Positions 1 through 41,749 of a DNA stretch of 41,749 bases are shown one piece after another. Under the pieces are notes generated by a model. It saw only the letters and a program-made list of their open reading frames with translations. It was not told the DNA's origin and searched no databases. The translations under genes and the position numbers were made by a program. The stretch lies in assembly GCA_030693415.1 (NCBI GenBank), contig JAUYAR010000080.1, positions 1-41,749 of the forward strand, in the 5' to 3' direction. The stretch's first letter is position 1; every line of letters begins with the position of its first letter. Source of the DNA: Candidatus Cloacimonadaceae bacterium. GTDB lineage: Bacteria; Cloacimonadota; Cloacimonadia; Cloacimonadales; Cloacimonadaceae.

Positions 1-90
1 GGAATTTACCACCCCAATGGTTAACTCATTGCAGGTTAACTATTTGCAGGCACTCCGCAGGATCGGCATCCGGCGCTACCTCCTTAGCAT

Positions 91-140
91 TACGGAGTCA
101 ATACGGACTTAGTCCGTAATGAGTCCGTATTGATTCCGTA
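91..140. repeat. 19-bp near-perfect inverted repeat (palindrome)
   Basis: The arms at 91-109 and 122-140 are reverse complements with one mismatch, separated by 12 bases that themselves carry a further copy of the motif AGTCCGTAAT. No T-run follows, so this does not look like a simple terminator. It resembles in style the other palindromes of this window (12464-12527 and 20201-20286), which are also built from a short motif repeated in both arms. No gene is visible in bases 1-300. Confidence 0.75.
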
Positions 141-281
141 AAGCAAAGGGGGAAGATGCCGGATTTTATAGGTGAGATTTGAGATGAGTTCCCACCCTTC
201 CACCTTTCCACCAATTCTCTTCTTGACAAGAATCTGCCCCGCGAAAAGGATGATCCCTAAACGAAGCTGTCTGCTTCTGCC

Positions 282-310
282 TTAATGCCAATGTGCACGT
301 AAGGCTATGA
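282..310 (+). promoter_or_regulatory. Weak sigma70-like promoter candidate for infC operon
   Basis: A -35-like TTAATG (282-287) and a good -10-like TATGAT (305-310) are spaced by 17 bases. The resulting transcript would begin about 30 bases before the leader hairpin at 349-371. The -35 match is poor. A better TTGACA lies at 223-228 but has no convincing -10, so the assignment is tentative. Confidence 0.3.
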
Positions 311-348
311 TAGTAATAACATTATGATTTGAATCATTACTGTGAAGC

Positions 349-379
349 AGGCGGAACGAGATGTTCCGCCTTTTTCATT
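349..379 (+). terminator. Intrinsic-terminator-like hairpin in the infC leader (possible attenuator)
   Basis: A perfect 9-bp stem (349-357 with 363-371) with a 5-base loop is followed directly by a T-run. It lies only about 18 bases before the infC Shine-Dalgarno sequence. It either ends transcription from an upstream gene or acts as an attenuator of the infC-rpmI-rplT operon. Leader-located terminators controlling infC operons are known in Bacillus-type bacteria; whether that applies here is inference. Confidence 0.6.
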
Positions 380-403
380 TCCGGTAAGAAGGAGGTTCTT
401 ATA

Positions 404-1060
404 ATCCGGATTAAACGTGGAAAGGCACGAACCAAAGAGGTGGTGCCAAAAGAACGGATCAACAATCAGATCTCGGCGAGCAACGTGCGTCTGATCGGTG
501 CCGATGGCAGACAGATCGGAGTGGTTTCGCTGCGTGAGGCTTTGCGCCGGGCAGAAGAGACGGAGCTCGATCTGGTGGAGATTTCTCCCAATATCGATCC
601 TCCGGTTTGCCGTATTCTGGACTTTAGTAAGTACTATTTCCAAAAGGAAAAGAAAGCTAAGGAAGCCAAAAAGAAACAACACGAAGTGGAAATCAAAGAG
701 ATCAAGTTTGGTCCCAATACCGAGGAACACGATTTTAACTTCAAGAAAAACAATGCCGTCAAATTCCTCAAACAGCATAACAAAGTGAAATTCACCGTGC
801 GTTTCAGGGGACGTCAGATGGCGCACAAGGAATTGGGGTACAGGGTATTGGAAAAACTCAAAGCCGATCTGCATTCGATTGCGGACGTCGATGCGGAGCC
901 AGTATCCGATCGCAACCTGCTTTCCATGATCATGAGCCCCAAAAAGGAAATCGACCGCATTCTGGAAAAGCTGAGCAAAACAGAAGAGACGCCGATCCAA
1001 CCGGAAGCTGAGGTAACGGAAACACCCGCTCCTGACGGCGAACCGACTGAAAATAAATAA
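404..1060 (+). CDS. infC: Translation initiation factor IF-3, with non-canonical start codon
   Basis: IF-3 binds the 30S subunit, prevents premature 50S joining and proofreads the start codon. The protein has the N-domain (RINNQISASNVRLIGADG region) and the C-domain (EIKEIKFGP, then the KFTVRFRGR region), plus an acidic, proline-rich tail of about 28 residues beyond the usual length. Homology begins at I/M-R-I-K-R-G-K, where the only start candidates are ATA at 401 and ATC at 404. An AAGGAGG at 389-395 sits 8 bases before ATC 404, which I choose. The in-frame ATG at 329 is rejected because it precedes the terminator hairpin and this Shine-Dalgarno and adds unconserved sequence. Rare AUU/AUC/AUA starts are an established autoregulatory feature of infC. 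First gene of infC-rpmI-rplT-pheST. Confidence 0.95.
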   Translation: MRIKRGKARTKEVVPKERINNQISASNVRLIGADGRQIGVVSLREALRRAEETELDLVEISPNIDPPVCRILDFSKYYFQKEKKAKEAKKKQHEVEIKEIKFGPNTEEHDFNFKKNNAVKFLKQHNKVKFTVRFRGRQMAHKELGYRVLEKLKADLHSIADVDAEPVSDRNLLSMIMSPKKEIDRILEKLSKTEETPIQPEAEVTETPAPDGEPTENK

Positions 1061-1062
1061 AC

Positions 1063-1121
1063 ATCCTGGTATCAGGATACATAGATTCCATCAGTCCGCG
1101 ACCCGGACTGAGGTGTATAAT
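1063..1121 (+). promoter_or_regulatory. rpmI leader hairpins and TATAAT box
   Basis: Between infC and rpmI there are two short hairpins: a 6-bp stem at 1063-1068/1073-1078 with a GTAT loop and a 7-bp stem at 1091-1097/1105-1111. A TATAAT follows at 1116-1121 without a clear -35 box. In E. coli and Bacillus, L20 represses its own operon by binding leader RNA that imitates its rRNA site, so these could be an L20 site. That role is inferred from position only. Confidence 0.35.
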
Positions 1122-1147
1122 ACGCGAAAAAACACAAGGAGATAAAG

Positions 1148-1342
1148 ATGCCTAAGATCAAGACAAACCGTTCCGCAGCAAAGCGGTTCAAGGTTACCGG
1201 CTCGGGCAAGATCGTGCGCCACCACGCCAAGAGCGCTCATATCAAAACCAAGAAATCCCCCAAGCTGAAACGCCACTTGCGTGCCAGCGCGATCGTCCGT
1301 AAATGCGATGAAGGTAGAATCCGTCGCATGCTTGTATTGTAA
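1148..1342 (+). CDS. rpmI: 50S ribosomal protein L35
   Basis: The 64-residue, strongly basic protein begins [20 protein letters not shown], the classic L35 signature, and matches the usual 64-66 residue length. It is a component of the large ribosomal subunit. AAGGAGA at 1136-1142 is a good ribosome-binding site. It sits between infC and rplT, the standard order, and ends 12 bases before rplT, so the three genes are almost certainly co-transcribed. Confidence 0.97.
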
Positions 1343-1354
1343 AGGAGAATAACG

Positions 1355-1705
1355 ATGCCAAGATCAACTAATAATCCAGCCGCACACCGCAGAAGAAAGA
1401 AATATTTGCTCGCAGCCAGAGGCTTCTTTGGCCGCAGAGGAACCATCTATCGCGTTGCCCGTCAGACTGTCGAACGCGGACTCGCCTTTTCCTTTGCTCA
1501 CCGCAAACAGAAAAAGAGAGTTTTTCGCCGCCTGTGGATCGTCCGTATCAATGCCGCCTGCAGGATCAACGATATGTCCTACAGCAGGTTTATCAACGGC
1601 TTGCACAAAGCCAATATCGAGATTAACCGCAAAACCCTCGCCCATCTGGCATGGCACGATAGCGACGCCTTCGCCAAATTGGTGGAAATCGCCAAGGGAA
1701 TCTGA
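1355..1705 (+). CDS. rplT: 50S ribosomal protein L20
   Basis: The 116-residue basic protein shows the L20 pattern: an RRKKYLLAARGFFGRRG region, then HRKQKKRVFRRLWIVRINAA, and a C-terminal half ending in LAHLAWHDSDAFAKLVEIAK. L20 is needed early in 50S assembly and in other bacteria represses translation of the rpmI-rplT messenger. AAAGGAG lies before the ATG. It is followed by about 100 non-coding bases before pheS. Confidence 0.97.
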   Translation: MPRSTNNPAAHRRRKKYLLAARGFFGRRGTIYRVARQTVERGLAFSFAHRKQKKRVFRRLWIVRINAACRINDMSYSRFINGLHKANIEINRKTLAHLAWHDSDAFAKLVEIAKGI

Positions 1706-1807
1706 GCCGACATTTTGTTGCTGACGCGGCAGACGGGATTCGTTTGTTGCTCCAGAAAACGGTGCATCAGTGCATAGCAACCTCGATTAAGAAAAACGGG
1801 AGATTTA

Positions 1808-2842
1808 GTGCAAAGCCAATTGATGGAATTGGTCGCGCGGGCAAAAACCGACATCACCGCCTGCGCAAGCCCAAATGATATACTCAATGTCCGGTCGCAG
1901 TATCTGGGTAAGAAAAGCATGCTCAATGGCCTTTTTGCCCGTCTGCGCGAGCTTTCTGCAGAAGAAAGACCCGCCTTTGGACAATTAATCAATGATGCCC
2001 GCGTTGAATTGGAAATACTGATCGCCGAGCGGGAAAATCAGATCAAAATCCAAAGCTGGGAAAAGCAAAGCTCCGCACTGCAGATGGATATCACTCTGCC
2101 GGGGATAGCAAATGAGCGGGGAGGATTCCATCCGCTCACGATCATCCGCAACCGCATCGACGAAGTCTTTCTCAGCATGGGTTTTGAAATCGCTGAGGGC
2201 TTGGATATCGAAGACGAATTCCACAATTTTGACGCGCTGAATACTCCAGAAGACCATCCTTCGCGGAATCTGGCGGATACTTTCTATCTGGACAACGGTA
2301 AGCTGCTGCGGACTCAAACCTCCACAGTGCAGATCCGGGTGATGGAAAGCTATCCTCCGCCGATCAGGATCATTTCCGCCGGTAGATGCTACCGCAACGA
2401 CAAGCCTGATCCCTCGCACTCCCCCGTCTTTCATCAAGTGGAAGCGCTCGTGGTGGATAAAGGCATATCCATGGCGGATCTGCAGGACTCGCTACAGGCT
2501 TTTGCAAACATCATGTTTGGCAGCAAGGTGCGCTCCCGTATCAGACCCCATTTCTTTCCTTTCACTGAGCCCAGCGCAGAGATCGATATCAGTTGCGTGA
2601 GCTGTCAGGGAACAGGTTGCCGCATCTGCAAACACTCCGGCTGGCTTGAAATGGGTGGTGCCGGCATGGTCGATCCCACCGTGTTCACAACCGTGGGCAT
2701 CGATCCTGAGATCTATTCCGGATTCGCTTTCGGACTCGGCATCGAACGCATCGCCATGCTCAAGTATAACATTCCGGACATGCGCATCCTGTTTGAAAAC
2801 GACATCCGCATGCTGCGCCAATTCAGTGGTGAATCGTCATGA
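1808..2842 (+). CDS. pheS: Phenylalanine-tRNA ligase alpha subunit
   Basis: PheS is the catalytic subunit of the (alpha-beta)2 PheRS that charges tRNA-Phe. The 344-residue protein has an N-terminal coiled-coil arm (residues 1-90), class II motif 2 in GRCYRNDKPDPSHSPVFHQVE, FPFTEPSAEIDISC, and motif 3 in FAFGLGIERIAMLKY near the C-terminus. A cysteine cluster of the pattern CVSCQGTGCRIC precedes motif 3, as in many PheS. The start is GTG at 1808 with GGGAG about 7 bases upstream. The stop overlaps the pheT start by 4 bases (ATGA), indicating translational coupling. Confidence 0.96.
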   Translation: MQSQLMELVARAKTDITACASPNDILNVRSQYLGKKSMLNGLFARLRELSAEERPAFGQLINDARVELEILIAERENQIKIQSWEKQSSALQMDITLPGIANERGGFHPLTIIRNRIDEVFLSMGFEIAEGLDIEDEFHNFDALNTPEDHPSRNLADTFYLDNGKLLRTQTSTVQIRVMESYPPPIRIISAGRCYRNDKPDPSHSPVFHQVEALVVDKGISMADLQDSLQAFANIMFGSKVRSRIRPHFFPFTEPSAEIDISCVSCQGTGCRICKHSGWLEMGGAGMVDPTVFTTVGIDPEIYSGFAFGLGIERIAMLKYNIPDMRILFENDIRMLRQFSGESS

Positions 2843-5373
2843 AGATATCCTACCGCTGGCTCAGCCAATACATCGATCTGCCGGAAAGCGTCGATGACCT
2901 GAAACGATATCTCACTTTCTCCGGCATCGAAGTCGAAGGCATTCAGACCATTCCCGCCCTGCCGGAAAGCGTCGTCTCGGCAAAGGTCGTCAGTGCTGAA
3001 AAACTCGAAGGCAGCGATCATCTGATTATCTGCAAGGTCGATGCCGGAAACGGTGCAGAGCCTTATCAGGTGGTTTGCGGCGCGCCCAATTGCCAAAGCG
3101 GCATGATCGGCATTCTCGCTCTACCCGGCACTCAACTCAAAGACCTTCTGATCAAGAAAACAAAACTACGCGGAATCGAATCCAGCGGTATGCTCTGTTC
3201 GGAAAGAGAATTGGGAATATCGGATAATCATGCCGGTATCATTGAGCTGGCGGAAGATACACCCATCGGCATATCGGTCAATGAGTTATATGATTTTCCG
3301 GATAGCATATTCGAGCTCGAGATCACTCCCAACCGCTCCGATCTGTTAGGTTATTTTGGCATTGCCAGAGATCTCTCGGCATCGATGGGCAAGGCTTTGA
3401 AGCTTCCCACCCTACCCGATATTCCCACAGAAATATGCGAAACTCAGGGATTGAAACTAATCCTCAAAGAACCTGAACTCTGTCCTCGTTATACCGCGCG
3501 TTTGATTTTCAATGTGACGGTCTGCCAATCGCCGCTGTGGTTGAAAAGCTTACTGATTAAATCAGGGCTCAGACCCATCAACAACATCGTCGATATCACC
3601 AATTATGTGATGCTCGCGACCGGGCATCCGCTGCACGCCTTTGATTATCATACACTTGCCAAGATGGATGAAACCGATCCCCACCCCGCCATCGTGGTGC
3701 GCAAAGCTTTTGTAAACGAACCTTTCGCCGCGCTTGATGGAAAGGACTATATCCTGGAAGGTGACGAACTTGTGATCGCGGATGGAGAGAAAGCTTCAGC
3801 CATCGCAGGTGTAGTCGGTGGTCGGGTATCCGCCATCACGGATGAGACGACGGCAATCGTTTTGGAATCCGCTGCTTTTTACCCCGGCTCGATCCGCAAG
3901 ACGGCATTTAAGCACAAGATTTCCACGGACTCTTCCTATCGTTTTGAGCGTCATCTTTGTGATTTCACGCCTCCGCATGCCGGCGCTATGGCGACAAAGC
4001 TCATCCTCGAGCTTGCCGGCGGCGAAGTGATCAATGGGTTATACGACGCCTATCCCAAGCCCTGGCAGCCACAATATCTCGCACTACGCCCTCGCAGATT
4101 TGAACAGATTATCGGCTACAAAATGCCTGAGGAGCAGATCCTCATCTATCTGGAAAAGTTGGGCTTGAAGTTCCTGCAATATGGAGATTTCCAAGCTGGG
4201 CTGATTCCAGATCCAAGCACTATCTACTGTTTCCACGGCGAAGAGGTCAAAGCGGGAATCACGCAGTTTTCTCCCCGCGACGAATGCGTGCACGCTCTCT
4301 ATTTCAGCGTTCCGCCCTACCGGGTGGATCTGACTCGGGAGATCGATCTGATCGAAGAACTGACAAGGCTGGACGGCTATGACAAGATTCCGCAAAAGAC
4401 GCCGGTTTCAATGATCATGGATCGCCATGCCTACCGGATCAGAAAGCTGATCGCCGCTCAATTTCGCGATATTGGCTTTTTCGAGACCGTCAGCTACAGT
4501 TTCTTGGATCCGGAACAGCTTGTGCAGCTTGGCTTTGACGAAGAGGAGCTAAAACGGGATCTGATCAGATTGATCAATCCGCAAAGCAGCAATCAAAGTG
4601 CCATGCGCATCAGCCTGATCCCGCAACTGCTGAATACTCTGAACTATAACATCAATCACGGCGAGCGCGACCTGAAGCTCATGGAAATGGCAAAACTCTA
4701 TATCAAAAAGGGCGATTCCCACGAAGAACCCTTCCGGCTGACCGCTCTGCTCACCGGGAAAAACGCTTCCGAACACTGGAATAGCAAAGGCGAAAACAGC
4801 GGATTCTATCATGTAAAAGGCATCCTTGAGTCGCTATTTACCGCTTTGCAGCTTGACGATTGCCAGGCTCATCCCGCGGAAAAACTCGCTTACCTGCTTC
4901 CGGGAGAAAGCCTTGACTATTATTCCGGTGGTATATTCTGCGCCCGCATGGGCAGAATCAATCCCGCCAGCACCGAGACATTTGGCATCGATACGACCAC
5001 GCTCAAACAGGATATCTGGCTCATTGACGCAGATGTTGAAAACCTGATTATGCTCACTCGGGACTTGCACCACGAGTTTAAATCGCCGCCAAGGTATCCC
5101 GCGGTGGTCAGAGACCTTTCTTTTTTGATTTCAAACGAAGTTTCCTGGCAGGATATCCAAACCGCGATCAAAAAGGTGGATCCGGCTTTGATCCACGGCG
5201 TCGGCATATTTGACGAGTATCGCGGAAAGCAGGTTCCCGAAGGGTTTCGCAGCATTTCAATCCATTTATTTATGCAAGACGCAGAAAAAACATTGACAGA
5301 TGAGCGCGTAGATCAGCTTATTGTCTCAACGGTGAAAGTGCTCCAGGATACCTGGCACATTAAAATGAGGTAA
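2839..5373 (+). CDS. pheT: Phenylalanine-tRNA ligase beta subunit
   Basis: PheT carries tRNA binding and editing for PheRS. In the 844 residues the domains run in the standard order: an EMAP/OB tRNA-binding domain (about 40-150, with VVCGAPN), the B3/B4 editing domain (about 210-390, with RPINNIVDITNYVMLATGHP), B5 (about 410-500), the catalytic-like core, and a C-terminal FDX-ACB anticodon-binding domain (PRYPAVVRDLSF and FDEYRGKQVPEGFRS). It is slightly longer than the E. coli protein (795). The ATGA overlap with pheS supports this start. Confidence 0.96.
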   Translation: MKISYRWLSQYIDLPESVDDLKRYLTFSGIEVEGIQTIPALPESVVSAKVVSAEKLEGSDHLIICKVDAGNGAEPYQVVCGAPNCQSGMIGILALPGTQLKDLLIKKTKLRGIESSGMLCSERELGISDNHAGIIELAEDTPIGISVNELYDFPDSIFELEITPNRSDLLGYFGIARDLSASMGKALKLPTLPDIPTEICETQGLKLILKEPELCPRYTARLIFNVTVCQSPLWLKSLLIKSGLRPINNIVDITNYVMLATGHPLHAFDYHTLAKMDETDPHPAIVVRKAFVNEPFAALDGKDYILEGDELVIADGEKASAIAGVVGGRVSAITDETTAIVLESAAFYPGSIRKTAFKHKISTDSSYRFERHLCDFTPPHAGAMATKLILELAGGEVINGLYDAYPKPWQPQYLALRPRRFEQIIGYKMPEEQILIYLEKLGLKFLQYGDFQAGLIPDPSTIYCFHGEEVKAGITQFSPRDECVHALYFSVPPYRVDLTREIDLIEELTRLDGYDKIPQKTPVSMIMDRHAYRIRKLIAAQFRDIGFFETVSYSFLDPEQLVQLGFDEEELKRDLIRLINPQSSNQSAMRISLIPQLLNTLNYNINHGERDLKLMEMAKLYIKKGDSHEEPFRLTALLTGKNASEHWNSKGENSGFYHVKGILESLFTALQLDDCQAHPAEKLAYLLPGESLDYYSGGIFCARMGRINPASTETFGIDTTTLKQDIWLIDADVENLIMLTRDLHHEFKSPPRYPAVVRDLSFLISNEVSWQDIQTAIKKVDPALIHGVGIFDEYRGKQVPEGFRSISIHLFMQDAEKTLTDERVDQLIVSTVKVLQDTWHIKMR

Positions 5374-5376
5374 AGA

Positions 5377-5697
5377 ATGGAAAACCAAGCATATAGCTTG
5401 CAGGATAAGATACAAAAACTGATCGATCAATATACTCTGGACAAGCAGAAACTGGCTGAATTGGACGAGAAGAACAACCTTCTGACCGAAGAAAACATGC
5501 AATTGATCAAACAAATCGACGGCGTGAACTTGAGCCAGGCTCAGATCCAAGAACGCACCCAGCAATTGGATACTCAACTGAAATCCCTGGAAAGCAAATA
5601 CCTGGAACTTCAGAAGACTCTCAGTGGTTTCGAATTGATCGCCACGGATGCGATCAGCAAGATCGACAACATCTTCCCGGAATTCTCAGAAGCATAA
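5377..5697 (+). CDS. Short coiled-coil protein next to zapA (ZapB-like in form)
   Basis: This acidic 106-residue protein is almost wholly predicted coiled coil, rich in Q, E, K and L heptads from about residue 8 to 85. It has no signal peptide or membrane segment. The start lies 3 bases after the pheT stop, with a GAGG ribosome-binding site inside the pheT end. Its place directly before zapA suggests a role with the division-ring factor, much as ZapB (also a small coiled coil) works with ZapA, but sequence homology to ZapB cannot be claimed. The call rests on architecture and neighbourhood. Confidence 0.8.
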   Translation: MENQAYSLQDKIQKLIDQYTLDKQKLAELDEKNNLLTEENMQLIKQIDGVNLSQAQIQERTQQLDTQLKSLESKYLELQKTLSGFELIATDAISKIDNIFPEFSEA

Positions 5698-5702
5698 GAC
5701 CA

Positions 5703-5969
5703 ATGAAATCGGTTGAAGTGGATATATTCGGACGCAGGTTTCGCCTACGCAGCCTCGATCCGGATGAAACATTGCAGATAGCATCAGAGATAGACAAGCA
5801 GCTCAACGAACTCAAAGACCTCTATGAGCAGCTCGATTTCACCAAGCTATTGCTGCTGCTGGCACTTCAACAACAAGAAAAAGTCCTGAACCTCGGTCGG
5901 AAAAACCAGGAACTCAGTGCCGACCTCGAACGCATGAACCAGATGATTGGAAGGATCATCGGTGAGTGA
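5703..5969 (+). CDS. zapA: Cell division protein ZapA
   Basis: ZapA binds FtsZ and bundles its filaments at midcell. The 88-residue protein has the family's N-terminal globular part, MKSVEVDIFGRRFRLRS followed by DPDETLQIASEIDKQLNEL, and a C-terminal helix that forms the dimeric coiled coil. The length is typical (90-110). It begins 5 bases after the preceding coiled-coil gene, and a structured RNA that looks like 6S RNA follows. The zapA-6S RNA linkage is known from many bacteria and supports both calls. Confidence 0.88.
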   Translation: MKSVEVDIFGRRFRLRSLDPDETLQIASEIDKQLNELKDLYEQLDFTKLLLLLALQQQEKVLNLGRKNQELSADLERMNQMIGRIIGE

Positions 5970-5976
5970 ATATACA
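5947..5976 (+). promoter_or_regulatory. Promoter candidate for the 6S-like RNA
   Basis: A TTGGAA (-35-like, 5947-5952) and TATACA (-10-like, 5971-5976) are 18 bases apart at the end of zapA. The predicted start of transcription, about 5982-5984, falls exactly where the closing stem of the proposed 6S RNA begins. Each box matches consensus at four of six bases. Confidence 0.4.
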
Positions 5977-5981
5977 TTGAT

Positions 5982-6153
5982 ACGCCTGCGGAACTCGTGA
6001 TATGGATTGCAGAAAAGCTATTTAAGAATCGGGAATCGAGCCATGAGTGGCGTGCATGCCGGCTAATTCCGGACACATAAAGCTCACAAGGTAGATGCCC
6101 ACCTGATGCTTGGCTTTTAACGGACAGGCATACACGGTTACCGCGGGTTTTTC
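5982..6153 (+). ncRNA. ssrS: Probable 6S RNA
   Basis: The 230-base gap between zapA and rny folds by eye into one long, rod-like hairpin of the 6S type. The closing stem pairs 5985-5999 with 6133-6147 (15 bases with one bulge on each side). An internal bubble follows (6000-6012 opposite 6119-6132), then an 8-bp stem (6013-6020 with 6111-6118) and a further stem (6031-6037 with 6094-6100) toward the apex. The 3' strand of the closing stem is followed by a T-run (6148-6152), which can end transcription. 6S RNA mimics an open promoter and sequesters housekeeping RNA polymerase. Position after zapA is the typical place for ssrS. No covariance model was run. Confidence 0.7.
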
Positions 6154-6201
6154 GGTTTGGACAAGGCTCCAAGCCAATTCAAAGATATAAGGAATTGATA
6201 G

Positions 6202-7776
6202 ATGAACATCGATCTAAACACGATCATTGTAGCTGCAATCGGTGCCGCGGGGGGATTTGTCCTTGCACTGATCATTTACCTCATCCGCCGCAACAACTCT
6301 TTCCGCTTGATCTCACAGGCAAAAGAAATCGCCGAGGAGATCAAAACCTCAGCCAAAAAGGAAACCGAAGCCGCTCGCAAATCCGCCATCCTCGAAGCGA
6401 AAGACGATTGGTTCAAACAAAAACGCACCCTGGAAGAGGAGATCAAGGAACGCCAGAGAGAGCTGCGTGCCCAGGAAAAAAAATATAGCGAACGCCTCGG
6501 CAGCCTGGACAAGCGGCTGGACTCTCAGGACAAAAAGGAAAACTACCTCAGCGAACAGGAACGCAAGCTAAAAACCAAAGAAGATGAAATTGCAAGCAGG
6601 AGTCAGGACGCAGAGCGCATTATATCCGACCAGCGCAAAAAGCTTTCCGAGATCGCCGGTCTGAGCCGCGAAGCAGCGATTCAGATCATGCGTGAGGAGC
6701 TGATCGGTCAAGCTCGTCAGGTAGCCGCAAACGATGCCAAGCTCACTATCGAACAGCTCAAACTGGACACTAACAAAAAAGCCGCGGATATCCTCTCCAC
6801 TGCCATCCAACGCATGGCGGCAGATTATGTTTCCGAGACCACGGTCTCCGTCGTATCCCTGCCTTCAGATGAAATGAAGGGTCGCATCATCGGTCGCGAA
6901 GGCAGAAACATCCGCACTTTCGAAAAAGCATCAGGCGTGGATCTGATCATCGACGACACTCCGGAAGCGGTGGTGCTATCCTGCTTCGATCCCGTACGTC
7001 GTGAAATCGCACGTCTTGCTTTGGGAAAGCTCATCTCCGATGGCAGAATCCACCCCGGCAGAATCGAGGAAGTCATCTCCAAAACCGGTAAGGAAATGGA
7101 GGAAACCCTCGTCAAGATCGGTGAAAAAGCAGTATTGGAAACCAATATCCACAACATCTCTCCAAATCTGATCAAGATTCTTGGACGGCTGAACTACCGA
7201 ACCAGCTATGGTCAAAACGTTTTGCAGCACTCGATCGAAGCAGCTTGGATCTGTGGAATACTGGCAGCGGAACTGGGTCTCGATCAAGAGATCGCGCGCC
7301 GTGCCGGCATGCTTCATGACATCGGCAAAGCAGTCGATCACGAATTTGATGGAACCCATGCCATCATCGGCGCCAACCTTGCACGCAAGAATGGGGAAGG
7401 CAAGCTCATTGTAAACGCTATCGAAGCTCATCATGAAGAAGTGGAAGCCACCTCCGTCTATGCCGTTCTGGTACAAGCCTCGGACGCCATTTCCGGCGCC
7501 CGTCCCGGTGCACGCAGAGAAATGCTGGAAACCTATATGCAGCGCCTCGCCAAGCTCGAAGAGATCGCCAATTCCGTAAACGGCGTCAATAAATCCTATG
7601 CCATCCAAGCAGGAAGGGAGCTGCGCATCATCGTGGAACCGGGCACCATAGAAGATTCCCAGACCTCGCTGCTCGCCACAGAAATCGCCGCTCAGATCGA
7701 AAAAGAAGTTCAATACCCAGGTCAGATCAAGGTTACCGTCATTCGCGAAACACGTCAAGTCGCCATGGCAAAATAA
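6202..7776 (+). CDS. rny: Ribonuclease Y
   Basis: RNase Y is the membrane-bound endoribonuclease that starts mRNA decay in bacteria lacking RNase E. The 524 residues show an N-terminal membrane segment (about 7-28, IIVAAIGAAGGFVLALIIYLI), a long charged coiled coil (about 30-200), a KH RNA-binding domain (GRIIGREGRN at 227-236) and an HD metal-binding domain (HD at residues 372-373 in MLHDIGKAVDHE). Length is typical. AAGGAA precedes the ATG. The stop overlaps the ymdB start by one base; rny-ymdB pairing is known in Firmicutes. Confidence 0.97.
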   Translation: MNIDLNTIIVAAIGAAGGFVLALIIYLIRRNNSFRLISQAKEIAEEIKTSAKKETEAARKSAILEAKDDWFKQKRTLEEEIKERQRELRAQEKKYSERLGSLDKRLDSQDKKENYLSEQERKLKTKEDEIASRSQDAERIISDQRKKLSEIAGLSREAAIQIMREELIGQARQVAANDAKLTIEQLKLDTNKKAADILSTAIQRMAADYVSETTVSVVSLPSDEMKGRIIGREGRNIRTFEKASGVDLIIDDTPEAVVLSCFDPVRREIARLALGKLISDGRIHPGRIEEVISKTGKEMEETLVKIGEKAVLETNIHNISPNLIKILGRLNYRTSYGQNVLQHSIEAAWICGILAAELGLDQEIARRAGMLHDIGKAVDHEFDGTHAIIGANLARKNGEGKLIVNAIEAHHEEVEATSVYAVLVQASDAISGARPGARREMLETYMQRLAKLEEIANSVNGVNKSYAIQAGRELRIIVEPGTIEDSQTSLLATEIAAQIEKEVQYPGQIKVTVIRETRQVAMAK

Positions 7777-8564
7777 TGCGCGTTCTCTTCTTTGGTGATA
7801 TCTTCGGCAAATCCGGAAGAAAGGCGTTTCTGGATGGCATCGGCGCTTTGAAAGAAGAATTTCAACCGGATTTTGTCATCGTCAACGGAGAAAACATCGC
7901 CGACGGCAAAGGCTTGACGGAACATACTCTGAAACCCCTGCTTGGCGCCGGAGTCGATGCCATTAGCGGTGGAAACCATCTTTGGGATCGCGCGGAATCG
8001 CATGAATATATCCGGGCTACTCCGCGCATCGTCAAACCCTTGAACTATCCGGACGCCACGCCCGGGAACAGCTATCACATAATCAACAAGGCGGATAAGA
8101 GTTTGGGATTGATTTGTCTCACCGGACAGATGTTCATGCCTCCATCGGATTCTCCCTTCGCCGCTTTTGACAAGTGGTACGCTCAAAACTCTTTACCCTG
8201 CGTTCTTTTGGATTTTCATGCGGAATCTACTGCCGAAAAAAGAGCCCTGGGCTGGCACGTCGATGGCAGAATATCAGCAGTGGTGGGCACTCACACTCAC
8301 ATCCAAACCGCGGACGAAGAGATCCTCCCCGGTGGCACTGCCTACATTACGGACGTTGGCATGACCGGTCCGCACGATAGCGTCATCGGCATCAAAAAGT
8401 CTATTATCCTGGAAAAGTTCACGACCTGTGTCCCGATCCGCTATGAAGTTTCCGACCGCGGTTTGCAGATCAACGCCGTCTATATCGAGATCGATGAAGA
8501 AAGTGGCAAATCACTGTGCATAAAACGGATCCGCCATCACAGCGAATACCAGAGCCAGGGATGA
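7776..8564 (+). CDS. ymdB: YmdB-family metallophosphoesterase
   Basis: The family (TIGR00282, calcineurin-like fold) hydrolyses 2',3'-cyclic nucleotides in tested members and influences RNase Y-dependent RNA decay and biofilm genes in Bacillus. The 262-residue protein carries the metal-ligand motifs: GD at 7-8, NGEN ending at residue 40, GGNH ending at 68, and HVDGR followed by VVGTHTHIQTAD in the second half, then ITDVGMTGP. It overlaps rny by one base (TAATG) and folD by four (ATGA), so it is translated in a coupled series. Confidence 0.93.
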   Translation: MRVLFFGDIFGKSGRKAFLDGIGALKEEFQPDFVIVNGENIADGKGLTEHTLKPLLGAGVDAISGGNHLWDRAESHEYIRATPRIVKPLNYPDATPGNSYHIINKADKSLGLICLTGQMFMPPSDSPFAAFDKWYAQNSLPCVLLDFHAESTAEKRALGWHVDGRISAVVGTHTHIQTADEEILPGGTAYITDVGMTGPHDSVIGIKKSIILEKFTTCVPIRYEVSDRGLQINAVYIEIDEESGKSLCIKRIRHHSEYQSQG

Positions 8565-9481
8565 GCAATATGGAAAAGATATTAAGCGGAAAACCGATCG
8601 CCAGCGCGATCAAAACCCATATCAAGACCCTCTGCCACGAGCTGGACATCCACCCCGCGATGCTATTGATCCAAGTGGGCACAGACCCCGCCTCGGATTA
8701 CTATGTGCAAAGCATCGTCAAAAACGGTGAAAAGCTCGGCTTGGAAATCAGTTTGACAAAGCTGCACGTATCGGTTTCCCAGAGCGAACTGCTCGCCATC
8801 ATCGAAGCTGCCAATCAGGATCCCTCCATTGACGGCATCATGCTGCAAAAGCCTCTGCCAAAGCACATTGACGACATTGCCGCCGGCATGGCGATCGCTC
8901 CGGGAAAAGACATCGACAGCCTGAATCCCGGCAATCTTGGCAAGATACTGCTTGAAACCGACAGCCTGCTGCCAAACACGCCCGCCGCGGTCTATGCCAC
9001 GTTGAAGTATTACCAAGTTCCCGTTCAGGGGAAACATGTAGTGATCATCGGCAGAAGCAGCATAGTAGGCAAGCCTTTGGCAAACATGCTCTTGTGGAAA
9101 AACTCAAACGCCAACGCCACCGTCACCGTCTGCCATAGCAAAAGCGAAAACCTGTCCGGAATCACCCAAAGCGCGGACATCCTGATCGCCGCCATCGGCA
9201 AAGCCAATTTCGTTTCTGCGGATATGATAAAAAAAGATGCGATCCTCATTGACGTGGGTATCAACGAGGTTTTCGACGCTTCCGGCAAGCAATCATACGT
9301 GGGCGACATCGACTATAACTCCTGTTTCTGCAAGGCTTTGGCTATCACTCCCGTGCCCGGTGGCATCGGAGTGATCACTTCCGCATTATTGATGTATAAT
9401 CTGCTGAAAACCAGATTGATCAAGCTGAATCAAAATAAAAGTATTGACGATTTTCTAAGGATCATTTTTAGTGATAAATAG
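8561..9481 (+). CDS. folD: Bifunctional methylenetetrahydrofolate dehydrogenase/cyclohydrolase
   Basis: FolD interconverts 5,10-methylene- and 10-formyl-tetrahydrofolate using NADP. The protein has the substrate region VGTDPASDYYVQSIVKNGEKLG, QKPLPKHID, the dinucleotide-binding GRSSIVGKPLANMLL and the C-terminal TPVPGGIGVIT. The ATG at 8561 overlaps the ymdB stop (ATGA). A second ATG at 8570 has better spacing (9 bases) from AGGG at 8557-8560 and may be the true start (303 rather than 306 residues). A GTG at 8516 is rejected as lying deep inside ymdB. Confidence 0.96.
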   Translation: MSNMEKILSGKPIASAIKTHIKTLCHELDIHPAMLLIQVGTDPASDYYVQSIVKNGEKLGLEISLTKLHVSVSQSELLAIIEAANQDPSIDGIMLQKPLPKHIDDIAAGMAIAPGKDIDSLNPGNLGKILLETDSLLPNTPAAVYATLKYYQVPVQGKHVVIIGRSSIVGKPLANMLLWKNSNANATVTVCHSKSENLSGITQSADILIAAIGKANFVSADMIKKDAILIDVGINEVFDASGKQSYVGDIDYNSCFCKALAITPVPGGIGVITSALLMYNLLKTRLIKLNQNKSIDDFLRIIFSDK

Positions 9482-9514
9482 AAAGATAAAATGACCGACA
9501 ATGTTTTGGGAGGA

Positions 9515-11923
9515 ATGATGCAAGTAAAGAGTATCAAGCTCTTAACCCTACTGTTAACAGTAACTTTGGCGCTGCTGATCTTCGGCGGATGCGGAAAGTC
9601 CGGCACGAGATTTGCCAATCTCGCACCCACGATCAGCATTACATCCTACGAGGGATTTGATGATAGCGCGCTCCTGGCACCCTATGCCAACACAGTTTTT
9701 TTGTTCCAGCAACGTATTTATTGGCATGCCACGGATCCGGACGGCATCATCACAGGTTTTGCATATCGCGTGAAAAACCAAAACGGTGATCCCATAGCCA
9801 CCCCCGGAAACCACTTTGTGGATATGGACGGCAGCGTCACTCCGCAAAACGTGCTTGATCGTTTCGGCCCCGGTTGGGTGATGCACTACATGCCAGGTGC
9901 CGATCAGAGCATTCCGCTTTCCAATCCAGAGGCGCGCCGCTGGGTCTGGACTTCTCAAAAATATGCCCTGATCAATTTCCCCGCTTCCGATGCCAACGGC
10001 AATCCGCTCACCCTCGAAAGCACCTTCGAAGTGATCGCCATCGACAACCGCGGCGAAATCACTCCGCTCGATCCAAATTATACAGCGCTGCACAGAAGTG
10101 TTGCCTGGCGCAAATTCAACGCCACTTCAGCACGCCCGAAATGTATCCTATCCACCACCAAGGGCAATCCCAACGGAGGCGCCGTCGGTTCGGGCATCAA
10201 ACTGATGTTTTCGATGAAGGATTATGATCCCTTTATCCCTGAAACCCCCTTCAAGTATGAATTCAGGATGCTTAAGGTGCACCCCACCACCGGAGCCCCC
10301 ATCGCGGGAACCGAAACAGAGTGGTTCAACACAAGTGGACAATACCGCTTGAGCGAATATCTCCTGACCCGCTATACTACTCCAGCCCTCACCTATGACT
10401 TTAACGCAAGCAACACCCTGATCTCCAAAACCAAAATCTTTGCCCGCGTTCAAGACCTTGCCGGGGTCGTGTCCTATGCCGATTCGGCATCGATCAATTT
10501 TGCCGTCAAGCCCGGTTTCCGGCCCAAGACCATGATCTATCCCCAGAAACTCTATGCCCTTGGAGACAACCACTTCATCGACTATTCTGATGAATCCACT
10601 CCGGAGATCTTTCCCTTCACCATCATCGGCGGAGCACAGAGATTTGCCACTGCGTTTTTCAAGGACATGGAAGGAAACACCACTGCGATCAACAGCAACA
10701 ACCTCAAGGTCTGGATACGTTGGGGATGGAGAGGTGAATACGGTACCCTGCCAGCCTCCGGAGTGCCCAACCCCACAGATAATCCTTATGATAAAAAACT
10801 GGACATGGTGCTTGATCGAGAAACCGGCGCAAACTATTTCAGCGAAATCACCCACTTTGATCTGCGGCTAAACGGAGAGCCCTACAATTTCCCGCCTTAT
10901 GCCAATAATATCATCACCGATGGCGACGGCAAGCGCTGGATCCGCATCCCGCAGCATTCGCCTCTTGGTCAAACAGTTGTATTGACGTCTCTCATCACTG
11001 ACACACACACTTTTGAAGTCCGTTGCGTTGACCTCCAGGGCGAAGTCGATCCCATTCCTGCGGTATTTTCATTCACGCTGCATGCCCCGATACCCAAAGC
11101 CCAGCGCGAGGGTGTCCTGATTATCGATGACGACTTCCACAACGCTGGCACTTCTCCGGATGCCACCGTAAATGCAAAATACGTGAACATGCTGTCCGAT
11201 TTTGTGGGAACCAAGACCTTTATCAAGCGCACCACCTCCGTCAACCTCCCAGGAAACACCTACCCCGATGGCAACTCGCGCAATTTTGCCACCAGCGACC
11301 TTCAGAAATACAAACTGGTCATCTATCACAACGACAATCCTGACGATACCGGAAACCTGAAGCTCGAAAACGACGGTCTGGTGCTCTATATGCATACCGG
11401 TGGAAACGTGCTCATCTCCCACACGGCGAAACTCTCGCAAGTGCTGGAATCTTTTGTGAAGTCAACTCAAAAGACCTTTTTGAGCTACTTCGGAGTTCCA
11501 TATCGAAGCAATCCCGCAAGTTTCATGAGCGCGGCTCTCCATATTCGTCCCATTTTCCAGAAAGCTGTGGGGCAAAACGCCTATCCGGACGTCAATCTCC
11601 AATGGGGTGCGACCGGAACGCCAGAAGCCAGCTTCAATTCGATCGTCAATGCGAGGCAAGGGCTTTCCACGATCACCTTTTTCCCTTTCGCGGAAGCAGC
11701 CTCCTATAACTTGAACAGGATCTATAACATGGGATTAAAACCGGTCACGTATCCTGTCTTTCCTCCCTCCCAAGCTGATTTTGACTTGTATAACAACAAG
11801 CCCATCGGCATCAGAAGCATCAACACCAACAACCGTTGCTACCTCTTCGGTTTCCCGCTCTCCTATATGCAGGACATGGATACCAAAGCGTTGATGAACA
11901 AGATCCTCAGCGAAATAATGTAA
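9515..11923 (+). CDS. Large lipoprotein of unknown function
   Basis: This 802-residue exported protein has a hydrophobic signal with a lipobox (LIFGGC, Cys26 when counted from ATG 9515), so it is probably anchored to a membrane facing the periplasm or outside. The body has beta-rich segments with Ig/fibronectin-like phrases (YRVKNQNGDPIATPG; FKYEFRMLKV) and, at about residues 535-680, an alpha/beta segment EGVLIIDDDFHN...VIYHNDNPDD...GGNVLISHTAK reminiscent of glutamine-amidotransferase-like or ThuA-like folds. GGGAGGA lies just before ATG 9515/9518; an upstream ATG at 9491 is also possible. It follows folD by a few bases and is closed by the terminator at 11946. Function unknown. Confidence 0.88.
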   Translation: MMQVKSIKLLTLLLTVTLALLIFGGCGKSGTRFANLAPTISITSYEGFDDSALLAPYANTVFLFQQRIYWHATDPDGIITGFAYRVKNQNGDPIATPGNHFVDMDGSVTPQNVLDRFGPGWVMHYMPGADQSIPLSNPEARRWVWTSQKYALINFPASDANGNPLTLESTFEVIAIDNRGEITPLDPNYTALHRSVAWRKFNATSARPKCILSTTKGNPNGGAVGSGIKLMFSMKDYDPFIPETPFKYEFRMLKVHPTTGAPIAGTETEWFNTSGQYRLSEYLLTRYTTPALTYDFNASNTLISKTKIFARVQDLAGVVSYADSASINFAVKPGFRPKTMIYPQKLYALGDNHFIDYSDESTPEIFPFTIIGGAQRFATAFFKDMEGNTTAINSNNLKVWIRWGWRGEYGTLPASGVPNPTDNPYDKKLDMVLDRETGANYFSEITHFDLRLNGEPYNFPPYANNIITDGDGKRWIRIPQHSPLGQTVVLTSLITDTHTFEVRCVDLQGEVDPIPAVFSFTLHAPIPKAQREGVLIIDDDFHNAGTSPDATVNAKYVNMLSDFVGTKTFIKRTTSVNLPGNTYPDGNSRNFATSDLQKYKLVIYHNDNPDDTGNLKLENDGLVLYMHTGGNVLISHTAKLSQVLESFVKSTQKTFLSYFGVPYRSNPASFMSAALHIRPIFQKAVGQNAYPDVNLQWGATGTPEASFNSIVNARQGLSTITFFPFAEAASYNLNRIYNMGLKPVTYPVFPPSQADFDLYNNKPIGIRSINTNNRCYLFGFPLSYMQDMDTKALMNKILSEIM

Positions 11924-11945
11924 ACCACAACCTTGACAGATAACG

Positions 11946-11974
11946 ATCCCCGGGTAATTCCGGGGATTTTTTTT
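11946..11974 (+). terminator. Rho-independent terminator after the lipoprotein gene
   Basis: A perfect G+C-rich 8-bp stem (11946-11953 with 11960-11967), a 6-base loop and an 8-base T-run make a textbook intrinsic terminator 22 bases after the lipoprotein stop. It ends the long + strand transcription unit that starts at infC. Confidence 0.93.
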
Positions 11975-12386
11975 GGATGATTTGAAGCCTGTGATTTTGC
12001 AAAAGACATGAAAATGCAGAGATTCCAGAGAAGAAAATCGTAGGAAAGGCAGAGGAGATTACAAAGATTTTATTCAACCTCTGAGGGGCGAAATGGGATC
12101 AGACGAGGACATCCGACCCTACAGCGAAACTGACAAAAGGTGTGGAATAATCATGGAGCGCCTCCTCATGGAATGCCGACGTCCCCGTCGGCAACAGTAG
12201 TCACGGTTTTATGACATATCAATATATAAACTGTATAACAAATATAGATATCTAAAGATTCAAGGATTTTATGAGAGTAAGTAAGACATATTTGTCCACT
12301 TTAGGTGCTCGCATGAGCATGATTATACAATGGTTTAGGCTTATCGTTACAGTATATATACTTGCATCTACTCAGCTGTGAGTAAT
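11975..12386. other. Non-coding stretch left of the defence island
   Basis: No convincing gene is visible in either strand. The only recognisable item is the hairpin at 12175-12192, a fragment of the repeat family present at 20.3 and 40.6-41.0 kb. The rest is A+T-rich from about 12210 onward, with short AT palindromes. Confidence 0.5.
12175..12192. repeat. Lone hairpin fragment of the CCGACGTCCCCGTCGG repeat family
   Basis: A 7-bp perfect stem (12175-12181/12186-12192) with loop TCCC has the same core as the ends of the larger elements at 20321-20521 and 40634-41021, and is preceded by a related CATGGA-containing stretch. The rest of the element is missing here. Confidence 0.75.
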
Positions 12387-12545
12387 CATCCGCAGCACCC
12401 TATTCTCCAAAGTGCTCGGATAAAACCATAGAATGTGCCATGCAGCCCCGTTCCTCCTTCCAAAGCGTTAATCAAGCCTTAATCAAGCGTTAGTTTAATT
12501 ACGCTTGATTAAGGCATGATTGACGCAGTCAAGTGGGAGAGCGGT
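12387..12545. repeat. Left island-flanking repeat with 26-bp-arm palindrome
   Basis: This stretch is a shortened, diverged direct repeat of 20110-20300. Shared blocks are ATCATCCGCA-CA-CCTATTCTCCA at 12387-12412, a CTCC segment, then the palindrome and GTCAAG-TGGGAG. The palindrome arms are 12464-12489 and 12502-12527 (26 bases, three mismatches), each made of an 11-base unit TTAATCAAGCS, around a 12-base loop. The loop (TTAGTTTAATTA) is the reverse complement, with one mismatch, of the loop in the right copy. Confidence 0.75.
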
Positions 12546-12549
12546 GTAG

Positions 12550-12571
12550 CGCAGCATGCCGCGATGCTGCG
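12550..12571. repeat. Perfect 8-bp hairpin
   Basis: CGCAGCAT at 12550-12557 pairs with ATGCTGCG at 12564-12571 around a 6-base G+C-rich loop. There is no T-run, so it is a structured repeat or recombination relic rather than an obvious terminator. Confidence 0.5.
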
Positions 12572-12694
12572 GAAGCTGTGTATTCAGCGTGAGATATTCC
12601 TTGGTAGCAGTAATACATGTATGATCTCATCGAACCCCTACAAATGAAAATAATGCTGATGTAGCCAATTAGGGAATGTCCCCAGAATTTGTGG

Positions 12695-12721
12695 TTGACA
12701 GAAAAACCTTCTGCATATTCT
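12695..12721 (+). promoter_or_regulatory. Promoter candidate for the defence operon
   Basis: A perfect TTGACA (12695-12700) is followed after 15 bases by TATTCT (12716-12721). The spacing is short but usable, and the site lies about 30 bases before the first start codon of the island (ATG 12755). No other promoter-like pair was seen nearby. Confidence 0.35.
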
Positions 12722-12754
12722 TGTGAAAAATGCAAATCGCACGGTGAGGGATAG

Positions 12755-12886
12755 ATGAAAAAAATTATCGAAAATATCCGTAACATGTTGAAAAATGGTC
12801 TGTTCAAAGATGAACAGCATGTCCGTTTTTCACTGGTAAGAAGGCTGTGCTTTGAATTAGGGAGGGATTTTGCCGAGGATTTTTGA
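12755..12886 (+). pseudogene. 43-codon HsdR_N-like mini-ORF, probably a truncated remnant or leader
   Basis: A well-placed GAGGG (12746-12750) precedes ATG 12755. The 43 residues read KKIIENIRNMLKNGLF then KDEQHVRFSLVRRLCFELG, which resembles the first helices of the type I restriction HsdR N-terminal nuclease region (pattern L-K-x-G-x-F-x-N/D-E-x-x-V-x-x-x-L-V-x-R-L-L-x-E-L-G). It then stops (TGA 12884-12886) before any catalytic residues. It overlaps the TTG start of the helicase gene by 17 bases, and the helicase Shine-Dalgarno GGGAGGG lies inside it, so its translation may be coupled to the helicase. Either a decayed gene or a small functional leader; the HsdR link is by eye only. Confidence 0.5.
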
Positions 12887-15800
12887 CAATATTAACGATT
12901 CATTATTAACCTATCTTCAGAATACTCTTGAGCACTCATATAGAGCTGATTTCTGTGTAGGATTTTTCAATCTAAGAGGTTGGGCAAGCATTGATCACAA
13001 TGTAGAGAAGTGGCCGGGCTGGGATGGAGCATGCGCCAGAGTCCTTGTCGGAATGCAAAGATTGCCGGTTGAGGAGCTCAAAGCTGCCTTCAGAACTGAT
13101 GAAGATGGCATCAGGATGGATTTGAAGACCGCCTCGAGTCTCAGAAAAAAATGTGCGGAACAATTTAAAGAACAGCTATTGATCGGGATTCCTACAAATC
13201 GGGACGAAGCTGCACTACGCGAATTATCAGCTCAAATCAAATCAAAAAAGGTAATCGTTAAGCTGCACCTGTCCTTTCCTCTACATGCCAAGCTATACCT
13301 TATGCATAAAGAGGATAGTAATGCGCCAATAATAGGAGTAGTTGGCAGCAGCAATCTTACCATGTCCGGTTTGGAGCGTCAAGGCGAGCTAAATGTAGAT
13401 GTGCTGGATCATGACGCATGCAATAAACTCCAGAACTGGTTTGAGGAGAGATGGGCTGACCAGTACTGCATTGATATCTCAGCTGAACTTGCTGAAATCA
13501 TTGATAATAGCTGGGCTCGTGAGACGGCTATTCCACCATATCATATCTACCTCAAGATGGTTTACCATCTTTCCCAGGAAGCCAGAGCCGGGCTAAACGA
13601 ATTTAAAATCCCCAAAGTATTCAAAAACAAGCTCTTTGCTTTCCAACAAGCAGCCGTATTAATCGCAGCTAAAAAGCTATATAATCGCAATGGTGTTTTC
13701 ATTGGTGATGTAGTTGGCTTGGGAAAAACCTTCACTGCGTGTGCTGTGGCTAAGATATTTGAAGAGGATTATTACTATTCCACGCTGATAATCTGTCCGG
13801 CAAACCTCATCGAAATGTGGAAATCCTACATCGACGAGTATGATTTGAAAGCAGAAGTCCTCTCAATGAGTGCCGTTCAGAAAAATCTGAAAAATAAAAA
13901 ACGTTTCCGCTTGGTTATTATAGATGAAAGTCATAACCTTAGAAATCACAAGGGAGAACGCTATAAAGCAATAAAGACATACCTTAGCGAAAATGAAAGC
14001 AAAATAATGCTCCTATCAGCTACTCCATACAATAAGGATTACAAGGACTTATCAAATCAACTTCGGCTGTTTATCCCGGACGATCAAGATTTAGGGATTA
14101 GTCCGGAACGATATATCGATAGCATTAAAGGCTACCATCAATATGCCATGAAACACCCAGATACACCTATTCGCAGTATCAGGGCATTTGAAAAAAGTGA
14201 TTTCCCTGATGATTGGAGAGAACTGATCCGGCTCTATATGATCCGCAGAACACGGACTTTTATCAAAGAATACTATGCTATCCCAGATGATAATAATGAG
14301 TTATATCTTGAGTTTCCGGATGGTAAGAAGTCCTATTTCCCAGTAAGAACACCAAAAAAGCTTGGCTACGAGCTACCGGTAGAAGGTCAACAGGATCAAT
14401 ATACAAGGCTCTATAATGAAGAGCAAGTAGATCAGATCGGCTCTCTCAGTCTCCCGCGTTATGGACTTGCCGGCTATGTAGATGAATCCAAATGTAAACA
14501 TTTAAGCGCTGCAGAACAGAAAATAGTAGAGGATTTGTCCAGAGCAGGGAAACGGTTGATCGGGTTTTGCCGCACCAATCTCTTCAAACGTTTGGAAAGC
14601 AGTGGCTATTCCTATCTGCTCTCCTTATGCCGTCACATCCAAAGAAACTACATCTTTATCCATGCCATAGAAAATGAATTAGCTCTTCCTATCGGTAAGA
14701 ATTATACGGACGTGGTGAGTTCATTCCTCGATCTGGATGATTCAGACGATTTTGAAGACGATACAGATCAGGTTTCAGTCATCGAATTCAGCCACGATTC
14801 ACGCCTCTACAGCCAAAGAGCGATCGTATCCTACGAGTACTTCACGCAACCAAGCATAAGGAAAAGATTTGTTTGGATAGATAGCACATTATTCTCAAAG
14901 GGACTTTTGAAAGCACTAAAGGATGATACGGACATACTGATGGAAATAGTCGTGGCGAATTATAGCTGGGATCCCCAGCAAGACCGTCAGCTACAAGCTT
15001 TACGCAAGCTCGTTGTGGAAACCCATGCTCACGATAAGGTACTGATCTTCACACAGTTTGCAGATACTGCAAACTATCTATATCAGCAACTCAGCAAAAT
15101 GAATGTAGATCATATAGCTGTGGCAACTGGAGCCTCAGATAACCCCACTGAGCTTGCCAGGCAGTTTAGTCCCCTAAGCCATAACCGACATCAGACATCC
15201 AGGGATATCAGGGTTCTGATAGCTACTGATGTGCTGAGTGAAGGCCAAAATCTTCAGGATTGCCATATCATGCTAAATTACGACCTACCATGGGCAATTA
15301 TCCGTTTAATCCAACGAGCGGGACGTATTGACCGGATAGGTCAAAATGCCAAAGAAATCCAGTGCTACAACGTCTTACCTGAGAAGGGAATTGAGAAGAT
15401 TATCAATGTTCGAGCCCGTCTCAGTAAGCGCATTAGCCAGAACGCCGAAGTCTTTGGCTCGGATGAAGTTTTCTTTGCCGGAGATCCCACCAGTATTGTA
15501 AATCTGTATAACGAAAAAGCCGGTATTCTGGATGATGAACAAGATGCAGAAATAGATCTGGGTTCCTATGCCTATCAGATTTGGAAAAATGCCATTGATA
15601 AAGACAAAAATCTGGAACGTCTAATACCTGAGCTTCCCAATATCGTTTATTCCACTATGGAATCTAATGCTGAACCTGCTGGAGTAATAATCTATGCCCG
15701 AACAGTCCATGATAATGACGTCCTGGCATGGATGGACATCCATGGCAACCTGATCTCCCAATCACAAAAAAGAATACTTGAGGTGACAGCTTGTGGGCCT

Positions 15801-16211
15801 GATACCAAAGCCTTGCCAAAATTGGAGATTCATCATGAACTGGTCGGTAAGGGAATCGCTATTATCAACACTTCAGAGCGTGATACATCCGGCAGCTTAG
15901 GCAGAAAAAGCAGTATCAAACGGCAGCTTTACACCAAGCTGGATGAATTTATAAAAGAAAATGACGCCACTATATTTGTATCAACAGCCCTAAAAAAAGC
16001 TGTCGAAGCCATCTACCGTTATCCGCTGAAAGAAGATGCCAAAAACATTATCAGCCGCTATTTCAAAACCAAAGAGCCGATAGATGCTTTGGTAGGGTTA
16101 GTGGAATCATTCTGGGAAGAGAATAAACTTTGCACTGATCCCGATGATGGTAATCACTATGATGAGCCCCAAATCATCTGCTCCATGGGCTTGGTGAACA
16201 AGAAGGATTAA
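12870..16211 (+). CDS. PLD-family nuclease fused to SNF2/RapA-type helicase (restriction/defence)
   Basis: The 1113-residue protein joins two modules. The N-terminal 200 residues are a PLD-like nuclease with one HxK motif, HAKLYL at 139-144, followed by GSSN ending at 162. A superfamily 2 helicase follows: Walker A GLGKT with Lys286, DESH at 352-355, SAT motif, VLIATDVLSEGQNLQ and QRAGRIDRIGQ at 815-825, typical of SNF2/RapA proteins. Single-HxK PLD nucleases usually act as dimers. The start is TTG at 12870 (MPRIFDNI), which fits where the family usually begins and has GGGAGGG just upstream. The methyltransferase gene starts on the very next base after the stop. Together they suggest an ATP-dependent restriction system. 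Composition is more A+T-rich than flanking genes. Confidence 0.92.
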   Translation: MPRIFDNINDSLLTYLQNTLEHSYRADFCVGFFNLRGWASIDHNVEKWPGWDGACARVLVGMQRLPVEELKAAFRTDEDGIRMDLKTASSLRKKCAEQFKEQLLIGIPTNRDEAALRELSAQIKSKKVIVKLHLSFPLHAKLYLMHKEDSNAPIIGVVGSSNLTMSGLERQGELNVDVLDHDACNKLQNWFEERWADQYCIDISAELAEIIDNSWARETAIPPYHIYLKMVYHLSQEARAGLNEFKIPKVFKNKLFAFQQAAVLIAAKKLYNRNGVFIGDVVGLGKTFTACAVAKIFEEDYYYSTLIICPANLIEMWKSYIDEYDLKAEVLSMSAVQKNLKNKKRFRLVIIDESHNLRNHKGERYKAIKTYLSENESKIMLLSATPYNKDYKDLSNQLRLFIPDDQDLGISPERYIDSIKGYHQYAMKHPDTPIRSIRAFEKSDFPDDWRELIRLYMIRRTRTFIKEYYAIPDDNNELYLEFPDGKKSYFPVRTPKKLGYELPVEGQQDQYTRLYNEEQVDQIGSLSLPRYGLAGYVDESKCKHLSAAEQKIVEDLSRAGKRLIGFCRTNLFKRLESSGYSYLLSLCRHIQRNYIFIHAIENELALPIGKNYTDVVSSFLDLDDSDDFEDDTDQVSVIEFSHDSRLYSQRAIVSYEYFTQPSIRKRFVWIDSTLFSKGLLKALKDDTDILMEIVVANYSWDPQQDRQLQALRKLVVETHAHDKVLIFTQFADTANYLYQQLSKMNVDHIAVATGASDNPTELARQFSPLSHNRHQTSRDIRVLIATDVLSEGQNLQDCHIMLNYDLPWAIIRLIQRAGRIDRIGQNAKEIQCYNVLPEKGIEKIINVRARLSKRISQNAEVFGSDEVFFAGDPTSIVNLYNEKAGILDDEQDAEIDLGSYAYQIWKNAIDKDKNLERLIPELPNIVYSTMESNAEPAGVIIYARTVHDNDVLAWMDIHGNLISQSQKRILEVTACGPDTKALPKLEIHHELVGKGIAIINTSERDTSGSLGRKSSIKRQLYTKLDEFIKENDATIFVSTALKKAVEAIYRYPLKEDAKNIISRYFKTKEPIDALVGLVESFWEENKLCTDPDDGNHYDEPQIICSMGLVNKKD

Positions 16212-19200
16212 ATGATTAAAAGCACTTTTGCAACACTGGTCAGGGAATTCAACTTCAAAGAACTATTTAACCAAATGGGATGGGATAACGCCACCGGCTC
16301 GTTTGAAACAGACCTAAAAGGAACTATCTACACGGTCAGCGTTATCTGTGAAAAAAGCGGATTTCGCTTCTTGCAATGCTCTCCTCCAGTAGGATCGAGC
16401 ATTCCCCCAAAGAATGATAGACTCCGTATTCAATCTATTGTTAAACGCAGATACTATGAGCATTTGCTAATATTTATCGATGAAACAAAGCAAAGGCAAG
16501 TCTGGCAATATGCCTATAAGCCAGCGGGTAAGCCACTGAAAACCGTCATTACAGAGTATTACATTACCCAGGATCCCCAATTGCTTTATCAACGTACTGC
16601 AGGCTTAGTTTTTAGCATAGATGAGCATGAGAATATTACACTGGTCGATGTAACCAAACGGTTGAATGCTACCATAGATCAGAATTCTGAAAAGGTCACC
16701 AAGAAATTCTATGATGGCTTCAAAAAACAGCATACTAAGTTTCTATCCTTTATGACAGGGATAACAGAAGAGATTGATCGTAATTGGTATGCCTCAGTGA
16801 TGCTCAATCGGCTCATGTTCTGCTATTTCATCCAAAAACGTGGGTTCTTGGATAATAATGTGCATTATCTGATGAACAAACTTCAAGACGGACAGAGGGT
16901 GCGTGGTAGAGACCAATTCTATTCCTTCTATCGCAACTTTCTGCTTCATCTTTTTCATGAAGGACTCGGCTCACCTGATAGAGGTCGCTTCTCATCAGAA
17001 ATTGGCAAAATCCCCTATCTGAATGGGGGCATCTTCTCGGTGCATGAACTGGAAACTAAGTATGAGGGGCAGATCAAAATTACCGATGAGGCTTTTGAAT
17101 CTCTCTTTAAATTCTTTGAGGAATATCACTGGCATCTTGATACAAATGTAACTGCTACAGGAAGAGATGTCAATCCAGATGTTATCGGCTATATCTTTGA
17201 AAAATATATCAATGACCGGGCTCAAATGGGAGCGTATTATACCAAAGAAGATATTACCGATTACATAGGCAAAAATACAATACTGCCCTATCTTTTTGAT
17301 GAAGTGCAACGTAAATACCCCGATGCTTTCAAACCGGTGGGGGAAATCTGGCAAAAGCTCATGTCTAGTGAGGATCAGTTTATCTACAATGCAGTTAAAC
17401 ATGGAATTAACCCTGATGATGTCTGGCATGACCTACCTGACGATATCAAAGCCGGACTTGATCCAGAACAGATAAACCTTGTAGAGATACGGCGATGCTG
17501 GAACCGCCCTGCACCTTCAGATGCTGCTTTGCCTACAGAAATCTGGCGAGAGGTGATCACCAGGCGACAACGGTATATTGAGGTCAAAAAACTTCTCTCT
17601 AGTGGGAATATCACTCAGATAAACGACTTTATCACCTATAACCTTGATATTCGTCAATTTGCCCTTGACCTTATCTATGAAACAGATGATCCTAAGCTGG
17701 TTTTCCAATTTTACAATGCTCTGAAATCCATTACAATTCTTGACCCCACCTGTGGATCAGGGGCTTTCCTATTCGCTGCTATGAATATCCTGGAAGACCT
17801 CTATGAAGCCTGCATTAACCGAATGAAGGACTTTGTGCATGACAATCACGGGCATGGCACAAGCCACCTAAAACGGGAACTTGATATTGTTGATACCCCC
17901 TCTCACCCTAATCTGGAGTATTTCATCTATAAGAGCATCATTCTAAATAATCTCTATGGCGTTGATATTATGAATGAAGCAGTGGAGATAGCAAAGCTTA
18001 GATTATTCCTCAAACTCGTTGCTTGTGTTGACCCTGATCCTAAACATCCGAATTATGGATTGGAACCGTTACCGGATATTGACTTTAACATAAGGTGCGG
18101 GAATACTCTAGTTGGGTATGCTAATTGGGAAGAGATTGAAAAAGACATTGAAAGCGATGCTATATCTGCTGCTGAAAACAAAGAGATTATTCCAGAGATG
18201 TGCCAAAAAGTGGCTATGGCGTTTATCCAATACAAAGATATTCAACTGGAAGGCTATCAGGATTATAAAAACTTCGTAGTTGCAAAGTCTGAACTGCAAG
18301 ATAATCTGAAAGAACTTACTTCTCACTTAGATAAAATGCTATATCAACATTCAAACTCAGTGTCTTATAGTAAATGGAAAGAAGCACATCAACCCTTCCA
18401 TTGGTTTGCAGAATTCTACGAAATTATCCACGACAATGAAGGTTTTGGAGTTATCATTGGTAATCCACCGTATATTGAAACCACAAAGGTCAGTTATACA
18501 TTAGATAATTATAAAACTTGCCCGTGTGGGAATCTATATGCCTTAGTAATCGAAAGAGTGCACACAATTTCAAATAAAACAAGTTCGATATCTATGATTG
18601 TCCAGTTACCTATTGTATGTACTGACAGGATGATTCCATTACAAGAAATGCTTGTAGACAGGCACACGTGTTGGTTCAGCACCTTTGATGATAGACCGGG
18701 GAAGCTATTTGATGATTTACAGCATATTCGTGCAACCATTATTATTAGTAAATGTATGCAACCATCTCAGATTTTTACGAGCAAGTATAACAGATGGGTG
18801 TCTTCTACAAGGGAAAACCTGTTCAAAAATCTGTACTATTTTGAGACTGAACCAAAGCTGTATAGGGGAGCCATTGCTAAAATCGGTGGAAAGAGTTTTT
18901 TAACGATTGTGCAAAAATTGCTATTGATGAAAGGTAGGTTCACTAGCTGTATTACGGACTTTAAAGTACTTTACCATAATGCTCCACAATACTGGGTTAG
19001 AGCACTTGACTTTTCACCATACTTCTCAAGCGAGAAACTGGGGATAAGTGTCTCGACACAGGTTAAATCACTAACTGCTCGTTCAGAAATAGAGAAGATT
19101 TTTTTGATAGCAGTTGTTAACAGTAGTCTTTTCTATGTTTGGTTCATAGGCTTCTCAGACTGTCGCCACCTAAATCTTAGAGAAATAACATCTTTCCCGT

Positions 19201-19511
19201 ATGATATTGAATCTGTTAGTTCTGAGATATCTGAAAAGCTGGCAATCTCAGTATCTCATTTGATGGATTCTTATAATGCTCATAAATCGAGAGTAGTTGC
19301 AAATTATAAAACATCTGGTAGAGTTGAGTATGATGAATTCTATCCAAGGTTATCAAAAGAAACAATTGATGAAATTGACAATATATTAAGTGTTTACTAC
19401 AATTTTACTCCAGAAGAACTGGATTTTATCATTAACTTCGACATCAAATACCGCATGGGTAGTAGCTTAAATGAAAGAGATGATGACGATTTTCAGGACA
19501 GCGGGCAATAA
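16212..19511 (+). CDS. Large N6-adenine DNA methyltransferase (Eco57I-like), restriction-modification/defence
   Basis: The 1099-residue protein has the S-adenosylmethionine motif I DPTCGSGAF beginning at Asp511 and the catalytic NPPY at 751-754, in the order of gamma-class adenine methyltransferases (Eco57I, BREX PglX-like). An N-terminal part with KKFYDGFKKQH and WYASVMLNRLMFCYFIQKRGF (about 160-215) is typical of large stand-alone enzymes of this type. The region after NPPY should hold the target-recognition domain; its DNA (about 18480-19450) is visibly more A+T-rich than the catalytic part, suggesting exchange of specificity. The gene abuts the helicase with no gap, so the two are co-translated. 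Whether it also carries an endonuclease domain is unclear. Confidence 0.92.
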   Translation: MIKSTFATLVREFNFKELFNQMGWDNATGSFETDLKGTIYTVSVICEKSGFRFLQCSPPVGSSIPPKNDRLRIQSIVKRRYYEHLLIFIDETKQRQVWQYAYKPAGKPLKTVITEYYITQDPQLLYQRTAGLVFSIDEHENITLVDVTKRLNATIDQNSEKVTKKFYDGFKKQHTKFLSFMTGITEEIDRNWYASVMLNRLMFCYFIQKRGFLDNNVHYLMNKLQDGQRVRGRDQFYSFYRNFLLHLFHEGLGSPDRGRFSSEIGKIPYLNGGIFSVHELETKYEGQIKITDEAFESLFKFFEEYHWHLDTNVTATGRDVNPDVIGYIFEKYINDRAQMGAYYTKEDITDYIGKNTILPYLFDEVQRKYPDAFKPVGEIWQKLMSSEDQFIYNAVKHGINPDDVWHDLPDDIKAGLDPEQINLVEIRRCWNRPAPSDAALPTEIWREVITRRQRYIEVKKLLSSGNITQINDFITYNLDIRQFALDLIYETDDPKLVFQFYNALKSITILDPTCGSGAFLFAAMNILEDLYEACINRMKDFVHDNHGHGTSHLKRELDIVDTPSHPNLEYFIYKSIILNNLYGVDIMNEAVEIAKLRLFLKLVACVDPDPKHPNYGLEPLPDIDFNIRCGNTLVGYANWEEIEKDIESDAISAAENKEIIPEMCQKVAMAFIQYKDIQLEGYQDYKNFVVAKSELQDNLKELTSHLDKMLYQHSNSVSYSKWKEAHQPFHWFAEFYEIIHDNEGFGVIIGNPPYIETTKVSYTLDNYKTCPCGNLYALVIERVHTISNKTSSISMIVQLPIVCTDRMIPLQEMLVDRHTCWFSTFDDRPGKLFDDLQHIRATIIISKCMQPSQIFTSKYNRWVSSTRENLFKNLYYFETEPKLYRGAIAKIGGKSFLTIVQKLLLMKGRFTSCITDFKVLYHNAPQYWVRALDFSPYFSSEKLGISVSTQVKSLTARSEIEKIFLIAVVNSSLFYVWFIGFSDCRHLNLREITSFPYDIESVSSEISEKLAISVSHLMDSYNAHKSRVVANYKTSGRVEYDEFYPRLSKETIDEIDNILSVYYNFTPEELDFIINFDIKYRMGSSLNERDDDDFQDSGQ

Positions 19512-19956
19512 AGACATTTTGTCACTGCCAAAAACAAGCTTCCTTTGCAGCCGTAGGATATCTGCCACATGTGTGTTGCGCTCGTATGATTGGGCGATTT
19601 CACAAGTTAAAGCCGGCAATTGTGTCATTGGTGGCTTTCATAGCAAAATTGAAAAGGACGTACTTCATTTCCTCTTAATGGGAAGTCAACCCCTTATCAT
19701 AGTCCTTGCCCGAGGATTCTACATAAGATGGCAGCCAGAAATTAAAACAAGATTAGATAAAGGTAACCTGCTAATCATCAGCCCCTTTGAGGATAGCGTC
19801 CAAGTGGTGACACCGCAGACTTGCTTGATCCGTAATAAACTGATAATTGAACTGGCAGACAAACTTGTGATTGGTCATGCAAGTCCTAATGGACAGATTT
19901 CCAAGCTTCTCAAGGCTGTGGATAAACCGGTGGAGTATTTGGATAAAGAAATCTAA
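19471..19956 (+). CDS. DprA-like Rossmann (SLOG) protein of the defence operon
   Basis: The 161-residue protein matches the core of the DprA/Smf Rossmann fold: GNCVIGGFHSKIEKDVLHFLL (where DprA has SG-x-A-x-G-x-D-x-x-A-H), PLIIVLARGF, LLIISPF and RNKLIIELADKLVIGHAS (DprA RNRIIAGLS). It lacks the N- and C-terminal helical parts of DprA. It overlaps the end of the methyltransferase gene by 41 bases, so it belongs to the same operon; ATGs at 19480 and 19483 are alternative starts. DprA binds ssDNA and loads RecA, whereas SLOG relatives act as nucleotide sensors in defence and signalling loci. Which role applies here is unknown. Confidence 0.82.
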   Translation: MKEMMTIFRTAGNKDILSLPKTSFLCSRRISATCVLRSYDWAISQVKAGNCVIGGFHSKIEKDVLHFLLMGSQPLIIVLARGFYIRWQPEIKTRLDKGNLLIISPFEDSVQVVTPQTCLIRNKLIIELADKLVIGHASPNGQISKLLKAVDKPVEYLDKEI

Positions 19957-20173
19957 ACTTGCTGTCGAAACTCTGATAGGTGATATAAGAATGGTTAATC
20001 CGAAACATGTTCATGTCATCATCCAAGCTGTTTGATCTGGTATCCGGTTCCATTAGTTTATCCATTACCTCTATCGCATCAATTATTGGATAGACCTTGT
20101 CCATTGGTGCCATCATCCGCAACATCCTATTCTCCACACTGCGCAACTTCATATTCCCCAGCAATTTACCCAT
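19910..20173 (-). CDS. Possible small minus-strand protein inside the right flanking repeat
   Basis: An 87-codon frame starts at ATG 20173 with AGGG 7 bases upstream. Its first part (KLRSVENRMLRMMAPMDK) looks protein-like, while its last third runs antisense into the 3' end of the DprA-like gene. The diverged left repeat at 12.4 kb keeps the same reading in the ENR-x-LRM segment before a stop, with differences that partly preserve amino acids, a hint of past coding. No family recognised. Could equally be a repeat without translation. Confidence 0.3.
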   Translation of the reverse strand: MGKLLGNMKLRSVENRMLRMMAPMDKVYPIIDAIEVMDKLMEPDTRSNSLDDDMNMFRINHSYITYQSFDSKFRFLYPNTPPVYPQP

Positions 20174-20300
20174 TTCTATCCCTCGTCTCTCCCAAACCAC
20201 AGCGTTAATCAAGCCTTAATCAAGCCTTAATCAAGCGTAATAAAACTAACGCTTGATTAACGCTTGATTAACGCTTGATTGACGCTGTCAAGGCTGGGAG
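20110..20300. repeat. Right island-flanking repeat with 37-bp-arm palindrome
   Basis: This is the longer partner of the repeat at 12387-12545. The palindrome arms at 20201-20237 and 20250-20286 are 37 bases with three mismatches, each containing three tandem copies of the 11-base unit TTAATCAAGCS. The 12-base loop TAATAAAACTAA is the reverse complement (one mismatch) of the left copy's loop, although the outer flanks of both copies run in the same direction. A cruciform could form. Confidence 0.8.
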
Positions 20301-20320
20301 GGGCATGCTGATCCTGCGGA

Positions 20321-20521
20321 CAAGAACCGACGGGGACGTCGGTAATTCCATAATCATGGAACGCTATCTCATGGAGCGCCGACGTCCCCGTCGGCGACAC
20401 GAAGCTCTATCCCATAGGCGACAGTAGCAATGAACATGACACATCCACAAGTTTCGTCTATCATCCACAAGTTTCGCCAATCATCCACAAATATGTAGCT
20501 GATGCTGCGGACAAGAACCGA
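20321..20521 (-). repeat. Inverted copy of the hairpin-bounded repeat element
   Basis: Read on the minus strand, this is a partial array of the element at 40634-41021. It has the hairpins ACCGACGGGGACGTCGGT (20326-20343) and CGCCGACGTCCCCGTCGGCG (20377-20396), the CTATCCCATAGGCGACA segment, and three copies at 20-base spacing (20441, 20461, 20481) of a 9-mer T/ACATCCACA, close to the DnaA box TTATCCACA. It ends with AAGAACCG at 20520 where the outer hairpin is missing. Confidence 0.8.
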
Positions 20522-20760
20522 TTTTTCCTGTTCCGCCACCTTTACGGTTTGTTTCCGGATTTCCTTTCCGGTTTGACGGCATAAGCGATGCCACAAGTGG
20601 CAATGACTGGGTAAGCGTGTGGGATGAGATGAGAAGATAGTTGACGAAACAAATAATTCTCTGGATCGTCCACCCAACCGTTCATTTTGTTCACTCGTTC
20701 ACACGAAGCGCGCCTTTCTCATTGACAGCCTGCGGCAATTCAGAATCTTGTATCCTGCAT
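20522..20760 (+). other. Non-coding region upstream of proS
   Basis: No gene is supported here. A perfect TTGACA occurs at 20722-20727, but a -10 box at standard spacing is not evident; TATCCT at 20751-20756 is 23 bases away. The stretch between the repeat element and proS otherwise shows only short, weak inverted repeats. Confidence 0.45.
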
Positions 20761-20778
20761 AAAAGTACAGGAGAATCG

Positions 20779-22302
20779 ATGAGCAAAAACAAACGCAACG
20801 CGATTGAGCCCAGCCGCGAGGAAAATTACGCGGAATGGTATCAACAAGTGATAAAAGCCGCCGACTTGGCGGAAAATAGCGATGTGCGCGGATGCATGGT
20901 GATCAAGCCCTGGGGCTATGCCATCTGGGAAAACATCCAACGCAATCTGGACGAAATGTTTCGCGAGACCGGACACCGCAACGCCTACTTCCCCATTTTC
21001 ATACCCAAGAGCTATTTTGAAAAGGAAGCCGAACACGTTCAGGGCTTTGCCAAAGAATGCGCCATCGTGACGCACAGCAGGCTCGAAGACGATGGCAAGG
21101 GCGGACTCAAGGTAGCCGGAGAACTAACCGAACCATATATTGTGAGACCCACTTCCGAGACGATTATCGGCGCCTCTTTTGCCAAATGGGTCAATTCCTA
21201 TCGCGATCTGCCGCTTTTGATCAATCAATGGGCAAACATCGTGCGTTGGGAACTGCGTACGAGACTGTTTTTGCGCACCGCGGAATTTCTCTGGCAGGAA
21301 GGACACACCGTGCACGAAAGCTATGACGATGCCATGGAAGAGACCCTGAAAATGTTGGGCGTCTATGCCGAATTCGCGCAGAAGTATCTTGCCATACCGG
21401 TGATCCAAGGTGAAAAAACCGAGGGGGAGAAATTCCCCGGCGCGGTCAATACCTATTGCATCGAAGCGATGATGCAGGACAAAAAGGCGCTGCAATCCGG
21501 CACCTCGCACTTTTTGGGACAGAACTTTGCCAAGGCATCAAACATCCGTTTCCAAAGCAGAGACGGTGAATATGAATACGCTTGGACGACTTCCTGGGGC
21601 GTTTCCACGCGCTTGATCGGAGCTTTGATCATGGCACACAGCGATGACAACGGCTTGGTTCTTCCTCCAAAGATCGCTCCCTCGCACGTGGCAATCATAC
21701 CCATCTACCGCGATGAAGAAGAACACGCGCTAGTGATGAGCACTGCAAAGCAGATCGAGGCTTCGCTGAAAAAACTCCATTTTGAAGGTGTCCGTGTCTA
21801 TACCGAGCTTGATGATCGGGATCTGACATCCAGCGAACGTAATTGGTATTGGGTGAAAAAAGGCATTCCGCTCAGAATCGAGATCGGACCACGGGACATA
21901 GCATCCGGAACGGTGATGATCTCACGCCGCGACCGGGAGCCCAGAGATAAGGAATCCGTCGCCATCGACACTCTGAAAGATCACATCGTGATCAGCCTCT
22001 CCGATATGCAGAACAATATCTACAAGAAAGCGCTCAAATTCAGAGATGAGAACATCGTATCCATCGACGACAATAAAGAATTTTACCGTTATTTCACGCC
22101 AAAGAACCAAAACCAGCCGGAGATCCATGGCGGCTTTGCCAAATCGCACTGGTGCGGCAGCGTCGCATGTGAAGAAAGGATCAAGGACGACCTCAAGGTA
22201 ACCGTTCGCTGCATGCCCTTTGGCGAACCTGATGAACAGGGAAACTGCATCTGCTGTGGAAAGGAATCCTCCCGCCGCGTGATCTTTGCCAAGTCCTATT
22301 AA
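20779..22302 (+). CDS. proS: Proline-tRNA ligase (archaeal/eukaryotic-type, ProS type 3)
   Basis: ProRS charges tRNA-Pro. The 507-residue protein has class II motifs RPTSETIIGASFAKWV and FLRTAEFLWQEGHTVH, then GTSHFLGQNFA, the WTTSWGVSTRLIGALIMAHSD segment, a C-terminal anticodon domain, and the zinc-type tail ending in ISAxx-type FAKSY. It lacks the large insertion (editing) domain of the E. coli type, which defines the type 3 family found in archaea, eukaryotes and some bacteria. ATG 20779 has AGGAGA 5 bases upstream; an in-frame upstream extension to 20641 lacks conserved sequence and is rejected. Confidence 0.95.
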   Translation: MSKNKRNAIEPSREENYAEWYQQVIKAADLAENSDVRGCMVIKPWGYAIWENIQRNLDEMFRETGHRNAYFPIFIPKSYFEKEAEHVQGFAKECAIVTHSRLEDDGKGGLKVAGELTEPYIVRPTSETIIGASFAKWVNSYRDLPLLINQWANIVRWELRTRLFLRTAEFLWQEGHTVHESYDDAMEETLKMLGVYAEFAQKYLAIPVIQGEKTEGEKFPGAVNTYCIEAMMQDKKALQSGTSHFLGQNFAKASNIRFQSRDGEYEYAWTTSWGVSTRLIGALIMAHSDDNGLVLPPKIAPSHVAIIPIYRDEEEHALVMSTAKQIEASLKKLHFEGVRVYTELDDRDLTSSERNWYWVKKGIPLRIEIGPRDIASGTVMISRRDREPRDKESVAIDTLKDHIVISLSDMQNNIYKKALKFRDENIVSIDDNKEFYRYFTPKNQNQPEIHGGFAKSHWCGSVACEERIKDDLKVTVRCMPFGEPDEQGNCICCGKESSRRVIFAKSY

Positions 22303-22306
22303 ATAT

Positions 22307-23539
22307 ATGATCAAATGCGCAGTCATCAGCATCGGGAATGAGCTCCTGCTTGGCAGGACGGTGAATAGCAATTTTGCCTATCTGGCATCCGAACTCGCGC
22401 GGATGGGTATCGATACCCAGCTTGGCATTACTTGCAAAGATGAGCCGGATGCGATTCGCGAAGCGCTTGGCATCTGCGTTGAAAAGTGTGATCTAATCAT
22501 CAGCACCGGTGGTTTGGGGCCGACCGCGGATGACATTACTAAAAGCATGATCGCCGAATACTTTGGCAAGGAACTTGTTTTTGATGAAAAGATCTGGGAA
22601 CATGTGCAAAAGCTATTTGCCGTGCGCGGGGTTCCTACTGCGGAGATAAATCGCAATCAGGCTATGTTGCCAAGGGGCTTTTCCGCTTTACATAACGATC
22701 GCGGTACCGCACCCGGGCTCTGGTTTGAGTATGAAAACAAGTGTTTCATCGCTTTGGCAGGCGTGCCTATGGAGATGCGCCATGTCTTTGAAAATCGCGT
22801 CAAACCTTTGTTGAAAGCCAAGTTTTCCGGCTTGAAACCGATCATCCAAAAAACCGTGCATACCTTCAATATCTCCGAATCCGCGTTGGCGGAATTGATC
22901 CCGCAGAACTTTATTCCCAAAGAGACAAGCATGGCTTGGCTGCCGCAAACCGGAAGGGTCGATCTGAGATTCTATGGCAGCAATGAAAGCGACATCGATC
23001 AATGCGTAAACCGGGTGCTGGAATTGGCGCAAGACTATGTGTGGGGTATCGATGAAGACACACCGGTCAAAGCTCTCAATAATGAATTGCGCAAACGTGG
23101 TTTGACGCTGTCCGTGGCGGAATCCTGCACCGGAGGCGGAATCGGAGCAATGATCACAGCCGAAAGCGGCGCTTCGGACGTCTTCCTCGGAGGCGTGATC
23201 TGCTATTCCGATGACATCAAACGCAATGTGCTGTCCGTGAGGGATTTAACCTTGAAAGAAAAGGGCGCCGTAAGCGCTGAAACAACCGCGATTGAGATGG
23301 TTCGCGGAATAAAATTGTTGACAGATTCCGCCTGTGCAATATCGGTGACCGGGATTGCCGGACCGCTTGGCGGGACGGAATCAAAGCCTGTCGGAACTGT
23401 TTATTTTGCATTTGTAGTATTCGAGAAAATCTGGAGCCTGAAATCGGTATTTTCCGGTGGTAGAGATTCGATTCGGCACAAAGCCGCAGAATTCGCGATA
23501 CTGCACTTACTGAAATATCTACAAGGAAGTAATGCTTGA
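22307..23539 (+). CDS. cinA: CinA: MoCF-like domain plus nicotinamide-nucleotide amidase
   Basis: The 410-residue protein combines an N-terminal MoCF-like/COG1058 domain (VISIGNELLLGRTVNSN; STGGLGPTADD, residues 1-170), an ADP-ribose pyrophosphatase module in studied members, with a C-terminal PncC amidase domain (from about residue 255: LSVAESCTGGGIGAMIT and SVTGIAGPLGGTE). PncC deamidates nicotinamide mononucleotide in pyridine-nucleotide salvage. ATG 22307 lies 4 bases after the proS stop; no strong ribosome-binding site is seen, consistent with coupling. The stop overlaps the purD start. Confidence 0.94.
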   Translation: MIKCAVISIGNELLLGRTVNSNFAYLASELARMGIDTQLGITCKDEPDAIREALGICVEKCDLIISTGGLGPTADDITKSMIAEYFGKELVFDEKIWEHVQKLFAVRGVPTAEINRNQAMLPRGFSALHNDRGTAPGLWFEYENKCFIALAGVPMEMRHVFENRVKPLLKAKFSGLKPIIQKTVHTFNISESALAELIPQNFIPKETSMAWLPQTGRVDLRFYGSNESDIDQCVNRVLELAQDYVWGIDEDTPVKALNNELRKRGLTLSVAESCTGGGIGAMITAESGASDVFLGGVICYSDDIKRNVLSVRDLTLKEKGAVSAETTAIEMVRGIKLLTDSACAISVTGIAGPLGGTESKPVGTVYFAFVVFEKIWSLKSVFSGGRDSIRHKAAEFAILHLLKYLQGSNA

Positions 23540-24783
23540 AAGTTCTGATCATAGGTAGCGGAGGCAGAGAACACGCCCTCGCCAATGCCTTTGCCAAAAG
23601 CGCGCAAGTAACCGAGCTCATCGTTGCTCCGGGGAATCCCGGCATCGCAATCGAGCATCGGTGCGCCCCCCTCAAAAGCAATTTCGAGATACTATCATGG
23701 TGCCTTGAAAACCATCCGGACATTGTGTTTGTGGGTCCGGAACAACCACTGTCGGAAGGGCTTGCCGACGATTTGAGGGAAAATGGGATCAAATGCATCG
23801 GACCCTCAAAAGCAGCCGCACGCATCGAAACCAGTAAAATCTTTGCCAAAGAACTGATGCAAAAACACGGCATCCCCACCGCGGCATATTTTAAGACCGA
23901 TAATTATCAAATCGCAAAAGCATATCTGGCTGCTAACAAGCAATATCCGATCGTGCTCAAAGCAGACGGACTGGCAGCCGGAAAAGGCGTCATCATCGTG
24001 CAGGATAAAGATGCAGCTTTGCACGCGCTCGATACTCTGATGCCTCCCCACAGCGAAACACCAAAATCAGGAGTGGTGATCGAAGAATTTTTACTCGGAT
24101 GGGAAGTATCCTTATTTGCCTTCACAGATGGATACGACTTTCAAAGCACACTTTTCTCCCAGGATCACAAGCAGCTATTTGATCATGACCTGGGCCCGAA
24201 CACCGGCGGGATGGGAGCTTTTTGTCCTGTGCCGGAAGCCGAACCCTATCGCGAAGAGATAGAAGACAAGATTATCAGAGTGGTGCTTGCCGCTCTGCGC
24301 GAAGAGGGATGCCCCTTTCAGGGTGTGCTCTATTGCGGGTTGATGATCACTGCGCAGGGAGCAAAGGTGATCGAATTCAACTGTCGCTTCGGCGACCCGG
24401 AAACTCAGGCGCTGCTTCCTCTTTTGAAGACAGACCTGGTGGACGTTTGTAGAGCTATTTTGGACAATGACGTGAAGAACCTCTCTCTTGAGTGGATCGA
24501 TCAAAGCACCGTTTGCGTGGTTTTGGCATCCCGCGGATATCCCGGTATATATCAATCCGGTTTTCCTATCACCCTGAACTGGAAGGCTATGCCGATCTGT
24601 TTTGGCGGCGTGGATTCTGGGGGTGAAAAACTCATCACCAAGGGAGGAAGAGTGCTATCCGCGATCGGAACGGGAAGTTCCCTTTTTGAGGCTCGCGAGG
24701 CTGCTTACAAAGCTGCCGACGCCATTTTCTTTGAAGGTAAAACCCTGCGCAAGGATATTGGCTTGCGCAAAAACAAACTATGA
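23536..24783 (+). CDS. purD: Phosphoribosylamine-glycine ligase
   Basis: PurD is the ATP-grasp ligase making glycinamide ribonucleotide in purine synthesis. The 415 residues show IGSGGREHALA at the N-terminus, VGPEQPLSEGLADDL, the ATP-grasp PIVLKADGLAAGKGVIIV, LGPNTGGMGAFCPVP and IEFNCRFGDPETQALLPLL. The start is TTG at 23536, overlapping the cinA stop, with AAGGAAG 6 bases upstream; the homology begins at this codon (MKVLIIGSGG), so the rare start is well supported. Confidence 0.96.
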   Translation: MKVLIIGSGGREHALANAFAKSAQVTELIVAPGNPGIAIEHRCAPLKSNFEILSWCLENHPDIVFVGPEQPLSEGLADDLRENGIKCIGPSKAAARIETSKIFAKELMQKHGIPTAAYFKTDNYQIAKAYLAANKQYPIVLKADGLAAGKGVIIVQDKDAALHALDTLMPPHSETPKSGVVIEEFLLGWEVSLFAFTDGYDFQSTLFSQDHKQLFDHDLGPNTGGMGAFCPVPEAEPYREEIEDKIIRVVLAALREEGCPFQGVLYCGLMITAQGAKVIEFNCRFGDPETQALLPLLKTDLVDVCRAILDNDVKNLSLEWIDQSTVCVVLASRGYPGIYQSGFPITLNWKAMPICFGGVDSGGEKLITKGGRVLSAIGTGSSLFEAREAAYKAADAIFFEGKTLRKDIGLRKNKL

Positions 24784-24796
24784 CAAGGCGGTCTAA

Positions 24797-27700
24797 ATGA
24801 AATTATATATCATCCTGTTGGCACTTGTTCTGCCTCTCCTTTTGGGAGCGACAGGGATGCAGGTGCTGGAACAAAGCGGAAATGAGCTGCTGATCGAATT
24901 CACCCTGCCCGAATATGAGATCGGACATCAAAACCTGAAAGGCGCAACCTGGCACAAGCTAATGAGCGAGTATGGCAGCATTGATTCACAAGAGGGCTTC
25001 CCGGAACTGCTCGTTTTCGGCGAAGCGGTGGCGGTCCCCATCGATGGAGACATCTCCATTCAGGTGTTAGGCGTCAAAAGCTCGGTGATCAGGAATATCA
25101 ACCTGATGCCGTCACCCAAAATGGTATTAAGCGATTATGAAGTGGACTATGTATTTTATCAGGATGCCGCTGCATATAACAGCAGCACGGCATATCCTCA
25201 TCAGATAGTGCAAAAGGGGGAATCCGCCTTTATCGGAGACCGCAGATTCGTCCCATTGCGCATCTTTCCTTTCCAATACCGCGCCGCGAGCAAAGAACTG
25301 GTCGTGAATTCCCGGATCAGTATCTGCGTGACGATCCATGGGACGAAGAATCAATCAAAAAACTGGATGCTCTCGGAAAACCCCGTCGATCCGGTCGCGG
25401 ATAGCTTTTTCCTGAACAATGCCACATCAAAAAGCTGGCGTCTTGAAAAAACCAGCGATCAAAGCTATGAATCCCCCAAGAATGGAACAAGCACGGTCAA
25501 CGAGATCCAGCTTGTGGTCGATAAGGAAGGCATCTATAAGGTCACCTATACCTATCTGAACAATTTGATCAACACCATGGTCGATTCCCTGGGTGTCCAA
25601 TTGGCATGGAATCTGAATACGCTCGATCCTCGCTATCTGGAACTGAAAGATAAAAACGGCTCCGTCCCGATCCACTTTTTTGGAGAATCGGACGGCAGTT
25701 TCGGTGTCAATGACTTCTTTGAGTTTTTTGGCGACCGAAACTATGGCGATACTGCTTGGATGGATGATTATACCGCCGAAAACGTTTATACCCTTTCCCT
25801 CAAAAGCAGCTTGGGAGCGAGAATGGCGGTGGAAAACGGTGGCTTGGTCGTTTCCAATCCGGCTCAGTATATAGTTCCAGACGCTTATGAGGAAACTGTG
25901 CACTTTGAGGAGCAATTGGTCAGCGACAAACTGGGACGCGGATGGAGCGCCTTGAATCCTGAGTATTATCGGGAAGATGTGTGGTTTTGGAAAAAGATCA
26001 GCGCTCCCAATCTGGATATCGTCCCCATTGAGCTTCAATATCCCAGAGAAAGCACGATCCGAACCGCCAGCGCCAAAGTGGTATTGTTCGGATTATCATA
26101 TTCCGAAACTATTCTGCCCAACCAGTATGATCACGAAGCATCCGTTCGCATCAACCAGGCAATGATCAATTCTCATACCTGGAGGGGGCAAGCGGAAATG
26201 ATCTTCAACAATCAAAATCCCATCCCCAACTCATTTTTGAGACACGGCACCAATCATATTTACATCAGCCTTTCCGGAAATACAGTTTCCGGAGACCGCG
26301 AACAGGTGCTGCTGGACTACGTCGAGATCAAATACTGGCGCGAGTATAAAACCAATCAGGATTGGATCAAGTTTTCCAAGCCTTCCAACCGTCCGGCAGG
26401 GCTCTACCAATTTCAGGTGGAAGGTTTTCCCAATGCCAATGTCTCGGTATATAAGATCGGCTCCAGCATCTTCAACAATCTGCAGATCGAGCCCTTTAGT
26501 TTGGGCGGTATGGCACCCTGGACAGTCACTTTCCAGGATAGCGTATCATCAAATGCGGTCAGATACTATGCGGTTTCAGAAAACCAGAAAATGACCCCCA
26601 AATTCAGCCGTTTGAACCTACCGTCCAATCTTAAAAACCCCAATAAGCAGGCTGACGTCATTCTGATCACGACATATCCATTCCTCGAGGCAGAGGGCAC
26701 TAATATGCTCAAAACCCTGTGGGAATCAAATGGATACGGGGTGACAAAAGTAGATGTCCAAGATATCTTTGATGAATTCAACAGCGGGATCAGATCGGCG
26801 AAATCGATCAAGGACTTCATCACTTATGCGTATAACAATTGGAGCACTCCGCAGCTCAGACACGTTGTTCTTCTGGGAGAAGGGGTCGATGATGAAAGGG
26901 ACTTCAGTCCCTCAAGACAATATGCCCTGATTCCGGTGAAAAAGACCTGGACATACAAACATGGCGCCACTGCCAGCGATAATTGGTATGCCTGCATCGT
27001 CGGGACCGACACGGTGCCGGATATCTCCATCTCCCGCATCGGAATCTGGAGGGAAGACCAGATCCTTGCCTATGCCAACAAAGCGGGTCAATATCGGAAC
27101 AACCCTCTGACCTCGAGACTTTGGAGCAGCCATCTGACCTTTGCATCAGGAGGAAAAATATCCGATCCTAACAATATCTTCGCCCACCAATCGGAACGCA
27201 TCCGCAGAAAAAGCGTTCCAAAAGACTATCGTGTGACCAGAGTTTATACTTCCGCGCAAGAAGTGAGCCCTGATTATTTCGGCGGGACATTCGCACTGAA
27301 AGACGCGATCAATAGCGGCACCCAATATCTTCAATTTATGGGACACGGCGGAGGACGCATCTGGGCGGATTATAACCTTTTTAATTTCAACGATGTGGCG
27401 ACCCTGAACAATCAAGCCTATCCGATCGTGCTCAGCTTGGCTTGCTATGCTTCCGCTTTTGACACAAATGGCTCTGCCTCGATCAGCGAAGCGCTTGTAT
27501 TGCAGCCAAATAAAGGCGCGATAGCCGCACTTGGATTCACCGGATTGGGCTATCTATACCAGGATGAAGATTGGGGTTTGGCTTTCACCGAAGCGTTGTA
27601 CAAACACAATTTCCCATCCGTCGGAGAAGCTTTGCAGTTTGCGCTGGCAAAGTTCTATACCACAACCTCTACCAGTGCCGCCAGGTACGCGCTGACCAAC

Positions 27701-29806
27701 GGGGCATCCTATTTGGGCGATCCATTGATCAAAACGCGCAAACCCATAGGTGGCATCCCTATTGATGCGGTGAGCTATGTTTTGCAGCCCGGCGATACGC
27801 TCAGAGTGAGTGCCCAGTTTCCTCCCTCGGTCACAGCCGCGCGTCTGTTTATCATGAAACAAAACGAAAAGACGATCAACGTCCCCTTCGACCTGCCTGT
27901 GATCCAGGGTAATTTCAATGCCACCTGGGTGATCCCGGTAAATCAGGGAACGAATTATTCGCGTATCATCTATGTGGCGGGCTATTCTTCAAACGAAGAA
28001 TACATCGGCAGAGCCGCATTCGGTGTGGGACGCTCTGCCATCTTCCATCATGCGCTGGAGCCGGCAAATCCGGCATGGACGGATTCGACGAAATTTATGG
28101 CAAAAGTATTTAGCAATGAGGATATCCTATCCCTGATCTGCAAAGTCCGCACGGACAGCACCAACACAACCATCACCTGGGTGAATCTGCCCATGCAGCC
28201 ACATCCGACCCTGGCAAATACCTATATCACCACTCAGAGGCTGCCGGGGCAGATAACGGGCAAGGAAATCTTCTACAAGTATGTTCTAACCACCAGTGTG
28301 AGGACATCTGAAACCTTCCTCGAAAGCCATGTCTATCGCGGACCGGATCTTTTCCTTCGGGACATCAGGTTGGTCTCGGATAATGATAACATCGTGCTTC
28401 AGGTGCTGGCTTCCAACATCGGGGACGCGCCATCGATCACTACCGACCTGAGGTTGTATTATACGGCGAGCGGTGGTTCCCAAATCCTGCATTCGACACA
28501 GGATATCAGCGGATTGGGCGTCAACGAACAGCGTTGGGAAACGATCCAGCTTACAGGATTGCCGGCTGCCAACATGAGCGTCGAGGTTCGGGTGAACTGG
28601 TCAAATACTTTCCCTGAATGGCATATTTTTTACAATACTAACAACATGATCTCGATGAGCTTGCCTTTCAACTATCACAACATCGGATCCACCGGCGGGG
28701 TGATCAGCAGCATAGATAACAACATGACCTGCGAGATACCGGACAATCTGATTCCGGTAAATCACACTTCCGTATTCTACGTCCACAATCTAAGCACTCT
28801 GGCTGCAAACAACCAACCCGACATATCTCCGATCAAGCTCCTTTCCTCCGATGCCTCAGGCACCGCTGTCTCATCCATCCCATACGAGATCAAAACTCTC
28901 GATTCCAGCATCGTGGATTCCACCGGAACCTTTATCAACGGCAGACGCATCAAACTGACATATTTCTACAGTGCAGCCGACGCCGAGACCCAGAGCTTCG
29001 AAACCGAGAATTCATACAAGATCTATCGCTGGGATGATCGAGGCAGAAAATGGATACTGCAGGGTGGTAATATCTCCACTACCGAAAACCGCGTGGTCTT
29101 TGAAGTCAACAAACAGGGTATTTATACGATCTATCGAAATAGAGATAGAATCCGACCCTCGATCGACGTCAACGTCCAGGATCAGGAATTCACTATCGGC
29201 GGCTATGTTTCGGGAAAGGGTACGATCTCGCTGCTGCTCAGCGATTCTAACGGAATTGATGTGTTTGACAACTCCATCCGGCTTCACATGAATGGAATGC
29301 CCGTTCCGGAAAGCGACTATGTGACCTCGATCAATCTCGACAACATCAACCGCATTCCGATCAAGTATCAGCTCAACCTGAGCAGGGGCAACTATACCCT
29401 CGTGGTCGATTGCAAGGATGTCAATGGCAATTTCAACACCCGCGAGATCCAGTTCAGAGTAAACGAGACCTTCAACATCACCAATATCGGCAACTATCCA
29501 AATCCCGTGCTGGGAATAGCAGATGACCCTAAGAACTACGGCAGAACCAGATTCACCTATGTGTTGACCGACGATGCCAGTGAGGTCACGATTAAAGTCT
29601 ATACTGTTAGTGGAAGATTGGTCAAGACCTTTGCAAACTTGCCATCGGGAGTGGGATATCACGAGTTTCCCCGATCTCTTTATGGTTGGGATTGTAAAGA
29701 TGAATATGGCTTCAATCTGGCAAATGGAGTCTATTTCTACAAGATCATCGCCCGTCAGGGAAACAAGAAAATCGAAAAAACCATGAAAATGGCTATCCTG
29801 AAATAG
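24797..29806 (+). CDS. porU: PorU-like C25 (gingipain-family) cysteine protease with FlgD/Por-type C-terminal domain
   Basis: The 1669-residue exported protein has a signal peptide (1-18), a beta-rich N-terminal part, a peptidase C25 domain (about 618-980) and a C-terminal FlgD-like/type IX sorting domain (about 1558-1669, with NYPNP, TIKVYTVSGRLVKTF and GWDCKDEYGFNLANGVYFYKI). The catalytic pair is visible: His850 in FMGHGGG and Cys883 in LSLACYAS. Their 33-residue spacing equals that of His211/Cys244 in gingipain R. A PorV-like gene follows 8 bases later. PorU is the type IX secretion sortase and pairs genetically with PorV, so this is probably the PorU homologue, though it is longer than the roughly 1150-residue Porphyromonas protein; a secreted protease is the alternative. 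Confidence 0.88.
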   Translation: MKLYIILLALVLPLLLGATGMQVLEQSGNELLIEFTLPEYEIGHQNLKGATWHKLMSEYGSIDSQEGFPELLVFGEAVAVPIDGDISIQVLGVKSSVIRNINLMPSPKMVLSDYEVDYVFYQDAAAYNSSTAYPHQIVQKGESAFIGDRRFVPLRIFPFQYRAASKELVVNSRISICVTIHGTKNQSKNWMLSENPVDPVADSFFLNNATSKSWRLEKTSDQSYESPKNGTSTVNEIQLVVDKEGIYKVTYTYLNNLINTMVDSLGVQLAWNLNTLDPRYLELKDKNGSVPIHFFGESDGSFGVNDFFEFFGDRNYGDTAWMDDYTAENVYTLSLKSSLGARMAVENGGLVVSNPAQYIVPDAYEETVHFEEQLVSDKLGRGWSALNPEYYREDVWFWKKISAPNLDIVPIELQYPRESTIRTASAKVVLFGLSYSETILPNQYDHEASVRINQAMINSHTWRGQAEMIFNNQNPIPNSFLRHGTNHIYISLSGNTVSGDREQVLLDYVEIKYWREYKTNQDWIKFSKPSNRPAGLYQFQVEGFPNANVSVYKIGSSIFNNLQIEPFSLGGMAPWTVTFQDSVSSNAVRYYAVSENQKMTPKFSRLNLPSNLKNPNKQADVILITTYPFLEAEGTNMLKTLWESNGYGVTKVDVQDIFDEFNSGIRSAKSIKDFITYAYNNWSTPQLRHVVLLGEGVDDERDFSPSRQYALIPVKKTWTYKHGATASDNWYACIVGTDTVPDISISRIGIWREDQILAYANKAGQYRNNPLTSRLWSSHLTFASGGKISDPNNIFAHQSERIRRKSVPKDYRVTRVYTSAQEVSPDYFGGTFALKDAINSGTQYLQFMGHGGGRIWADYNLFNFNDVATLNNQAYPIVLSLACYASAFDTNGSASISEALVLQPNKGAIAALGFTGLGYLYQDEDWGLAFTEALYKHNFPSVGEALQFALAKFYTTTSTSAARYALTNGASYLGDPLIKTRKPIGGIPIDAVSYVLQPGDTLRVSAQFPPSVTAARLFIMKQNEKTINVPFDLPVIQGNFNATWVIPVNQGTNYSRIIYVAGYSSNEEYIGRAAFGVGRSAIFHHALEPANPAWTDSTKFMAKVFSNEDILSLICKVRTDSTNTTITWVNLPMQPHPTLANTYITTQRLPGQITGKEIFYKYVLTTSVRTSETFLESHVYRGPDLFLRDIRLVSDNDNIVLQVLASNIGDAPSITTDLRLYYTASGGSQILHSTQDISGLGVNEQRWETIQLTGLPAANMSVEVRVNWSNTFPEWHIFYNTNNMISMSLPFNYHNIGSTGGVISSIDNNMTCEIPDNLIPVNHTSVFYVHNLSTLAANNQPDISPIKLLSSDASGTAVSSIPYEIKTLDSSIVDSTGTFINGRRIKLTYFYSAADAETQSFETENSYKIYRWDDRGRKWILQGGNISTTENRVVFEVNKQGIYTIYRNRDRIRPSIDVNVQDQEFTIGGYVSGKGTISLLLSDSNGIDVFDNSIRLHMNGMPVPESDYVTSINLDNINRIPIKYQLNLSRGNYTLVVDCKDVNGNFNTREIQFRVNETFNITNIGNYPNPVLGIADDPKNYGRTRFTYVLTDDASEVTIKVYTVSGRLVKTFANLPSGVGYHEFPRSLYGWDCKDEYGFNLANGVYFYKIIARQGNKKIEKTMKMAILK

Positions 29807-29814
29807 AGGCAGAC

Positions 29815-30825
29815 ATGAAGAATACACTATTTACCATCGCTCTCCTCACATTGATCGTAATTCCGATTAGCGCCGGACGCTATGCCGGAGATTTTATGAT
29901 GATCGGAACCGGAGTGCGTCCCATGGGTATGGGAGGAGCCTTTGCGGCTCTTGCCAATGACGGCTCGGCAATCTATTGGAATTCCGCTGGCATCGCTCAG
30001 ATTCGCGAACCTGAGTTTTCTGCCATGCACGCGTTTCTCTATAACGGGCTGGCTTCTTATGACAACTTCAGTTTCTGCCAGCCTCTTCCAAACGGTGTGA
30101 CCATCGGATTGAACTGGACAAAGCTCATCGTTTCCGAGATACCCTTGTTCAGTGAGAGCTATCTGATCGGCACAAATGTGGATCAACGCATCAATAATAG
30201 CGCTTACCACCTTCCGGGGATTCCGGACGGCAAGTTTAACAGCGTTGATGATCTATTTCAATTTGCCTTTGCCAAACATGTGCATTACGATGCCAATATG
30301 GGCTGGCTATTTTTTGAAGTCCCCTTCGATTTGTATTTTGGGGGAAACGTCAAATACATCCGGCGCGAGATAATGGATTTTCTTGGCAAGGGGATAGGAT
30401 TGGATTTTGGATTCAAATTGACCACTGATATGGGCGTGATCTTTGACCTGGAAGAGCTTGGCGAGTTTGATTTCGGGCTCAACTTCCAGGATATTGCCGG
30501 AACCGACATCGTTTGGGATACGAAAACGGAGCATCGGGATGAAGTGCTTTTCAACACCAAGCTTGGCATCGCCGTGCGCCAACCAATCCCTCCGCTGAAG
30601 TCCGATCTGACCTTAGTTTACGATTATGATTACGTCTATCAGGGATCCAACCACTATGGCGTGGAATGGACCTATGACAAGAAAGGCAGCCTGAGAGCTG
30701 GATATTACGACAAGAATTTCACCTGCGGCGCTAGTGTCCAAGTTTATGGCGTGAATATTGATTATGCCCTGCTGACCAATCCGGTGGGGCTCACCAATCG
30801 TATCGGTTTGAGAATCAGTTTCTGA
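29815..30825 (+). CDS. porV: PorV/PorQ-family outer-membrane beta-barrel protein
   Basis: This 336-residue protein has a signal peptide (about 1-20, cleavage after ISAG) and the family signature GVRPMGMGGAFAALANDGSAIYWNSAGIA, the FadL-like/UPF0164 type found in PorV and PorQ of type IX secretion. The remainder alternates short hydrophobic strands and ends in GLRISF, a terminal phenylalanine as in many barrels. PorV shuttles cargo to PorU at the outer membrane in characterised systems. Its position directly after the C25 gene supports the PorU-PorV reading. Whether it is V or Q cannot be told from sequence alone. Confidence 0.87.
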   Translation: MKNTLFTIALLTLIVIPISAGRYAGDFMMIGTGVRPMGMGGAFAALANDGSAIYWNSAGIAQIREPEFSAMHAFLYNGLASYDNFSFCQPLPNGVTIGLNWTKLIVSEIPLFSESYLIGTNVDQRINNSAYHLPGIPDGKFNSVDDLFQFAFAKHVHYDANMGWLFFEVPFDLYFGGNVKYIRREIMDFLGKGIGLDFGFKLTTDMGVIFDLEELGEFDFGLNFQDIAGTDIVWDTKTEHRDEVLFNTKLGIAVRQPIPPLKSDLTLVYDYDYVYQGSNHYGVEWTYDKKGSLRAGYYDKNFTCGASVQVYGVNIDYALLTNPVGLTNRIGLRISF

Positions 30826-30839
30826 ACTATGGAGATAAT

Positions 30840-31595
30840 ATGAAATATGCACTTTACCTTGTGATGATCATGCTTTTGATCGGCTTGCTTTCCTGCTCCG
30901 GCGAAGACAACCCGGATAAGGACAAGATTCCTCCCTTCCCACCCACGCTAATACCTCATTTGGGAGATACCGGCGACCCCCCGGTTCAAGGGATCGTCTT
31001 TAACGATGAAAACAACGGCATCGATACCGTGCCGGACGGAAACTGGATTCGGGTGCTATGGAAACCCTTTATCGACACTGATCTGAGCCACGTCAAGATC
31101 TTCCGCTACAATCAATTTAACACCACTCCGGTCTTGATTGATTCCATTCCTTCGTATAATAACTTCTATGTGGATAGTAGAACTCAGTTGAACGAGAGAG
31201 TCCGGTATTCCTATTTCATCGATCTGGTGGACGTCTCCGGCAATGTAGCCAGGTCGGATACAGTGTCCTATGCCTTATTGGGTAAATCCATTTTGCTCAC
31301 TCCGGGGAACAACGCCACCATCTCACCGGTGGGGGCGACCTTCATGTGGAATCGTAGCGGTTTTGCCTCCTCTTTCAGGCTCCTGATCCTCAATGAAAAC
31401 GATGGCTATGTCTATCATCAGGATTTGGTAGTCTCTACTGAGGAAGACCCCCTGTTCCTAACCTTCCCAACAAATCTGGCACAAGAGTATTCTGGACAAA
31501 GCCTGCGCTGGAGGATCGATTCCTTTGATTGGGATGAGGAGATGCAGATGTTTATGGGGTCGGAATCCATTGAGCGGATCGTTCATATCCAATAG
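30840..31595 (+). CDS. Small lipoprotein with fibronectin/Ig-like repeats
   Basis: The 251-residue protein has a lipobox (GLLSC, Cys19), a low-complexity acidic linker, and two beta-sandwich-like parts: IRVLWKPFIDTDLSHVKIFR with YSYFIDLVDVSGNVARSD, a fibronectin type III-like phrase, and a second with GATFMWNRSGFASSFRLLIL. It follows the porV-like gene by 14 bases with GGAGAT upstream of the ATG, so it probably belongs to the surface cluster. No enzymatic motif; function unknown. Confidence 0.86.
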   Translation: MKYALYLVMIMLLIGLLSCSGEDNPDKDKIPPFPPTLIPHLGDTGDPPVQGIVFNDENNGIDTVPDGNWIRVLWKPFIDTDLSHVKIFRYNQFNTTPVLIDSIPSYNNFYVDSRTQLNERVRYSYFIDLVDVSGNVARSDTVSYALLGKSILLTPGNNATISPVGATFMWNRSGFASSFRLLILNENDGYVYHQDLVVSTEEDPLFLTFPTNLAQEYSGQSLRWRIDSFDWDEEMQMFMGSESIERIVHIQ

Positions 31596-31656
31596 ACTGT
31601 ACACCATAACCTAAACAATGATAACGAGCATGGCTTGAACTATTCAATAACAGGTT

Positions 31657-31732
31657 TATTAAAACCTTCAAAGTCAATGTATAACAGATTTCGCTTGACT
31701 GAATAGGCTTGACGAGAACTATTGTATAAAAT
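31657..31732 (+). promoter_or_regulatory. A+T-rich promoter region before the polysaccharide-export pair
   Basis: The 150-base gap after the lipoprotein gene holds several overlapping promoter-like pieces. TTGAAC 31635-31640 lies 16 bases before TATTAA 31657-31662, and TTGACT/TTGACG lie at 31695 and 31709 before TATAAA 31725-31730 at non-standard spacing. One of these probably starts transcription of the SLBB-wzc unit, but none is convincing by itself. Confidence 0.3.
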
Positions 31733-31747
31733 GTGAAAGAGGATAAG

Positions 31748-32236
31748 GTGAAGAAGTTACTGCTGTTAATCTTGATACTGGGAATTGCATTGGGCATTTA
31801 TGGTCAAGGAACCGTATCGTATGCACCGATAAGCAATATATCCGCCTATTCATACGAAGGCATTCGTAGCGGCGTAGAGAAGCTGAAAATGAACACTTAT
31901 ATTTTGGGACAGGTGGCAAAACCGGGATTATACTCAGTGCCGGATGATACAAACTTCCTTACGCTATTGGCTTTAGCCGGTGGCCCCAAAGAAGATGCCA
32001 AGCTATCCAAGATTAGGATCATCCGCCCCAGCAACGAGGAAAAAGAAAGAGTCCTCTGGGTCAATCTGAAGAAATACATGGAAACCGGCGACGAATCACT
32101 GCTGCCGGCTATGAAACCGGGGGACACGATCGTGGTTTCCGGCACGATCTTCTATGCCTTCAGCAAAGTTGCGGATTTCCTCTCCAAAGCAGCTATTGCA
32201 TTTAGCGTTTACAATCTCGTGACCAACTTGAAATAG
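31748..32236 (+). CDS. Short exported SLBB-domain protein (polysaccharide export)
   Basis: The protein has a signal peptide (KKLLLLILILGIALGIYGQG) and an SLBB domain (YILGQVAKPGLYSVP, then LALAGGPKEDAKLSKIRIIRP and KPGDTIVVSG), followed by a hydrophobic C-terminal helix. The Poly_export domain that precedes SLBB in Wza is absent. It lies 11 bases before a Wzc-type kinase, which normally contacts Wza, so this may be a reduced export partner. Start chosen at GTG 31748 because AGAGGA lies at 31738-31743; GTG 31733 is an alternative in the same frame. Confidence 0.87.
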   Translation: MKKLLLLILILGIALGIYGQGTVSYAPISNISAYSYEGIRSGVEKLKMNTYILGQVAKPGLYSVPDDTNFLTLLALAGGPKEDAKLSKIRIIRPSNEEKERVLWVNLKKYMETGDESLLPAMKPGDTIVVSGTIFYAFSKVADFLSKAAIAFSVYNLVTNLK

Positions 32237-32247
32237 GAACAGGCACT

Positions 32248-34533
32248 ATGGATAATCAGCAACAACCAATACATCACCAAGAAGATATCAAACTCTCCGA
32301 CTATTTACGCATAATCGTGCAATTCCGTTATCTAATCGTTTTGGTGTTTGTCATCGTCATGGTTCTCACCATCGTCTATACCGCACGGCAGCCCAGAATC
32401 TATGCCGCCTCCTCAAGAGTATTGCTGGAAGATCAAAAAGGCAGCAGCGAACTGATGTTTTTGACGTCTCCCGGGGTGGGCAAAAACTCGCTGAACAACC
32501 AGATCGAACTGATGAAGAGCAAGCCCGTGCTCAGTGCCGCCTGGGAGATCATGAAGAAATATCCCGAATGGGAGTCCTTTCCGATCAACAACATTGCCAA
32601 TCCAGCCGGTCGCTTGCGCAACGTGAAAGTGGAATCCAAACGGGATACCGATATCCTCACCATCAGTTTCGAATCCACCAATCAAGGCGAAGCCATGGCT
32701 GCAGTCAATGCCATCGCCGAAGCTATTCAGCAACAAAACACCCTGCATGCACGTCTCGAATTCACCACGATCCGTGAATTCCTCGAGACGCAATTGGATG
32801 CCATTTCCCGTAGATTGCAAAGCTCTGAAAACGACCTGCGCGAATTTAAAAACCTGAATAAACTCACCGAACTTAGCCAGGAAACAACCAAGCTGATCGA
32901 GCAATCCGCCGAAATCGAAGCTCAATATGAAAGCGCTTTGACCGATCAAGCCGTCAAAGCCAAAACCTTGGACATGTTCAACCGCCAATTGCGTGATCAG
33001 GATTCCCTGCTGGTGAACGTAAACAATATCCTCAAGGCTCCTTACATCAGCGAACTGCGCAAACAGGTGATCGAAACCCAAGCTCTGATCACCCGTTTGA
33101 TCACAAAAAACGAGTATCCTCTTGATCATCCCCAGATCCTGGCTCTCAATCAAGAGCTTGAAAAAGCAAAGCAAACCCTGGATATCGAAATCAAGAAGTT
33201 CGTAGCAATATCCTTACAAGATGACCCCCTCAAGACCAGAAACGAGCTGCTTATCAAGATCATTCAGACCAACGTCGATCTGGAAGTAGCACGCACCCGC
33301 GTGAGCGGACTGGCGCAGACCAAAGAAATGTATGACGAACGGATCATCACTTTGCCCAATACCGAGCTTGAATTAGCTCGTCTGCTACGCAATATGACCT
33401 TGGACGGCAAAATCCACGGCATTATGATGGAAAAATATGAGGATGCCAAGATCGCCGAACAAGCCAAAGTTGGTAATGTCCGCATCATCGATTATGCCGA
33501 AAGACCCAGCGCTCCGATCAAGCCAAGAGTGTCGATGAACATCCTGGTTGGCATCATTTTGGGGCTCGGTCTCGGAATCGGTACCGCCTTCGTTGTCCAT
33601 TCACTGGATACGAAATTGCGCACCCTGGAAGACATGGAGACCTATGTGAGACTGCCGATCGTGGGCACGATCCCCTTGATCCAGGAATCCGAATCCAAGA
33701 TGGAAGAATTCAACAGAATGATCGAGCAGGCAGACCCCGAAAGCAAGGAACAACTGAGCAAATCAATGCACCATGTGATGATGCAGTTAGTTTCGCACTA
33801 TGCCCCCAAATCCCCCATCGCAGAAGCCTATCGCACGCTGAGAACAAACATCGTGTCCAAGAAACCTCTGGGGAGCACAACGATGTTAGTCACCTCCTCG
33901 GGTCCCAAAGAGGGAAAATCCACCACTATCGTCAATCTGTCCATCACCCTCGCGCAAATGAACTGCCGCGTGATATTGGTGGATATGGATATGAGACGTC
34001 CCATGATTCACAACAAATTCGGCATCGAGAAAGAGAACGGTCTCAGCGATTATCTGATCGATCCGGAAGTGGGCATCAACCAAATCATCAAACCCTCCGG
34101 AATTCCCAATCTGGATGTCATTTCCAGCGGATTCGTCCCTCCCAACCCTTCGGAATTGACTTCCTCCACCCGCACGGACAAGCTCATCGAAGAGCTCAAA
34201 GCCCGTTATGATTACATATTGTTTGATACACCTCCGATCATCGCCGTCACCGACGCGTTGATACTGACCAAAAAAGTGGATCTCACCTTCGTCGTCGTCC
34301 GTTGCGGCTACACGGAGAAAGGTATCATCAAGCGCACCAAGGAGCTGATGGAAAACATCAACGCTACTATCGACGGCATCATCGTCAACAGCATCTACGT
34401 CCAGAAATACTACAACAAGCAGAACTACTACTATTACTACTACTACTACTACTATTATTACGGAGACGAGGTGCCCAAAAAACAAAAGAAAAATGCAGGC
34501 CGTTTCTTACGCAAAGATAAATCTGCATCTTGA
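32248..34533 (+). CDS. wzc: Wzz/Wzc-type bacterial tyrosine kinase with polytyrosine tail
   Basis: The 761-residue inner-membrane protein joins a Wzz chain-length domain, flanked by membrane segments at about 28-48 and 430-453, a periplasmic coiled-coil region between them, and a cytoplasmic BY-kinase domain. The kinase carries Walker A GPKEGKST (Lys557), Walker A' VDMDMRRP (578-585) and Walker B ILFDTPP (657-663). BY-kinases autophosphorylate a C-terminal tyrosine cluster to control capsule/EPS assembly; here residues 727-738 are twelve consecutive tyrosines with more nearby. The TAC/TAT run is a coding microsatellite. The gene overlaps ispE by 41 bases. No glycosyltransferases occur in the window. 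Confidence 0.94.
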   Translation: MDNQQQPIHHQEDIKLSDYLRIIVQFRYLIVLVFVIVMVLTIVYTARQPRIYAASSRVLLEDQKGSSELMFLTSPGVGKNSLNNQIELMKSKPVLSAAWEIMKKYPEWESFPINNIANPAGRLRNVKVESKRDTDILTISFESTNQGEAMAAVNAIAEAIQQQNTLHARLEFTTIREFLETQLDAISRRLQSSENDLREFKNLNKLTELSQETTKLIEQSAEIEAQYESALTDQAVKAKTLDMFNRQLRDQDSLLVNVNNILKAPYISELRKQVIETQALITRLITKNEYPLDHPQILALNQELEKAKQTLDIEIKKFVAISLQDDPLKTRNELLIKIIQTNVDLEVARTRVSGLAQTKEMYDERIITLPNTELELARLLRNMTLDGKIHGIMMEKYEDAKIAEQAKVGNVRIIDYAERPSAPIKPRVSMNILVGIILGLGLGIGTAFVVHSLDTKLRTLEDMETYVRLPIVGTIPLIQESESKMEEFNRMIEQADPESKEQLSKSMHHVMMQLVSHYAPKSPIAEAYRTLRTNIVSKKPLGSTTMLVTSSGPKEGKSTTIVNLSITLAQMNCRVILVDMDMRRPMIHNKFGIEKENGLSDYLIDPEVGINQIIKPSGIPNLDVISSGFVPPNPSELTSSTRTDKLIEELKARYDYILFDTPPIIAVTDALILTKKVDLTFVVVRCGYTEKGIIKRTKELMENINATIDGIIVNSIYVQKYYNKQNYYYYYYYYYYYYGDEVPKKQKKNAGRFLRKDKSAS

Positions 34534-35338
34534 AATTCTGGGCAAGCTGCCCGGTGATTATCATCAGGTCGATACTGTGATATGCTGTATCGACCTGTAT
34601 GATTCTATCAAATATGTTTTGACAAAAAAACAGGGTATTAAATTGTGGTCTAACTTGCCTGAATTGGCGGATAAAAACAACCTGATGTTCAAAGTTGCAT
34701 CCTATATTCAAGGTAAGTACCAGCCCCTTTGTGGGATAGAAATGCGGCTCGAAAAACGCATCCCTGTCTCCGCTGGACTGGGAGGCGGCAGCAGTAATGC
34801 CGCCAATGTGATCATGGCTCTGAACAACCTGTGGAATCTGAACCTGAGCGAACCCGAAAAACATGAGATCGCGGCGATTTTTGGCAGCGATATCAATTTC
34901 TTCCTGCAAGGCGGAACAGCCCGGTGCACCAATCGTGGTGAGATTATCAGGCAGTGTGAAGACATCGTGATCGATCACATCCTGCTGGTCAATCCAGCGA
35001 TCGCGATATCCGCAAGGGAAACGTATCAGAAGGCTCAAATACCAGTAGCGAGTCAAATACAAAGATTTGATCCGCTGCTTGGCGTCTCCGGTTGGTTCAA
35101 CCGCCTGGAAAGCGGGATCAGAAAGGATTACCCCGTGATCGACGGGATCATAGATGATATGCAAAGCTATGCTGCTCGGATAGCGATGATGAGCGGTAGC
35201 GGCAGCACATGTTTCGGCATCTTTGCCGGCAAGGATGCAATGCGCGAATGTCTGGAACACTTTGCCCGGCAAGGTTTCTGGACGAAAGTAACAAGAACGA
35301 TTAGGAAAGAAGAGTATCAGCAATGTATTCAAAACTAA
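34493..35338 (+). CDS. ispE: 4-diphosphocytidyl-2-C-methyl-D-erythritol kinase
   Basis: IspE phosphorylates CDP-methylerythritol in the MEP isoprenoid pathway. The 281 residues show the GHMP-kinase signs: the AKINLHLEILGKLPGDYH start, PVSAGLGGGSSNAA (ATP-binding loop) and MMSGSGSTCFGIF near the C-terminus. Length is typical (280-290). The start ATG lies 41 bases inside the end of the upstream kinase gene, in another frame; the family's conserved N-terminus begins at once, supporting it. The end overlaps prs by 16 bases. Confidence 0.95.
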   Translation: MQAVSYAKINLHLEILGKLPGDYHQVDTVICCIDLYDSIKYVLTKKQGIKLWSNLPELADKNNLMFKVASYIQGKYQPLCGIEMRLEKRIPVSAGLGGGSSNAANVIMALNNLWNLNLSEPEKHEIAAIFGSDINFFLQGGTARCTNRGEIIRQCEDIVIDHILLVNPAIAISARETYQKAQIPVASQIQRFDPLLGVSGWFNRLESGIRKDYPVIDGIIDDMQSYAARIAMMSGSGSTCFGIFAGKDAMRECLEHFARQGFWTKVTRTIRKEEYQQCIQN

Positions 35339-36267
35339 AGCTAATTACGGGAAACGCGAACCGGCCGCTGGCAGAAGAAGTTGCCAGATACGCCGGCATA
35401 CCTTTGGCGGATATTGATCTGTTCAAGTTTTCCAACGACGAGTCCTTTGTGAAGATCAACGACAATGTTCGCGGCGCGGATGTTTTCGTGATCCAATCCA
35501 CTTGTCGCCCCGTAAACGACAACTTGATGGACTTGTTGATCATTATCGACGCCTTGAAACGCGCATCCGCGCAGCGGATCAATTGCGTGATCCCCTATTA
35601 TGGTTATGCCAGATCGGACAAAAAGGATCAACCCCGCGTTCCAATCACCGCCAAGCTCGTAGCAGATTTGATCACCGTTGCCGGTGCAGATCGGGTCATC
35701 ACGGTTGATTTGCATGCTGATCAGATTCAGGGTTTTTTTAATATCCCGGTCGATCATCTCTTTTCGATCCCCACCTTCGCTCGCTATTTCGCCAGTATGG
35801 ATATCAATGACATCGTGGTCGTATCACCGGATTCCGGAGGAGCGATCCGTGCCAGAGCTTTGGCAAAACGTCTGGATTGCGGACTCGCCATCGGAGACAA
35901 ACGCCGTAGCGGAAACAACGATCAAACGGAACTGTTCAACATTATTGGCGATGTTACGGGAAAAACCGCCATCCTTTTTGATGACATCATCGATACCGGA
36001 GGCAGCCTGATCAAGGTCGCCAACGCTCTCAAAGAGCAGGGCGCCGGCAATATCTTCGCAGCTTGCACCCACGGCGTGCTATCCGGTTCCGCGGTGAGCA
36101 ATTTGCAAGATTCGCCCATCGAAAAGCTCTTCATCACAAATACCATCCCGCTCTCCGAAGAACAACAAAAATGCGGAAAGATCATACAGCTTTCGATCGC
36201 CGAGATGCTTGCCATTGCGATCAAGAAAGTCCACATAGAAGAATCACTAAGTATATTATTCAGATAG
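35323..36267 (+). CDS. prs: Ribose-phosphate pyrophosphokinase
   Basis: Prs makes phosphoribosyl pyrophosphate (PRPP) from ribose 5-phosphate and ATP, needed for purines, pyrimidines, NAD and histidine. The 314-residue protein has the FSNDESFVKINDNVRGADVF start, YYGYARSDKKDQPRVPI (ATP-binding flexible loop), TVDLHADQIQGFF, VVVSPDSGGAIRARALA and the PRPP loop ILFDDIIDTGGS. The length fits class I enzymes. Within the window it provides the substrate used upstream of PurD. Confidence 0.97.
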   Translation: MYSKLKLITGNANRPLAEEVARYAGIPLADIDLFKFSNDESFVKINDNVRGADVFVIQSTCRPVNDNLMDLLIIIDALKRASAQRINCVIPYYGYARSDKKDQPRVPITAKLVADLITVAGADRVITVDLHADQIQGFFNIPVDHLFSIPTFARYFASMDINDIVVVSPDSGGAIRARALAKRLDCGLAIGDKRRSGNNDQTELFNIIGDVTGKTAILFDDIIDTGGSLIKVANALKEQGAGNIFAACTHGVLSGSAVSNLQDSPIEKLFITNTIPLSEEQQKCGKIIQLSIAEMLAIAIKKVHIEESLSILFR

Positions 36268-36288
36268 AAATTGAGATTGGAGGAATAA

Positions 36289-36894
36289 ATGATATTTACT
36301 CTCGATGCTGAAAAAAGAACCATGGGAAAGAAATCGGAACTCTCCGCCTTGCGCGCCTCGGGCTTGATCCCCGCAGTGTTATATGGTGCAGAAACCGAAT
36401 CCACACCCATCTCCGTGAACAAAAACGAGTTCACCAAATACTTCAAGAAGAGCTTCACTGAGCTTGCTTTCTGGGAAATCATCCTCGAAGGCAAGACCTA
36501 TCACACCATCCTCAAAGACAAGCTGGTGCACCCCGTGAGACGCGATGTCATGCACATCGATTTCATGGTCGTAGGCGCCAAAGCCGAGATGGAATTTGAT
36601 ATCCCCATCCATTTTGACGGCGAAGCCATCGGCACCAGAGAAGGCGGATTCGTGGACATGATCCAAAGAACCGTGAAATTATCCTGCATTGCCAGCAATC
36701 TCCCGGGAGAGCTCAGGCTCGATATCACCGATTTGAAAGTCGGCGAGTCGAAACATGTCCGAGACCTACCGATGGGAAAATGGACATATAAGGATCACGC
36801 CGATAACACTTTGGTCGTTATCCATCCGAAACGTACCGAAGCCCCGACCACTGCCACAGCGGTGGAAAAACCCGAAGCTCCGGAAGCAAAATAA
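36289..36894 (+). CDS. rplY: 50S ribosomal protein L25 (Ctc form)
   Basis: L25 binds 5S rRNA. The 201-residue protein has the N-terminal L25 domain (GKKSELSALRASGLIPAVLYG) and the C-terminal TL5/Ctc beta domain (VHPVRRDVMHIDFMVV; HVRDLPMGKWTYKDHADNTLVVI), so it is the long Ctc form rather than the 94-residue E. coli form. It ends in a low-complexity, Pro/Ala/Glu-rich tail. GGAGG precedes the ATG. The order prs-rplY-pth is widespread. Confidence 0.95.
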   Translation: MIFTLDAEKRTMGKKSELSALRASGLIPAVLYGAETESTPISVNKNEFTKYFKKSFTELAFWEIILEGKTYHTILKDKLVHPVRRDVMHIDFMVVGAKAEMEFDIPIHFDGEAIGTREGGFVDMIQRTVKLSCIASNLPGELRLDITDLKVGESKHVRDLPMGKWTYKDHADNTLVVIHPKRTEAPTTATAVEKPEAPEAK

Positions 36895-36900
36895 GCGCGC

Positions 36901-37512
36901 ATGAAACTCATCATCGGGCTGGGAAACATTGGCGAGAAATACTACGCTACGCGTCACAACGTGGGTTTCCTCTGTCTGGACGAATGGGCTCGCTTGCGCA
37001 AAAAGAGCTTTTCTGCAGAGCTGGAATATGACTTCATCAAGCTGGAGAAAGCGGTTTTGATCAAGCCCAAGACCTTTATGAACCTCTCCGGCAAGGCGCT
37101 CCAAGCCGCCCGCGAACGTTGGAAGATCGATCAGGTGCTCGTGATCTATGACGATATCGAGCTGCCGCTTGCCGATCTGCGTATTCGCAACGGAGGCGGA
37201 GACGGCGGCCACAACGGGATGAAGTCTCTGGGAGAAATCCTCCCCTATGACGAGCTGAAACGCATCCGTTTCGGCATTGGCAGGGACGCGGAACTGTGTC
37301 CTGCTGATTTTGTCCTGCAAGACTTCAACGAAGATGAATTGATCGCGCTGAAGCCCATGATCACCCGCGCGGGAAAGTTTATCGACACCTATATCAAATA
37401 TGATTTCAGCACGATGCTGGATGAATATAGCAAATGGAAAAAATCCTATTCCGGGGTAAAATCCACCGGAATCATTAGTCCAAAGGAGGAACAAAATGAC
37501 CAAGGATTATGA
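36901..37512 (+). CDS. pth: Peptidyl-tRNA hydrolase
   Basis: Pth releases tRNA from peptidyl-tRNA dropped by ribosomes. The 203-residue protein has the conserved LIIGLGNIGEKYYATRHNVGF (with the catalytic His), KPKTFMNLSGKAL, LVIYDDIELPLADLRIR and GGGDGGHNGMKSL. Length is typical. It starts 6 bases after rplY. Its end overlaps the rpsF start by 17 bases; an AAAGGAGG for rpsF lies inside the pth end. Confidence 0.96.
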   Translation: MKLIIGLGNIGEKYYATRHNVGFLCLDEWARLRKKSFSAELEYDFIKLEKAVLIKPKTFMNLSGKALQAARERWKIDQVLVIYDDIELPLADLRIRNGGGDGGHNGMKSLGEILPYDELKRIRFGIGRDAELCPADFVLQDFNEDELIALKPMITRAGKFIDTYIKYDFSTMLDEYSKWKKSYSGVKSTGIISPKEEQNDQGL

Positions 37513-37786
37513 ACTGATGGTGATCATATCGCCTAAGCTCAATTCTGAAGAGGCGGATGCCACCAACGAAAGCATCCTCAACCTCGTTAGAGAAAACGCC
37601 GGGGAGATCATCAAGACCGATCCCTGGGGACGTAGAATTCTTGCCTATCCCATCGAAAAGATGCAGGAAGGCTATTACTATGTAAACTATTTCAAGCTCG
37701 AAACCACTGCCGTCAAGGGCTTGAAGCGTCTCATGAACATCAACGAAAAAGTTCTGAGACACATGTTTATCGCCAGAGGCGAATAG
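37496..37786 (+). CDS. rpsF: 30S ribosomal protein S6
   Basis: The 96-residue protein begins KDYELMVIISPKLNSEEAD and continues with DPWGRRILAYPIEKMQEGYYYVNYFKL, the standard S6 pattern. S6 pairs with S18 in the platform of the 30S subunit. It heads the conserved rpsF-ssb-rpsR-rplI run. GGAGGA lies 5 bases before the ATG, inside pth. Confidence 0.96.
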   Translation: MTKDYELMVIISPKLNSEEADATNESILNLVRENAGEIIKTDPWGRRILAYPIEKMQEGYYYVNYFKLETTAVKGLKRLMNINEKVLRHMFIARGE

Positions 37787-37794
37787 GAGAAATC

Positions 37795-38238
37795 ATGGCT
37801 GATCTTAAATTACCGAGACTGAACAAGGTCTTCATCAGCGGCAGAATCACTGCCGACATCGAGCTGAAATACACCCCCAAGGGCACCGCCGTCGTCCGCA
37901 TCACCGTTGCTATGGACAAGCGCTGGAAAGATGACACCGATACTTGGCAGCAAGCCCCCATCTTTGTGAATGTGGTCGTCTGGCATAACGCCGCGGAATT
38001 GCTTGCCAAGCAAGCGCATAAAGGTTCTGCCGTCCTCGTCGAAGGCCGCATCGAAACCAGCAGCTACGTCGATAACAACAATATCAACCGCAAAGTCTTC
38101 GAAATCATCGCCGAAAACGTCCAGACCCTGGAATGGAAACCAAAAACCGAAGGCGGACAGGACGATGAAAGCGTTCCCCTTCCCGAAGAACACAGCGCTC
38201 CGGCAACTCCCGGCACTACCGACGACGTGCCATTCTAA
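37795..38238 (+). CDS. ssb: Single-stranded DNA-binding protein
   Basis: SSB coats single-stranded DNA during replication and repair. The 147-residue protein has one OB fold (residues about 6-110: LNKVFISGRITADIELKYTPKG, then FVNVVVWHNAAELLA and LVEGRIETSSY) and a flexible tail ending in DDVPF, the canonical acidic tip that docks partner proteins. It sits between rpsF and rpsR as in most bacteria. Confidence 0.96.
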   Translation: MADLKLPRLNKVFISGRITADIELKYTPKGTAVVRITVAMDKRWKDDTDTWQQAPIFVNVVVWHNAAELLAKQAHKGSAVLVEGRIETSSYVDNNNINRKVFEIIAENVQTLEWKPKTEGGQDDESVPLPEEHSAPATPGTTDDVPF

Positions 38239-38249
38239 CAGGAGAGATA

Positions 38250-38486
38250 ATGAATATTACCGATAGAAAGAAAAGATTCACACGCAAGAAATATTGCCGT
38301 TTCTGTGCCAATAAAGAGATTCAGATTGATTACAAGAACCTGGACATCATGCGTCAATTCATCTCCGATGTGGGCAAGATCGATCCCGCCCGTCTCACTG
38401 GAACCTGTTCAAAGCATCAGAGAAAGCTCACCGGCGAGATCAAGCGCGCACGCACCATGGCATTGATTCCCTACGTGATCGAATAG
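38250..38486 (+). CDS. rpsR: 30S ribosomal protein S18
   Basis: The 78-residue basic protein shows KKYCRFCANK, an IDYKNLDIMRQFIS segment, GKIDPARLTGTCSKHQRKL and a RARTMALIPYV end, the S18 pattern. It retains Cys residues in the CRFC motif, the zinc-type form of S18. AGGAGA lies upstream of the ATG; the TAG stop shares its last base with the next gene's GTG. Confidence 0.96.
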   Translation: MNITDRKKRFTRKKYCRFCANKEIQIDYKNLDIMRQFISDVGKIDPARLTGTCSKHQRKLTGEIKRARTMALIPYVIE

Positions 38487-39328
38487 TGTTTCTGATTCCG
38501 CTTGTTCTTGGCGCTTTGGCGATTATCAATCCCTTCATCAGCTTGATCCTGATCATGATGTTCATCGGCAAAACCATCGAATTTAGTCTGATCTCCCCCA
38601 TAAGGGCGATCGGCATTTTCTTTGTTATTCCTTTGATTGTCATCATGTTGGACAGTTCGATGAGCACCACTGTGCTGGTCACCGATGGAGTCATTGGCGT
38701 TGGATTCACTGCTGTAGTGTATCTGATAGCTTTGCGCGGGCTGCATAATATGTGCTCTGCCTTCAGCGTCGCCGCCGTGCTCATCGTCGTCTATGGGATC
38801 TGCCGCTACTATTTCTTTGGGGATTATCTCGCCCTTGCCAACGAACGAGCCTTCAGTGAAGTCCAGTCCTCTCTTCCGCAACTATTTGACGGCGATATCA
38901 TGCAAAAATCCATCTCACTGATCAAAGCGATTTGGCCGGCGGTATGGATCGTTTCGCATCTGATGGCGCTATTCATCGGCTTCATCCTGTTCCAAAGACA
39001 GATGGGCTTGCGGTTCAACTGGCAGGAACTGGCTTTCCCAAAATACTATGTTTTATTGATTATTGCCATCCTTCCCCTCTATCTTGTGCCGGGAATGCAG
39101 ATGCTCTTCATCAACGCGATGCTGGCTCTGTGTTTCCTGCCGTTCATTCAGGGGATCGGGGTGATGCTTCACAAGCTCTCAAAACTGATCGCGAACAAAA
39201 TGCTGCGTGCCGCGCTCTTGGTTTTGATCCTGCTAAACACCGTATCATATCTCCTGATCACGCTGCTCGGTTTTGCAGACCTGTGGCTTGATCTCAGAAA
39301 ACTACATCCTGGAGGAAATCTCACATGA
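38486..39328 (+). CDS. Polytopic membrane protein (DUF2232/YybS-like)
   Basis: The 280-residue protein has about seven or eight hydrophobic segments and few charged residues, with no signal peptide or enzymatic motif. It occupies the place between rpsR and rplI where many bacteria carry a DUF2232 (YybS) membrane protein, so that family is likely; the match is by position and topology, not by a decisive motif. It starts with GTG at 38486, overlapping the rpsR stop by one base, and its end overlaps the rplI start by 4 bases (ATGA). Confidence 0.85.
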   Translation: MFLIPLVLGALAIINPFISLILIMMFIGKTIEFSLISPIRAIGIFFVIPLIVIMLDSSMSTTVLVTDGVIGVGFTAVVYLIALRGLHNMCSAFSVAAVLIVVYGICRYYFFGDYLALANERAFSEVQSSLPQLFDGDIMQKSISLIKAIWPAVWIVSHLMALFIGFILFQRQMGLRFNWQELAFPKYYVLLIIAILPLYLVPGMQMLFINAMLALCFLPFIQGIGVMLHKLSKLIANKMLRAALLVLILLNTVSYLLITLLGFADLWLDLRKLHPGGNLT

Positions 39329-39948
39329 AAGTGATTATGCTCACAAATATAGAAAAAGTCGGAACCAAAGGCGAAGTCGTCAACGTCAAACGCGGCTATG
39401 CCAGAAACTATCTGGTTCCTCGTAACTATGCAATTTATGCCACTCCGGCAAACGTCAAACGCATCGTCAACATCCAAGCCCAAGCCGCCGATGAAGAAGA
39501 AAAACGCATCTGGGAGCTGAAAAAGCTTGCCGAGAAGATTAATGCCGTAAATCTGGTATTCGTGCGTAAAGTGGACGAACACGGCAGCATGTTTGGCTCC
39601 GTTTCCGAGACCGATATCGCCCATGCCTTACATCAGCATGGCATCGACGTGCACAAGTCCCTGATCCTGATGGACAAGCACATCAAGGAACTGGGCGTCA
39701 TCGCTATGCAGATCAGGCTGCACAAAGACATCCTCGCCGATCTGAACATCAGGATCGAAAGAGAAGGCAAGGAAATACCCGTTGTGGCAACCGAGCCCGA
39801 ACCGATCATCGAAGACGAAGTAATAGAAAGCAGTGAACCGGTTGAAGTCGAAATCGTTGATGAACCGGGCTTGGTGGAAGAAGAGCTGGAAACGATATTT
39901 GAAACTGAAGATATAGTAGAGACCGAAGATACCGAAGTAAAAGTCTAA
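39325..39948 (+). CDS. rplI: 50S ribosomal protein L9 with acidic C-terminal extension
   Basis: L9 has an N-terminal domain bound to 23S rRNA (KVIMLTNIEKVGTKGEVVNVKRGYARNYLVPRNY pattern, residues 1-40), a long connecting helix and a C-terminal domain (DEHGSMFGSVSETDIAHAL to residue about 150). The usual length is about 150; here 207, because residues 155-207 form a tail rich in Glu, Pro and Val with almost no basic residues. A tail of this charge on a ribosomal protein is unusual. GGAGG precedes the ATG. Confidence 0.94.
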   Translation: MKVIMLTNIEKVGTKGEVVNVKRGYARNYLVPRNYAIYATPANVKRIVNIQAQAADEEEKRIWELKKLAEKINAVNLVFVRKVDEHGSMFGSVSETDIAHALHQHGIDVHKSLILMDKHIKELGVIAMQIRLHKDILADLNIRIEREGKEIPVVATEPEPIIEDEVIESSEPVEVEIVDEPGLVEEELETIFETEDIVETEDTEVKV

Positions 39949-39965
39949 CCCCGAGGAGGTTTACC

Positions 39966-40538
39966 ATGCGTGAAACTTGGTTCACGATCAAACAGATCAT
40001 AGCGATCGTCATTTTCGTAGCGGCATTCTCGCTGATGGGATTGATGACTGGGCGGCCGCTCATGATGTTAATCTATGCGGCAATCGTTTTAGCGGCTTCC
40101 GCCATCGCTTTTTTGATGATCCGCAAAAGACAGCGCCACAGCGAAATTGCTCTTGAGACTTCGCGTCTGCCGATGAAGATCATCGGCTGCATCCTCGGTC
40201 TTCTGGCAATCGCCATTCCCCTGATCCTGACACTCTGGACCAATGTCATCACTCTGCCCGGTGGAGTTTCCATTGTGGCTATCGTGATCATCTTTGCGCT
40301 CACGCTGGTTTTCATCGCTCTGATGGGATTGGCTCTTTATCTGATCAACTACAAAGGCTGGGAAACGCTATATCGCGTGGTCGGCTTTGCCGTGATCTTC
40401 ATCGCCTCCATCATCCCCGGAATCGCGATGTCCATGATCGACAAGACCGCCAGTAGCATCGGTGCCGCCTACTACGTGGCGCTCGCCGTGTTGATCCTGT
40501 CCTATAACAGTATGGGACTTTTGATCAAGCAGGATTAA
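39966..40538 (+). CDS. Six-helix membrane protein of unknown function
   Basis: The 190-residue protein has six hydrophobic segments (near residues 11-28, 33-52, 70-92, 100-126, 137-156 and 164-187) with a basic loop, RKRQRHSE, after the second. No catalytic motif or signal peptide was recognised. GAGGAGG lies 5 bases before the ATG, 17 bases after rplI, so it is probably the last gene of the ribosomal operon; a strong terminator follows. Confidence 0.86.
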   Translation: MRETWFTIKQIIAIVIFVAAFSLMGLMTGRPLMMLIYAAIVLAASAIAFLMIRKRQRHSEIALETSRLPMKIIGCILGLLAIAIPLILTLWTNVITLPGGVSIVAIVIIFALTLVFIALMGLALYLINYKGWETLYRVVGFAVIFIASIIPGIAMSMIDKTASSIGAAYYVALAVLILSYNSMGLLIKQD

Positions 40539-40568
40539 ACCTCAGCATAGATTCCCAGACAACTTAGC

Positions 40569-40630
40569 AGCCATGAAACCGGTCTTCGAAGCCAACTCAT
40601 GCTTGAGATCCCCGGTTTCATGGCTTTTTT
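40569..40630 (+). terminator. Rho-independent terminator closing the rpsF-rplI operon
   Basis: A perfect 14-bp stem (40569-40582 with 40612-40625) is followed by a T-run to 40630. The 29-base loop is long but the stem is strong. It lies 30 bases after the membrane-protein stop and immediately before the repeat elements. Confidence 0.9.
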
Positions 40631-40633
40631 CGT

Positions 40634-40830
40634 ATGGAATTACCGACGTCCCCGTCGGTTCTTGTCCGCAGGATCGGTTACATACTTGTGGATGATAGAC
40701 TAAACTTGTGGATGATAGACTAAACTTGTGGATGATAGACTAAACTTGTGGATGTGTCATGTTCATCGCTATTGTCGCCTATGGGATAGAGTTTCGTGTC
40801 GCCGACGGGGACGTCGGCGCTCCATGAGAT
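40634..40830 (+). repeat. Hairpin-bounded repeat element, copy 1
   Basis: The 197-base unit starts TATGGAATT and a hairpin ACCGACGTCCCCGTCGGT, then carries four copies at 20-base spacing (40687, 40707, 40727, 40747) of TGTGGATGA/T, one mismatch from the DnaA box TGTGGATAA. A conserved spacer follows and a closing hairpin CGCCGACGGGGACGTCGGCG. Both end hairpins share an inverted core. No coding frame is supported. Confidence 0.85.
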
Positions 40831-40843
40831 GAAGTTCCATGAT

Positions 40844-41021
40844 TATGGAATTACCGACGTCCCCGTCGGTTCTTGTCCGCAGGATCGGTTACATACTTGT
40901 GGATGATAGACTAAACTTGTGGATGATAGACTAAACTTGTGGATGTGTCATGTTCATCGCTATTGTCGCCGATGGGATAGAGTTTCGTGTCGCCGACGGG
41001 GACGTCGGCGCTCCATGAGAT
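40844..41021 (+). repeat. Hairpin-bounded repeat element, copy 2
   Basis: The 178-base unit is nearly identical to copy 1 and in the same direction, but has three instead of four 20-base iterations (DnaA-box-like 9-mers at 40898, 40918 and 40938). The size difference is about one iteration. It ends 8 bases before the stop codon of the minus-strand gene at 41030. Confidence 0.85.
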
Positions 41022-41029
41022 AGGTTTCA

Positions 41030-41566
41030 TCAAAAAGTTATGTCCAAAACGAGAAACTTTATCGGTACTAGCAAGGATAATAGCTCAGTATATAGTTTCA
41101 ACGAAGTACCTGTCCCAAGCGGAAATTCAAAACCGAATTGGGTTCCAATATTTGGGAATATAATCCTTTCAAAATTGTCATCATTCTCCTCAAGAATAAA
41201 AAACCGAGTAGGAACCCACTGCATGTAGGATAACCCCAAATGAAATCCTATGATAAATTGGTCCCCAAATAGCTTTTTTGGAGTCTCATACAATCTCCAG
41301 TCAATCCCTAAATAGAAGAACTCTTTAGAATTCAAACTCCGTGGGTCATTTGCTGCCGCCACGTGCACACACCAACCTGTTTCAACGTCACTTCCAAATT
41401 CCCTGACCGTTTTCTTTGAATACCCATAGTTGATGGAACCCATCAGTATTTGAGGGAACATTTGCATATTAGCTCCCACAGTATGCTTATACTCCGAAAC
41501 ACCCTCGGCAAAGCAAATGCCGATTAACAATATCCCGACCGTCACGAGGACTATTGTCTTCGTCAT
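41030..41566 (-). CDS. Small exported barrel-like protein of unknown function
   Basis: The 178-residue protein has a signal peptide (about 1-20, cleavage after CFA) and a body of alternating aromatic/hydrophobic strands (ILMGSINYGY; FQFIIGFHLGLSYMQW-like; TQFGFEFPLGTG; LKLYTELLSLLV), ending in phenylalanine. This suits a small outer-membrane barrel or periplasmic beta protein. AGGT lies before the ATG at 41566. The codon use and A+T content are higher than in the ribosomal operon. Its stop lies 8 bases from a repeat element, so the C-terminus could have been altered by that element. No family recognised. Confidence 0.72.
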   Translation of the reverse strand: MTKTIVLVTVGILLIGICFAEGVSEYKHTVGANMQMFPQILMGSINYGYSKKTVREFGSDVETGWCVHVAAANDPRSLNSKEFFYLGIDWRLYETPKKLFGDQFIIGFHLGLSYMQWVPTRFFILEENDDNFERIIFPNIGTQFGFEFPLGTGTSLKLYTELLSLLVPIKFLVLDITF

Positions 41567-41608
41567 GATATTACCTCAAATGCATAATTTTGACTCCCTG
41601 GAAAAAAC

Positions 41609-41749
41609 TCAATTTTTATGAATTTGCTTTGCCTGCGAGTTTGGGTTAGTAGTTGCCAGTTTGGGCAACAGCATTTCAAAATGAGCCTGAATAACTACAA
41701 TAATCGCAACCAAAGTGGCAATAAGCAACGCGAAAATATGAGACAAAGA
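41609..41749 (-). CDS. 3' end of a membrane-anchored protein (partial, runs off the window)
   Basis: On the minus strand an open frame enters from the window edge and ends at TGA 41609-41611. Its 46 visible residues begin with a strong hydrophobic helix (HIFALLIATLVAIIVVIQ) followed by a polar C-terminal tail. It lies 42 bases upstream of the minus-strand exported protein and may share its operon. Too short for identification; it could also be a small single-helix protein. Confidence 0.45.
   Translation of the reverse strand, partial: SLSHIFALLIATLVAIIVVIQAHFEMLLPKLATTNPNSQAKQIHKN

Follow-up and report, generated by a model that had tools for sequence, protein, structure and literature searches.

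What do three tightly packed genes of one Cloacimonadaceae genome do together, and does the third, a small DprA-like protein, belong with the other two? In the window, i.e. the whole stretch of 41,749 nucleotides analyzed here, all three open reading frames are intact and full length. Genes 1 and 2 are separated by 0 bases, genes 2 and 3 overlap by 41 bases, and the ORF coordinates confirm this spacing as given in the initial annotation. The start of the unit had been placed too far upstream, at position 12755. The ATG found there opens a 43-codon ORF in a different frame without a Pfam match, and gene 1 begins at the TTG at 12870. Its counterpart in genome G014 (92% identical) has an ATG at the equivalent position, following AAGGAG, and the homologues share the N-terminus M-[PA]-[RK]-I-[FY]-DNI. 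Downstream of the trio lie genes for proline-tRNA ligase, CinA and PurD; the upstream gene had no PADLOC match. Comparison with G014 revealed purifying selection on genes 1, 2 and 3. The features are collected in Table 1.

Table 1. Coordinates of the three genes and of their main features in the window.
Feature	Position	Strand	Remarks
Gene 1: PLD nuclease-SNF2/SF2 translocase fusion	12870..16211	+	1113 aa, TTG start
PLD nuclease domain, BfiI/NgoFVII-like, H139xK141...N162...E173	12870..13469	+	residues ~1-200; Pfam, homologue alignment
SNF2/SF2 ATPase core: GLGKT (K286), DESH (352-355), QRAGRIDR	13632..15479	+	residues ~255-870
Gene 1 C-terminal region	15480..16208	+	residues ~871-1113; no SRA or B3 domain found
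Gene 2: Eco57I/MmeI-type N6-adenine methyltransferase	16212..19511	+	1099 aa; PADLOC, Pfam
Gene 2 AdoMet motif DPTCGSG	17742..17762	+	residues 511-517
Gene 2 catalytic motif NPPY	18462..18473	+	residues 751-754
Gene 2 presumed target-recognition region, hypervariable	18609..19361	+	residues ~800-1050; mean identity 0.27
Conserved 3' tail of gene 2 (DFIINFDIKYRMG...)	19422..19469	+	~48 bp; single copy in own genome
Gene 3: stand-alone DprA/ShosA-fold SLOG protein	19471..19956	+	161 aa; PADLOC, Pfam, AlphaFold, Foldseek

Gene 1 matched the Pfam families PLDc_2 (38.6 bits), RE_NgoFVII (35.7), SNF2-rel (49.4) and Helicase_C (60.8), and the PADLOC candidate C3a139 (HKD+Snf2) with 181 bits over 109-857. 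H139, N162, E173, K286 and the DESH motif were invariant in 24/24 homologues, and K141 was kept in 23 of the 24. The structure model (pLDDT 78) has an SNF2/RapA fold according to Foldseek. Neither an SRA nor a B3 target-recognition domain was found by Pfam, and no SRA protein was present among the 50 Foldseek matches listed for the model. Identity to the G014 counterpart was 92-93%.

Gene 2 aligned over its full length to the PADLOC model REase_MTase_IIG (PDLC03628; 960 bits over 9-1087), and Pfam assigned it to the Eco57I/MmeI methylases. The NPP of its catalytic motif was kept in all 24 homologues. The C-terminal part is only 49% identical to that of G014, compared with 86-92% for the remainder. 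Residues 1-174 showed no conserved PD-(D/E)XK nuclease pattern among 24 homologues, and gene 1 is therefore the likely cutter. A sequence search of the PDB with gene 2 gave no match. M.Ssp6803V of Synechocystis, with the bipartite target GGA-N7-TTGG, was considered as evidence on gene 2 and discarded: it corresponds to Slr6095, whose annotation assigns it to a Type I system on pSYSX, and we regard the gene 2 homologue of locus L004 as another gene. The fusion of a PLD nuclease with a translocase and the NPPY methyltransferase, as read in the initial annotation, were thus borne out by domains and motifs; its residues H139, K286 and N751 are correct when counted from the TTG and are invariant in the 24 homologues.

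Gene 3 scored below threshold against Pfam DprA (PF02481; 22.1 bits, cut-off 29.6) and TIGR00732 (19.6, curated cut-off 191), and matched PADLOC PsyrA weakly (34.9 bits). Though the Pfam score is sub-threshold, Foldseek of the AlphaFold model (pLDDT 94) upheld the proposed DprA-like core, with matches to ShosA 8zva (E 2e-8) and to DprA 3maj, 3uqz and 4ljk (range 2e-8 to 1e-6). The protein keeps the SR, SGFHS and RN motif positions of DprA. It consists of the core SLOG domain and has neither the N- nor the C-terminal domain of full DprA, and its family is 23-27% identical to DprA of the same phylum. Its dN/dS relative to G014 was about 0.1. Searches of the PDB by sequence and of plasmids gave no match for gene 3.

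The three genes are not chance neighbors but form a genuine, widespread operon. Among 396 Bacteroidota genomes the methyltransferase was present in 11 and the SLOG gene in 17, with both in 10 (p 9e-15; about 1e-10 without the three seed genomes). Among 125 Cloacimonadota genomes the numbers were 6, 5 and 4, respectively (p 7.6e-6; 1.3e-4 without the own genome). Across many phyla, 39/77 SLOG loci carried the methyltransferase upstream on the same strand, and 0/77 had it downstream or on the opposite strand. In 20 loci, PLD-SNF2 and the methyltransferase core co-varied with r=0.93. The SLOG protein co-varied with PLD and methyltransferase at 0.57 and 0.62, values not equalled in 5000 permutations. 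Thus, co-occurrence and co-variation show gene 3 to be a long-term partner of genes 1 and 2. The proposal of a single unit is supported by spacing, co-occurrence and fixed order. Lack of co-occurrence of the third gene with the other two elsewhere had been named as the observation that would speak against it; gene 3 was found together with genes 1/2 in other genomes, so this objection falls away. Gene 3 was absent from the examined plasmid relatives of gene 1 and from genome G060, and therefore the two-gene core can exist alone. The target-recognition region did not correlate with PLD-SNF2 in the 20 loci (r=0.13, p=0.09), although its strong divergence (27% mean identity) could hide a weak correlation. 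Since it does not co-vary with gene 1, the specificity of the system probably sits in the methyltransferase.

Based on these observations, we read the trio as a probable ATP-dependent restriction–modification operon with a DprA/ShosA-like putative regulator, and give this reading a probability of roughly 0.7. Domains and invariant catalytic residues support the parts of an ATP-dependent restriction system that had been proposed. Judging from its motifs, gene 2 would methylate adenine and thereby mark host DNA, with its variable C-terminal region determining the target sequence, and gene 1 would cut DNA without this mark. The SNF2 motor would use ATP to move along DNA or to remodel it, and PLD domains from two protomers would build one nuclease site, by the precedent of BfiI/SauUSI-type enzymes. 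Gene 1 probably acts in a complex with gene 2 and would borrow its specificity, as the co-variation suggests and because gene 1 has no recognizable target-recognition domain and is unchanged when the target region changes. Gene 3 is the probable regulator. It may bind ssDNA or a nucleotide and restrain or license the nuclease and any cargo effectors. This role is modeled, by fold alone, on antitoxins of the ShosA/PsyrA kind; DprA homologues act as antitoxins in shosTA, psyrTA and rqlHI (PMC9122126).

Comparison with known systems placed the trio in none of them: DISARM, NgoAVII/CglI, SauUSI and Type-2 BREX-related (BR) systems each fail in at least one tested defining feature. Type-2 BR is a closer published relative than DISARM or NgoAVII/CglI, with an HKD/PLD nuclease fused N-terminally to a SWI2/SNF2 helicase and an N6-adenine methyltransferase (PMC12839542). 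These systems have a DUF499 ATPase, and DUF3780 is in the locus in 98% of taxa (Rakesh and Krishnan 2026, PMC12839542). In contrast, DUF499 is not in the window locus (PF04465 matches once in the genome, at G000:C55, outside the window contig C80). DUF3780 had no match in the own genome, and none in the control genomes either. The main text on Type-2 BR systems uses neither the term SLOG nor the term DprA (PMC12839542). SauUSI likewise combines PLD nuclease and SF2 ATPase in a single chain, in which two protomers build an HxK site, but is modification-dependent and reads 5mC by a C-terminal SRA domain (PMC7913695), whereas gene 1 has no SRA match and an operonic adenine methyltransferase. NgoAVII/CglI share PLD nuclease, SF2 ATPase, methyltransferase and ATP dependence; however, the R protein (PLD + B3) and the DEAD-Z1 ATPase are separate there and the methyltransferase is a C5-cytosine enzyme (PMC4267653), while here nuclease and ATPase are fused without B3 and gene 2 is an Eco57I/NPPY amino-methyltransferase. 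The close relation drawn earlier to NgoAVII/CglI is thus unsupported. The same holds for DISARM: gene 1 has a DrmD-like domain (145 bits), which matches best within the C-terminal helicase lobe, and gene 2 has a DrmMI-like core (76 bits), but no drmA, drmB or stand-alone drmC adjoins the trio. Gene 2 resembles the Type IIG model (fused REase-MTase) over its full length, but without conserved PD-(D/E)XK. PDLC03628 and C3a139 each model a single gene and cover neither the pair nor the SLOG gene nor the cargo slot. Gene 3 has the ShosA/DprA fold of ShosTA/PsyrTA, but the window operon contains no phosphoribosyltransferase toxin or domain; the toxins partnered by known DprA-like antitoxins are phosphoribosyltransferases or helicases of other kinds and are all absent from this operon. 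The initial annotation knew of no described system with exactly this set, and the literature searched, which did not include Burroughs 2015 on SLOG systems, likewise contained none; nor did the analysis come upon an experiment on any member of the family.

The relatives revealed a feature beyond what had been seen before. Cargo genes lay between methyltransferase and SLOG in 31/39 loci having both. In the remaining 8/39, as well as in G174 and the window, SLOG directly followed the methyltransferase. The cargo comprised defence or toxin–antitoxin genes (DarTG, AbiL, AbiU, DRT, HerA, Schlafen-like and others) from mutually unrelated families, and many SLOG loci had cargo and no methyltransferase. 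These loci show the interval to be a slot in which defence genes can be exchanged. Gene 3 closes this slot, which is empty in its own genome; this could not have been apparent to the initial annotation.

In relatives, free copies of the last ~48 bp of gene 2 precede cargo genes and SLOG genes. As a control, the rest of the methyltransferase was sampled with 23 segments of 50 residues, the conserved catalytic ones included. These segments occurred freely in 0-1 loci each, compared with 22 loci for the tail, one of which (L086) is merely a frameshifted true tail. Extra tails also sat between cargo genes in loci still carrying the methyltransferase. Pseudogene decay does explain the free tails in L066 and L106; as a full explanation it was rejected on the excess of the tail over the other segments and on its extra copies in loci that retain the methyltransferase. 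A genome-wide dispersed repeat was rejected as well, with 0-2 copies per genome (42 genomes) and none in the reversed control. On viral contig L149, a ShosA homologue follows a methyltransferase tail. Tentatively, and at less than even odds, the locus may be a platform for cassettes. The tail would serve repeatedly as a site of insertion or recombination, where defence or toxin–antitoxin cassettes are gained and swapped and tail copies left behind, with gene 3 as the fixed far end. If so, gene 3 would possibly be a recombination mediator for cassette uptake, and the window would represent the empty state.

The slot also bears on how gene 3 is to be understood. Genes 1 and 2 could be a two-gene restriction–modification system, and SLOG an independent antitoxin or defence gene that partners the cargo and was orphaned in the window after cargo loss. 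The 31 loci with cargo before SLOG, the many cargo-bearing loci without methyltransferase and the antitoxin role of DprA-like proteins elsewhere (PMC9122126) agree with this. However, SLOG is cargo-free in 8/39 loci, G174 and the window, is under purifying selection (dN/dS about 0.1) and co-varies with PLD and methyltransferase; as the cargo families are unrelated, one SLOG family would also need to neutralize very different toxins. We consider this explanation doubtful. It is less likely still that SLOG is a repair or recombination helper that binds ssDNA from the translocase-nuclease, loads RecA and limits self-damage. The DprA fold and the retained motif positions would suit such a helper, whose RecA binding is putative, but the missing terminal domains and the low identity to same-phylum DprA argue against it.

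Two further explanations concern the system as a whole. The idea that gene 1 performs Type IV-like, modification-dependent restriction on its own, with the methyltransferase in another role, takes its appeal from the PLD-SF2 single-chain layout shared with SauUSI (PMC7913695); the absence of an SRA domain from the Pfam matches of gene 1 and its close pairing and co-variation with the methyltransferase (r=0.93) make it very unlikely. That the system is decayed or silent and kept by chance is more improbable again. Decay is frequent in relatives, as free tail copies and PLD or methyltransferase fragments attest, but in the window none of the three genes is truncated, the catalytic motifs are intact and dN/dS is low.

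In summary, a widespread restriction–modification family with a DprA/ShosA-like protein as regular partner is now defined. The role of DprA-like proteins in defence has been termed elusive for non-competent species (PMC9122126), and the trio provides a concrete setting for testing it. Should the repeated 3' tail prove to be an insertion point, defence genes could be swapped through it inside an operon, a mechanism of which no description was found in the literature searched. Because many unrelated known defences sit in the slot together with unassigned genes, it is a guide to new anti-phage genes.

All three genes of the locus are intact (see the table). Genes 1 and 2 are separated by a gap of 0 bases, and gene 2, the methyltransferase (MTase) gene, overlaps gene 3, the SLOG gene, by 41 bases. 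One Type IIG model of PADLOC covers gene 2 end to end (960 bits). Residues H139, K286 and N751 are numbered correctly in the initial annotation; its left boundary at 12755 lies about 115 bases too far upstream, since gene 1 begins at 12870. The 43-codon ORF directly upstream of gene 1, in a different frame, had no match in a Pfam search; it resembles HsdR-like proteins of type I systems at their start, and it may be a remnant. The 810-aa ORF was without a match in Pfam, NCBIfam or PADLOC. Downstream of the trio lie proS, cinA and purD.

Features of the window, and cargo between the MTase and SLOG genes of relatives, typed for a sample of loci
Feature	Location	Description
810-aa gene	9491-11923	intact ORF, upstream of the trio
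43-codon ORF	12755-12886	MKKIIENIRNMLKNGLFKDEQHVRFSLVRRL...
Gene 1	12870-16211	intact; PLD-SNF2 fusion
Gene 2	16212-19511	intact; Eco57I/NPPY methyltransferase
Gene 3	19471-19956	intact; DprA-like SLOG protein, 161 aa
C25 peptidase	24797-29806	gingipain-like, 1669 aa, with propeptide and FlgD-type Ig domain
Cargo	L150	DarT+DarG
Cargo	L081	AbiLi/AbiLii
Cargo	L062	DRT UG5-nitrilase
Cargo	L073	HerA
Cargo	L102	AbiU
Cargo	L109	PDC-S19/DUF3644
Cargo	L098	RhuM/PDC-S05
Cargo	L152	PDC-S31
Cargo	L155	Fic/Doc
Cargo	L075	MqsA/SocA-like
Cargo	L082	DUF4238
Cargo	L065	Schlafen AlbA_2
Cargo	L050	YhcG/DUF1016
Cargo, cluster c3	L051 (typed); L041, L052, L059 (members)	Bro-N
Cargo	L038	Hsp70-like protein
Cargo	L153	MTaX1-HNH

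The genome (2.8 Mb, completeness 99.8%) has Cloacimonadota MAGs as its close relatives. On either side of the operon (12465-12526 and 20202-20285) lies a palindromic repeat based on GCGTTAATCAAGCCTTAATCAAGC; it has 127 matches in the genome (64 forward, 63 reverse) and looks like a REP/MITE-type element. The palindrome GCCGACGTCCCCGTCGGC occurs in seven copies in the window (12175, 20326, 20378, 40642-41009), with a chance expectation of none. A separate DUF499 gene (G000:C55 31166-32149, 121 bits) hints at a second, BREX-related system elsewhere in the genome.

The trio is real as a unit. The initial annotation had claimed one unit, a candidate defence system, and proposed a survey of the third gene, and co-occurrence of this gene with the MTase was indeed found in both genome sets. 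Among 125 Cloacimonadota genomes, 6 had the MTase, 5 had a close SLOG homologue (E below 1e-30) and 4 had both (hypergeometric p = 7.6e-6; 1.3e-4 minus the own genome). The corresponding numbers for 396 Bacteroidota genomes were 11, 17 and 10 (p = 9e-15; 1e-10 minus the three seed genomes). GTDB genomes were then scanned with the SLOG alignment, giving 80 loci, 77 of them with a SLOG ORF; many run into contig ends, and ORFs in relatives were called mechanically. An MTase homologue lay upstream of SLOG on the same strand in 39/77 loci, and downstream or on the opposite strand in 0/77. MTase or PLD-SNF2 was present in 21 of the 34 loci having at least 9 kb upstream, and the PLD-SNF2 homologues showed 46-57% identity to gene 1. 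Gene 3 is common in the family and not obligatory, because plasmids of Pelobacter and Synechocystis carry PLD-SNF2 and MTase pairs without a SLOG gene. Further PLD-SNF2 relatives were found in Anabaena, Rhodococcus and Microbacterium.

A remote trio (approximately 21-30% identity to the genes of the window) was detected in another Cloacimonadota genome (L034, 659-9642), in the order SLOG, MTase, DUF6577/AbiEii pair, PLD-SNF2. It sits between murG and murC in an apparent cell-division cluster, and related SLOG-MTase pairs follow murG at L030, L031 and L033. The mur genes were named by inspection of their sequences rather than by a search.

Between MTase and SLOG, at least one extra ORF of at least 100 aa was found in 31/39 loci, and 62/65 of these cargo ORFs were on the operon strand; the slot was empty in 8/39, as in the window. 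One cargo protein (L151, 8122-9627) combines a RecG-C-type ATPase region with a cytidine-deaminase-like domain, has weak similarity to pAgo-associated PADLOC models and is possibly an undescribed effector. Adjoining auxiliary and backup effectors have been described for BREX and BR cores (PMC12839542); for a slot closed by a SLOG gene, no description was found in the open-access literature.

Strong conservation marks the C-terminal ~50 residues of the MTase (SKPIIDEIDKVLAQHYGFTEEELDFIINYDIKYRMGKEL) and does not extend to the preceding region. Free copies of this tail, with the rest of the MTase gene absent, were found at 21 SLOG-scan loci, 15 without and 6 with an MTase; L086, merely a frameshifted true tail, was left out. 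They always lie on the operon strand, mostly right before a cargo gene or SLOG, and L088 reads MTase tail, DUF1016, tail, DUF1016, tail, SLOG. At the DNA level, free copies and true tails agree equally well with the MTase-tail consensus over ~36 bp (0.82-0.89). Outside this stretch the match drops; on the 5' side the drop is sharp, from 0.69 to 0.36 within 30 bp. Of the 24 MTase and 11 PLD windows compared as a control, the tail window alone yielded free copies in more than 2 loci. A dispersed repeat was ruled out: each of 42 genomes had 0-2 copies, and the reversed control gave none. In two Cloacimonadota genomes (L026 and L028; L071, L105), SLOG, a free tail and cargo lie behind an apparent grpE-dnaK-dnaJ, which suggests a shared integration hotspot.

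We read the tail copies as probable traces of insertions that recurred at the MTase gene's 3' end. The main alternative is a translational-leader role that retains the tail after deletions; this leaves unexplained why loci that keep their MTase have additional tails. On a viral contig (L149), a ShosA homologue (282.6 bits) lies behind the remnant of an MTase C-terminus, and in G133, another genome, the MTase is followed by a different DprA-like protein of 214 aa. Thus DprA-like genes have been placed behind the MTase more than once. At L049, the C-terminus of an ORF between MTase and DUF1016 (6564-7274) runs into a tail copy; this ORF resembles a REP-associated tyrosine transposase.

Gene 3 scores under the cut-off of the DprA models of Pfam and NCBIfam. 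Its structure model, built from 53 homologues (pLDDT 94), matches the ShosA structure 8zva (E 2e-8); DprA structures also match. With 23-27% identity to DprA of the same phylum and conserved GN, FxCSR, SGFHSxxEK, AR and RN positions, it forms a separate family. A regulatory or antitoxin-like role is favoured, because DprA homologues are the antitoxins in shosTA, psyrTA and rqlHI (PMC9122126); this is the least certain step of the proposed mechanism.

In the comparison with G014, another genome, purifying selection was evident (dN/dS 0.05 for gene 1, 0.08 for the MTase core and ~0.1 for gene 3, the last only approximate because its synonymous distance is high, 1.36). Identity was 92% for gene 1, 86% for the MTase core, 79% for gene 3 and 49% for the MTase C-terminal part, the G014 MTase, split over two contigs, being counted as one gene. 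Across 20 complete loci, PLD-SNF2 distances tracked those of the MTase core (r=0.93) and did not track those of MTase residues 800-1050 (r=0.13, p=0.09); SLOG distances tracked both cores (r=0.57 and 0.62). Specificity therefore seems to shift in gene 2 with gene 1 unchanged. No conserved PD-(D/E)XK pattern was found in the MTase N-terminal region, so that gene 1 is the presumed cutter. No experiment on any family member was found in the open-access literature. SauUSI has its own SRA domain (PMC7913695) and NgoAVII its own B3 domain (PMC4267653); in contrast, no recognisable recognition domain was found in gene 1. The simplest reading is thus that gene 1 would work in complex with gene 2 and borrow its specificity, a proposed arrangement that would resemble Type I/III logic.
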